Of a stretch of DNA of 45,139 bases, positions 1-45,139 are shown in pieces; position 1 is the first letter of the stretch, and each line of letters starts with the position of its first letter. Below the pieces are notes generated by a model that made no database searches, was not told the origin of the DNA, and worked only from the letters and a program-made list of their open reading frames with translations. Source of the DNA: Gammaproteobacteria bacterium (lineage in GTDB: Bacteria; Pseudomonadota; Gammaproteobacteria; Ga0077536); contig JAIEQK010000073.1 of the NCBI GenBank assembly GCA_019747795.1, positions 1 through 45,139 on the forward strand, in the 5' to 3' direction. A program made the position numbers and the translations under genes.

Positions 1-587
1 ACACGACGCGCGTCGTGCTGCTGTTCACGCCGTCCGCCGTGGCGGCGGGCGTCGAGGCGGTGCAGGGACTCGCGGCCGTCACCTATCTCGTCAAGCCGCT
101 CAAGCGCGGCGCGTTGCTCGGCGCCCTGGACGCGCTGGTGGAGGCGCCGGCGGCCGCGCCGCTGGCGGCCATCGCGCCAACGCTGTCCCGTCACACGGCG
201 CGCGTGCTGCTGGTCGAGGACAACCCGGACAATCGCCTGCTAATCAAGGCCTACCTGCGCCAGACCGGTTACCAGCTGGTGGAGGCCGAGGACGGCGCAC
301 AGGCAGTGGCACGTTGCCAGTCCGAGTCCTTTGACCTGGTGCTGATGGATGTGCAGATGCCGGTGATGGACGGCTACGCCGCGACGCGCGCGATCCGCGC
401 CTTCGAGCAGGCGCAGGGCCGCCCGCGGACCCCGGTCATCGCGCTGACCGCCAACGCCGTCAAGGAGGACATGGATGCGAGCCGCGCGGCCGGCTGCGAC
501 GATCACCTGACCAAGCCCATCAAGAAGCAGACCCTGCTGGACGCGCTCGCGGCGCACCTCGTCAAACAGACCTCTGTCGCCTCGTGA
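1..587 (+). CDS. Hybrid sensor histidine kinase, C-terminal fragment (receiver domains)
   Basis: The reading frame is open from base 3 to the stop at 585-587, so the gene begins upstream of the window and only the C-terminus is seen. The first ~45 residues look like the end of a degenerate receiver domain (a YLVKPL stretch resembles the conserved Lys-Pro). A linker rich in Ala and Pro follows, then a complete receiver domain: an acidic pair in LLVEDNPDN, the phospho-acceptor Asp in LVLMDVQMPVMDG, Thr in IALTANA, and Lys in LTKPI. Tandem receivers at a C-terminus are typical of BarA/LuxQ-like hybrid kinases, but the kinase core is out of view. No DNA-binding domain follows, so output would go through a phosphotransfer partner. 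Whether it acts on the exosortase genes downstream is unknown. Confidence 0.8.
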   Translation, partial: TTRVVLLFTPSAVAAGVEAVQGLAAVTYLVKPLKRGALLGALDALVEAPAAAPLAAIAPTLSRHTARVLLVEDNPDNRLLIKAYLRQTGYQLVEAEDGAQAVARCQSESFDLVLMDVQMPVMDGYAATRAIRAFEQAQGRPRTPVIALTANAVKEDMDASRAAGCDDHLTKPIKKQTLLDALAAHLVKQTSVAS

Positions 588-707
588 CGACAGAGCAACA
601 CCCCAGGCCCCGCGCGCGAGGCCCCGCGGCCCGCGGGCGCGGTCGGCGACGTGCATGCTCACCTTGAATCAAACCGCTGAAAAACAAAGAATGTGCGTCC
701 CCGACGA

Positions 708-727
708 GAGGACGGCTAAAGGTCCTC
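708..727. promoter_or_regulatory. Inverted repeat upstream of the sigma-54 promoter, possible activator site
   Basis: GAGGAC (708-713) and GTCCTC (722-727) form a perfect 6-bp inverted repeat around an 8-bp spacer. It lies about 20 bp upstream of the -24 element at 747. It could be an operator for PrsR or another regulator. It is closer to the promoter than most enhancer-binding sites and short enough to arise by chance. Confidence 0.25.
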
Positions 728-746
728 GTGCCTTGCATCGATACCC

Positions 747-761
747 TGGCACATCATTTGC
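747..761 (+). promoter_or_regulatory. Sigma-54 (RpoN) -24/-12 promoter
   Basis: TGGCACATCATTTGC matches the RpoN consensus TGGCAC-N5-TTGC at every fixed position, with the required 10 bp between the GG and GC dinucleotides. It lies 112 bp upstream of the sugar transferase start at 874, in the only sizeable non-coding gap before that gene. Transcription would begin near base 773. The downstream run encodes PrsR, a sigma-54-dependent activator, so autoregulation is a natural inference. RpoN-PrsK/PrsR control of PEP-CTERM genes is known in other bacteria. Confidence 0.88.
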
Positions 762-780
762 GTTTACCGGCATATAAACG
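761..780. promoter_or_regulatory. Inverted repeat overlapping the predicted sigma-54 start site
   Basis: CGTTTA (761-766) and TAAACG (775-780) are perfect 6-bp inverted arms around an 8-bp centre. The repeat covers the last base of the -12 element and the predicted transcription start near 773, a position suited to a repressor operator or a small 5' stem. Only position and symmetry support it. Confidence 0.25.
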
Positions 781-873
781 ACGCGCAGCGCACGGCAGGT
801 ACCGCCGACCGAGACGCTGCACGCACTAACGGCGTTCGAACTGGCACAACGACCGACTGGGCACTAGAGCAGC

Positions 874-2259
874 ATGTTCAGAATCTTCCGGCACTACGTC
901 CCGCGTTCCCTGGTGCTCCTGGGCCTCGCGGAAATCCTCATCCTGTTCGTCTCGATCTACCTCGGCGCGACCTTCCAACTCGGCGGCAGCGCCTTGGGCG
1001 GTGCCGAGCACCTGCCGCTGTGGAGCCAGGCGCTGGTGTTCGTCGCGGCCATCGTGCTCGGCATGACGGCGATGGGGCTCTACCACCGCGATCAGCACAC
1101 GCGGCCGAGCGCGCTGATCCTGCGGCTCGGCCTGAGCTTCGTGTGCGGTTTCCTGGTGATGGGCACCATCTACCTGCTGGTGCCGGACCTGATGGTTGGC
1201 GGCGCGATCTTCGCGACCGCGCTCATCTGTTCATTCATCAGCATCGCCAGCTGTCGGCTCATCTGCGTGGCGGGCGACGACATCGATCAGCGCCAGCGCG
1301 TGCTGGTGCTCGGCGTCGGCGAACGCGCGCGGCAGATCGATGAACTGAAGCGCAGCCCCACCCAGGTCGGCGCGCTGGTGGTTGGGTTCGTCGACCTGGG
1401 TGGCGACGAACGCCGCGTGCAGAGCGATCGCATCTACAGCCTGGGACAGCGCAGCCTGCGCGCGCTGGCCGAGGACCTCGATGTGCAGGAAATCGTGGTG
1501 GCGACCGACGATCGCCGCAAGGGCCTGCCGGTCGACGACATCCTCGAATGCAAGATGTCGGGGTTGGACATCATGCAGGCCGCCGATTTCCACGAGCGTC
1601 AGCTCGGCAAGATCCAGCTCGACGCGCTGCATCCGAGCAATGTCATCTTCGCCGACGGCTTCACCCAGGCCGTGCTCCGCAGCACCGAAAAGCGCGTGCT
1701 GGACATCGTGGTAAGCGCCCTGTTCCTGCTCGCGGCGACGCCGCTGATGGCGGTGACCGCGGCGGCCATCTACCTCGAGTCGGGCGGGCCGGTGCTGTAT
1801 CGCCAGGAGCGCGTCGGCCGTCGCGGCCGCGTCTTCACCCTGCTCAAGTTCCGCAGCATGCGCCAGGACGCCGAGGCCAATGGCGCGGTGTGGGCGCTGG
1901 CCAACGACATGCGCGTCACCCGTATCGGCAGCTTCATCCGCAAGACCCGCATCGATGAACTGCCGCAGCTGATCAACGTGCTGAAGGGCGACATGAGTTT
2001 CGTCGGGCCGCGTCCGGAGCGTCCGCAGTTCGTCGCCGAACTGGCGCGCGCGATCCCCTATTACGATCTGCGTCACTACGTGAAGCCTGGCATCACCGGC
2101 TGGGCGCAGATCCTCTATCCCTATGGCGCCTCGGTGGCCGATGCGCGCGAGAAGCTGCAGTACGACCTCTACTACCTCAAGAACTACAGCCTGTTCCTCG
2201 ACATCAACATCCTGCTCCAGACCATCCAAGTTATACTCTGGCGCAAGGGCGCGCGCTGA
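874..2259 (+). CDS. PEP-CTERM/XrtA system sugar-1-phosphate transferase (polyprenyl glycosylphosphotransferase)
   Basis: This 461-residue inner-membrane protein would transfer a sugar-1-phosphate to undecaprenyl phosphate, the first step of polysaccharide assembly. The N-terminus has four to five hydrophobic segments (about residues 10-125), then a Rossmann-like middle domain (VLVLGVGERARQI). The C-terminal catalytic domain starts near residue 270: a membrane helix, LLKFRSMR, TRIDELPQLINVLKGDMS and GPRPERP, the standard bacterial sugar transferase signatures. N-terminus and overall length fit the exosortase-associated subgroup (TIGR03013, often EpsB-like) better than WbaP or WecA. The ATG at 874 gives an N-terminus typical of the family. 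It is the first gene after the sigma-54 promoter and is followed by prsK after a 93-bp gap. The sugar added cannot be read from the sequence. Confidence 0.92.
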   Translation: MFRIFRHYVPRSLVLLGLAEILILFVSIYLGATFQLGGSALGGAEHLPLWSQALVFVAAIVLGMTAMGLYHRDQHTRPSALILRLGLSFVCGFLVMGTIYLLVPDLMVGGAIFATALICSFISIASCRLICVAGDDIDQRQRVLVLGVGERARQIDELKRSPTQVGALVVGFVDLGGDERRVQSDRIYSLGQRSLRALAEDLDVQEIVVATDDRRKGLPVDDILECKMSGLDIMQAADFHERQLGKIQLDALHPSNVIFADGFTQAVLRSTEKRVLDIVVSALFLLAATPLMAVTAAAIYLESGGPVLYRQERVGRRGRVFTLLKFRSMRQDAEANGAVWALANDMRVTRIGSFIRKTRIDELPQLINVLKGDMSFVGPRPERPQFVAELARAIPYYDLRHYVKPGITGWAQILYPYGASVADAREKLQYDLYYLKNYSLFLDINILLQTIQVILWRKGAR

Positions 2260-2352
2260 CGCGCGCGACCGCCCTCCCGTGATTCCGGGCGCGGGCGGCT
2301 TCGCGGGCACGACGCGAAGCGCGCGCGCCATCCTGCCTGCCTGGGGACCGGC

Positions 2353-4464
2353 ATGACCACCATCGCGGCGCTCAGCGGCGCACTCGGAGCAGCGGCCTTC
2401 GCCGTGCTGCTGGTGCTGCTGCGTTCGCTGTCACGGCAGAACCCGGTCGGCCGTGCTCTGGTGCTGGCCTGCATGGCCTCGGCCGGTTGGCTTGGTCTGC
2501 AGGCGGTGTCCTACCGCTTCGCCGCCGATGCCGGCGCGCTGCCGGGCGTGCTGTTCGCCGCGGAACTCCTGCGCGACCTCGCCTGGCTCGCGTTCTTTGC
2601 TCGCCTGCTCGCAACGGTCAGCGACGCCGGTTTCCGCCACGGTGTGCGCCTCGGCGTGCGCGTGCTCGGGCTGGCCGCCGTGGCCGGCATGGCGCTGGCG
2701 CTCGCCGCCGCGCCGCTGGCCGCGCTGTTCGGGCTCGATGCCGAGGCGCTCGGCAAGCTGTTCTTCTGCACCGTGCTGCTGGTCGCGCTCGGCACCCTGG
2801 TGCTCATCGAACAGGTGTTCCGCAACACCGCGCGCGATTCGCGCTGGGCGCTCAAGCACCTGTGCTTTGGCGTGGGCCTGCTCTACATCTACGACTTCTA
2901 TCTGTACGCCGATGCCGCGCTGTTCAACCGCATCGACCCTGTGCTGTGGTCCTCGCGCGGCGCGATCAACGCGCTGGTGACGCCGATGATCGCGATCTCG
3001 GCGGCGCGCAACCGCCGCTGGGACCTGTCCATCTTCGTCTCGCGCCACGTGGTGTTCCACGCCGTGGTGCTGATCGCGGCCGGCGCCTACCTGATGGTCA
3101 TCGCCGCGGCCGGCTATTACATCCAGGCGGTCGGCGGCGAATGGGGCAGGGCACTGACCGCGGCCTTCCTGGCGGCCGCCACGCTCCTGTTCCTGGCCCT
3201 GATCTTCTCCACCCAGCTGCGCTCGCGGCTCAAGCTGTTCGTCGCCCGGCACTTCTATCGCAACAAGTACGAGTACGGCCAGGAGTGGCTGAACTTCACC
3301 CAGGCGCTGGCGCGCACCACGCTCGAACCGGACTCGCTGCACCAGACCATCCTCGGCGTGGTGTGCGACCTGGTGGACAGCCCGGGCGGCGTGCTGTGGT
3401 ATCGCACCGCGTCGGGCAGCTTCGCGGTCGCCGCGACGGTCGGCATGTACGAGGGGCTGCACCAGGAACTCGATTCGACCAATCCCTTCGTGGCGGCGCT
3501 GCTCGCCGAGCCGCGGCTGTGGGACATGCAGGATGAAGCCGCCATCGAGAGCAGCGAGCTGCGCGCCGCGCCGGGGGTGCTGGTCGACATGCCGCGCCTC
3601 GCGCTCGTAGTGCCCATCGTGCACGGCGAGGAGGTCCTCGCGCTGCTCGCGATCGCCGAGGCGCGCAGCGGTCAGCCCTATGACTGGGAGGATCTCAACC
3701 TGCTGGGCACGGTCGCGCGCCAGGCGGCCAGCTATCTCGCCCTGCTGCGCGCCACCGACGCCTTGTCCGAGGCGCGCCAGTTCGAGACCTTCAACCGCCT
3801 GTCGGCCTTCCTGGTCCACGATCTGAAGAACGTCGTCGCGCAACTCTCGCTCATCGTCACCAATGCGCGTCGGCACGGGCAGAACCCCGAGTTCATCGCC
3901 GACGCCTTCACCACGGTCGGGGACGCGGTGACCAAGATGAACCGCATGCTGGCCAGCCTGCGCCAGCGCCAGGCGGAGGTGGTGAGCGCCGACGCGGTGG
4001 ACCTGGTGGCGCTGCTCGAACAGGCGGTGGCCAGTCGCGAGGGCGCCCGGCCCTGCCCGCGTTTCCTGTCCCCGGCACGGCCCGTGGCGGTGCGCGCCGC
4101 GCGGGAACCCTTGCTTTCGGTGGTGCAACATCTGTTGCAGAATGCGATCGAGGCGACCGCGCCCGAGGGCCGGGTGACGGTCAGCGTCGAAGTGCGGGAC
4201 GCGCAAGTTCACACGCTGATCGCCGATACCGGCTGCGGCATGGACAGAGATTTCATCCACCATCGGCTGTTCAAGCCCTTTGACACGACCAAGGGCAAGG
4301 CCGGCATGGGTATAGGCGCCTACGAGAGCCGACACCTGATCGCGTCGATGCACGGCGAACTCAGGGTCGAGAGCGAACCCGGCGTCGGCACCACCTTCAC
4401 CATCGTGCTGCCCGGTGTCGACGCCGGCGCGGGCGAAGAACTGCGCGGGACGGCCAGGCACTAG
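2353..4464 (+). CDS. prsK: PEP-CTERM system sensor histidine kinase PrsK
   Basis: This 703-residue membrane kinase is predicted to phosphorylate PrsR. Residues 1 to about 290 contain eight or so hydrophobic helices, a sensor region characteristic of PrsK. A GAF-like domain follows (about 310-470). The dimerisation/phosphorylation helix carries FLVHDLKN with the phospho-acceptor His at 489. The ATPase domain shows the N box (HLLQNAIEA), G1 box (DTGCGMD) and G2 box (GKAGMGIGAYESRHLI). Length and architecture match TIGR02916. The stop (4462-4464) directly abuts the prsR ATG, so the pair should be translationally coupled. The signal sensed is unknown. No residue essential for kinase activity appears to be missing. 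Confidence 0.93.
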   Translation: MTTIAALSGALGAAAFAVLLVLLRSLSRQNPVGRALVLACMASAGWLGLQAVSYRFAADAGALPGVLFAAELLRDLAWLAFFARLLATVSDAGFRHGVRLGVRVLGLAAVAGMALALAAAPLAALFGLDAEALGKLFFCTVLLVALGTLVLIEQVFRNTARDSRWALKHLCFGVGLLYIYDFYLYADAALFNRIDPVLWSSRGAINALVTPMIAISAARNRRWDLSIFVSRHVVFHAVVLIAAGAYLMVIAAAGYYIQAVGGEWGRALTAAFLAAATLLFLALIFSTQLRSRLKLFVARHFYRNKYEYGQEWLNFTQALARTTLEPDSLHQTILGVVCDLVDSPGGVLWYRTASGSFAVAATVGMYEGLHQELDSTNPFVAALLAEPRLWDMQDEAAIESSELRAAPGVLVDMPRLALVVPIVHGEEVLALLAIAEARSGQPYDWEDLNLLGTVARQAASYLALLRATDALSEARQFETFNRLSAFLVHDLKNVVAQLSLIVTNARRHGQNPEFIADAFTTVGDAVTKMNRMLASLRQRQAEVVSADAVDLVALLEQAVASREGARPCPRFLSPARPVAVRAAREPLLSVVQHLLQNAIEATAPEGRVTVSVEVRDAQVHTLIADTGCGMDRDFIHHRLFKPFDTTKGKAGMGIGAYESRHLIASMHGELRVESEPGVGTTFTIVLPGVDAGAGEELRGTARH

Positions 4465-5808
4465 ATGAGCAAGCGAAAACTGCTGGTGGTCGAAGACGAC
4501 CCAGGCCTGCAAAAGCAGCTGCGCTGGAACTTCGAGGATTACGAGATCCACCTGGCCGGCGACCGGCCCTCGGCGCTGGCCATGCTGCGCGAGTGCCAGG
4601 CGCCGGTGGTGACGCTGGATCTCGGCCTGCCGCCCGATGCCGCCAACGCCTCCGAGGGACTCGCCGCGCTGCGCGAGATGCTCGAACTCGCGCCACGCAC
4701 CAAGGTGGTCGTGGTGACCGGCAACGACGACCGCGAGGTCGCTGTGCGGGCCGTCGCGCAGGGCGCCTACGATTTCTACGAGAAGCCCATCGATCCCGAT
4801 GTCCTGCGGCTCATCGTGGCCCGCGCCCACGCGCTGGCCGAGCTGGAGGCCGAGAACGAGCGGCTCGCGAAGCAGGGCAGCGCGCCGCTCGACGGCGTCA
4901 TCGCCGGCAGCGCGACGATGCGCGAGGTGTGCCGCCGCATCGAGAAGATCGCCCCGACCCAGACCACCGTGCTGCTGCTCGGCGAGAGCGGCACCGGCAA
5001 GGAAGTCATGGCGCGCTCGCTGCACGAGCTGTCGCAGCGGCACAGTGCGCCCTTCGTCGCGATCAACTGCGCGGCGATCCCCGAGAACCTGCTCGAGAGC
5101 GAGCTGTTCGGCTACGAACGCGGCGCCTTCACCGGCGCCAGCAAGCAGACCCGCGGCAAGGTCGAGTTCGCCAACGGCGGTACCTTGTTCTTAGACGAGA
5201 TCGGCGACCTGCCGGCGGCGCTGCAGGCCAAGCTGCTGCGCTTCCTGCAGGAGCGCGTGATCGAGCGCATCGGCGGACGCGAGGAGATCCCGGTGGACAC
5301 CCGGGTGATCTGCGCCACCCACCAGGATCTGCGCGCGCAGATCGCCGACAACCGCTTTCGCGAGGATCTGTACTACCGCATCAGCGAAGTGACGGTGACC
5401 ATTCCGCCGCTGCGCGAACGCCCGGGGGACGCGGTCTTGATCGCGCGCGCGCTGCTCGGGCGCTTCAGCAGCGTGCACAACCGCCGGGTGAAGGATTTCA
5501 GCGACGCGGCGCTGCAGGCCATCCAGGCCCATCCCTGGCCCGGCAACGTGCGTGAACTCGAGAACCGCGTGAAGCGCGCGGTGATCATGGCCGACGGCCG
5601 CTACGTCGAGCCCGGCGATCTCGAGCTCGAGGCCGGCCAGGGACTGCGCGTGCAGTCGCTGAAGGATGCGCGCGAGACGGCGGAAGCCGGCGCGATCCGC
5701 GAGGCCCTGGCCTACAGCGGCGGCCAGATCGGCAAGGCGGCCGAACTGCTCGGCGTCAGCCGTCCGACCGTCTATCACCTGTTGAAGAAATACGGCATCG
5801 AGGCGTGA
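4465..5808 (+). CDS. prsR: PEP-CTERM-box response regulator transcription factor PrsR (sigma-54 activator)
   Basis: This 447-residue NtrC-class activator is the partner of PrsK. The N-terminal receiver has the phosphorylated Asp at residue 52 (VVTLDLGLPP) and a KPID motif. The AAA+ domain has Walker A GESGTGKE (173-180), the sigma-54-contacting GAFTGA loop (220-225), Walker B GTLFLDEIGDLP and an arginine-finger region (FREDLYYRI). The C-terminal Fis-like helix-turn-helix ends in SRPTVYHLLKKYGI. All parts needed for RpoN-dependent activation are intact. Family TIGR02915 is known to control PEP-CTERM protein genes in exosortase-bearing bacteria. A perfect sigma-54 promoter precedes its operon at 747-761. 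Its stop overlaps the likely GTG start of the following TolC-like gene, tying type I secretion to this regulator. Confidence 0.95.
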   Translation: MSKRKLLVVEDDPGLQKQLRWNFEDYEIHLAGDRPSALAMLRECQAPVVTLDLGLPPDAANASEGLAALREMLELAPRTKVVVVTGNDDREVAVRAVAQGAYDFYEKPIDPDVLRLIVARAHALAELEAENERLAKQGSAPLDGVIAGSATMREVCRRIEKIAPTQTTVLLLGESGTGKEVMARSLHELSQRHSAPFVAINCAAIPENLLESELFGYERGAFTGASKQTRGKVEFANGGTLFLDEIGDLPAALQAKLLRFLQERVIERIGGREEIPVDTRVICATHQDLRAQIADNRFREDLYYRISEVTVTIPPLRERPGDAVLIARALLGRFSSVHNRRVKDFSDAALQAIQAHPWPGNVRELENRVKRAVIMADGRYVEPGDLELEAGQGLRVQSLKDARETAEAGAIREALAYSGGQIGKAAELLGVSRPTVYHLLKKYGIEA

Positions 5809-7181
5809 GACGCGTGCTCGCCGCGCAGGTCCCGACGCGACGGGTGACGCGCGTCGCGCGTCGCGCGGCGTGCCTGGTCGCGCTCGGCCTGGCCTGCGGC
5901 GCGACGGCGCGCGCCGCCACGCTCGAGGAGGCGGTGCAGGAGGCGCTCACCACCCATCCGCAGATCGGCGGCGCCGAGGCCGAGCTGCGTGCCGCGGGCC
6001 ACGACCTGGACCAGGCCAAGGCGGCGCGCCTGCCGAGTGTCGACGTCGATACGCGGCTCGGTCTCGAGCACATCAACATCAAGCAGTTCAGCCGCTTCAA
6101 CCCGGACGACAACTACCTGCGGCGCGAGGCCGGCGTGACGGTCAGCCAGATGCTGTGGGACGGGCTCGCCACCGCCGGTGAGATCGAGCGTCGCGTGGCG
6201 CTCTTGAACAGCGCCGAGCACAGCCTGGAGGACACGCGCAATTCCATCGCCTTTCGCGCCGTGCAGGCCTACTTCGACCTGATGCGCACGCGCGAACTGA
6301 TGGCGCTCGCGCGCGGCAACGTCGAGTCACTGGAGCGGGTGCTGGCCAATGTCGAGGCCAAGGCCGCGAGCGGCGTCGGCAATCGCGCCGACGTCGCCCA
6401 GGCCCGCGCCCGCGTCGCGCTCGCCCACAGCACGGTGATGGTGCGGGACGACGCCTTGCGCGAGGCCGAGGCGCGCTATCGCCGCACGGTCGGCGAGCCG
6501 CCCGCCGAACAGGTGCGGCCGAACGTGACATCACCGGGCCTCGCGCGCGACGGGGAAGTGGACAAGTCGGGCCTCGACAGCGCGACGCGCGCGGCCGAGG
6601 AGCAGGCGGCGGTGATCCATCCCGCCGTGCTGCGCTCGAGCGCCGATGCGGCCGCGGCCCTGGCCGCGCTCAAGGCCGCCCGCGCGCCCTACCAGCCGCG
6701 CCTGGACCTGCTCGGCACGCTGCGCCGCGACGCCGACCTGGGCGGCGTGCAGGGCGCGCGCAACAGCGACACGCTGATGCTGGTGGCGCGCTGGAACCTG
6801 TTCCGCGGCGGCGCCGACCGCGATGAGGAACTGGCCCGCGCCGAGCGCCGCACCGCCGCCGAGCTGCGCCTCGCCGACACGCTGCGCGCGATCGTGGAGA
6901 ACGTCGACATCGCCATGGAGAGCCTCGCCACCAGCGAGGCGCGCCTCGCGTTCCTGGAACAGCATGTACAATCCAGCCGCGCCGCGCTGGACGCCTACCG
7001 CGCCCAGTTCGAGATCAGCCGCCGCACCCTGCTCGATCTGCTGAACGCCGAGGACGAGCTGTTCAGCGCCCGCTCCAACCAGGTGGCCGGCACCTATGAA
7101 TTCCTCACCAACGTCTACTTCGTGGAAGCGAGCAAGGGGCTGCTGGCGAGCGAGTTCGACGAAGGTGAAGCCGCGCCCTGA
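5805..7181 (+). CDS. TolC-family outer-membrane channel of a type I secretion system
   Basis: This 458-residue outer-membrane efflux protein has a signal sequence (hydrophobic LVALGLACGATARAA, cleavage near residue 38). Two repeated alpha-helical/beta-strand halves follow, the usual TolC arrangement; the mature protein starts with TLEEAVQEALTTHPQI, a common opening for the family. LLDLLNAEDELFSARSNQV near the C-terminus is also characteristic. The chosen GTG at 5805 overlaps the prsR stop in a GTGA junction; a GTG at 5814 is an alternative. It is followed after 24 bp by an ABC exporter and then an adaptor, so the three should form one tripartite exporter spanning both membranes. The closest logic is LapE of biofilm-adhesin exporters. 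Confidence 0.88.
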   Translation: MRRVLAAQVPTRRVTRVARRAACLVALGLACGATARAATLEEAVQEALTTHPQIGGAEAELRAAGHDLDQAKAARLPSVDVDTRLGLEHINIKQFSRFNPDDNYLRREAGVTVSQMLWDGLATAGEIERRVALLNSAEHSLEDTRNSIAFRAVQAYFDLMRTRELMALARGNVESLERVLANVEAKAASGVGNRADVAQARARVALAHSTVMVRDDALREAEARYRRTVGEPPAEQVRPNVTSPGLARDGEVDKSGLDSATRAAEEQAAVIHPAVLRSSADAAAALAALKAARAPYQPRLDLLGTLRRDADLGGVQGARNSDTLMLVARWNLFRGGADRDEELARAERRTAAELRLADTLRAIVENVDIAMESLATSEARLAFLEQHVQSSRAALDAYRAQFEISRRTLLDLLNAEDELFSARSNQVAGTYEFLTNVYFVEASKGLLASEFDEGEAAP

Positions 7182-7205
7182 GCGCGCCGCGAGGAGCCGC
7201 TAGGC

Positions 7206-9380
7206 ATGTCGGTACCCCAGAGCCAGAGTCCGAGTACGCCGGCGCTCGCCATCGAGCCGAGCCTGGCCGACGATCCGCTGCGCGCCTGTCTGCACGTCAT
7301 CACCCGCCTCCACGGGCGGCCGGTGTCGATGAACGCCTTGCTGGCCGGCATTCCGCTGGTGGGCGATCGCTTCAAGCCGGCGGACTTCCTGCATGCGGCG
7401 GCCTTCCACGGCTATTCCGCCCAGGTGGTGAAGCGGCGCCTCGAGCGCATCTCGAACCTGGTGCTGCCGGTGACCTTGCTGCTGAAGGACGGCGGCGCGG
7501 TGGTGCTCACGCGTCGCCTGGAAGACGGACGGCTCGAAATGGTGGTGCCCGAGAGCGGCTTCGGCGCGCGCCAGGTGGCGGCCACGGAGATCGAAGCGAC
7601 CTACAGCGGCTACGCGATCTTCACCCAGCCGACGCTGAAACCGGAGGCGACCGAACTCGGCGACCCGCCCGAGCGCCAGCGGGGCTGGTTCTGGCGTTCG
7701 CTGCTCGCCTACAGCCCGTACTACCTCGATGCGATCGTCGCCGGTGTGCTGGTCAACCTGCTGACCGTGGCCGGCTCGCTGTTCGTGATGAACGTCTACG
7801 ATCGCGTGGTGCCGAACAATGCCGTCGCGACCTTGATGGTACTCGCGACCGGCACAGCCATCGCGGCCGGCTTTGAATTCCTCGCCCGCACGCTCCGCGC
7901 CTACTACCTGGACATCGCCGGCAAGAAGGCGGATCTCGTCATCGCCGGCATCATCTTCGCCCACGCGCTCGGCCTGCGTATGGCGGCGCGACCGCCGGCC
8001 GCGGGCGTGTTCGCGGCGCAGCTCCGCGAGTTCGAGTCGGTGCGCGACTTCATCACCTCGGCAACCATGTCGGCGCTGATGGACCTGCCGTTCATCGCGT
8101 TCTTCATATTCATCGTCGCGCTGATCGGCGGACCCTTGTACGTGGTGCCGGCGATCGCCGTGCCGGTGGTGCTGCTGGTCGGACTCATCGCGCAGTGGCC
8201 ACTGGCCCACGCGACCCGCGCCGTGCAGCGCGACGCCGCGCAGCGCCATGGATTGCTGGTCGAATCGCTGGAGAGCGCCGAGATCCTGAAGGCGATGCGC
8301 GCCGAGGGCGGCATGCTGCGGCGCTACGAGGACTACACCGCGCTCGCCGCGCGCTCGTCGAACGCGGCGCGGCTGATCTCCACCCTGGTGGTGAACTTCG
8401 CCATCCTGGTCCAGCAGCTGGTGACCATCGGCGTGGTGATCTGGGGTGTGCACCTGATAGGTGAGGGCGAACTGACGGTGGGCGGACTGATCGCCTCCGT
8501 GATGCTCACCGGCCGTGGGCTCGCACCGCTGCAGACCGTCGCGGCGCTGATGATGCGCTACCAGCAGGCGCGCTCGGCCTACATCACCCTCGACCGCCTC
8601 ATGCAGCAGCCGGTGGAACGCGCGGCGGGGCAGCAGTTCACGCGGCGCGAGACCGTGCAGGGCGAGATCGCCCTGGCCGACGTGCACTTCAAGTACACCG
8701 GCTCGGCGGCGGACTCGCTGGCCGGCGTGAGCTTCACCGTCGCGGCCGGCGAACGCGTCGCGATCCTGGGACGCGTCGGCTCGGGCAAGAGCACGCTGCT
8801 GCGCCTCATGCTCGGCCTTTATCCCCCGGCGCGTGGCACCGTGCGGCTGGACGGCGTGGACATCGCGCAGCTCGACCCGGCCGACTTCCGCGCCCACATC
8901 GGCTACGTGCCGCAGGAGCCGATGCTGTTCCTGGGGACGCTGCGCGACAACATCGCGCTCGGCAGTCCGCAGGTGGACGACGAGGCCATCCTGCGCGCGG
9001 CGCGCATCGCCGGCATCGACGGCATGATTGCCGCCCATCCCGCCGGCCTGCAGATGCCGGTTGGCGAGCGCGGCACCGCGCTGTCGGGCGGCCAGCGCCA
9101 GGCGGTGGCCAATGCCCGCGCCTTTCTCCTGAACCCGCGCATCCTGCTGCTCGACGAACCGACCAGCGCAATGGACAACTCGGCCGAGGTCCGCTACATC
9201 CAGGCGGTGAACGAGTATGCGCGCGGGCGCACGCTGGTGCTGGTCACGCACAAACCCACCATGCTGAGCCTGGTGACGCGGGTCATCGTGGTCGACGGCG
9301 GCAAGGTGGTGATGGATGGTCCTCGCGACGACGTCATTCGCCAGCTGACCCGCGCCGTGCAGGGCGGCGCGCAGCCATGA
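7206..9380 (+). CDS. Type I secretion ABC transporter with C39-like domain (LapB-like)
   Basis: This 724-residue protein combines membrane and ATPase domains. The N-terminal ~140 residues resemble a C39 peptidase domain, but the catalytic cysteine motif at its start is not visible, so it is probably the non-catalytic C39-like domain of LapB/HlyB-type exporters that binds the substrate rather than cutting it. Six membrane helices lie at about 160-440. The nucleotide-binding domain has Walker A GRVGSGKST (from residue 522), signature LSGGQRQAV, Walker B ILLLDEPTSAMD and the H-loop LVTHK. The gene overlaps the adaptor that follows (ATGA). The substrate, probably a large RTX-type adhesin or other C-terminal-signal protein, is not in the window. 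Confidence 0.9.
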   Translation: MSVPQSQSPSTPALAIEPSLADDPLRACLHVITRLHGRPVSMNALLAGIPLVGDRFKPADFLHAAAFHGYSAQVVKRRLERISNLVLPVTLLLKDGGAVVLTRRLEDGRLEMVVPESGFGARQVAATEIEATYSGYAIFTQPTLKPEATELGDPPERQRGWFWRSLLAYSPYYLDAIVAGVLVNLLTVAGSLFVMNVYDRVVPNNAVATLMVLATGTAIAAGFEFLARTLRAYYLDIAGKKADLVIAGIIFAHALGLRMAARPPAAGVFAAQLREFESVRDFITSATMSALMDLPFIAFFIFIVALIGGPLYVVPAIAVPVVLLVGLIAQWPLAHATRAVQRDAAQRHGLLVESLESAEILKAMRAEGGMLRRYEDYTALAARSSNAARLISTLVVNFAILVQQLVTIGVVIWGVHLIGEGELTVGGLIASVMLTGRGLAPLQTVAALMMRYQQARSAYITLDRLMQQPVERAAGQQFTRRETVQGEIALADVHFKYTGSAADSLAGVSFTVAAGERVAILGRVGSGKSTLLRLMLGLYPPARGTVRLDGVDIAQLDPADFRAHIGYVPQEPMLFLGTLRDNIALGSPQVDDEAILRAARIAGIDGMIAAHPAGLQMPVGERGTALSGGQRQAVANARAFLLNPRILLLDEPTSAMDNSAEVRYIQAVNEYARGRTLVLVTHKPTMLSLVTRVIVVDGGKVVMDGPRDDVIRQLTRAVQGGAQP

Positions 9381-10570
9381 GCCGCGCCTCGCGCGAGGAT
9401 CTCGAGTTCCTGCGCGACGCCCAGGCGGCGCGCGTCGCGGACAGCCACTGGGCGGCGGGCAGCAGCCTCATCCTGCTGGTGGTGTTCCTGGTGGTGGCCT
9501 GGTACTGGGCGAGCCACGCGCGGCTGGACGAGATCACCCGCGGCGACGGCCTGGTGGTGCCGTCCAGCCGCGAGCAGGTGATCCAGAGTCTCGAGGGCGG
9601 CATCCTGGTCGAATTGCCGGTGCGCGAAGGTGACATCGTCGAGCGCGACCAGGTGCTGGTGCGCATCGACGACACGCGCTCGGGCGCCTCGCTGCGGGAA
9701 GGCGAGGCCAAGCGCCAGAGCCTGCGTGCCGAGCTCGCGCGGCTGCAGGCGGAGGCCACCGGCGGCGAGCCCGAGTTTGCGTCCGATCTGCCTGCCGACA
9801 TCGTCGCGCGGGAGCGCAAGGCCTATGCCTCGCGCCTGACCGCGCTACGCGCCGCCGAGAACTCCCTGCAGAACAACCTGAAGCTCGCCGAACAGGAGCT
9901 CGCCATGACCGAGCCGATGGTGGCGCGCGGCGCGGTGTCGGAAGTGGAAGTGCTGCGCCTGCGGCGCGGCATCATCGAGCTCAAGGGCCAGATCGAGGAT
10001 CGACGCAACAGCTTTCGCGCCGAGGCGCGCGGCAACCAGGCGACGCGCGAGGCGGAACTCGCGGGGGTCGAGGCGATCCTGTCCGCGCGGGCCGACGAGG
10101 TGAAGCGCTCGGCGCTGCGCGCGCCCGTGCGCGGCGTGGTGAAGAACATCAAGATCACCACCGTCGGCGGCGTGATCGGGCCCGGCCAGGACATCATGGA
10201 ACTGGTGCCGCTCGAGGACCAGCTGCTGGTCGAGGCGCGCATCCGCCCGGGCGACGTGGCCTTTCTCCGCCCCGGTCAGAAGGCGACGGTGAAGATCACC
10301 GCCTACGACTACACCGTCTATGGCTCGCTGCACGGTCAGCTGGAACACATCAGCGCGGATACCATCATCGACGAGAATCCGCCCCACGAGCGCTATTACC
10401 GGGTCTACGTCCGCACCGACACCACCGAACTCGAAGGCAAGCGCGGACGACTGCCGATCATTCCCGGCATGGTCGCCTCGGTCGAGCTGATGACCGGCGA
10501 CAAGACCGTGCTGGAATACATCATGAAGCCGCTGCTCAAGATGCGCGACGCGGCGCTGCACGAGCGCTGA
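9377..10570 (+). CDS. HlyD-family type I secretion membrane fusion protein (LapC-like)
   Basis: This 397-residue periplasmic adaptor would connect the ABC exporter to the TolC-like channel. A cytoplasmic N-terminus is followed by one transmembrane helix (LILLVVFLVVAWYWA). A lipoyl/biotinyl half-motif comes next (VIQSLEGGILVELPVREGDIV), then a long coiled coil (about residues 110-240), the second lipoyl half (LRAPVRGVVKNIKITT) and the C-terminal beta-barrel domain ending in TVLEYIMKPLLKMRDAALHER, typical of HlyD/LapC proteins. The start overlaps the stop of the ABC gene. It ends 22 bp from the 3' end of the convergent acyltransferase gene; the gap holds a short GC-rich palindrome. Confidence 0.92.
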   Translation: MSRASREDLEFLRDAQAARVADSHWAAGSSLILLVVFLVVAWYWASHARLDEITRGDGLVVPSSREQVIQSLEGGILVELPVREGDIVERDQVLVRIDDTRSGASLREGEAKRQSLRAELARLQAEATGGEPEFASDLPADIVARERKAYASRLTALRAAENSLQNNLKLAEQELAMTEPMVARGAVSEVEVLRLRRGIIELKGQIEDRRNSFRAEARGNQATREAELAGVEAILSARADEVKRSALRAPVRGVVKNIKITTVGGVIGPGQDIMELVPLEDQLLVEARIRPGDVAFLRPGQKATVKITAYDYTVYGSLHGQLEHISADTIIDENPPHERYYRVYVRTDTTELEGKRGRLPIIPGMVASVELMTGDKTVLEYIMKPLLKMRDAALHER

Positions 10571-10592
10571 ACCCGGCGCCGCGCGCCGTGGC

Positions 10593-11810
10593 TCAGCGCA
10601 GGAAGGTGATGTGGCGCGAAGAGAACTCGACCGCGCCCTCGGCGGCCCGCGCCTTCAGGAAGTCCACCGCCGCCGGTTCGTCGATCGCCGCGATCAGCGC
10701 GAGCTCGGCCGGGCCGCCGCGGAACACCAGCTCGCTCTGGTGGTTGCTGTCCACCTCGGCCTGCTGGCGCGCGAGCTGCAGCGCGAACTCGAGGCGTTGC
10801 AAGGGCTCGGAGAAGGCCAGCACCATGGCCAGCTCGTCCATCGAGCGGATGCGCCGCGCGAACACCTTGAAGAGTTGCAGGGCGAGCGCCGGGCGCGACT
10901 TCAGCTGGGCGAGGAAAGCGGCCCGATCGAGCGTGATGAGTTCACAGTCGCAGGTCGCGGTGGCGGTCGCCGAGCGCGACAGTTCGTCGATCAGCGCGAG
11001 CTCGCCGAACAGGCTGCCGCGACCGAGATGGGCGAGCGTCAGGGTGTCGCCGTTGCCGCGACGCCGCGAGATGCGGATCTCACCGGAGGCGACGATGTAG
11101 GCGTGGTCGCCGCGCTCGCCTTCCTGGAACACTTCTTCACCGGCGCGGTAGACCCAGCGCGTGAAGCTGTCCTGGAACGGTGTGAGCGGCGTGTCGGGCG
11201 TGTGGCCGTGGGCCCACTCGAGGAAGCGCTGGCTGGTGCCGGCGAGCGGGATGATGTGGTTGCCGATCTCGTCGTTCCAGTACTTCTCTGAGAGCTGGGT
11301 GAAGCCCAGGCGCCGATACATGCCGGCGGTCTCGTGGTTGACCACCACCAGCACGTGGGTCACGTCGTTGAAGCGCGTGATGGTCGCGGCCATGCGGAAC
11401 ATGGAGCGGATGACGTCGCGGCGCCGACGCCAGTTCATGCGGATGGCGAGCATGCCGGCACTGCCGTAGCGCACCTGCGGCGGCTCGGCGAGGGCGTCGT
11501 CCAGCTCGGCTTCGCTGACGTCGAAGCTGGTCTCCGCCTGCTGGCGGTACTCGCCAAAGTCGAACAGGTCGTCCACCGGCATGCCCGCGCCGGTGTCCTT
11601 GACCAGCCGCATGGCGGCTATCGGTTCGCTGCCGTCGTAGGCCACAACATGGTAGACGTCGCGCAAGGCGTCGAAGCGGTCGACCAGGCGGTGGCCGTGC
11701 AGTGGCTGACCGCCGAACTTGCCGTCCTCCATGACGAATACTTCGTGACGCAGCCACAGGGCGTCGTCGATCTCGCGACTGGACTCGGCGATCTTGATTT
11801 TTATCGGCAT
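10593..11810 (-). CDS. FeeM-type N-acyltransferase fused to cyclic-nucleotide-binding and winged-helix domains
   Basis: Three modules are visible in 405 residues. Residues 1 to about 215 resemble the exosortase-associated acyltransferase family (TIGR03694) and FeeM N-acyl amino acid synthases, relatives of LuxI and GNAT enzymes: an early LRHEVFV, then VVAYDGSEPIAAMRLV and RYGSAGMLAIRMNWRRR. Residues about 230-345 form a cNMP-binding domain (GEEVFQEGERGDHAYIVASGEIRI, then GSLFGELALIDELSRSATATA). The last ~60 residues, PAELALIAAIDEPAAVDFLK to SSRHITFLR, resemble a reduced Crp-type winged helix. It probably moves an acyl chain from an acyl-carrier protein to an amine, with activity set by cAMP or cGMP. 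It is the third gene of a minus-strand run with a patatin and a fatty-acid ligase. Substrates are unknown. Confidence 0.8.
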   Translation of the reverse strand: MPIKIKIAESSREIDDALWLRHEVFVMEDGKFGGQPLHGHRLVDRFDALRDVYHVVAYDGSEPIAAMRLVKDTGAGMPVDDLFDFGEYRQQAETSFDVSEAELDDALAEPPQVRYGSAGMLAIRMNWRRRRDVIRSMFRMAATITRFNDVTHVLVVVNHETAGMYRRLGFTQLSEKYWNDEIGNHIIPLAGTSQRFLEWAHGHTPDTPLTPFQDSFTRWVYRAGEEVFQEGERGDHAYIVASGEIRISRRRGNGDTLTLAHLGRGSLFGELALIDELSRSATATATCDCELITLDRAAFLAQLKSRPALALQLFKVFARRIRSMDELAMVLAFSEPLQRLEFALQLARQQAEVDSNHQSELVFRGGPAELALIAAIDEPAAVDFLKARAAEGAVEFSSRHITFLR

Positions 11811-11942
11811 CGCTGTCGCTGCGTTGGCAGAAGGTCCGCGCCTCGCGCGCCAGGCACGCGCTCCCCGAATGAGGTCGGAAGTGTCGGCGGAGTGTACCAG
11901 AAGCTCGGGAATCGCAAGCGGGGCGCCGGGCGCCGTGCCGGC

Positions 11943-13739
11943 TCAGGCGTAGAGCGCCGCGAGCCGCTCGGCGTAGGCGGCGGCGATGAGGTGCCGCCTG
12001 ATCTTCATCGATGGCGTGAGCAGGCCGTTCTGCACCGTGAACGGCTGTTCAGCCAGCGCGAAACGCCGCACCCGCTCGGCCGGCGCGAGCGTCGCGTTGA
12101 GGCGCTTCACCACCGCCTCGAGATGCGCCACGAAGGCCGGGTCGCTGCCCGCGTCGCCGACCGTCAGGCGCGCGCCGTGGCGCGCGTTCCAGTCGCGCAG
12201 GAATTCTTCCCGGGGAACCAGCAGGGCGACCAGGTGCGGGCGACGGTCGCCGTAAACCATGGCCTGGCCGATTTCGGGCTGCAGGGTCAGGAAGCCCTCC
12301 ACCCGCTGGGGCGCGACGTTGTCGCCGCCGGAGTTGACGATGATGTCCTTCTTGCGATCGGTGATGCGCAGATGGCCGTCGGCGTCCAACTCGCCGATGT
12401 CGCCGGTATGCAGCCAGCCGTCCGCCAGCGCCTGGTGGGTGGCATCCTCGTCGTTGCAGTAGCCGCGCATCACCAGTTCGCCACGCACGCAGATCTCGCC
12501 GTCCTCGGCGAGGCGCAGTTCCACGCCGGCGAGCGGCGGCCCGACGCTGTCCAGGCGCGCGAGCTCCGGCGGGTTGCAGGCGATCACCGGGCCAGCCTCG
12601 GTCTGGCCGTAGCCCTGCACCACCTGGGTGCCGAGCGCGGCGAAGAAGCGGGCCACCTCGAGATTGAGCGGCGCGCCACCCGAGACGAAGAACTTCAGCC
12701 GGCCGCCCAGCAGCGCCGCGAAGCCCGCGCGCACCCGGCGTCCGGCGGTGCGGTCGAACAGCCATTCCCAGGGCGTGAGACCTTGGCCCAGGCTGCGGCG
12801 CGTGCCGATGCCGACCGCGGTGTCGAACAGCCAGGCGCGCAGGCGTCCCTGGCGCTTCACCGTCCAGGTGGTGCGCGCGTACAGGGTCTCGAACAGGCGC
12901 GGCACGACGGTCAGGATGGTCGGGCGAACGCTGGCGAGGTCGCCGAGCAGCCGGTCGATGGATTCGCAGTAGTGGATCTGCGCGCCGATGGACAGCGCGG
13001 TGAACTGGCCGGTGGCGTGTTCGTAAGCGTGGGACAGGGGCAGGAAGGACAGGAAGACCTCGCGCCCATAGTCGAGCCGCGAGTGCAGCCGTTCCCAGGC
13101 GCCGAGGCAGTTGGCGAGGATGCTGCCGTGGGTGAGCATCACGCCGCGCGGCCGACCGCCGGTACCCGAGGTGTGGAAGATCACCGCGAGGTCGTCGCGC
13201 GCGATCCCGTCGATCCGCTCAGCGAGCGGGCGCGGCGCCTTCGCGCCTGTCTCGAGTACGGTGTCCCAGGCCACGACCTCGAGCGCCGGCGCGGCGGACT
13301 CGAAGGCCTCCATCGCTATCAAGGTGCGGCAGCGCGCCGAGGCCGCGGCGGCGGGCGCCAGCACCGCCGCCAGGGCGGCGCGCGAGACGATCGCGTAGCC
13401 CACGGCGGCGTTGTCCAGCACGTGGCGATGATCGTCCTCGGTGTTGGTCACGTAGGCCGGCACCGCCACCGCGCCGAGCGCGAGGATCGCGAGTTCGGCG
13501 ATCAGCCATTCCGGGCGGTTCTCGGCGACTATGGCCACGCGCGCGCCGCGCTCGACGCCGAGCGCCTCGAGGCCCTGCGCGAGCTGCGTCACCTGGTCCA
13601 CGACTGCGTGCCAGGAGAGTGATTGCCACGCGCGGCCGTCGCGCCGCCACAGGCAGGGCGCGTCACCGCGCTGCGCGGCGGTCTCCAGGAACAGCGCGCA
13701 CAGATTGGGCCACCGCTGGTAGGTCTGGACGTCCAGCAC
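11943..13739 (-). CDS. AMP-dependent long-chain fatty-acid ligase (FAA1/FadD15-like)
   Basis: The protein has about 598 residues and activates a fatty acid with ATP for transfer to CoA or ACP. Visible motifs are the P-loop HTSGTGGRPRGVMLTHG, YGQTEAGPVI (A5 region), the hinge GDIGELDADGHLRITDRKKDIIVNSGG, and a C-terminal LTPSMKIRRH with the catalytic Lys region. The frame stays open far upstream into the preceding gene, but similarity begins near VLDVQTYQRWPNL, so the GTG at 13739 is chosen; it lies 8 bp after the patatin stop and has no clear ribosome site, suggesting translational coupling. It is separate from the XrtA-type ligase at 41084-42670 and looks like a general long-chain acyl-CoA synthetase. 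Its neighbours suggest it recycles fatty acids released by the patatin. Confidence 0.87.
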   Translation of the reverse strand: MLDVQTYQRWPNLCALFLETAAQRGDAPCLWRRDGRAWQSLSWHAVVDQVTQLAQGLEALGVERGARVAIVAENRPEWLIAELAILALGAVAVPAYVTNTEDDHRHVLDNAAVGYAIVSRAALAAVLAPAAAASARCRTLIAMEAFESAAPALEVVAWDTVLETGAKAPRPLAERIDGIARDDLAVIFHTSGTGGRPRGVMLTHGSILANCLGAWERLHSRLDYGREVFLSFLPLSHAYEHATGQFTALSIGAQIHYCESIDRLLGDLASVRPTILTVVPRLFETLYARTTWTVKRQGRLRAWLFDTAVGIGTRRSLGQGLTPWEWLFDRTAGRRVRAGFAALLGGRLKFFVSGGAPLNLEVARFFAALGTQVVQGYGQTEAGPVIACNPPELARLDSVGPPLAGVELRLAEDGEICVRGELVMRGYCNDEDATHQALADGWLHTGDIGELDADGHLRITDRKKDIIVNSGGDNVAPQRVEGFLTLQPEIGQAMVYGDRRPHLVALLVPREEFLRDWNARHGARLTVGDAGSDPAFVAHLEAVVKRLNATLAPAERVRRFALAEQPFTVQNGLLTPSMKIRRHLIAAAYAERLAALYA

Positions 13740-13747
13740 GCCGGCGC

Positions 13748-15634
13748 TCAGCGCACGTTGAACAGCGGATGCCCGGCGTCGCGGGCCTGCGCCAGCGCCT
13801 CGCTGGCGTGGGCGTGACCAAGGCGCATCAGTTCGCTGTGATGCTGCCAGTCCATCATGCTGTAGTGCGGCGCGATGGGCGGCGTCAGCAGCAGGTCGCG
13901 CGCGGTCATGTACATCTCGAGCTTGGGCCTGTGAGCGGCGAGGCTCTGGATCAGCACCTGGGCCGGACCGGGCGCGATGGGCAACGGATAGCCGCGCAGC
14001 CAGCGCAGCAGATGACCGAGCCAGGTCTCGCGGGTGGGCAGGGTGGCGTAGTCGACGTCGTAGGTGCGACGACGCGTGACGCCGAGATTGATCACGATGT
14101 TCGGGCCCCACTTCAGCTCGCGCATGGTGGCGACCGGCACGTTGTCGATCAGCCCGCCGTCGACCAGCATCTCGCCGTCCTCGGTGTAGCAGGGCGGCAG
14201 CAGACCCGGAATGGAGCCGGTAGCGCGCACCGCGCGCCACAGCTGACCGTGCCGGTGCACGTGCGCCTGATTGGTCGACAGGTTGCTGGATAGCGCGAAG
14301 AACGGCAGCCACAGGTCGGCGATGTCGACCTCGGTGTAGTGCGCCGCCAGCGAGCGATCGAACTGGCCGTGATCGAGCAGGCTGTAGCGCGGCCAGGTCA
14401 TGCGCTTCAGCGCACGCGAGCGCACGAAGATGTCCTCCAGGGCGGCGTCCACCTGCTCGGCGCTCGCGCCGAGCGCGAACGCGGCGGTCATCGCGCCGCC
14501 GCCGCTGGTGCCGCCCATCATGTCTATCGGCAATCCCGCCTCGGTCAGCGCGCGGTAGACGCCGACGTGGGTCGCGCACAGCGCGCCGCCGCCGCAGGCC
14601 ACCAGGCCCACCGCCTGGCCGGCCAGAAAGCGCGCCAGGCGACGGTAGTCGGCGTCGGCGCGCAGCGCGACGTGGTGATGCATGCGTACCGGCCGGGTCT
14701 CGAACCAGCGCGCCGTGCCGCTCAGCGTGCCGCGCACCGGATGGACGATCACCAGCCGGTGCGCGTCGCTGTCGTGCACGCCGCGCGCGAGCCGCTCGAC
14801 CGCGTTCAAGGGCGCCTGCCAGCCCGGTCCGCGTCGCGTCTGCGTGCCGATCAGCAGCACCTCGTCGGCCTGGCGCAGGACCTTCTCGCTCCATGGATCG
14901 AGCGTCGAACCGCAGATGTAGACGATGAGGCCGTGCTGCGCCTCGAGTTCGTTGAACCAGGTGGTGGCCTGCTCGGTGCCGCGCGTGATGCTCGCCATGA
15001 TCTCGGCGGGAATGGCATCGCGATCGAGCACGGCGGTGTGCGGCGCGATGTCCTGCAGGGCTTCGCGCAGCCGCAGCATGAATTGGCGCGGTGGCGCTTC
15101 GTCCCCGCAGGGAACCAGCGCGATGCATGCCGGCGGCGTGCGCTCGCGCGGCTTGAGCGTTGCGCTGGCCTGGGCGAGACGGCGCGCGAGCGAGGCGGCG
15201 ATGCTGTTCCACAGCATCGGCAGGCGCGCTGACAACGTCTGGAATTCGTCGCGGCCGAGTTCCAGCACCACCGCGTCGCGCGAGGCGCGCACGCTGGCGG
15301 TACGGAGTTCGCCGGTGAAGAAGGCGATCTCGCCTATCGGGCTGCCGGCACCGATCTCCGCGATCGCACCGGGCTGGCCATCGAGTTCGACATGGAAGCG
15401 TCCGGACACGACGATGTACAGGGCTTCGGCGCGCTCGCCCTGGCGCACCAGGATTTCGCCGCGGGTCACCAGTCGGCGGCGCAGGCTGCGGGCGATCTCG
15501 CCCAGCGCCGCCGTTGGCAGGGCCTCGAAAGCCTCGACACTTTCCAAGCCTGTACCGCGACGGGACATGGCGTCGATCCGTTCAGATGCCCAGTTGGACG
15601 CGGCATCGTATGCCAGCGCCTCTCGCGCGGGCAA
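13748..15634 (-). CDS. Patatin-like phospholipase with N-terminal cyclic-nucleotide-binding domain (NTE type)
   Basis: The layout is that of neuropathy-target-esterase-like proteins in 628 residues. Residues about 35-150 form a cNMP-binding domain (GEILVRQGERAEALYIVVSGRFHVEL, GSPIGEIAFFTGELRTASVRA). The middle ~150 residues look like a Rossmann-like linker domain. The patatin domain has the nucleophile Ser in MGGTSGGG and the catalytic Asp in LVDGGLIDNVP. The glycine-rich oxyanion loop reads ACGGGALCATHVG, so the usual Arg/Lys-Gly after GGGx is Leu-Cys. It likely hydrolyses membrane phospholipids on the cytoplasmic face. An ATG at 15568 (MSRRGTGLESV) is an equally good start and would remove 22 residues of weak character. 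It heads the minus-strand lipid module. Confidence 0.88.
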   Translation of the reverse strand: MPAREALAYDAASNWASERIDAMSRRGTGLESVEAFEALPTAALGEIARSLRRRLVTRGEILVRQGERAEALYIVVSGRFHVELDGQPGAIAEIGAGSPIGEIAFFTGELRTASVRASRDAVVLELGRDEFQTLSARLPMLWNSIAASLARRLAQASATLKPRERTPPACIALVPCGDEAPPRQFMLRLREALQDIAPHTAVLDRDAIPAEIMASITRGTEQATTWFNELEAQHGLIVYICGSTLDPWSEKVLRQADEVLLIGTQTRRGPGWQAPLNAVERLARGVHDSDAHRLVIVHPVRGTLSGTARWFETRPVRMHHHVALRADADYRRLARFLAGQAVGLVACGGGALCATHVGVYRALTEAGLPIDMMGGTSGGGAMTAAFALGASAEQVDAALEDIFVRSRALKRMTWPRYSLLDHGQFDRSLAAHYTEVDIADLWLPFFALSSNLSTNQAHVHRHGQLWRAVRATGSIPGLLPPCYTEDGEMLVDGGLIDNVPVATMRELKWGPNIVINLGVTRRRTYDVDYATLPTRETWLGHLLRWLRGYPLPIAPGPAQVLIQSLAAHRPKLEMYMTARDLLLTPPIAPHYSMMDWQHHSELMRLGHAHASEALAQARDAGHPLFNVR

Positions 15635-15721
15635 GCAAGCGCGCGCTTCAGTCCTGCGGCCGCGCGCCGCTATCGCAGCTGACGGCCATGCGTCCGTCGT
15701 CCGTGTTCGCGAGGAAGCGCC

Positions 15722-16627
15722 ATGTCCACCCAGCTCAAAGCCAAGATCTCACCAGCGCCGGTAGCCGCGCCCGTCGGCGCGACGCGCCTCGCCGCGTCGG
15801 TGCGCGACATCGCCGCGCTGCCGACCGCCTGCATGCGGGTCGTGCAGGTGGCGAACGATCCTGCCGCCTCGGCCGGTGACATCGCCGAGGTCGTGAGCTG
15901 CGATCCGGCGCTCGCCGCGCGTGCGCTCAGGCTGGTCAATAGCGCGGCCTACGCTCTGCCCGAACGGGTCTCGACCTTGAGCGGCGCGGTGCGGGTACTC
16001 GGCACCGACGGCCTGCGCGACCTGGCGCTCGCAAGCGGCGCGATCGGCGCGCTCGACAAGCTGGCGTCGCCGTTGCTCGACATGGACGAGTTCTGGCGCA
16101 CCAGCGTGCACAGCGCGCTGGTCGCGCGCGAGCTCGGCGCGATCTCGCGCCACGCTCACCCCGAACAATGCTTTCTCGCCGGCCTGCTGCACGATGTCGG
16201 CGCGCTCGCGATCGCGAGCCGCGAACCCGAACACTGGCTCGAAGTGCAGCGTCGCCTGGAGCAGGCGGCCGGGCCGCGCGCGGGCATCGAACTCGAGGTG
16301 TTCGGATTCACGCGGGCCGACGTCGGTGCGGAGCTGCTGCGCGCCTGGCGTCTGCCCGAGGCGCTGGTGGAGCCGGTGCGGCACATCGAGCGTCCCGCCA
16401 CGGCTGGCGACTACATCGGCGATGCGGCGATACTGAACATCGCGCGCGCGCTGTCCAGCTTCGATGTCGCGCGCGCCGACGGTGTGGCGGCGCCGCTGCC
16501 GCCCATCACCTGGAAGCTCGCAGGCCTGGCCGAACACGTCGCGGCCGAGGTCCTCGACCAGGCGGATGCGCGCTGGTTCGAAGTCCTCGAGATCCTCGCC
16601 CCGGGCGGCGTGCAGCTGCGCTACTGA
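15722..16627 (+). CDS. HDOD-domain signalling protein
   Basis: This 301-residue soluble protein has an HDOD domain at about residues 25-225: IAALPTACMRVVQVANDPAA, ALRLVNSAAYALPERVSTL, AVRVLGTDGLRDLALAS and FLAGLLHDVGALAI. The last retains the HD pair found in HD-GYP relatives. HDOD proteins are non-enzymatic or poorly characterised scaffolds in c-di-GMP signalling, chemotaxis and stress responses. A GAGGAA sequence lies 6-11 bases before the ATG. It is divergent from the patatin gene (88-bp gap) and converges with the DUF1302-like gene. Its link to the exosortase system is only by position. Confidence 0.85.
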   Translation: MSTQLKAKISPAPVAAPVGATRLAASVRDIAALPTACMRVVQVANDPAASAGDIAEVVSCDPALAARALRLVNSAAYALPERVSTLSGAVRVLGTDGLRDLALASGAIGALDKLASPLLDMDEFWRTSVHSALVARELGAISRHAHPEQCFLAGLLHDVGALAIASREPEHWLEVQRRLEQAAGPRAGIELEVFGFTRADVGAELLRAWRLPEALVEPVRHIERPATAGDYIGDAAILNIARALSSFDVARADGVAAPLPPITWKLAGLAEHVAAEVLDQADARWFEVLEILAPGGVQLRY

Positions 16628-16638
16628 GTGCCGCGCGG

Positions 16639-18252
16639 CTAGAAGGTATAGCGCAGCTCGTAGTAGACGCGATCGCGCTGTTCGAACTGGCCCAGCACGC
16701 CAGTCGGCGGCCCTCCGAACACGTCGGCGCCGAGCACCCCGCGCCAGTGTCCGGAGATGTTCCAGGTGGTCTTCACCTCGAGCAGCCATTCGTCGCGGTC
16801 GAGGCTGCGGATCCACAGGATCTCGGGCGTGATGTCGTCGCCGAAGCGCGTCGTGGTCAGCAGCACGCTGAAGCCGCTCTCGATTTCCTCGAACAGCATG
16901 CCGGGCCTGTGATCCTGCAGCCAGGTCTGGAAGAACTGCAGGTTGACGTTGTGACCGTCACCCGACCAGTCCGCGCCGAACACGTAGCGCAGCTCGTCGC
17001 TCTTCTCGAGGCCGTCGAGGTCGGTGAGCGGCAGCATGGTGATGGCGCGATCGGTGGTTTCGACCGCCTCGGCCTTCAGCACCACCGAGCCGAGATCCTT
17101 GGCCACCGTCGCGCCGACCTGGTGGATGCGGTTGTGGCGTGGAAAGAAAGTGAGGGCGGGTACCGGCGCGAGCGCGTCCACGCGGCGCTCGTAGGCGGCC
17201 TGGCGATCGGGCGCGGTGTAATAGAACAGCGCCATGTCCCAGCCGTTCAGCAAGTAGCTCAGCCGCGTGCCGTAACCGGAATCCTGGCCCACTTCGCTCG
17301 GTATCTTGTCCTCGCGAAAGCGGGCGTCGACGCCGGGCGGCAGCTCGACCGGAAACAGGAAGAAATCGCCGCCGAACTTGCCGAGTTCGTTCTTGGTCAC
17401 GTAGGGCACGAAAATCAGGTCGGCGTGAAAGTCGCCGTTGAAGTACTCGGCGCGGGCGGCCCACTGCGGAATGCGGATCATCTCGAAGTCGGGCAGCACG
17501 AACTCGCGCAGGTCGAGCGCGGAGACCACGTCGGCGAAGAACAGGCCGACCATCTCGCCCCAGATGATGTGTTGCCGGCCGAGGCGGATGTCCCAGGCGC
17601 CGGCATCGATATCCAGGAAGGTCTCGTCGATGAAGGCGAAGATGTCCTGGTCGTTGCGCACGCGGCGGTTGTAGAACTGGTTGAAGTCGAAGTTCGGGTC
17701 GTAGCTGAAGTCGCCGCCCAGTTGCCACTTCACGCGGTCGTTCAGGCGACCGTTCGCGCGCAGCTTGGTGCGGGTGCGGAACTTCGACAGGTGATCGGGC
17801 TCGGCCACCGTGTAGGCCATCTCGTTCTGTACGAACCCGGACACCTTCACCGCCGGCGCGCGCGGCGCGACGGGCGCGGCGGCGACAGCGGTTTCGGCCG
17901 CCTCCGGGGCGGGGGCGGGCGCAGGTGCGAACAGGTCATCGGTCGTGGCGGGTTCCGCCGCTTCGTCGGTCGGCGCGGCCAAGGACTCGGGACTCGCGCC
18001 AGGGGCTTCGGCCGTGGGGGCTTCCTCGGCGGGCGCCGTCGCGGTGCCTTCGTCCTCGGCGGGCGTGTCGGTGGCCGCGCCGTCCGATTGGAAAAGGTCG
18101 TCCATGGATTCCTGCGCCAGGAGGGGGCCGGCCAGGGGATCGAAGTCTTCCGCGTAGGCGCGGGACGCGCCGCCCAGGGCACAGGCGGCGCCCAGCAGCG
18201 CGACGGCGAGGCGGCCGCCGGGGCGCCCGGAATGCAGGGGGCTATGCGCCAT
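16639..18252 (-). CDS. DUF1302-like outer-membrane beta-barrel protein
   Basis: The ATG at 18252 is preferred over the upstream one at 18321: it has GGGAGG about 10 bases upstream and opens a proper signal peptide (LAVALLGAACALGGASRAYA). The mature 500-odd residues begin with ~80 residues of low-complexity Ala/Pro/Glu/Thr sequence. A barrel region follows, with alternating strands and RLGRQHIIWGEMVGLFFADV, the RxGxQxxxWGE pattern of the DUF1302 family. The chain ends in YYELRYTF, a terminal Phe typical of proteins inserted by BamA. DUF1302 members are often near lipid or hydrophobic-substrate genes; a role in moving lipid across the outer membrane would suit the adjacent lipid module but is inference. 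Confidence 0.78.
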   Translation of the reverse strand: MAHSPLHSGRPGGRLAVALLGAACALGGASRAYAEDFDPLAGPLLAQESMDDLFQSDGAATDTPAEDEGTATAPAEEAPTAEAPGASPESLAAPTDEAAEPATTDDLFAPAPAPAPEAAETAVAAAPVAPRAPAVKVSGFVQNEMAYTVAEPDHLSKFRTRTKLRANGRLNDRVKWQLGGDFSYDPNFDFNQFYNRRVRNDQDIFAFIDETFLDIDAGAWDIRLGRQHIIWGEMVGLFFADVVSALDLREFVLPDFEMIRIPQWAARAEYFNGDFHADLIFVPYVTKNELGKFGGDFFLFPVELPPGVDARFREDKIPSEVGQDSGYGTRLSYLLNGWDMALFYYTAPDRQAAYERRVDALAPVPALTFFPRHNRIHQVGATVAKDLGSVVLKAEAVETTDRAITMLPLTDLDGLEKSDELRYVFGADWSGDGHNVNLQFFQTWLQDHRPGMLFEEIESGFSVLLTTTRFGDDITPEILWIRSLDRDEWLLEVKTTWNISGHWRGVLGADVFGGPPTGVLGQFEQRDRVYYELRYTF

Positions 18253-18330
18253 CTTGATCGTTCCTCCCAATCGGCCGGCCTGCCCGGCGCTCAATCCTTT
18301 GGCGTGGCTCTCGATCGCCACAATGCATGA

Positions 18331-18359
18331 AGAATAAAGGTCAACTAGCTGAATTTCAA
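18331..18359 (-). promoter_or_regulatory. Sigma-70-type promoter for the DUF1302-like gene
   Basis: Read on the minus strand, TTGAAA (plus 18354-18359) and TATTCT (plus 18331-18336) are separated by exactly 17 bp. The -35 matches consensus at 5 of 6 positions and the -10 at 4 of 6, including the key T, A and final T. Transcription would start near 18324, giving a leader of about 72 bases before the ATG at 18252, which carries a good ribosome-binding site. Confidence 0.6.
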
Positions 18360-18574
18360 ATTAAAAAATTCCAGCTTTCGAGGACCTGGCCGGCTCGTCT
18401 CGCGAGCGAAACGAGCGAATTGCGGGCCGCGGCGCAAGCCCCGCCGGGCGCTCGTCCTGCAAATTTTGGTAAATCGATGTCGCAGCCTGCCGCACGCCAC
18501 AGAAATCGCTGTCGCTGCCGATACTCTGCTGCACATGCGCCGCTGGTCGCCCGAGGGTGCGCCGCGAGAGTGTC

Positions 18575-18604
18575 TTTCAATTCCAGGAAAGTTGTTAATA
18601 TAAT
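18575..18604 (+). promoter_or_regulatory. Candidate sigma-70-type promoter for the exopolysaccharide operon
   Basis: A perfect TATAAT (18599-18604) lies 18 bp after TTTCAA (18575-18580), a weak -35 (3 of 6). A second TATAAA follows at 18607-18612. The site is in an AT-rich island about 90 bp before the export gene's ATG. The weak -35 suggests dependence on an activator or another sigma factor. Confidence 0.45.
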
Positions 18605-18690
18605 CTTATAAATCATTGACCCATATGTATTAATAGCAGTGGGTCCAGAAAGCCCAGTTTGCCATTCGAAGAGAGGGGCAGGAGCACGCA

Positions 18691-19344
18691 ATGAATCGCT
18701 CTAAGCATGTCGTCCGTCACTGGCTGGCCCGCGTGGGTCTGGTCGCCGCCGTGTCCACGCTCGGTGGTTGCGCGATCACCGAACATCTGCCCTTCGGCGG
18801 GCCTGAAGCCGCGCCGGCGGAAGCCGCGGGCGCCAAGGACTACAGCTACATCATCGGTCCTGGCGACAGCCTGAGCGTCTTCGTGTGGCGCAACCCCGAA
18901 CTGAACACCACCGTCACGGTGCGGCCGGACGGCAAGTTCTCGACTTCGCTGGTGGAGGATCTCGAGGCGTCCGGCAAGACACCTACCGCGCTCGCGCGTG
19001 AGATCGAGAAGAAACTCGGCGAATACATCCGCGATCCGCTGGTCACGGTCACCGTCGGCGGCTTCATCGGCGAGTACGCCGAGCAAGTGCGCGTGGTGGG
19101 CGAGGCGGCCAAGCCGCAGGCGCTGCCTTACCGCAAGAACATGACGGCGCTAGACGTGATGATCGAAGTGGGCGGTCTCACCGACTTCGCCGCGGGCAAC
19201 CGCGCGACCCTGGTACGCAACGCGTCCGAAGGTGGCGAGCGCTACCGCGTGCGTCTCGAGGATCTGATCAAGGACGGCGACATCGACGCCAACGTGGCCA
19301 TGCAGCCGGGCGACGTGCTGATCATTCCGGAGGCCTGGTTCTGA
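18691..19344 (+). CDS. XrtA/PEP-CTERM system polysaccharide export lipoprotein (Wza-like)
   Basis: This 217-residue periplasmic/outer-membrane protein has a lipoprotein signal, with the lipobox LGGC placing the modified Cys near residue 27. The mature part has a polysaccharide-export domain (DYSYIIGPGDSLSVFVWRNPELNTTVTVRPDG, about 50-125) and one SLBB-like domain (EYAEQVRVVGEAAKPQALPY, ending PGDVLIIPEAWF). Short length and gene order match the exosortase-associated export family (TIGR03027) rather than full-size Wza, which has extra SLBB repeats and a C-terminal helix. GAGAGGGGCAGGAG precedes the ATG. It opens the long plus-strand exopolysaccharide operon; without a C-terminal barrel or helix it probably works with the barrel protein encoded at 21924. 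Confidence 0.92.
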   Translation: MNRSKHVVRHWLARVGLVAAVSTLGGCAITEHLPFGGPEAAPAEAAGAKDYSYIIGPGDSLSVFVWRNPELNTTVTVRPDGKFSTSLVEDLEASGKTPTALAREIEKKLGEYIRDPLVTVTVGGFIGEYAEQVRVVGEAAKPQALPYRKNMTALDVMIEVGGLTDFAAGNRATLVRNASEGGERYRVRLEDLIKDGDIDANVAMQPGDVLIIPEAWF

Positions 19345-19372
19345 GTTCGCAACCCGTGGTCGGCAGGCCCAA

Positions 19373-20977
19373 GTGAAAGAACAGATACAACTCGCGCGCC
19401 GCTATGCGCGCATGGTCTGGCCCTACCGCTGGCCGGCGCTCGCGCTGGCCTCGGTCATCTGCCTGATCGGCTGGGTATACGTGCTGTTCATCCCCAACAG
19501 CTACGAGGTCTCGGCCAAGATCTTCGTCGACACCCGGTCGATGCTGCGGCCGCTGATGCGTGGCCTCGCGGTGGACAACGACACGCTCGCCAGCTCGGCC
19601 AGCCTGATGAAGCGCACCCTGGTCACTCGGCCGAACCTCGAGGACGTCGCGCGCAAGGTCGATCTCGACCTGTCGGCGAAGACCGACCGCGAGTTCGACA
19701 CCATCGTCGCCACCATGGCCAAGAAGATCAAGCTGAGCGGCACGGTGCAGGACAACATCTACGAGATCTCCTACGAGGACTCGGACGTTCAGCTGGCCAA
19801 GCGCATCGTCGATGAACTGCTCAACTCCTTCCTCGAGACTGCCCTCGGCTCCAACCGCAAGGACACGGCTTCGACGCAGAAATTTCTCGAGCAGCAGATC
19901 TCCGAGTACGAGAAGCGCCTGCTGGAGGCCGAGCAGCGCCTGAAGGAATTCAAGCAGCGGAACGTCGGCCTGATGCCGAGCGAGGGCGCGTCCTACTTCC
20001 AGGACCTGGAGACCGCGCGCGCCCGGCTGCGCACCGCGCAGCTCGATGTGCAGGAAGCGGAGAATCGCAGCAACACGCTGCGCATGCAGCTCGAGGGCGA
20101 GGAACCCGTGCTCGGGATGATGGGGGACAGCAGGGGCCTCATGTCTCCCGTCGGGTCGCAGTACGACGGTCGCATCGCCAAGCTCGAAGCCGCGGTGGAC
20201 CAGCTGCGCATGCAGTACACCGACAAGCATCCGGAGGTGGTCGCGACCCTGCAGCAGCTCGAGGACCTCAAGAATCGCCGTGACGAGGAACTGGCCGCGG
20301 CCGCCGAGTCCCAGGCCGCCGACGGTGGCGCGGATCTCGGCGGCGGCGACAGCAGCCTCGTTTACCAGGACGTGAAGCTGGCGCTGGCCGAGGCCGAGGC
20401 CGAGGTGGCCGGACTGCGCGCCCGTGTCGACTCCTATGGCAACGAAGTGAAGATGCTGGAGAAGCAGGTCGACACGATGCCGGAGATCGAGGCGGAGCTG
20501 AAGCGACTCGATCGCGACTACGGCTTGAACAAGCAGCAGTACGATGAACTGCTCAAGCGCCGCGAGGCGGCGCGCCTGTCCGAGGAAGTCGACCAGCGCG
20601 GCGACGACATCAAGCTCAAGATCATCGAACCGCCGCGCATCCCGCTGTCGCCGGTGGGACCGAAGCGCGTCCAGCTGATGTCCTTGGTGCTGGTGATGTC
20701 GCTCGGCCTCGGTGGCGGCTTCGCCTTCCTGATGTCGCAGATCAATCCGCGCTTCTACTCGGCGGAAGACGTCAAGGAGATCGCGCAGTTGCCCATCCTC
20801 GGCACGGTCTCGCTGGTGTTCAATGAGCGTCAGCGGACCGAGAGGCGCATGGAGATGATCGTGTTCGCGCTGGTGTTGTTCGGGTTGCTCAGCCTGTACG
20901 GCGGCTTGGTGGGGCTGGAAATGATGAACTTCGATTTGAACTCGCGCATCAGCAAGCTGGTCGAGAAAACCGCATGA
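19373..20977 (+). CDS. XrtA system polysaccharide chain-length determinant (Wzz/GNVR type)
   Basis: This 534-residue inner-membrane protein sets polymer length and connects synthesis to export. It has an N-terminal helix (WPALALASVICLIGWVYVLF) with a Wzz domain, a long periplasmic coiled coil (about 150-390), a proline-rich GNVR-like segment (IIEPPRIPLSPVGPKRVQ) and a C-terminal membrane helix near 440. A further hydrophobic helix near residue 500 is followed by a short tail. No kinase domain is fused; the next gene encodes it separately. This split arrangement and the length agree with TIGR03007. The GTG at 19373 is the start that gives the family N-terminus (MKEQIQLARRYARMVWPYRW). The stop overlaps the kinase ATG. 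Confidence 0.92.
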   Translation: MKEQIQLARRYARMVWPYRWPALALASVICLIGWVYVLFIPNSYEVSAKIFVDTRSMLRPLMRGLAVDNDTLASSASLMKRTLVTRPNLEDVARKVDLDLSAKTDREFDTIVATMAKKIKLSGTVQDNIYEISYEDSDVQLAKRIVDELLNSFLETALGSNRKDTASTQKFLEQQISEYEKRLLEAEQRLKEFKQRNVGLMPSEGASYFQDLETARARLRTAQLDVQEAENRSNTLRMQLEGEEPVLGMMGDSRGLMSPVGSQYDGRIAKLEAAVDQLRMQYTDKHPEVVATLQQLEDLKNRRDEELAAAAESQAADGGADLGGGDSSLVYQDVKLALAEAEAEVAGLRARVDSYGNEVKMLEKQVDTMPEIEAELKRLDRDYGLNKQQYDELLKRREAARLSEEVDQRGDDIKLKIIEPPRIPLSPVGPKRVQLMSLVLVMSLGLGGGFAFLMSQINPRFYSAEDVKEIAQLPILGTVSLVFNERQRTERRMEMIVFALVLFGLLSLYGGLVGLEMMNFDLNSRISKLVEKTA

Positions 20978-21927
20978 GCTCCATAGAACGCGCGATGAAC
21001 AAGCTCGCCGGCGTCGAGCCCGACGCGCCGGCGGCCGAGATGCCCGAGCCGCAGCCGGTCCAGGCGTCGGCACCGGAACCCGCGCCCGCTCCCGCTCCCG
21101 CGCCCGCGCCCGAGGAAGCCCGCACGCCCAGCCGTGATCGGCAGCGCACGGCGCCGACGCCCAAGGCGCGGCCGGGCGACATTCGGACCAAGAATTTCAT
21201 CAATCTCGATCTCGAGCGGCTCGCCGCCGCGGCCTTCCTGACGCCGGACCAGACCATGACCCGGCAGTCGGAGGAGTTCCAGCACATCAAGCGCCGGCTG
21301 CTCGGCAACCTCGCGAGCGGCATCGGCAACAATGGCCGGCCGCCCAACCTGATCCTCATCACCAGCTCCGTGCCGAGCGAGGGCAAGACGTTCGTCTCGA
21401 CCAATCTCGCCATCTCCATCGCGATGGAAATGGACCACACGGTGCTGGCCGTGGATACCGACATCATGAAGCGCGACCTGACCCGCGTGTTCGGCCTGCT
21501 CGGCCGCCCGGGCCTGTTCGACATGCTCGCCGAACCCGGCTGGCAGCTCGAGGACCTGCTGGTCCGCACCAACATCCCGAACCTGGTGGTCCTGCCGAGC
21601 GGCAACTACCGCGAGGGCAGCACCGAGCTGCTCGCGAGCCTGCGCATGAAGGAACTCAGCAACGAGATTTCCGGGCGCTACTCCGACCGCGTGGTGATCC
21701 TCGACTCGCCACCGGTGCTCGCGACCACGACCGCCACCGCGCTCGCGCCGCTTGCCGGGCAGATCATCCTGGTCGCCGAGGCGGGCAGTACCAAGCACGA
21801 GACCCTGCGCGAGGCCATCCAGATCCTCGACGCCGGACGCATCACCGGCATCGTGCTGAACAAGAGCAGGCAGCAGTCGGTGGCGGCCTACGATTATTAC
21901 GGTTCCTACTACCGGGCAAAACATTGA
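20974..21927 (+). CDS. XrtA-associated tyrosine autokinase (BY-kinase)
   Basis: This 317-residue cytoplasmic bacterial tyrosine kinase partners the chain-length protein encoded just upstream (ATGA overlap). After a Pro/Ala-rich N-terminal stretch (about 20-60) the kinase domain shows Walker A SSVPSEGKTFVSTNLA, Walker A' VLAVDTDIMKRDL and Walker B VVILDSPPVL. The C-terminus ends in a tyrosine cluster, AYDYYGSYYRAKH, the autophosphorylation tail of this enzyme class. It matches TIGR03018. Cycles of phosphorylation would control the oligomeric state of the chain-length protein and so polymer output. All catalytic motifs are intact. Confidence 0.93.
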   Translation: MSSIERAMNKLAGVEPDAPAAEMPEPQPVQASAPEPAPAPAPAPAPEEARTPSRDRQRTAPTPKARPGDIRTKNFINLDLERLAAAAFLTPDQTMTRQSEEFQHIKRRLLGNLASGIGNNGRPPNLILITSSVPSEGKTFVSTNLAISIAMEMDHTVLAVDTDIMKRDLTRVFGLLGRPGLFDMLAEPGWQLEDLLVRTNIPNLVVLPSGNYREGSTELLASLRMKELSNEISGRYSDRVVILDSPPVLATTTATALAPLAGQIILVAEAGSTKHETLREAIQILDAGRITGIVLNKSRQQSVAAYDYYGSYYRAKH

Positions 21928-23468
21928 GCGCGTCAGCCCGTTCCCTGGTCAACCGGCGGCCCACGGGCCGGCTTCGGCCGCGGCGCCTGGCGGTCGGCCT
22001 CGCGCTGCTGCTGCCTGCCTGTAGCCAGGCGGGGAACTGGCAGTTCGATCCCCGCCTGTTGATGGAGACCACCTACACCGACAACGTGCTCCTGCAGCCG
22101 CAAGGCGAGGAGGGCGACTTCGTCTTCACCATCACGCCGGGGCTGTCGGTGCGTGGTATCGGGCCGCGCCACACGACCAGCATCGACTACAACCTGCAAC
22201 GGTTGGAGTATCTCGACAAGTCCGATCTCGCCAGCACCAATCACCAGATGCGGTCGAACATCGACGCTCTCCTGCTGCCCGAGTGGGTGTCGTTGCGCAC
22301 CACGAGCAGCATGAGCCAGGAGCAGATCGACAATCGCGGGCTCATCACTCGCGGCAACCGTGGTCCCGACGACAATCGCCGCGACGTGCTGACCTACGCC
22401 TTCGCGCCCCGCGTCGAGCACACTTTCGGATCGCTGGGCAAGGCCCGTCTCGAGTACGAACGCTCGATGATCGATCAGAAGGGCGGTCCCGCAACCTTCG
22501 ACGCCCTCATCATCAACGGCAGCAGCGAAGAGGATAGTTACAGCATCGATCTCACCTCCGGTGAGGACTTCGGGCGCATGCCGAGTTCGGTGTATGCCAC
22601 CTCGCGCGAAGCGCGCTTCGACAGCGGCCAGGCCAATCGCATCGCCAACGCCGGGCTGCGAACCAGCTACGTGGTAAGTCGCAAGTTCAAGGTCAACGCC
22701 GTCGGTGGCGTGGAGAAGAATTCCAACGCAATCGGCGGCGGCCGGCAGGGCGGTGCGGTGTGGAACGTCGGCGGAACCTGGACGCCGTCGGTGCGGACTT
22801 CGTTCGATGCGAACTGGGGCGATCGCTTCTTCGGCAAGACCTTCAACATGACGTTCCATCATCGGCATCGCCGCCTGCAGGTGGACGCCGCCTACAGCGA
22901 GGACGTGCGCACGGGCAGCGACTTCCGGCGCGAGCGACTGCTGGTCCCGGCGTTCGACGACGCGGGCAACCCGATCATCGACCCGATCACCGACGGCCAG
23001 CTCTTCGTGCCCTTGGAATCGCCCGGTTTCATCGACGATACCATCATCGAGCGCCGGCTCAATATCAATCTCACCTACACCCTGCGACGCGGCACCGTTG
23101 GCTTTCGCATGTACCGCTCGGACCGCGATTTCCAGTCGAGGCGCATCGACGAGACCATCGACGGCCTGTCGCTCGACTTGACGCGCAATCTGAGTCCCCG
23201 CCTGGTGATGACCGCCGGCGGCGCCTGGCATCTAACCCAGCGCGCAGCGGATGAGCCGCTCGGCCGCTACTGGGCCATCTATCCGAGCCTGCGCTATACC
23301 CTGGGCCCGCACACCACGCTGCGCCTGCAGTACGAGCACAGCGTGAACAAGGGCGCCATCGGCAGCTTCGGTGGCGGTGGCGTGTCCACCGGCGGCGGCT
23401 TCCAGCTGCCCGGCGTGCGCTTCTACACCGAGAACGCCATCTCGGCCGGACTGGTGTTCAACCTGTAA
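21924..23468 (+). CDS. XrtA/PEP-CTERM system outer-membrane beta-barrel protein
   Basis: This 514-residue predicted outer-membrane protein has a basic N-terminus, a hydrophobic signal (LAVGLALLLPACSQA) and a mature start NWQFDPRLLMETTYTDNVLL, very like the opening of the exosortase-associated barrel family TIGR03016. The rest is rich in alternating polar/hydrophobic strands and ends ENAISAGLVFNL. It may supply the outer-membrane pore that the short export lipoprotein lacks. The start is a TTG at 21924 overlapping the kinase stop (TTGA). The next in-frame ATG is far inside the mature region, so the unusual start is likely real and implies coupling. Confidence 0.88.
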   Translation: MSASARSLVNRRPTGRLRPRRLAVGLALLLPACSQAGNWQFDPRLLMETTYTDNVLLQPQGEEGDFVFTITPGLSVRGIGPRHTTSIDYNLQRLEYLDKSDLASTNHQMRSNIDALLLPEWVSLRTTSSMSQEQIDNRGLITRGNRGPDDNRRDVLTYAFAPRVEHTFGSLGKARLEYERSMIDQKGGPATFDALIINGSSEEDSYSIDLTSGEDFGRMPSSVYATSREARFDSGQANRIANAGLRTSYVVSRKFKVNAVGGVEKNSNAIGGGRQGGAVWNVGGTWTPSVRTSFDANWGDRFFGKTFNMTFHHRHRRLQVDAAYSEDVRTGSDFRRERLLVPAFDDAGNPIIDPITDGQLFVPLESPGFIDDTIIERRLNINLTYTLRRGTVGFRMYRSDRDFQSRRIDETIDGLSLDLTRNLSPRLVMTAGGAWHLTQRAADEPLGRYWAIYPSLRYTLGPHTTLRLQYEHSVNKGAIGSFGGGGVSTGGGFQLPGVRFYTENAISAGLVFNL

Positions 23469-23477
23469 GGTGCCGAC

Positions 23478-24638
23478 ATGTACGAGTCGTTCTTCAACCT
23501 GACCGGCCGGCCCTTTCAGCTCAATCCGGACCCGCGCTTTTTCTACCAGAGCAAGACGCACAAGCGTGCGCTCGCCTACATGCGCTACGGACTGCAGCAG
23601 GAGCAGGGCTTCATCGTCGTTACCGGCGACGTTGGTACGGGCAAGACCATGCTGGTCAACAGCCTGTTCCGCGAGCTGGAAGAGCAGAAGGTGGTGGCGG
23701 CCAAGATCGTCTCGTCCAACGTCAAGGACATCGATCTGCTGCGGCTCATCGCCGCCGAGTTCGGCATCGTGTTCGAGCGCGCCTCCAAAGCCACCCTCCT
23801 GGTCAAGCTCGAGGAGTTCTTCGTCGCCTGCCGCCAGGAAGGCAAGCGCGTGCTGCTGATCATCGACGAGGCGCAGAACCTGCCGCGTTCCGCGCTGGAA
23901 GAGATGCGCATGCTGTCCAACTTCGATCGCGACGGCGTGCCGCTGGTGCAGAGCTTCCTGTTGGGGCAGCGCGAATTCCGCGGCATCCTGCGCGCGCCGG
24001 GGCTCGAGCAGCTGCGCCAGCGCATCATCGCCGCCTACCATCTGAAGCCGCTGTCAGCGCCCGAGGTCAAGGCCTACATCGAGCACCGCATCCGCAAGGT
24101 GGGTTGGAACGGTGATCCGGCCGTGGAAGACCTGGTCTACGAACGCATCTTCCAGGCCACCGGTGGTGTCCCGCGCCGTATCAACACGCTGTTCGATCGT
24201 GTGCTGCTCAACTGCTACCTGGATGGCGCGCACGCCGTGACCCTCGCGATGGTCAACCAGGTATGCAACGAGATCGCGGGCGAACAGGGCGACGACGAGG
24301 ATGATGACGATGTCACCACCTCGCCGACCGAGGCGCATGCGCCGGCCGCCGGCGCGGCGCTCGATCTCGACGCCGACCATGAGATCATCGAGACCATCGA
24401 GCTTCGGGAAGACGTTCCGGCGGCGGCGCTGAAGATGCCGCCTAGGCCTGTCGATATCCCGGTGCATGCGCTGAACCAGCTGTCGCCGGTGATGGTGGAC
24501 GATGGCCCGGTCGCCCTCGGCTCCGCCGCCGCCACCAAGCGCGGGTTCCCGCTGTGGACCTCGGCGCTGATATCGCTGCTGGCGGTGATAGCGATCCTGG
24601 GGATCTCCTTCGCCGTGTGGATGATGCAGCGACACTAG
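23478..24638 (+). CDS. XrtA system-associated AAA ATPase
   Basis: This 386-residue protein has an N-terminal ExeA/GspA-like AAA ATPase domain: MYESFFNLTGRPFQLNPDPR, Walker A GDVGTGKTML (near 50-60), Walker B LLIIDEAQNL and a sensor region LLGQREFRGIL. An acidic linker (GDDEDDDDVTTS, near 275) follows, then one C-terminal transmembrane helix (LWTSALISLLAVIAILGISF). It belongs to TIGR03015, invariably near exosortase genes. By analogy with ExeA it may help assemble or move the envelope export machinery, but its substrate is not established. It lies 9 bp after the barrel gene; a probable dispersed repeat begins at its stop codon. Confidence 0.92.
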   Translation: MYESFFNLTGRPFQLNPDPRFFYQSKTHKRALAYMRYGLQQEQGFIVVTGDVGTGKTMLVNSLFRELEEQKVVAAKIVSSNVKDIDLLRLIAAEFGIVFERASKATLLVKLEEFFVACRQEGKRVLLIIDEAQNLPRSALEEMRMLSNFDRDGVPLVQSFLLGQREFRGILRAPGLEQLRQRIIAAYHLKPLSAPEVKAYIEHRIRKVGWNGDPAVEDLVYERIFQATGGVPRRINTLFDRVLLNCYLDGAHAVTLAMVNQVCNEIAGEQGDDEDDDDVTTSPTEAHAPAAGAALDLDADHEIIETIELREDVPAAALKMPPRPVDIPVHALNQLSPVMVDDGPVALGSAAATKRGFPLWTSALISLLAVIAILGISFAVWMMQRH

Positions 24639-24780
24639 CAGGCTTTAGAAAAACGTCGCGAGCGATGGCAGTTTGCGTTCACGCCGGCGCGGAGGAACCG
24701 CAGCGTATAGGGCCGACGTGAGGATTCCGAGCACCGCCGGGACGCAAAAGGACGAGCGCAGTAGTTGTTCACCAGCCTGC
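24638..24780. repeat. Candidate dispersed intergenic repeat (about 143 bp)
   Basis: The 219-bp gap between the ATPase and deacetylase genes is unusually long for this operon. It contains a segment bounded by short inverted ends, GCAGGCT (24638-24644) and AGCCTGC (24774-24780). The left end touches the ATPase stop codon. No protein function is apparent on either strand, and short open frames here look like those that arise from interspersed repeats. No target-site duplication is visible. The rest of the gap (24781-24857) shows nothing recognisable. Confidence 0.4.
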
Positions 24781-24857
24781 CAGGGCACCGCCGCGCGGCC
24801 GCGCCGCGCCGTCCTCCACGCTGACATTCGGGCCGCCCGTCGGTCCTCGGGCTCGAC

Positions 24858-25760
24858 ATGGCACACGACACGCCGACGCACTACAACGCGCTCTCGATCG
24901 ACGTCGAGGAGTACTTCCAGGTCTCGGCGTTCGAGACCTCCATCCCGCGCAACGCCTGGGAGCGCTGGCCGTCGCGGGTCGAATTCGCCACCGGCCGCCT
25001 GCTCGACCTGTTCGCCGAGCGTGGCGTGCACGCGACCTTCTTCACCCTCGGCTGGGTGGCCGAACGCCATCCTGCCCTCATCCGGCGCATGGTGGCCGAG
25101 GGACACGAAGTCGCCTGCCACGGGTACCAGCACATCCGCGCCACGACCCAGAGCCGCGACGCCTTCCGCGCCGATATCACACTGAGCAAGCGCCTGCTCG
25201 AGGATGCCGGCGGTGTCGAAGTGCGCGGCTACCGCGCCGCGAGTTTCTCGATCGACCGCAGCAACCTATGGGCGTTTGACGAACTCGCCGCGGCGGGCTT
25301 CGCCTACAGCTCCAGCGTCTACCCGGTGCGCCACGATCTCTACGGCATTCCGGACGCGCCGCGCACCCCGTTCCGGCCGCTCGCCGGCGCGTCGCTGGTC
25401 GAGATCCCAGTGAGCACCGCTCGGTTCGGCGCGCACAACCTGCCGGCGGGCGGCGGCGGCTACTTCCGCCTGCTGCCCTACGCGCTGTCCCGCGCCCTGG
25501 TGCGGCGGGTCAACCGCGTCGAGGCACGTGCCGCTAACATGTACTTTCACCCCTGGGAATTCGATCCCGAGCAGCCGCGTCCCACCGGTGTGCCGGCGAA
25601 ATCGCGTTTTCGCCACTACTTGAACCAGGGCCGCGCGCTGGCGCGCATGCGGCGGCTGCTCGAGGATTTTCGCTGGGGGCCGTTCCGTGACGTCTACGCG
25701 CGCGCCATCGCCGGACTCGAACCCGAGATACAGCATCGTGACCTCAGTGCAAGTTCGTGA
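24858..25760 (+). CDS. XrtA system polysaccharide deacetylase (CE4/NodB family)
   Basis: This 300-residue CE4 enzyme has no obvious signal peptide. It opens with NALSIDVEEYFQVSAFE, carrying the Asp of the metal site, then RGVHATFFTLGWVAERHP, the metal-binding His segment GHEVACHGYQHI and RGYRAASFSI. Later MYFHPWEFDPEQPRPTG holds the catalytic His region. It matches TIGR03006, an exosortase-linked deacetylase predicted to remove N-acetyl groups from hexosamines in the exported polymer or its lipid-linked precursor. The ATG at 24858 follows the repeat-containing gap. The 3' end overlaps the likely start of the FemAB-like gene. Confidence 0.92.
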   Translation: MAHDTPTHYNALSIDVEEYFQVSAFETSIPRNAWERWPSRVEFATGRLLDLFAERGVHATFFTLGWVAERHPALIRRMVAEGHEVACHGYQHIRATTQSRDAFRADITLSKRLLEDAGGVEVRGYRAASFSIDRSNLWAFDELAAAGFAYSSSVYPVRHDLYGIPDAPRTPFRPLAGASLVEIPVSTARFGAHNLPAGGGGYFRLLPYALSRALVRRVNRVEARAANMYFHPWEFDPEQPRPTGVPAKSRFRHYLNQGRALARMRRLLEDFRWGPFRDVYARAIAGLEPEIQHRDLSASS

Positions 25761-26766
25761 CTGCAACGCCGGCGACGGCGCCGCCTGGGACGCCTACGTC
25801 GCCGCGCATGTCCGCGCATCGTTCTTCCACCAGTTCGGGTGGCGCGAGGTGTTCGAGCGCGCGCTCCGTCATCGCTGCCATTACCTGCTCGCCGAACGTG
25901 ACGGCGCGGTGTGCGGCGTGCTGCCCCTGGTGCACGTCAAGAGCCTCTTGTTCGGCAGCAGCCTGAGTTCGCTCGCGTTCTGCAGCGAGGCGGGACCGCT
26001 CGCCGACGACGAACAGACGCTGATCGCGTTGGAAGCGGCCGCGCTGGAACGCGCCCGCGCGCTCGGCGTGGGGTCGCTCGAGTACCGCCTGCGCGAGGCG
26101 AGCGGACGCGAGCGTCCGACCAAGCACCTCTATCACACCTTCAGCAAGACGATACTCGCGAGCGAAGAGGCCAACATGCAAGCCATTCGCAGCAAGCAGC
26201 GCAACATCATCCGCAAGGGCATCAAGAACGGCCTCGAGTTCCGCGCCACCTCGCTCGAACGTTTCTACCCGGTCTACGCCGAGAGCGTGCGTAACCTCGG
26301 CACGCCGGTGTTTCCGCGCGCGCTGTTCGAGGCGATCCACGCGGCCTTTCCCGACAGCACGGAGTTCGTCGAGGCCAATCTCGAGGGCGTGGCCGTGTCC
26401 GGCGCGATGAATTTCTATCATCGTGACAGCGTGTGCCCCTACTACTGGGGCGGCACCCATGCCGCGCGGGACCTGAAGGGCAATGATTTTCTCGCCTGGT
26501 CCATCCTCTGTCGCGCCGCGGAGCGGGGCTGCACGCTGTTCGACTTCGGCCGCAGCAAGCAGGGCACGGGCGCCTGGCAGTGGAAGGAGAATCTCGGCTT
26601 CGAGGGCGCGCCGCTGTTCTACGAGTACGAACTGGTGCGCGACCGCGAAGTACCGGAGAAGAATCCGCTCAACCCCAAGTACCGGCTGTTCGTAGAGGGC
26701 TGGAAGCATTTGCCGCTGCCGGTTTCGAACGCACTCGGGCCGTGGTTGGCGCGCAGCCTTGGCTAG
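25738..26766 (+). CDS. FemAB-like XrtA/PEP-CTERM system-associated protein
   Basis: This protein of about 342 residues belongs to the FemAB/GNAT superfamily (exosortase subgroup TIGR03019). Recognisable segments are FFHQFGWREVFERAL, LPLVHVKSLLFG, KQRNIIRKGIKNGLEF, PYYWGGTHAARDLKGNDFLAW and FDFGRSKQGTGAWQWKENLGF. FemAB relatives transfer amino acids from aminoacyl-tRNA to peptidoglycan precursors; here the acceptor may be a glycan or a PEP-CTERM-linked envelope component, unproven. The start is the GTG at 25738 (GTG at 25747 is an alternative); the frame is open further upstream but runs into the deacetylase. It overlaps deacetylase and exosortase at its two ends. Confidence 0.88.
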   Translation: MTSVQVRDCNAGDGAAWDAYVAAHVRASFFHQFGWREVFERALRHRCHYLLAERDGAVCGVLPLVHVKSLLFGSSLSSLAFCSEAGPLADDEQTLIALEAAALERARALGVGSLEYRLREASGRERPTKHLYHTFSKTILASEEANMQAIRSKQRNIIRKGIKNGLEFRATSLERFYPVYAESVRNLGTPVFPRALFEAIHAAFPDSTEFVEANLEGVAVSGAMNFYHRDSVCPYYWGGTHAARDLKGNDFLAWSILCRAAERGCTLFDFGRSKQGTGAWQWKENLGFEGAPLFYEYELVRDREVPEKNPLNPKYRLFVEGWKHLPLPVSNALGPWLARSLG

Positions 26767-28285
26767 CATCTTGGCGCTGCCCGCGGTCGATGCGCGCTGG
26801 CGTGAACGCCTGCCGCTGGTGCTCGTGGCCCTGCTCGCGGTGCTCGCCGCGCAGTACGCCACGCTGGCCGACATGGTCGGCATCTGGTGGCATTCCAGCA
26901 CCTTCAATCACTGCTTCCTGATCCTGCCCATCGCGCTCGGTCTCGGCTGGTCGCGGCGTGCCGAACTCGCGGCCTGTGCCCCCGGGCGCTCCTGGTGGGG
27001 CGCGGGCTACGCCCTGGCGAACGGCCTGCTGTGGCTCGCGGGCGCGACGCTGTCCATCGCCTTCGTGCAGCATGTCGCGCTGATCGGGCTCATCATCGGC
27101 GTCGGCTGGGCACTGATCGGCAACGCCGCGTTCCGCGTGCTGCTGGTGCCGTTCCTGTATCTCTACTTCAGCGTGCCGGAGGGCGAGTTCCTGGTGCCAC
27201 GGCTGCAGGACTGGACAGCAGAAGTGCTGGTCAGCGCGCTGCAGGTGACCGGCATCCCGGTCTACGTGGAAGGACGTCACCTGACCATTCCCTCGGGCAG
27301 CTTCGTGGTGGCGGAAGCCTGCAGCGGCATCAACTACCTGATCGCGACCTTGGCCGTCGGCACCATGTACATGTATCTCAATTTCCGCAGTCCCTGGCGG
27401 CGGGCCGCGTTCATGGGGCTCGCGGTCGCAGTGCCGCTCATCGCCAACGGCCTGCGCGCCTATGGCATCGTGATGATCGCCCACCTGTCGGACTACAAGT
27501 ACGCGCTCGGCATCGATCACTTCATCTACGGCTGGGTGTTCTTCGGCATCGTGATCTTCGCGCTGTTCGCGCTCGGCAATCGCTTCAGCGACGTCGATCC
27601 CGACGCGCCCGCGCCCCCGGTCACACCTTCGACGTCCGCGCTCACCCCGCGCGCCTCGCCTCTCGCGCCCGTGCTGCTGGTGCTGGCCGTGGCGGCGCTC
27701 GCGCCGCCGCTGTTGCTGCACGCCGCGAGCGCGAACCGGCCGCTGGCACCTGCCGTCGCGCTGCCCTCGGTGCCGGACTGGCAGGGTCCGCGTGAGGGGC
27801 GGCTCGATCTTGGCGCCGAGCGCGCAGGCACTGACCAGACGCTGGCAGGCGTCTACCAGGACGCGCGCGAGGCAACGGTGTGGCTGACGTTCGATTACTT
27901 CCGCGGCGAGGGGCCGGGCAAGGAACTGGTGAACCAGTCGCAGCGCGGCTTCGATCCCAAGCGCTGGCAGCAGATCGACTACGGCGCCGCGTTTCCGGCG
28001 CCCGCCAGCGGCGTGGCACAGGCGAACGCGGTACGACTGCGCAACGTCGCGAGCGGCGAGGAGTACCTGCTGTGGAGCTGGTACGACACCCAGGGGCAAC
28101 GCTCCAGCACGCGTCTCGCGGTCAAGTTGGCCCAGGCCGGCGCGCGCCTGCGTGGCGACCCCGTCGGCGGCGCGGTGGTGACCGTCGCCACGCGCGTCGA
28201 GGGCGGCGCGGACGGCGCGGCGGTGCTGAACCGCTTCCTCGCTTCAGGCGCGATAGCGCTCGAACGCCTGCACGTCGCGCCATGA
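26759..28285 (+). CDS. xrtA: Exosortase A with fused EpsI domain
   Basis: This 508-residue inner-membrane enzyme is predicted to cut PEP-CTERM sorting signals and transfer the protein to a cell-envelope acceptor. Residues 1 to about 285 hold some eight membrane helices and the catalytic residues: Cys188 in AEACSGINYL, Arg233 in ANGLRAYGI and His254 in DHFIYGW. After a short Ala/Pro linker, residues about 310-505 form a periplasmic EpsI-type domain (SVPDWQGP, VWLTFDYFRGEGPGKELVN). This fusion is characteristic of XrtA. The TTG at 26759 overlaps the FemAB-like stop by 8 bp; another TTG lies 12 bp on. The stop overlaps the next gene's ATG. All three catalytic residues are intact, so an active system is expected although no substrate is encoded here. 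Confidence 0.96.
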   Translation: MASILALPAVDARWRERLPLVLVALLAVLAAQYATLADMVGIWWHSSTFNHCFLILPIALGLGWSRRAELAACAPGRSWWGAGYALANGLLWLAGATLSIAFVQHVALIGLIIGVGWALIGNAAFRVLLVPFLYLYFSVPEGEFLVPRLQDWTAEVLVSALQVTGIPVYVEGRHLTIPSGSFVVAEACSGINYLIATLAVGTMYMYLNFRSPWRRAAFMGLAVAVPLIANGLRAYGIVMIAHLSDYKYALGIDHFIYGWVFFGIVIFALFALGNRFSDVDPDAPAPPVTPSTSALTPRASPLAPVLLVLAVAALAPPLLLHAASANRPLAPAVALPSVPDWQGPREGRLDLGAERAGTDQTLAGVYQDAREATVWLTFDYFRGEGPGKELVNQSQRGFDPKRWQQIDYGAAFPAPASGVAQANAVRLRNVASGEEYLLWSWYDTQGQRSSTRLAVKLAQAGARLRGDPVGGAVVTVATRVEGGADGAAVLNRFLASGAIALERLHVAP

Positions 28286-29457
28286 ATCGGCGCGCGGACA
28301 TTGCGCGGCCGCTGACCGTGATGCACGTGCTGTATCGCTTCAGCATCGGCGGGCTGGAGAATGGCCTGGTCAACCTGGTCAATCGCCTGGATCCGCAGCG
28401 CTATCGGCACTGCATCGTGTGTCTGAGCGATTACGACCCGGCCTTCGTCCAGCGTCTCACGGGCGACAACTTCGAGCTGCACGCGCTCGACAAGCGCCCG
28501 GGCAACGATCCCCGCGTCTGGTGGCGCACCTGGCAGCTCCTGCGGCGGGTGCGGCCGGACGTGCTGCACACGCGCAATTTCGTCGCACTCGAATTGCAAC
28601 TGCTGGGTCTGCTGGCCGGCGTGCCGCGCCGCATCCACGGCGAGCATGGCTGGGACGTGCAGGACCCGGCCGGCGAGGTGCGCAAGTACCAGCTCGCGCG
28701 GCGGGTGCTCGGGCTCTGCGTGCAGCGTTTCGTCGCCCTGTCCCGCGACCTCGAGGACTACCTGTTGACGCGGGTGGGGCTCGCGCCGGCCAAGGTGGAA
28801 CGGATCATCAACGGCGTCGACAGCGAACGCTTCCTGCCCGCCGAGCGAGCGCAGACGGCGACGCTCGTCATCGGCACCGTCGGGCGCATGAAAGCGATCA
28901 AGAACCAGACCCTCCTGTGTCGTGCCTTCATTGCGCTCTGCACCCGGCGCCCCGATCTGCGCGAGCGTCTGCTGCTGCGCCTGGTGGGCAGCGGCCCGCT
29001 GCGCACGGACTGCGAGGCGCTGCTCGACGCCGCGGGCCTCGCCGCGCGGGCGCAGTTCGTCGGCGACTCGGACGCGGTGGCCGACGAGATGCGCGGCATG
29101 GACGTGTTCGTGCTGCCGTCGCTCGCCGAAGGCATCTCCAACACCATTCTCGAAGCCATGGCCAGCGGCCTGCCGGTCGTCGCGACGCGGGTTGGAGGCA
29201 ACGCCGAACTGGTGAGTGACGGCGAGAGCGGGGTGCTGGTCGCGAGTGAGGACGAGGCCGCGCTGGCGGTGGCGCTCGAACGCTACGCCGACGACGATGT
29301 GCTGCGCCGGCGCCACGGTGCGCGCGGCCGCGAACTGGTGGAGGCGCGCTTCAGCCTGGCGCGCATGGTCGAGCGCTACGACGCGCTCTATCGAGCGCCG
29401 TGCACCGCGGCCGCTACCCTGACAACCTTGAACGAGGGGCCGCGGGCCCGGGACTGA
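28282..29457 (+). CDS. XrtA/PEP-CTERM system-associated glycosyltransferase (GT4-type)
   Basis: This 391-residue cytoplasmic glycosyltransferase has a GT-B fold. The N-terminal domain starts MHVLYRFSIGGLENGLVNLV, with HTRNFVALE and HGEHGWD. The C-terminal GT4 domain has GTVGRMKAIKNQ, VGSGPLR and the nucleotide-sugar site FVLPSLAEGISNTILEAMASGLPVVATRVGGNAELV (E-x7-E motif). It matches the exosortase-linked subgroup TIGR03088. It adds a sugar to the lipid-linked repeat; donor and acceptor cannot be told from sequence. The ATG at 28282 overlaps the exosortase stop, so the two are translationally coupled. It lies 4 bp before the amidotransferase gene. Confidence 0.93.
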   Translation: MNRRADIARPLTVMHVLYRFSIGGLENGLVNLVNRLDPQRYRHCIVCLSDYDPAFVQRLTGDNFELHALDKRPGNDPRVWWRTWQLLRRVRPDVLHTRNFVALELQLLGLLAGVPRRIHGEHGWDVQDPAGEVRKYQLARRVLGLCVQRFVALSRDLEDYLLTRVGLAPAKVERIINGVDSERFLPAERAQTATLVIGTVGRMKAIKNQTLLCRAFIALCTRRPDLRERLLLRLVGSGPLRTDCEALLDAAGLAARAQFVGDSDAVADEMRGMDVFVLPSLAEGISNTILEAMASGLPVVATRVGGNAELVSDGESGVLVASEDEAALAVALERYADDDVLRRRHGARGRELVEARFSLARMVERYDALYRAPCTAAATLTTLNEGPRARD

Positions 29458-29461
29458 TGGC

Positions 29462-31351
29462 ATGTGTGGAATAGCCGGCATGGTCGACCTGCGCGGACGG
29501 GCGGAGATCCCGAAGGCCCTGCTGCGAAGCATGACCGACGCTGTCACCCATCGTGGTCCGGACGAGAGCGGACTGCACCTCGAACCCGGCGTGGGTCTCG
29601 GGCATCGCCGGCTTTCGATCATCGATCTCGCCTCCGGCCAGCAGCCCATGGCGAGCGAGGATCGCCGCGTGTGGGTGACCTTCAACGGCGAAATCTACAA
29701 CTTCATGGAGATCCGCGCCGAGCTTCAGGCTGCGGGCCATCGCTTCCAGACCCGCTCCGACACCGAAGTTATCCTCGCAGCCTGGCGTCAATGGGGCGAA
29801 GCGTCCGTGACCCGCATGCGCGGCATGTTCGCCTTCGCGGTGTGGGACGCCGATGCCGAGACGCTGTTCATCGCGCGCGATCGACTGGGTGTGAAACCGC
29901 TGTTCTACGCCTGGCTGGACGATGGTCGCCTGGTGTTCGGCTCGGAGCTGAAGTCCCTGCTGCTGTGCCCCGGTATCGCACGCGACATCGACCCGCTCGC
30001 GATCGAAGAGTATTTCGCCTACGGCTACGTCGCCGATCCGCGCACCATCTACAAGCAGGTGCTGAAGCTCGAGCCCGGCCATACGCTGTGCCTCAAGCGC
30101 GGCGCGCCGCCGGCGGCGCCCAAGCCCTACTGGGATATCCAGTTCAGTTTCGATGCGCGCATCAGTGAAGCCGACGCCGCCCACGAGGTGGTCGAGCGCA
30201 TTCGCGAGGCGGTGAACATCCGCCTGGTGTCCGAGGTGCCGCTCGGCGCCTTCCTGTCGGGCGGCGTGGACTCCTCGGCGGTGGTGGCGATGATGGCGGG
30301 CCTGAGCGAGACGCCGGTCAACACCTGCTCCATCGCCTTCGACGTCGGCCGCTTCGACGAATCGGCCTACGCCGCCGAGATCGCGCGGCGCTACGCCACC
30401 AATCACCACGTCAAGCAGGTCAGCGTCGACGACTTCGACCTGGTCGACCGGCTCATCGACTACTACGACGAGCCCTATGCCGACAGCTCGGCCATCCCCA
30501 CCTACCGGGTCTGCCAGCTCGCGCGCGAACGCGTGACCGTGGCCTTGTCCGGCGACGGCGGCGACGAGACCTTCGCCGGTTACCGGCGCTACAAGCTGCA
30601 CATGGCCGAGGAGACGGTGCGCGGCCGACTGCCGCTCGGCCTGCGACGCGCGGTGTTCGGTCCGCTCGGCGCGCTTTATCCGAAAGCCGACTGGGCGCCG
30701 CGGGTATTCCGCGCCAAGACCACCTTCCAGTCGCTCGCGCGCGACGCGGTCGGGGCCTATTTCCACACCATCTCGATCTTCAGCGACGAGATGCGTGCGC
30801 GCCTCTTCTCACCGAAGCTGAAGCGCGAGCTTGGGGGCTACCACGCGCTCGAGGTGTTCCGTCGCCACGCCGCGCGCGGCCCCGACGAGCCGCTCGCGCA
30901 GGTGCAGTACCTGGACATGAAGACCTACCTGCCCGGCGACATCCTGACCAAGGTCGATCGCGCGAGCATGGCGCATGCGCTCGAAGTGCGCGAACCGCTG
31001 CTCGATCACAAGCTGCTGGAATGGGCCGCGACCCTGCCGCGCGATCTCAAGCTGCGCGGCGGCGAGGGCAAGTACATCATGAAGAAGGGCTTCGAACCCT
31101 TCCTGCCACAGGACATCCTGTACCGGCCGAAGATGGGCTTCGCGGTGCCGCTCGCCACCTGGTTCCGCGGTGGGCTGAAAGCGCGCATCGGTGAAGTGGT
31201 GCTGGGCGATCGCCTGGCCTCGACTGGCTGGTTCGAGCCGACCTACCTGCGCGCGCTGCTGGAACAGCACGCGAGCGGCCGGCGCGATCACAGCGCGCCG
31301 CTGTGGACCCTGTTGATGTTCGACGCCTTCCTCGCGCGTCACGCGGCCTGA
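29462..31351 (+). CDS. XrtA system amidotransferase, asparagine synthase-like
   Basis: This 629-residue class II amidotransferase has an intact N-terminal nucleophile (MCGIAGMVDL, Cys2). The glutaminase domain includes HRGPDESGLH, FNGEIYNFMEI and RDRLGVKPLFY. The synthetase domain has the ATP pyrophosphatase loop SGGVDSSAVVAMM and ALSGDGGDETFAGYRRY. It should release ammonia from glutamine and make an amide on an acid activated by ATP. It matches TIGR03108, amidotransferase 1 of exosortase A systems, rather than housekeeping AsnB. A likely target is a uronic acid or an amino-acid substituent of the polysaccharide, not proven. Compare the degenerate paralogue at 33662. Confidence 0.93.
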   Translation: MCGIAGMVDLRGRAEIPKALLRSMTDAVTHRGPDESGLHLEPGVGLGHRRLSIIDLASGQQPMASEDRRVWVTFNGEIYNFMEIRAELQAAGHRFQTRSDTEVILAAWRQWGEASVTRMRGMFAFAVWDADAETLFIARDRLGVKPLFYAWLDDGRLVFGSELKSLLLCPGIARDIDPLAIEEYFAYGYVADPRTIYKQVLKLEPGHTLCLKRGAPPAAPKPYWDIQFSFDARISEADAAHEVVERIREAVNIRLVSEVPLGAFLSGGVDSSAVVAMMAGLSETPVNTCSIAFDVGRFDESAYAAEIARRYATNHHVKQVSVDDFDLVDRLIDYYDEPYADSSAIPTYRVCQLARERVTVALSGDGGDETFAGYRRYKLHMAEETVRGRLPLGLRRAVFGPLGALYPKADWAPRVFRAKTTFQSLARDAVGAYFHTISIFSDEMRARLFSPKLKRELGGYHALEVFRRHAARGPDEPLAQVQYLDMKTYLPGDILTKVDRASMAHALEVREPLLDHKLLEWAATLPRDLKLRGGEGKYIMKKGFEPFLPQDILYRPKMGFAVPLATWFRGGLKARIGEVVLGDRLASTGWFEPTYLRALLEQHASGRRDHSAPLWTLLMFDAFLARHAA

Positions 31352-31362
31352 GCCGCTGCCCC

Positions 31363-32550
31363 ATGGCCGCCGTCGCGCCGCTCGAGGTGCTGACCTACAG
31401 CTCGCTGTATCCGAACGCGCGCCAGCCGCGGCACGGCATCTTCATCCAGCAGCGCCTGCGCCACCTGGTGGCGGACTTTCCGGTGCGACCGCGCGTCGTC
31501 GCGCCGGTGCCGTGGTTTCCCTTCACCGGCGAGCGCTTCGGCGAGTACGGCGTGTTCGCCGCGGTGCCGGGCGCGGAGGAGTTGGAAGGCGTGCCGGTGC
31601 GTCATCCGCGCTACCCCGTGATTCCGAAGGTGAGCTGGCACGTGTCGCCGTGGCTCATGTACCGCGCGACCGTGGACGCGGTGCGACGCTGGCATGCCGA
31701 ACGGCCGATAGACGTGCTCGATGCGCATTTCTTCTATCCCGACGGGGTCGCGGCGGTGATGATCGGCCGCGCGCTCGGCATCCCGGTGTGCATCTCGGCG
31801 CGCGGCAGCGACATCACGCTCATGCCGGAGTACGCGCTGCCGCGGCGCTGGATCCTGTGGGCGGCGGCGGCGGCGCAGGGGCTGGTCACGGTCGCCGCGG
31901 CGCTGAAGGAACGCCTGGTCGAACTCGGCGTGGCGGACGAACGGGTGGTGGTGTTGCGCAACGGCGTCGATCTGCAGCGCTTCGAACCGCTGCCGAGGGC
32001 GCCGCTGCGCGCCGAACTCGGGCTCGAAGGACGGGTGCTGGTCTCGGTCGGCAACCTGATCGAATTGAAGGGGCATCACCTCATCATCGAGGCGCTCCGC
32101 GAGCTGCCCGACACGACGCTGCTCATCATCGGCGATGGTCCGGATCGGCGCGCGCTGGAGCAGCAGGCCACGGCGCTCGGCGTGGCCGAGCGCGTGCGCT
32201 TTCTCGGGCTCGTCGCGCAGGCCGATCTGAAGCGCTGGTACTCGGCCGCCGATGCGCTGGTACTGGCGTCCAGCCGTGAAGGCTGGGCCAACGTGCTGCT
32301 GGAGGCGATGGCCTGCGGCACGCCGGTGGCGGCAACGCGCGTGTGGGGCACCCCCGAGGTGGTGGCCGCGCCCGCGGCCGGCGTGCTGATCGAGGAGCGT
32401 TCGGCGCGCGGCATCGTCGCGGCGCTCGAGCGCCTGCTGGCCGCGCCGCCCACCCGCGAGGCGACCCGCGCCTACGCCGAGGGCTTCAGCTGGGAAGCCA
32501 CCAGCCGCGGACAGTACGAACTCTTCCAGCGCATGCGCACCGCGCGCTGA
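31363..32550 (+). CDS. Glycosyltransferase family 4 protein
   Basis: This protein of about 395 residues has a GT-B fold. The N-terminal domain is VLTYSSLYPNARQPRHGIFIQ, then IDVLDAHFFYPDGVAAVMI and CISARGSDI. The C-terminal GT4 domain has VLRNGVDLQRFEP, LVSVGNLIELKGHH, IIGDGPDR and SSREGWANVLLEAMACGTPVAATRVWGTPEVV. It resembles exopolysaccharide glycosyltransferases that often close exosortase A operons. The ATG at 31363 is 11 bp after the amidotransferase stop; an upstream in-frame start would overlap that gene and lacks family similarity. It ends one base from the 3' end of the convergent deacetylase, leaving no space for a separate terminator. Confidence 0.88.
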   Translation: MAAVAPLEVLTYSSLYPNARQPRHGIFIQQRLRHLVADFPVRPRVVAPVPWFPFTGERFGEYGVFAAVPGAEELEGVPVRHPRYPVIPKVSWHVSPWLMYRATVDAVRRWHAERPIDVLDAHFFYPDGVAAVMIGRALGIPVCISARGSDITLMPEYALPRRWILWAAAAAQGLVTVAAALKERLVELGVADERVVVLRNGVDLQRFEPLPRAPLRAELGLEGRVLVSVGNLIELKGHHLIIEALRELPDTTLLIIGDGPDRRALEQQATALGVAERVRFLGLVAQADLKRWYSAADALVLASSREGWANVLLEAMACGTPVAATRVWGTPEVVAAPAAGVLIEERSARGIVAALERLLAAPPTREATRAYAEGFSWEATSRGQYELFQRMRTAR

Positions 32551-33531
32551 TCAGGCGGCGGCCTCGTCGAGGTAGGCCGCGCGGCGAAAATAGTTCATCA
32601 CCAGCCGACCGAGGTATTTCGCCTCGCTGTCGTCCCACGGCGAGAAGCGCGGGATCTGGAAGCGTGGCGTGCGCGGGTCGGCGGTGCCGGCGGCGGTGGT
32701 GAGCGCGAATTCATAGCCGAGTTCCGCGAGCAGCGCGCAGTGCTCCGCGGCGAAGTCCTGGCCCGGGCGGCCGTTCGGATAGGCGAAGCACACCACGGGC
32801 TCGCCCAGGATGCGCTCGAGTTCGGCCTTGTTGGTCGCTATTTCTTCACGCGCCTCGGCGAGCGGCAGCGAACACAGGATGGGATGGCTGACCGTGTGTC
32901 CGCCGACCTCCATGCCCGCCGCGCGCAGCCGGCGAATCTCGTCGGCGTTGGCCATCAGTCCGCTGACCGTCGCGCCGCTGCGGGCCAGCAGATCCGAGGC
33001 GGCGTGCTCCCGCTCGGCGTGGGGCAGGTACTTGAGTTTCTCGAGCAGGCCGGGCAGGGACGCGACCCGTGCGCCGCGCAGCGCGAAGGACTCGAGACCG
33101 TAGGGCCTGAGGTCGATGTCGTCGTCAGGCCATGCGCGCAGCGCCTCGATCACTCGGTCGTTCCACATCATGCCGCCGTCGAGGTAGCGGGTGGTGACGA
33201 AGAAGGTGGCCGGCACGCCCAGTTCGGTCAGGATCGGCAGCGCGTTGGTCACGTTGTCGCGATAGCCGTCGTCGAAGGTGATGGCGAGCGCGCGTGGCGG
33301 CAGGGTGCCGGCGTACAGACGTCGCACCGCCTCGACCAGCGGCAGCACGTGAAAGCCATCGCGCAGCCAGCGCACGCGGGCACGAAAGCGCGCGCAGTCC
33401 GGTTCGTCGGGCAGCAGCGGGTCCGGCGTCGCCGGCACGCGGTGGAAGTAGACGATGGACAGGCGACGTTCCACCAGGGCGGCGGTCAAGAGCGCGAGTT
33501 TGCAGCCGATGTCTATCATGGTGCGGAGCAC
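32551..33531 (-). CDS. Second polysaccharide deacetylase (CE4/NodB family)
   Basis: This 326-residue CE4 enzyme has a short hydrophobic N-terminus (IGCKLALLTAALV) that could be a signal anchor. NodB motifs are clear: ALAITFDDGYRDN (two Asp), ELGVPATFFVTTRYLDGG, MEVGGHTVSHPILCSL (metal His) and VVCFAYPNGRPGQDF. It differs from the XrtA-type deacetylase at 24858 and looks like the outer-envelope PgaB/IcaB-like or generic group, which needs periplasmic export. It could therefore act on the polymer after synthesis. An ATG at 33519 is an alternative start. It is alone on the minus strand, facing the second amidotransferase across a 130-bp gap and converging with the glycosyltransferase. Confidence 0.86.
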   Translation of the reverse strand: MLRTMIDIGCKLALLTAALVERRLSIVYFHRVPATPDPLLPDEPDCARFRARVRWLRDGFHVLPLVEAVRRLYAGTLPPRALAITFDDGYRDNVTNALPILTELGVPATFFVTTRYLDGGMMWNDRVIEALRAWPDDDIDLRPYGLESFALRGARVASLPGLLEKLKYLPHAEREHAASDLLARSGATVSGLMANADEIRRLRAAGMEVGGHTVSHPILCSLPLAEAREEIATNKAELERILGEPVVCFAYPNGRPGQDFAAEHCALLAELGYEFALTTAAGTADPRTPRFQIPRFSPWDDSEAKYLGRLVMNYFRRAAYLDEAAA

Positions 33532-33661
33532 GCGCGCGGCCGCGAGGATCGGGCGCGCATCAAGGTCGAAGGACTGACGTACGTTACCATAATCGTTTCA
33601 CGGCGCCGGGCCACGCCGCGCCGCGCCGATATAGTCGAGACTGGCGGAATCACCACGCATC

Positions 33662-35467
33662 ATGTTGTTCCTTTGCGGCATCGTTGAACCGCGCGGCACG
33701 CGCGACCTGGCGGCGGATCTGAGCCTCATGGCCGGCGCGCGGCGCGCCGCGCAGGGCCGTGCGCCGAGCACCGTGGGCCTGTCGGGCGCCGCGCTGCTGC
33801 ATGCCAATGGCACGCTCTGCCAGGCGAGCGCAGGCGCCTGTACCGTGCTGGTCTATCGGCCCTCCGCCGAGGAGCTTGACGGCGACCTGGCCAGCGCCCG
33901 CGCGCTGGCCGAGACCTGGCAGCGCACGCGTGCCTTCGACTGCGCGGCCCTGCGCGGCGCCTTCGTCGCCGTGCTGTACGACGCCGAGGCGGGCGAACTG
34001 CGCCTCGCCGTCGACCGCTTCGCGACCTGCCCGCTGTACTACCACGCGAGCGCGACGCGCCTCGCGTTCGCAGTCGATCTTGACGCGCTCGCCGCCTTGC
34101 CCGGCGTGCCGCGCGAGATCGATCCGCAAGCCCTCTACGACTACGTCTTCTACCACTGTATTCCGGCGCCGCGCGCGATCTACCGCGACGTCGCCAAGCT
34201 CGCGCCGGCGGCGCTGCTGGCCTGGCAGGGGGGCGCGGCGAGCCAGTCCGGCTACTGGACGCCGGGCTTCGCGCCCGACGGCCGCGATGCCGACACCCTC
34301 GCCGCGGAACTGCGCGCGCGGCTCGAGACCGCGGTGCGGCGCCGCGCCCGTCCCGGCTGCGGCGCCTTCCTGAGCGGTGGGCTGGACAGCTCGACCGTGG
34401 CCGGCATGCTGAAGCGCGTGGCCGGCCGCGCGCCGACCTTCACCATCGGCTTCGACGCAGCGGAGTACGACGAGTCGGGCTTCGCGCGCATCGCCGCCGA
34501 GCACTTCGCGACCGAGCACCACGAGTACTTCGTCACGCCCGCCGACATTCGCGACTCGCTGCCGCGCATCGCCGCGCACTACGCCGAGCCCTTCGGCAAC
34601 TCCTCGGTGCTGCCCACCTATCACTGTGCGCGCTTCGCGCGCGAGCACGGCGTCGAGCTGCTACTCGCCGGCGACGGCGGCGACGAGCTCTTCGCCGGCA
34701 ACACGCGCTACGTCGAACAGCGCCTGTTCGAACGCTATTTCAACGTGCCGGCGCCGCTGCGCTGGCTTTTGGAGACCGGCTATCGGCTGCTGCCCTTCAT
34801 CACCGCGCTGCCCGTGGCTGCGCGCGGTCAGAGCTACATCCGCCACGCGCGCATGGGCCTGCCGGATCGCCTGCAGGCCTACAACTTCCTGCATCGCTTC
34901 GACCCCGCCGGCGTCTTCGAGGCGGACTGGCTCGCGCACATCGACCGCGAGGCGCCGTGGCGCGGCTGGCGCGAGCGCTACGCGTCGCCTGCCGCAGGCA
35001 GCGCTCTGCAACGCATGCTGCATCTGGACTGGAAGTTCACCCTGGCCGACAACGACCTGGTGAAGGTCACGCGCATGTGCGATCTCGCCGGCGTCGAAGT
35101 GGCCTATCCCATGCTGGACGACGACCTGGTGTTCCTGGCCGAGGGCCTCGACGAGGCGCGCCTGCTGCCGGGCGGCGAACTGCGCGGCTTTTACAAGCAG
35201 GCGCTCGCGGGTGTGCTCCCCGAGGCCATCCTGAAGAAGAGCAAGCACGGCTTCGGTCTGCCCTTCGGCATGTGGCTGCGCACCGACGAGGACTTGAAGG
35301 CCATGGCCCACGACGCGCTCGGCGGGCTCGCCGCGCGCGGCATCTTCCTGCCGGCCTTCATCGAGCAGGCCGAGCGACTGAACCGCGAGTCCGACGCCGC
35401 CGGTTACTACGGCGAGCTCGTGTGGATCATGATGATGCTGGAGCTGTGGCTGCGCGAGCACGCCTGA
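33662..35467 (+). CDS. Asparagine synthase-like protein with degenerate glutaminase domain
   Basis: In this 601-residue protein the synthetase half is well conserved: GAFLSGGLDSSTVAGML (PP-loop from about residue 238), FTIGFDAAEYDESGFAR, LLLAGDGGDELFAGNTRY and KSKHGFGLPFGMW. The N-terminal half is broken as a glutaminase. It begins MLFLCGIVEP, so the only nearby Cys is residue 5 rather than 2, and no upstream or internal start codon would place it second. The HRGPD and NGEIYN motifs are absent. Known relatives with such a loss (for example beta-lactam synthetases) activate a carboxylate with ATP for attack by another amine. It is followed by kdsA after 64 bp, so it probably modifies a sugar acid or amino group in the same polysaccharide pathway. 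Confidence 0.88.
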   Translation: MLFLCGIVEPRGTRDLAADLSLMAGARRAAQGRAPSTVGLSGAALLHANGTLCQASAGACTVLVYRPSAEELDGDLASARALAETWQRTRAFDCAALRGAFVAVLYDAEAGELRLAVDRFATCPLYYHASATRLAFAVDLDALAALPGVPREIDPQALYDYVFYHCIPAPRAIYRDVAKLAPAALLAWQGGAASQSGYWTPGFAPDGRDADTLAAELRARLETAVRRRARPGCGAFLSGGLDSSTVAGMLKRVAGRAPTFTIGFDAAEYDESGFARIAAEHFATEHHEYFVTPADIRDSLPRIAAHYAEPFGNSSVLPTYHCARFAREHGVELLLAGDGGDELFAGNTRYVEQRLFERYFNVPAPLRWLLETGYRLLPFITALPVAARGQSYIRHARMGLPDRLQAYNFLHRFDPAGVFEADWLAHIDREAPWRGWRERYASPAAGSALQRMLHLDWKFTLADNDLVKVTRMCDLAGVEVAYPMLDDDLVFLAEGLDEARLLPGGELRGFYKQALAGVLPEAILKKSKHGFGLPFGMWLRTDEDLKAMAHDALGGLAARGIFLPAFIEQAERLNRESDAAGYYGELVWIMMMLELWLREHA

Positions 35468-35531
35468 GCCTGGGGCGGCGGCCTGGCGCGCTATACTGCG
35501 GCGTCTCCAAGTGCGCCGCGGACCTCTCGCC

Positions 35532-36368
35532 ATGCAAGCATTCTCTCGACCCGTAGAACTGGCGCCCGGCGCCGTGGTGGGCGGCGCGAAGCCGACCCTG
35601 CTGGCTGGGCCCTGCGTGGTGGAGTCCTACGACATCTGCGCGCGCATCGCGGGCGCGGTCAAGGAGGCGGCGCTCCGCCACGGCTTCGACTACGTGTTCA
35701 AGGCCTCCTTCGACAAGGCCAACCGCACCTCGGTGAAGAGCTTCCGCTCCATCGGCCTCGATGCCGCGCTCGAGGTGCTGGCGCGCATCCGCGCCGAGTT
35801 CGAGGTGCCGGTGGTGAGTGACATCCACGAATCCCAACAGGCGGCGCAGGTGGCGACGGTGGTCGACGTGCTGCAGATCCCCGCCTATCTCTGCCGCCAG
35901 ACCGATCTCCTGGTGGCGGCCGCCGAGACCGGCCGCACGGTCAACATCAAGCGCGGCCAGTTCATGGCCGCCGAGGACATGCGCCACGCGGTGCAGAAGG
36001 TGGTGGACGCCGGCAATCCGCGCGCGCTGCTGACCGAGCGCGGCACCTTCTTCGGCTATCACGATCTCGTGGTCGACATGCGCGCGCTGCCGCTCATGCG
36101 CCAGTACGCGCCGGTGATCTTCGACGTGACTCACAGCGTGCAGCGGCCGGGTGGGGGCGATGGGCGCTCGGCGGGCAACCCGGAGTTTGCCGGCTACCTG
36201 GCCCGCGCCGCGGCAGCGGCCGGCGTGGACGGCTTCTTCATCGAGACCCATCCGGTGCCGGCCGAGGCGCTGAGCGACGGGCCGAACATGATTCGCCTCG
36301 ATGCCATGCCGGAGTTTCTCGCGATGTTAAAGGACTGCTGGGAACTGGGGCGTCGGTACGCCGGGTGA
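35532..36368 (+). CDS. kdsA: 3-deoxy-8-phosphooctulonate synthase (Kdo-8-P synthase)
   Basis: This 278-residue enzyme condenses arabinose-5-phosphate with phosphoenolpyruvate to give Kdo-8-phosphate. Family signatures are LLAGPCVVESYDIC, FKASFDKANRTS, VSDIHESQQ, QIPAYLCRQTDLLVAAA, NIKRGQFMAAEDM, LTERGTFFGYHDLVVDMR and FDVTHSVQRPGG. KdsA is normally a housekeeping enzyme for LPS core; here it sits in an exosortase/exopolysaccharide locus with kdsD next door, suggesting Kdo for the local polymer or a second copy. The ATG at 35532 gives the usual N-terminus. A TATACT at 35492-35497 could be its -10, without a clear -35. Confidence 0.96.
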   Translation: MQAFSRPVELAPGAVVGGAKPTLLAGPCVVESYDICARIAGAVKEAALRHGFDYVFKASFDKANRTSVKSFRSIGLDAALEVLARIRAEFEVPVVSDIHESQQAAQVATVVDVLQIPAYLCRQTDLLVAAAETGRTVNIKRGQFMAAEDMRHAVQKVVDAGNPRALLTERGTFFGYHDLVVDMRALPLMRQYAPVIFDVTHSVQRPGGGDGRSAGNPEFAGYLARAAAAAGVDGFFIETHPVPAEALSDGPNMIRLDAMPEFLAMLKDCWELGRRYAG

Positions 36369-36397
36369 TAGGGGCGTCGGTTGAGGCTCTGGAAATA

Positions 36398-36455
36398 ATG
36401 GCGGATTGAAATCCGCCCTACAGGGACCGGTGTAGGGCGGATTTCAATCCGCCAT
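36398..36455. repeat. REP doublet (REPIN-like perfect inverted repeat)
   Basis: Two 25-base arms (36398-36422 and 36431-36455) are exact reverse complements, separated by the 8-base loop GGGACCGG. Each arm holds a REP unit: a GTAG head followed by the palindrome GGCGGATT-TC-AATCCGCC, with the two GTAG heads facing each other across the loop. That is the known plan of REPINs/BIMEs mobilised by RAYT (TnpA-REP) transposases. It lies in the 107-bp gap between the converging kdsA and kdsD genes, so it may also act as a bidirectional RNA-stabilising hairpin or terminator. No RAYT gene is in the window. Confidence 0.88.
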
Positions 36456-36475
36456 GCACGGCGCGACCGCCCGCC

Positions 36476-37465
36476 TCAGTAATCAATCGCCTTCAGCACT
36501 TCGTACAGGCCGATGATGCCTATCGGCTCGCCGGCGTCGTTGACCACGAACAGCGCGCGGATGTTGTGCTTTTCCATCAGGTTCAGCGCTTCGGCGGCCA
36601 GGGCCTCGGGACCGATGTGGCGCGGATTGACGGTCATGAAGTCCGCCACCGGCCGGCCGAGGAAGGCGAGGCTGCGGTCGCGGATGTGGAGCCTGAGCAG
36701 GTCACCGGCGGAGAACGATCCCGCCAGGCGGCCGTCGGCGTCCACCACGCAGGTCACGCCGAAGTTCTTCTCCAGCACCACCGCCACCACCTCGCCGACG
36801 TTCTGCCAGGCGCGCACCACCGGCATGCGCGCGCCGGTGTCCATCAGATCCGCAACGGTAGTCATGAGCTTGCGACCCAGGCTGCCGCCCGGATGGAAGA
36901 GCTTGTAGTCGTCGGGCTGGAAGCCGCGCATGGCGAGCAGGGTGACGGCCAGCGCGTCGCCCATGGCGAGTGCCGCGGTGGTGCTCGCGGTCGGCGCGAG
37001 ATTGAGCGGGCAGGCTTCGCGCGCCGCGCCCGCGTAGAGATGCACCGTGGCGCGTCGCGCCAGCTCCGAATCGCGATTGCCGGTCAGCGCGATGACCGGG
37101 ATGCCGACGCGCTTCATCGGCGCTAGCAGCCGCAGCACCTCCTCGGTCCCGCCCGAATTGGACAGCGCGATGGCGAGGTCGTCGGCGTGCAGCACGCCGA
37201 GATCGCCGTGCAGCGCATCGACCGGGTGCAGGTACAGCGCCGGCGTGCCGGTGCTGGACAACGTCGCGGCAATCTTGCGCGCAATCAGCCCGGACTTGCC
37301 GAGCCCGGTGAGAATCACCTTGCCGCGACAGTTGTACAGCAGCGCCAGGGCCTGCTCGGCCTCGGCGCCGAGGGTGTCGGCGAGATCCAGCACGGCATGG
37401 CCCTCGGTCACCAGCGCGCGGCGCATCTCCTCCAGGAGATTGAGCTTCGGGTCGAGATTCTTCAT
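36476..37465 (-). CDS. kdsD: Arabinose-5-phosphate isomerase (KpsF/GutQ/KdsD type)
   Basis: This 329-residue enzyme converts ribulose-5-phosphate to arabinose-5-phosphate, the substrate of KdsA. The N-terminal SIS sugar-isomerase domain has GKVILTGLGKSGLIARKIAATLSS, YLHPVDALHGDLGVL, ALSNSGGTEEV and NLAPTASTTAALAMGDALA. HPGGSLGRKL precedes two C-terminal CBS domains (about 205-329), as in KdsD. Length is typical. It converges on kdsA across the REP doublet, so the two consecutive Kdo-pathway steps are adjacent but transcribed separately. kdsB and kdsC were not seen in the window. Confidence 0.95.
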   Translation of the reverse strand: MKNLDPKLNLLEEMRRALVTEGHAVLDLADTLGAEAEQALALLYNCRGKVILTGLGKSGLIARKIAATLSSTGTPALYLHPVDALHGDLGVLHADDLAIALSNSGGTEEVLRLLAPMKRVGIPVIALTGNRDSELARRATVHLYAGAAREACPLNLAPTASTTAALAMGDALAVTLLAMRGFQPDDYKLFHPGGSLGRKLMTTVADLMDTGARMPVVRAWQNVGEVVAVVLEKNFGVTCVVDADGRLAGSFSAGDLLRLHIRDRSLAFLGRPVADFMTVNPRHIGPEALAAEALNLMEKHNIRALFVVNDAGEPIGIIGLYEVLKAIDY

Positions 37466-37706
37466 CGGGCTTCCGCATGGTGGGCGCTGGCACGTGAACG
37501 CGTCGGGCGCGGCACGTGGCGTCGCCGGCGAGGATAAGGAGTGAAGGTCGGTTTGAGAAGCGCCACGCGGTTTCCAAGCCAGCCCTCGACTGCCAGAATA
37601 GTGCCGCGATCAAGGCCGGCCACGCGCGGGCCGCTAACGACGACATCGCATCGCCCACGCTCCGCCGTGCGCGATGCGCGCCGATCCCTTTCCCGTGGTG
37701 TTTAGC

Positions 37707-37958
37707 ATGGCAGTCAATGATGATGTCCGCGCCATCCTGGCGCAGGTGCTGGGTCTTCCCGGCGGCGCCGCGAGCCTCGCGAGCGACACGCCTCTGCTCG
37801 GCGCGCTGCCCGAGTTCGACTCGATGGCGGTGGTGTCGGTGCTGACCGCGCTGGAGGATCATTTCGGCATCTCGGTCGACGACGACGAGGTGGAAGCCGC
37901 GCTGTTCGAGACCGTCGCCACGCTGAGTGATTTCGTCGCCGCCAAGGTCGCCGGCTGA
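37707..37958 (+). CDS. Acyl carrier protein, exosortase A system-associated
   Basis: This acidic protein of about 83 residues has the ACP fold pattern and the phosphopantetheine Ser39 in LPEFDSMAVVSVLTALEDHFGI. It ends in a helix typical of carrier proteins. The ATG at 37707 is preferred; one at 37674 would add 11 residues with no ACP character. It starts a plus-strand run with two exosortase-type hydrolases. The XrtA-type ligase and decarboxylase face it from the other strand. A dedicated carrier suggests that an activated acyl or aminoacyl group is held as a thioester during modification of the envelope polymer or a small molecule. The 241-bp upstream gap, shared with the kdsD start, shows no clear promoter. 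Confidence 0.88.
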   Translation: MAVNDDVRAILAQVLGLPGGAASLASDTPLLGALPEFDSMAVVSVLTALEDHFGISVDDDEVEAALFETVATLSDFVAAKVAG

Positions 37959-37991
37959 GCCGTCGTCCACCGCGCGCCACTCACCCGACCC

Positions 37992-38810
37992 ATGGTGCCG
38001 CGCTACGTCGATCTTGCCGGTCGCCGCCTGTTCTGCCTGTGCCACGCCGCGAGCGGCCCGCGCCGCCGGCGGGTACTCATCGCGCCGCCCTTCGCCGAAG
38101 AGCTGAACAAGTCCCGTCGCCTGCTGGCGCTCACCGCGCGCGCGCTGGCCGCGCGCGGCGCGGAGGTGTGGCTGCCCGACCTGTACGGCACCGGTGACAG
38201 CGCGGGCGACGCCGCGGACGCCCGCTGGGACGACTGGCTGGCCGATTTCGCCGCGTTGGACGCGCAGATGGCGGCCGCCTGCGGCGACGTGCCCGCCGCC
38301 TACCTCGCGGTGCGCACCGGCGCCCTGCTGCTGGCGGGCGCTCCGCTCGCCGGACTCGCCGGCGCGCGGGTGCTGCTGTGGCAGCCGGTGCTGAAGGGCG
38401 CGCGCTTCCTCGAGCAGTTCCTGCGACTCAAGGTCATGGCGGCCAAGCTCGCCGGCCAGGCGCTGTCGCAGAAGGATCTCGACGCCGAACTCGAAAGCGA
38501 GGGCGTACTCGAGGTCGCGGGCTACGCGCTCGCGCGCGACTTCGTCCACGCCCTGCGCACTGCTTCGTTGGCGTCGAGCGCCTTCGCCGGCGCCGCGGCG
38601 GTCATGGTGCGCGAATGCAATCCGGCCGAAGGTGCGCAACTCACCATGCCCACAGCGCAGTGGCTGGAGGCGCTGGTCGCCAACGGCGTGGCTGCGCAGG
38701 GCGCGGTGACGCCTTGCGAACAGTTCTGGGCCACGCAGGAAATCGCGGCCCCGACGCTCCTGGTCGAGCAGGCCGTGGCCGACCTGCTCGGTGCGGAGCC
38801 GGACGCATGA
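37992..38810 (+). CDS. Exosortase A system-associated hydrolase 2 (alpha/beta hydrolase-like)
   Basis: This 272-residue soluble protein has an alpha/beta-hydrolase-like start: VLIAPPFAEELNKSRRLLALTARALAARGAEVWLPDLYGTGDSAG. This stretch is diagnostic of TIGR03101. The nucleophile elbow is not visible; the corresponding strand reads AAYLAVRTGALLLAG with no GxSxG. A catalytic His near the C-terminus is also not obvious (the chain ends LLGAEPDA). It may be a non-catalytic partner of hydrolase 1 or use a different mechanism; I cannot say whether this is general in the family. It is 33 bp after the ACP gene and overlaps hydrolase 1 (ATGA), so they are probably made in equal amounts. Confidence 0.86.
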   Translation: MVPRYVDLAGRRLFCLCHAASGPRRRRVLIAPPFAEELNKSRRLLALTARALAARGAEVWLPDLYGTGDSAGDAADARWDDWLADFAALDAQMAAACGDVPAAYLAVRTGALLLAGAPLAGLAGARVLLWQPVLKGARFLEQFLRLKVMAAKLAGQALSQKDLDAELESEGVLEVAGYALARDFVHALRTASLASSAFAGAAAVMVRECNPAEGAQLTMPTAQWLEALVANGVAAQGAVTPCEQFWATQEIAAPTLLVEQAVADLLGAEPDA

Positions 38811-39676
38811 CGGCGGTGCCCGAAAGCGCGTCGGTGTTCGACATCGCCGGCGAGCCGGCGCTCGCGATCCTGCATGCCGCGGACCGCCCGGCCGACATCG
38901 GGGTGCTGGTGGTGGTCGGCGGTCCGCAGTACCGCGTGGGCTCCCATCGCCAGTTCGTACTGCTGGCCCGCGCGCTGGCGGCGGCCGGCGTGCCCACGCT
39001 GCGTTTCGATTTCCGCGGCTGCGGCGACAGCGGCGGCGAGGCGCGCGACTTCCTCGGCATCGGCACGGACATCGCGGCCGCGGTCGATCACCTGGTGGCG
39101 AGCGCCGGGGTGCGGCGGGTGGTGATCTGGGGCCTGTGCGACGCGGCTTCAGCGGCCCTGCTGTATGCCGCGCGCGACCCGCGCATCGCGGGCCTGGTGC
39201 TGCTGAACCCCTGGGTGCACAACGTCGTGACCGAGGCCAAGGTGCGCCTGAAGAGCTATTACCTCGGCCGGCTGCGCAATCCGCAGTTCTGGCGCAAGCT
39301 GCTGCGCTTCGAACTCGACTGGCGGGACAGCGTCGCGAGCCTGGCCGGCTATGCGCGGCGCGCGCTCGCGCCGCGCGCGTTGGGACAGGACGCGGACGCC
39401 GAGGCAGGCCTCGATTTCGTCGAGCGCATGCGGCGCGGTTGGCAAGCCTTCGGCGGCCCGGTGCTGCTCATCATGAGCGGCGACGACTTCACCGCGGCCG
39501 AGTTTCGCCAGCTGTGCGCCGAAGCGTCGGCCTGGCAGGCGCTGCTCGCGAGCAAGCCCATCACCCGCGTCGATCTGCCCGCCGCCAACCACACCTTCGC
39601 CCGCGCCGAGTGGCGCGCCGAGGTGGAGCGGGCGACGGTCGACTGGCTGCGCGAACGTTTCGGCGCAGGGGCCTAG
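38807..39676 (+). CDS. Exosortase A system-associated hydrolase 1 (alpha/beta hydrolase with Cys elbow)
   Basis: This 289-residue alpha/beta hydrolase of the TIGR03100 type has VLVVVGGPQYRVGSHRQFVLLARALAAAGVPTLRFDFRGCGDSGG (read in pieces), a nucleophile elbow WGLCDAAS with Cys111 where Ser is usual, an Asp region IMSGDDFTA and a C-terminal His in AANHTFAR. A Cys-Asp-His triad, as in dienelactone hydrolase, is therefore likely. A role in removing or transferring an acyl group held on the adjacent ACP is plausible but unproven. The stop TAG (39674-39676) is formed partly by the first base of the inserted MITE-like element. Confidence 0.88.
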   Translation: MTAVPESASVFDIAGEPALAILHAADRPADIGVLVVVGGPQYRVGSHRQFVLLARALAAAGVPTLRFDFRGCGDSGGEARDFLGIGTDIAAAVDHLVASAGVRRVVIWGLCDAASAALLYAARDPRIAGLVLLNPWVHNVVTEAKVRLKSYYLGRLRNPQFWRKLLRFELDWRDSVASLAGYARRALAPRALGQDADAEAGLDFVERMRRGWQAFGGPVLLIMSGDDFTAAEFRQLCAEASAWQALLASKPITRVDLPAANHTFARAEWRAEVERATVDWLRERFGAGA

Positions 39677-39825
39677 CCTGGAGTTCTCACAGGTGCTGGT
39701 CGCGAGGGCGACGAGATGCCGTGGTAGTGGCAACCGCACCCGTTGGACCTGTTTCAATCGGCCACGCACAGCTACCACGCGCAGATCGGCGGCCGCAGCA
39801 GAGCGCCTGTGAGAAATCCAGGCTA
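39674..39825. mobile_element. MITE-like element, 148 bp, with 22-bp inverted ends and TA duplication
   Basis: The ends 39676-39697 and 39802-39823 are inverted repeats matching at 20 of 22 positions, starting GCCTGGA. Both are flanked by TA (39674-39675 and 39824-39825), giving a target-site duplication inside a CTAG-like target, as in IS630/Tc1-mariner-type elements. A second, inner pair of 8-bp arms (39720-39727 and 39772-39779, CGTGGTAG) strengthens a foldback structure. No transposase is encoded, so it would depend on one elsewhere. The element fills the whole space between two convergent genes and supplies one base of each stop codon. Confidence 0.72.
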
Positions 39826-41070
39826 GACGAGGATCTCGAGCGGCGCCGGGTGGCTCAGGAACAGCTGCGGACTCGCCGTGTAGCCGTAGGCGCCCGACTG
39901 CAGCACGCACACCAGGTCGCCCACCGCGAGCGTGGGTACGCGGAGCTTGTCGGCGACGATGTCGAGTGGCGTGCACAGCGGGCCGACGATGTTGGCCGTG
40001 CCGGTCGGCGCCTCGTGCAAGCGGTTCGCGATCACCACCGGGTAGTTCTTGCGCAGCACCTGGCCGAAGTTGCCGGAGTTGGACAGGTGGTGGTGCAGGC
40101 CGCCATCGACCATGGCGAACAGCTGGCCCTGGGATTCCTTGAGGTCGGTGATGCGGGTCAGGTAGTAGCCGGCCTCGCCCACCAGGTAGCGACCGAGTTC
40201 CACCACGATGCGCGCGCCGCCCAGCGCCGCGCGGTGGCGTTCCAGGGCATCGCCGAGCGCGCTGCCGACGGCCGCGAGATCGAGCGGCTGCTCGCCGGGG
40301 AAGTAGGGAATGCCGTAGCCGCCGCCGATGTTGAGGCTGCGGAACGGGCGCGGCGCCTGCGCGGTGAGCGCAGCGGCGAGTTCCAGCGTGCGGGCATTGG
40401 CCTCGATGATCGCCTCCGCGCGCAGGTTCTGCGAGCCGCAGAAGATGTGCAGGCCCTCGAGGCCGAGGCCGAGTGCCTCGGCCTGGCGCATCGCCGCCGG
40501 AATGCGCGCCGCGTCGATGCCGAACTGGCGCGGGCTGCCGGCCATCTTCATGCCGGCGCCCTTGAGTTCGAAATCCGGGTTGACGCGCAGCGCGACCCGT
40601 GCCGGCAGTTCGAGATCGCGCGCCTGGCGCGCGAGGCGTTCGAGCTCGGTCTCAGATTCGCAATTGACGCAGATGCCGGCGGCGACGGCCGCGCGCAGCT
40701 CCGCCTCCTGCTTGGCAGGGCCGGCGAAGCTGATCTCGGCCGGGTCCATGCCCGCGTCGAGCGCCACCAGCATCTCGCGCTGCGAGGCGACGTCGAAGCC
40801 GTCCACCAGGCCGGCGAAGTGCGCGACCACGGCGGGCATCGGGTTGGCCTTGATCGCGTAGTGCAGTTCGACCTCGGCCGGCAGGCAGGCCCGCAGTGCC
40901 GCCACGCGCGCGCTCATCGCCGCGCGGTCGTAGACGTAGAGCGGCGTGCGGCCAGCGCGCGCCGCCAGGCGCTCGGCCGGCTGTCCGCCAATCAGGAGCT
41001 GGCCGTCGCGCGTGGCGAGGCTCGAAAGTCGAGCGTGACTGTCCTTGGGTGTGTCCATCGTGGCACTCAT
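39823..41070 (-). CDS. Exosortase A system PLP-dependent decarboxylase (ornithine/DAP decarboxylase family)
   Basis: This 415-residue fold-type III decarboxylase matches TIGR03099. The PLP Lys is in LHYAIKANPMP. Further signatures are FDVASQREM, SFAGPAKQEAEL, HIFCGSQNL, LNIGGGYGIPYFPGE, ELGRYLVGEAGYYLTRI and the C-terminal substrate region VGPLCTPLDIVADK with the catalytic Cys. It should remove a carboxylate from an amino acid or an amino-acid-derived conjugate; substrate unknown. The ATG at 41070 is followed by another in frame 12 bp later. It lies 13 bp after the ligase gene on the same strand. Its stop codon at 39823-39825 overlaps the TA duplication and end of the MITE-like element. Confidence 0.93.
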   Translation of the reverse strand: MSATMDTPKDSHARLSSLATRDGQLLIGGQPAERLAARAGRTPLYVYDRAAMSARVAALRACLPAEVELHYAIKANPMPAVVAHFAGLVDGFDVASQREMLVALDAGMDPAEISFAGPAKQEAELRAAVAAGICVNCESETELERLARQARDLELPARVALRVNPDFELKGAGMKMAGSPRQFGIDAARIPAAMRQAEALGLGLEGLHIFCGSQNLRAEAIIEANARTLELAAALTAQAPRPFRSLNIGGGYGIPYFPGEQPLDLAAVGSALGDALERHRAALGGARIVVELGRYLVGEAGYYLTRITDLKESQGQLFAMVDGGLHHHLSNSGNFGQVLRKNYPVVIANRLHEAPTGTANIVGPLCTPLDIVADKLRVPTLAVGDLVCVLQSGAYGYTASPQLFLSHPAPLEILV

Positions 41071-41083
41071 GCTGGCGGTCGCG

Positions 41084-42670
41084 TCACGATGCCACGAACA
41101 GCTCGGCGTAGTCGCTGGCGAGCTGGGGGCGGTTGATCTTGCCGTTGGGGTTCTGCGGCATCTCGTCGGTCAGCACGATGCGCGCCGGCTGCATGTAGTT
41201 CGGCAGCGCCTGGCGGCAGGCGGCTGCGATGTCGGCCTCGCTCACCTGGCTCTCGTGCGCGGGGCGCACCACCAGCACGATGGCCTGGCCGAGCTCGGTG
41301 TGAGGCACGCCGACCGCGGCCACGGTCTCGACCCCGCCCATGGCGTAGACCACTTCCTCGATCTCCTCCGGGCTCACACGGTAGCCGGAGGTCTTGATCA
41401 TGCCGTCGGAGCGGCCGACGAAATACAGGTAGCCGTCCTCGTCCATGCGCACCGTGTCGCCCGACCACACGGCCATTTCGGTCAGCGGGATGCCGGCCGG
41501 CTGACCCGGGGCGGGCTTGAAACGCGCCGCCGTGCGCTCGGGGTCGTTCCAGTAGCCGAGCGACACCAGCGCGCCGCGATGCACCAGCTCGCCCGGCTCG
41601 TTGACGCCGGCGCGGCTGCCATCCGGCCGCACCACCATGATCTCGGCGTTGGGGATGGCCTTGCCCATGGAGCCGCGGCGCTCGTCGATCTTCTCTGGCG
41701 GGAGGAAGGTCGAGCGAAAGGCCTCGGTCAGGCCGTACATGAGATAGGGCCGCGTGTTCGGCAGGTTGCGGCGCAGCTTGTCCAGCACGCCGTCCGGCAT
41801 CGCGCCACCGGAGTTGGTGATGTAGCGCAGGCTCGCCTGCACCTCGGTTGGCCACTCGAGGCCCGCGAGCTGCGCCCACAGCGGCGGCACCGCGCCGAGC
41901 CCGGTGATGCGGTGGCGGGCCAGCGCGCGGATCACGTCCTTGGCGAGCAGGTAGTCGAACAGCACGCAGGTCGCGCCGCGCAGCACCGCGCTGGTCAGCT
42001 GGTTGAGGCCGTAGTCGAAACTGAAGGGCAGCACCGCGAGCAGCCGGTCGCGCGCGGTGATCTCGAGATAGCTCGACACGCTGCGCGCGCCGTCGACGAT
42101 GTTGCGATGGGAGATGATCACGCCCTTGGGGCGCCCGGTGCTGCCCGAGGTGTAGAGGATCGCCGCCATGTCGTTGTCGACCCGCCGCGGCAGGTCGACC
42201 GCGGGCGGGGTGGCCTCGCCGAGCGGCGTCCAAGCCGACACGGGGACGCCGGCCACGGCCTCGGCTGGCGGCGCATCGGCCAGCAGCACGTGGTGCAGGT
42301 TGCGGCAGGCCGGCAGGATTTCCGTCAGGTGCTTCAGGCGGTCGGCGCTGGTGATGAGCACGCGCACGTCGCAGTCGTTCAGGATGTGCTCGACCTGGGC
42401 CGGTTTCAGGATCGGGTTGACCGGTACCACCACGCCGCCGGCCGCGGTCGCCGCGTAGAACGCGTAGGCGGTCAGCGGCAGCTTGGGCAGGAACACCGCG
42501 ACTCGGTCGTTCGCTTGAATGCCGAGCGCCATGAGCCGCGCGGTCAGCGCGCGGACCTCGGCGGCGAAACCCGCCGCGCTTACCTCGCCGTGCTTGTCGT
42601 GCACCAGCAGCACGCTTGCAGGCGCGGCGGCGGCGGTTTCGAACAGGGTCTGGTGCAGCAGGTAGCCCAT
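41084..42670 (-). CDS. Exosortase A system AMP-dependent acyl ligase
   Basis: This 528-residue ANL-superfamily ligase is of the TIGR03098 type. Motifs are A3 LYTSGSTGRPKGVIISH, the A5 region YGLTEAFRSTFLPPE, A7/A8 GDTVRMDEDGYLYFVGRSDGMIKTSGYRVSPEEIEEV and a final NPNGKINR with the catalytic Lys. It activates a carboxylate as an adenylate and probably loads the nearby ACP. MGYLLHQTLFETAA is the expected N-terminus. The decarboxylase follows after 13 bp, and the convergent plus-strand block carries ACP and hydrolases. Whether the acid is fatty, amino or another type is not established. Confidence 0.93.
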   Translation of the reverse strand: MGYLLHQTLFETAAAAPASVLLVHDKHGEVSAAGFAAEVRALTARLMALGIQANDRVAVFLPKLPLTAYAFYAATAAGGVVVPVNPILKPAQVEHILNDCDVRVLITSADRLKHLTEILPACRNLHHVLLADAPPAEAVAGVPVSAWTPLGEATPPAVDLPRRVDNDMAAILYTSGSTGRPKGVIISHRNIVDGARSVSSYLEITARDRLLAVLPFSFDYGLNQLTSAVLRGATCVLFDYLLAKDVIRALARHRITGLGAVPPLWAQLAGLEWPTEVQASLRYITNSGGAMPDGVLDKLRRNLPNTRPYLMYGLTEAFRSTFLPPEKIDERRGSMGKAIPNAEIMVVRPDGSRAGVNEPGELVHRGALVSLGYWNDPERTAARFKPAPGQPAGIPLTEMAVWSGDTVRMDEDGYLYFVGRSDGMIKTSGYRVSPEEIEEVVYAMGGVETVAAVGVPHTELGQAIVLVVRPAHESQVSEADIAAACRQALPNYMQPARIVLTDEMPQNPNGKINRPQLASDYAELFVAS

Positions 42671-42735
42671 GATGACGGTTCCGTTCCTGGTGGCGGTCGT
42701 GGCCGCCGGTCTATGCCGTGCGCTCGGCGCGCGGC

Positions 42736-43506
42736 TCAGCGCCCCGCCAGCAGCGCGGCCAAGTAGCGCGCCGGGATGGCGTAGGTGATGGCGCTCGGGT
42801 CGCGCAGTATGTCCTCCTTGCGCCCCTTCACGAACACCATGTTGATGATGCCGACCACCGCGCCGCTGTCCTGGCGGTAGACCGGGCTGCCGCTGTTGCC
42901 GGGATAGGCAATGGCGTCGAGCTGCAGCACCTCGTAGGGCGAGCGCAGCGCCAGCAGCTTGTCGGTCGACAGCTCGCGGGAGTTATCGGCCGGCATCGCG
43001 AGCGGCGTTAGCGCGGCGACGATGCCCTGGTGGGTCGCGGCGTTCAGACCCAGCACGGGGCCGATGGGATAGCCGGTGAATGCGATGGCGGTACCTTCCG
43101 GTGGCGCGGCGCCGGTATCGATGCTTAGCGTCGGCAATGGCGCCCCGGGCAGGGCGAGCAGGGCGAGGTCGTGGGCCGGGTCACGCGCCACCACGCTGAC
43201 GCTCCGCACGTCGATGTCGGTGCCGTGCCCGATGAGCACCACCAGGCGTTCGCGACTGGCCTCGTCCAGGGGCGCATCGACGACGTGCAGGTTGGTCGCG
43301 ATCCGCCCGCCGTCGCCGACCGCGAACCCGGTGCCGAGGTAACGCACCTGCGGCCGGCGCAGCTCGGCGAAGGTGCCGATGCCGACCACCGACGGTTTGA
43401 CCCGCGCGATGGTCGCGACCAGGGCGTCGGTGGCCGGTGCTGCCAGGCTCCAGGTGAGCGCGACGCACAGCGTGGCCACGCGCCAGAAGGAAGAACCGCA
43501 GGCCAT
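42736..43506 (-). CDS. Secreted trypsin-like (S1C/HtrA-like) serine protease
   Basis: This 256-residue protein has an N-terminal signal (VATLCVALTWSLAAPATDA). It carries one chymotrypsin-fold domain with the full triad: His74 in ATNLHVVD, Asp113 in DPAHDLALL and Ser205 in AYPGNSGSPVY. No PDZ domain follows, so it is smaller than DegP/DegQ. Such short S1C proteases are often near exosortase genes. It could act in periplasmic quality control or on surface proteins; its target is unknown. It is on the same strand as galE upstream and the ligase downstream (65-bp gap), so may be in that operon. Confidence 0.85.
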   Translation of the reverse strand: MACGSSFWRVATLCVALTWSLAAPATDALVATIARVKPSVVGIGTFAELRRPQVRYLGTGFAVGDGGRIATNLHVVDAPLDEASRERLVVLIGHGTDIDVRSVSVVARDPAHDLALLALPGAPLPTLSIDTGAAPPEGTAIAFTGYPIGPVLGLNAATHQGIVAALTPLAMPADNSRELSTDKLLALRSPYEVLQLDAIAYPGNSGSPVYRQDSGAVVGIINMVFVKGRKEDILRDPSAITYAIPARYLAALLAGR

Positions 43507-44499
43507 TCAGTAGTCCTCGCGCGCCGCGAGCTTCGCCTCCCAGTCCAGCGAGGTCCGCACGATGTGGTCGAGTTCGGCGTGGCGCGGTACCCAGCCCAGC
43601 ACCTGCTTGATGCGCGAGGCCTCGGCGATCAGCAGCGGCGGATCGCCCGCGCGACGTTCGGCCTCGACCACCTTGAGCGGGCGCGGTGCCAGGCGGTTCA
43701 CCGTGTCCAACACCTCTCGCACGCTGTAGCCGCGACCGTAGCCGCAGTTCAGCGTCACGCTGTCGCCGCCGGCCTCGAGATAGGCCAGGGCGTCGACGTG
43801 GGCCGCGGCCAGGTCGGTGACGTGTATGTAGTCGCGCACGCCCGTGCCGTCCGGCGTCGGGTAGTCGGTGCCATACACGTAGACCTGTTCGCGGCGGCCG
43901 TAGACCGCCTCCGCGGCGACCTTGATCAGCAGGGTGGAGCCGGGGGTGGACTGGCCGATCTCACCTTCGGGATCGCTCCCGGCGACATTGAAGTAACGCA
44001 GGATCACCGCGCGCATGCCGTGCGCGAAGCAGGTGTCGGCCAGCATGTATTCGCTCATCAGCTTGGACATGCCGTAGGGGTTGATCGGCTGGGTCGGCGT
44101 ATCCTCGCGGCAGATGCCGTCACCCGGCATGCCGTAGACGGCGGCGGTGGAGGAGAACACGAAGTGCTTCACCCCGGCCGCCACGCAGCACTCCAGCAGG
44201 TTGCGCGTGTTGCCGGTGTTGTTGGCGTAGTACTTGAGCGGGTCGGCGACCGATTCCGGCACGATGGTGAAGGCCGCGAAGTGCATCACCGCCTCGATGG
44301 CGTGCTCACGCAGCACGCGCAGGACCAGTTCGCGGTCACCGGTATCGCCCTCCACCAGCGGCCCGTGCAGCACGGCGTCCGCGCGGCCCTTGCTCAGGTT
44401 GTCCAGGGTGACGACGCTGTGACCGGCGCGGCCGAGCAGCTTGACGACGTGGCTGCCGATGTAGCCCGCCCCGCCGGTGACCAGAATCCTGCTACCCAT
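43507..44499 (-). CDS. galE: UDP-glucose 4-epimerase
   Basis: This 330-residue SDR enzyme interconverts UDP-glucose and UDP-galactose (or the N-acetyl forms). Visible are the NAD-binding loop ILVTGGAGYIGSHVVKLL, HFAAFTIVPESVADPLKYYANNT, the catalytic Ser/Tyr/Lys region VFSSTAAVYG and NPYGMSKLMSE, RYFNVAGSDPEGEIG and a C-terminal LNCGYGRGYSV. The ATG at 44499 starts the classic N-terminus; AGGAG lies about 12 bases upstream. The frame is open further upstream but without GalE similarity. It probably supplies a sugar nucleotide for the polysaccharide. The stop is followed at once by the protease ATG. Confidence 0.95.
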   Translation of the reverse strand: MGSRILVTGGAGYIGSHVVKLLGRAGHSVVTLDNLSKGRADAVLHGPLVEGDTGDRELVLRVLREHAIEAVMHFAAFTIVPESVADPLKYYANNTGNTRNLLECCVAAGVKHFVFSSTAAVYGMPGDGICREDTPTQPINPYGMSKLMSEYMLADTCFAHGMRAVILRYFNVAGSDPEGEIGQSTPGSTLLIKVAAEAVYGRREQVYVYGTDYPTPDGTGVRDYIHVTDLAAAHVDALAYLEAGGDSVTLNCGYGRGYSVREVLDTVNRLAPRPLKVVEAERRAGDPPLLIAEASRIKQVLGWVPRHAELDHIVRTSLDWEAKLAAREDY

Positions 44500-44731
44500 C
44501 TGAATGCGTTGCTCCTGTCGTATAAATTCGTCGCGCGGCCCGCCGCGCCGCGGCGCATGCGTGCCGTCTCCATCGGCCGGCGCGCTGAAATCCTGAACCG
44601 AGGCGTCGCTGCAGGTTACGCGATGCTCGCGTGGGAGATCGTGCCTGCGCTCGCAAAAGCGTCGCCGGCGCATGTATCTGCGCGCCTGGCGATGCCGGGC
44701 TGCTAAACTGCCGCAAACGGAGGTCGACAGC

Positions 44732-45139
44732 ATGACGAACCGCACCTATCTCGCTCTCGCGCTGCTCGCGATGCCGCTCGCGGCCCACGCCGACGATGGT
44801 TACCCCACGCTCGAGCGCGTCGACCATGTGCTGACCTGCATGGCCGAGCACGGTGGGCAGACGGTGGACAACCTCTACGCCTGTGCCTGCGAGGTCGACG
44901 TGATCGCGCAGCACGTCGCCTTCGACGACTTCACCGAGGCGCGCACGTTCGAGATCTACAAGCGCATGCCGGGTGAGAAGGGCGGTCTGTTCCGCGACAG
45001 CGACCGCGCGCGCGAACTCGTCGGCAAGCTCGAGACGGCGCGCGCCGACGCCCGCAAGCGCTGTTTCGTCGGCAAGAAATCCGCGCGAGCCGCGGGTCCG
45101 GCCACCGCGCCGGTGCGCGCCGCCGCGCAGCCCGCGACG
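44732..45139 (+). CDS. Small secreted protein of unknown function, 5' part
   Basis: The gene starts with an ATG preceded by a strong CGGAGG and runs off the window end after 136 codons without a stop. The N-terminus is a clean signal peptide (YLALALLAMPLAAHA). The mature part has four Cys (in LTCMAEHG, YACACEVD and KRCF), which may form two disulphides, then a basic Ala/Arg/Pro-rich tail. I do not recognise the family. It is divergent from galE across a 232-bp gap; TAAACT at 44704-44709 is a possible -10 but with no -35. A link to the exosortase system is not shown. Confidence 0.75.
   Translation, partial: MTNRTYLALALLAMPLAAHADDGYPTLERVDHVLTCMAEHGGQTVDNLYACACEVDVIAQHVAFDDFTEARTFEIYKRMPGEKGGLFRDSDRARELVGKLETARADARKRCFVGKKSARAAGPATAPVRAAAQPAT

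Follow-up and report, generated by a model that had tools for sequence, protein, structure and literature searches.

A five-gene set beside exosortase A in a gammaproteobacterial contig and its predicted route to a carrier-bound beta-amino acid

Exosortase A systems are common in environmental bacteria and are tied to floc formation, and we know of neither an acceptor for these systems nor a complete list of their partners. The question raised by the present locus is what is made, and for which acceptor, by five genes found near exosortase A (XrtA) in a 45,139-nucleotide stretch of DNA from a member of the Gammaproteobacteria (contig JAIEQK010000073.1; this whole stretch is referred to as the window). 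They encode an acyl carrier protein (ACP), an adenylating ligase, a PLP decarboxylase and two alpha/beta hydrolase-like proteins. The window genes are members or near-members of the NCBIfam families TIGR03098-TIGR03101, which are labelled 'exosortase A system-associated' and are named by association only. Neither a functional account of these families nor a reading of them as a source of beta-aminoacyl-ACP was found in the literature searched, which included few subscription papers. The sole mention of TIGR03100 in that literature concerns a hydrolase of a Burkholderia exopolysaccharide cluster, and an exosortase is not mentioned in the paper (PMC3584217). An earlier note on this DNA had described the set as a conserved pathway without a known product. 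The analysis below narrows the product to a predicted beta-aminoacyl-ACP.

Gene layout in the window and in relatives

Open reading frames and profile matches placed every gene of the set where the earlier note had clustered them, at 37707-42670. These five genes, exosortase A and one further associated gene are as follows.

26759..28285, plus strand: exosortase A (XrtA); TIGR03109, 319.6 bits against a cut-off of 208
33662..35467, plus strand: asparagine-synthetase-like amide ligase, an associated gene; PF00733, 244.6 bits
37707..37958, plus strand: acyl carrier protein (ACP); PF00550, 35.5 bits
37992..38810, plus strand: hydrolase 2, TIGR03101-like; 177.9 bits against a curated cut-off of 202.75
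38807..39676, plus strand: hydrolase 1, TIGR03100; 319 bits against a cut-off of 168
39823..41070, minus strand: PLP decarboxylase, TIGR03099, BtrK-like; 573 bits against a cut-off of 478
41084..42670, minus strand: adenylating ligase, TIGR03098, with a VinN-like pocket; 734 bits against a cut-off of 592

The set consists of two convergent short operons, with ACP-hydrolase 2-hydrolase 1 on the plus strand running towards ligase-decarboxylase on the minus strand. The start of hydrolase 1 overlaps the stop of hydrolase 2 (ATGA), hydrolase 1 and the decarboxylase stop are 146 bases apart, and the ligase, which is the first gene of its operon, is separated from the decarboxylase by 13 bases. A scan for promoters and terminators gave no signal above chance. 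Three of the four proteins assigned to TIGR03098-TIGR03101 pass the family cut-offs. Hydrolase 2 falls under its cut-off, yet TIGR03101 is still its best family and the gene sits in a conserved order despite the low score.

The earlier note had also associated the set with exosortase A. This link is physical here, because XrtA and its partners PrsK, PrsR, EpsB, FemAB and the XrtA-type amidotransferase share the window with the set. XrtA-associated export, chain-length, kinase, ATPase and deacetylase proteins are encoded there as well. The genome holds 28 PEP-CTERM segments over the family cut-off of a short model, which also passes in 2 of 14 control genomes. With these segments and the partner proteins, the exosortase A system looks complete.

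Gene order was sampled in 18 regions of class relatives and in 80 loci of named genomes. The latter are the best 80 of at least 583 confirmed relatives of the decarboxylase, mostly from Beta- and Gammaproteobacteria, and include loci of Thauera, Azoarcus, Roseateles, Massilia, Nitrosomonas, Methylomonas, Endozoicomonas and Accumulibacter. Since a good number of the contigs are short, gene counts over these best 80 of at least 583 are minimum values. The ligase adjoins the decarboxylase in at least 75 of the 80, frequently overlapping it, and an ACP gene is nearby in at least 50. Each hydrolase is present in at least 33, nearly always paired with the other and in the order ACP-hydrolase 2-hydrolase 1, a run that the ACP gene opens in many genomes. 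This arrangement is far beyond chance, as many Beta- and Gammaproteobacteria show the same order. Two genomes (G048 and G167) have kept the ligase, decarboxylase and ACP and have neither hydrolase; some other acceptor enzyme must therefore exist there.

Three further genes were considered and set aside. A GNAT/FemAB-like neighbour found in 23 of the 80 loci (the best 80 of at least 583) was rejected here as a general acceptor enzyme, being absent from the window. An open reading frame at 32740-33687 (plus strand), considered as a glycosyltransferase, is instead a shadow of a deacetylase gene on the opposite strand. The asparagine-synthetase-like protein (33662-35467) is without the glutaminase Cys, and Cys2 is missing from every relative whose N terminus could be aligned. 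Its gene occurs in 27 of the 80 set loci (again the best 80 of at least 583), where it and the decarboxylase gene sometimes share a few bases. Though often adjacent, it was rejected as a core member, since it is present in many XrtA genomes that are without the set.

The ligase, the carrier protein and the decarboxylase

When the whole ligase was compared with the PDB, the matches were NRPS adenylation domains and VinN. With residues 1-344, the half that holds the substrate pocket, VinN (3WV4) came first at 121.6 bits, above LgrA (113.7 bits, summed over several domains) and FadD13 (87 bits). The roles of the VinN residues were taken from two papers. Asp230 has been proposed to bind the alpha-amino group of the substrate and Ser299 and Arg331 its alpha-carboxyl, with the substrate attached via its beta-carboxyl (PMC7756342), and the pocket also has a bulky F231 and a shortened beta13-beta14 loop that carries K330 and R331 (PMC11253843). 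By position count on the alignment, ligase residues D219, Y220, S287, F318 and R319 correspond to D230, F231, S299, K330 and R331 of VinN. The Asp, Ser and Arg are all present, Y220 supplies a bulky residue at the VinN 231 position, and the loop is shortened as in VinN, the two proteins aligning without gaps from the YGxTE motif to R319. Lys330 is not matched, its place being taken by a Phe that is invariant across the family; this Lys is not among the substrate-recognition residues named for VinN (PMC7756342). Among 75-76 rows of ligase relatives, D219 (75/75), R319 (76/76) and the catalytic K511 (76/76) do not vary. Based upon these family relationships, we infer that the ligase attaches an amino dicarboxylic acid to a carrier through the carboxyl of the side chain and, more weakly, that this acid is aspartate and not glutamate.

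The relatives differ at two of the pocket positions. Position 220 is Tyr in 33 and Ala in 42, and position 287 is Ser in 31 and Thr in 45 (Ser or Thr in 76/76), with Ala and Thr combined in 42 of the 75. These counts indicate that the pockets come in two types, Tyr/TNS and Ala/ANT. Of all columns of the ligase, 220, 259, 285, 290, 402 and 287 distinguish the types most clearly, and most of these are pocket positions or close to the pocket. Substrate may therefore vary by subgroup. The window ligase is of the VinN-like Tyr type. We read ligases of this type as probable users of aspartate, and those of the Ala type could possibly take a longer acid.

The carrier on which the acid would be loaded has its phosphopantetheine Ser intact, as the earlier note had said. 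This is Ser39 (codon 37821-37823), which stands in an EFDSMA motif and is invariant in 52 of 52 aligned rows.

The best PDB match of the decarboxylase is BtrK (250.9 bits, 2e-73), compared to 161.6 bits (3e-46) for the best diaminopimelate (DAP) decarboxylase. Its motif, GPLCTPLD, follows the GPLCTPxD pattern of BtrK, whereas the aligned DAP decarboxylase reads GPVCETSD. The PLP-binding Lys74 and residues C366, T367, P368 and D370 are kept in 81 of 81 aligned rows. Assignment as the DAP decarboxylase LysA is disfavoured by a TIGR01048 score of 253.9 bits against a cut-off of 297.9, by the presence of CTPLD in place of the LysA-type C-E-S/T-x-D motif, and by a distinct lysA-type gene on another contig of the genome (G000:C314). 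An unrooted tree contains a 100/100 branch that splits nine DAP-type decarboxylases from BtrK and the TIGR03099 family; since this tree has several long branches and monophyly of BtrK with the family is not demonstrable in it, only the split from the DAP-type enzymes is used. BtrK as the closest solved relative, the GPLCTPxD motif and the neighbouring carrier protein gene all characterize a BtrK/VinO-type enzyme, and by family the decarboxylase would remove CO2 from a carrier-bound amino acid.

Characterised systems offer several points of comparison. In vicenistatin biosynthesis, VinN charges the free-standing ACP VinL with 3-methylaspartate or, weakly, with aspartate, and VinO decarboxylates the substrate only once it is loaded (PMC11284099). 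The window set resembles this system in its stand-alone ligase with an Asp/Ser/Arg pocket, its free-standing ACP and a PLP decarboxylase of the kind that acts on the loaded ACP. It differs in the Phe at the position of VinN K330 and in its partners, which are a pair of alpha/beta hydrolases together with an exosortase/exopolysaccharide locus. The vicenistatin product primes a polyketide synthase via VinM, VinK and VinJ; in contrast, neither a PKS nor an NRPS was recognised among the window genes. FlvN of fluvirucin biosynthesis is a relative of VinN that uses aspartate. The butirosin side chain is made by BtrI/BtrJ/BtrK with the same type of decarboxylase on an aminoacyl-ACP, but from glutamate, and its ligase, BtrJ, is an ATP-grasp enzyme, unlike the ANL-type adenylating enzyme of the window. 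The product of BtrK is gamma-aminobutyryl-BtrI (PMC7857480). For bolagladin of Burkholderia gladioli, BolO/BolC/BolN (a VinN-like ligase, an ACP and a BtrK-like decarboxylase) have been proposed to convert aspartate to beta-alanyl-ACP, and supplying beta-alanine could not make good the deletion of bolN (PMC7756342). This pathway differs in feeding an NRPS lipopeptide, and no tie to an exosortase has been described for it. A VinN-type ligase combined with a BtrK/VinO-type decarboxylase points to a beta-aminoacyl-ACP, most likely beta-alanyl-ACP, as the predicted product, a narrower form of the amine or aminoacyl substituent that the earlier note had envisaged.

The same pathway might instead use another acid, either glutamate (via its gamma-carboxyl) or a methylated aspartate, to give gamma-aminobutyryl- or methyl-beta-alanyl-ACP. 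BtrK, the closest decarboxylase, works on glutamyl-BtrI, VinN itself uses 3-methylaspartate, and two pocket types separated mostly in or near the pocket are to be expected of ligases with differing substrates. However, the window ligase belongs to the Tyr type and shares the bulky residue and the Ser of VinN, which does accept aspartate, if weakly, and the annotated window genes include no recognised aminomutase or other unusual-acid enzyme. Another acid is thus a possibility that we take seriously and yet doubt.

The hydrolases and their tie to exosortase A

Hydrolase 1 has an alpha/beta fold with a triad of Cys111 (39137-39139), Asp227 and His262, which is invariant in 30 aligned rows and is found in 33-34 of 34 in a second count. 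Its structural model (pLDDT 89) has C111 at the nucleophile elbow and D227 and H262 after the last two strands. The protein is a predicted acyltransferase or thioesterase, and a Cys nucleophile would fit the transfer of an acyl group off a thioester. Hydrolase 2 has Arg108 (38313-38315) at the nucleophile position, with Arg in 34 of 34 rows. In its model (pLDDT 91), R108 lies between strand 102-107 and helix 110-116, and a conserved FW past the last strand occupies the expected place of the His. It therefore has neither the Ser, Cys or Asp nucleophile nor the His of a catalytic alpha/beta hydrolase. The earlier note's view of two alpha/beta hydrolases is correct by fold, but hydrolase 2 is predicted from its sequence and model to be a non-catalytic partner, a pseudo-enzyme. 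Fold searches with both proteins returned generic S33-type esterases only, which do not indicate an acceptor.

Co-occurrence with exosortase A, the check suggested in the earlier note, was examined in a class sample of 168 genomes (XrtA above its cut-off in 31 and not in 137) and a phylum sample of 289 (27 and 262, respectively). Hydrolase 1 was found in 13 genomes of the class sample, 12 of them XrtA-positive and one (G040) with a 182-bit exosortase; hydrolase 2 was found in the same 13 and as one weak match (G012). All 22 phylum genomes with hydrolase 1 were XrtA-positive. Both samples together yield 33 genomes with hydrolase 1, of which 32 have XrtA above the cut-off and one has the weaker exosortase. 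The association is strong in the class (12/31 vs 1/137, Fisher p=2e-9) and in the phylum (22/27 vs 0/262, p=1e-28), both p values ignoring shared ancestry. The hydrolases, then, were never seen without an exosortase in either sample, but this does not extend to the other genes. The ligase-decarboxylase pair occurred in 12 of 31 XrtA-positive class genomes (split across two contigs in G081) and in 5 of the 137 others, and the decarboxylase passed its cut-off in 24 phylum genomes, 22 with XrtA and 2 of the 262 without. The ligase, ACP and decarboxylase are thus a predicted amine-making module that can exist without exosortase A, and the hydrolases are the XrtA-tied part. In 29 of the 33 genomes, no more than 11 kb separates hydrolase 1 from the decarboxylase; hydrolase 1 and XrtA share a contig in 25 genomes, and in 23 of these they are at most 42 kb apart.

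The earlier note had guessed at a link to the anchor on which XrtA joins proteins. According to this idea, the beta-aminoacyl group would be the amine acceptor to which exosortase A attaches PEP-CTERM proteins: a beta-alanyl group placed on the receiving glycan or lipid would serve as the transpeptidation acceptor in those bacteria that have the set. We consider this role unlikely. It would agree with the confinement of the hydrolases to exosortase genomes in both samples, and with G117 and G420, where they stay about 25 kb from XrtA and the ligase-decarboxylase pair is elsewhere in the genome. There is also an archaeal parallel, in that such a role has been proposed for archaetidylethanolamine with archaeosortase: ArtA requires PssA and PssD for its function, their decarboxylation yields an amine lipid and an amine nucleophile has been suggested (PMC7157517). 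Against it, the set is missing from 19 of 31 class and 5 of 27 phylum genomes with XrtA, including one (G078) of the window's own family. XrtA must therefore be able to work without the set, which is an optional partner of XrtA and no general requirement.

A proposed pathway and its meaning

Taken together, these observations make it fairly probable, in our judgement, that the set makes a carrier-bound beta-amino acid and hands it on to an XrtA-associated polymer component or a lipid carrier. First, the ligase would convert an amino dicarboxylic acid (most likely L-aspartate) to an AMP ester at its side-chain carboxyl, and the activated acid would be loaded on the Ser39-phosphopantetheine of the ACP to give isoaspartyl-ACP if the acid is aspartate. 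Second, the PLP decarboxylase would strip the alpha-carboxyl of the ACP-bound amino acid, to give beta-alanyl-S-ACP, in which a primary amine is free. Both steps are proposed because of residue-level homology to characterised pathways. Third, the acyl group would pass to Cys111 of hydrolase 1 and from there to an acceptor, with hydrolase 2, predicted to be catalytically dead, as a partner or docking subunit; conserved residues and co-occurrence suggest this transfer, and we put it forward more tentatively. Fourth, judging from the company that the genes keep, the acceptor may be part of the surface polymer associated with exosortase A, or the lipid carrier of that polymer, and would gain amine groups. 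Points that weigh against this pathway are the Phe in place of VinN K330, the Ala/Thr pocket of 42 of 75 related ligases, the hydrolase of the Burkholderia cluster described with no mention of an exosortase, and the genomes G048 and G167 with their hydrolase-free sets. The sequence of adenylation, ACP loading, decarboxylation and Cys-hydrolase transfer sketched in the earlier note agrees with the VinN-type ligase, the BtrK/VinO-type decarboxylase and the invariant Cys-Asp-His triad; its interpretation as a whole is partly supported.

Two other accounts would separate the enzymes of this pathway. The decarboxylase could act on a free amino acid and release a free amine (a polyamine or beta-alanine) while the ligase and ACP use other substrates, and many of the alanine-racemase-fold decarboxylases among which its family belongs do have free amino acid substrates (PMC7857480). 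Nevertheless, the closest solved relative, BtrK, uses a carrier-bound substrate, an ACP gene is nearby in at least 50 of the best 80 loci (of at least 583), and free beta-alanine failed to rescue the bolagladin decarboxylase deletion (PMC7756342), making this account quite improbable. It is still less probable that the ligase is a common fatty-acyl-CoA or acyl-ACP ligase that supplies lipid beside an unrelated decarboxylase: NCBIfam names the protein 'acyl-CoA ligase' and general models for such ligases match it, but the invariant D219 and R319 suit a dicarboxylic amino acid, VinN ranks above the fatty-acid ligases over the pocket, and the ligase and decarboxylase genes adjoin, often with overlap, in at least 75 of the best 80 loci (of at least 583).

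The transfer of a beta-alanyl group, or a close homologue, onto an XrtA-associated surface polymer component is the most economical reading of the set. In conclusion, reading the product as a beta-aminoacyl-ACP turns four families known by association only into a specific, testable chemical prediction. If the prediction is true, starter-unit chemistry of the antibiotic type would be used for modification of the cell surface, beyond polyketide and peptide assembly. Were the acceptor role also true, the set would build the long-sought exosortase transpeptidation acceptor in those bacteria that carry it.

Asparagine-synthetase-like gene and the deacetylase beside it

Features of the window discussed here are as follows:
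32551-33531 (-), polysaccharide deacetylase
33662-35467, asparagine-synthetase-like protein
42736-43506, trypsin-like serine protease adjoining the ligase

Relatives of the asparagine-synthetase-like protein retain the ATP-binding SGGxDS motif, but the glutaminase Cys is missing from their N termini: no relative whose N terminus could be aligned has Cys at position 2. This differs from the intact XrtA-type amidotransferases, where MCG is present. The gene product is probably an amide ligase whose substrate amine is other than ammonia. At three of the loci from named genomes (L066, L079 and L093), the asparagine-synthetase-like and decarboxylase genes overlap by a few bases. An ORF at 32740-33687 (+) was rejected as a real gene, being a shadow frame across the deacetylase.

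Other genes of the exosortase locus and genome

Type I secretion genes (TolC, an LssB-type ABC transporter and HlyD) lie within the exosortase locus at 5805-10570. Two large ORFs of this locus, 11334-13622 and 16168-18330, had no NCBIfam matches at 1e-10. The same genome carries a second exosortase-like gene (G000:C331:64452-65225), which scores 167 bits against the exosortase A family TIGR03109, below the cut-off.

Neighbors of the ACP and ligase, and the ligase pocket

A relative of the serine protease likewise adjoins the ligase at L035, L049, L056, L072 and L083. Among the 80 loci of the best decarboxylase relatives (of at least 583), 23 contain a GNAT/FemAB-like protein (PF13480), and in many of these its gene adjoins the ACP (L052, L064, L071, L079, L116 and others) or the ligase; the window has no such neighbor of either gene. 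The aminoacyl group could have an alternative acceptor enzyme in this GNAT/FemAB-like protein. The ligase (41084-42670) and its relatives show two pocket types, Tyr/TNS (n=33) and Ala/ANT (n=42), and these may mark two different acids.
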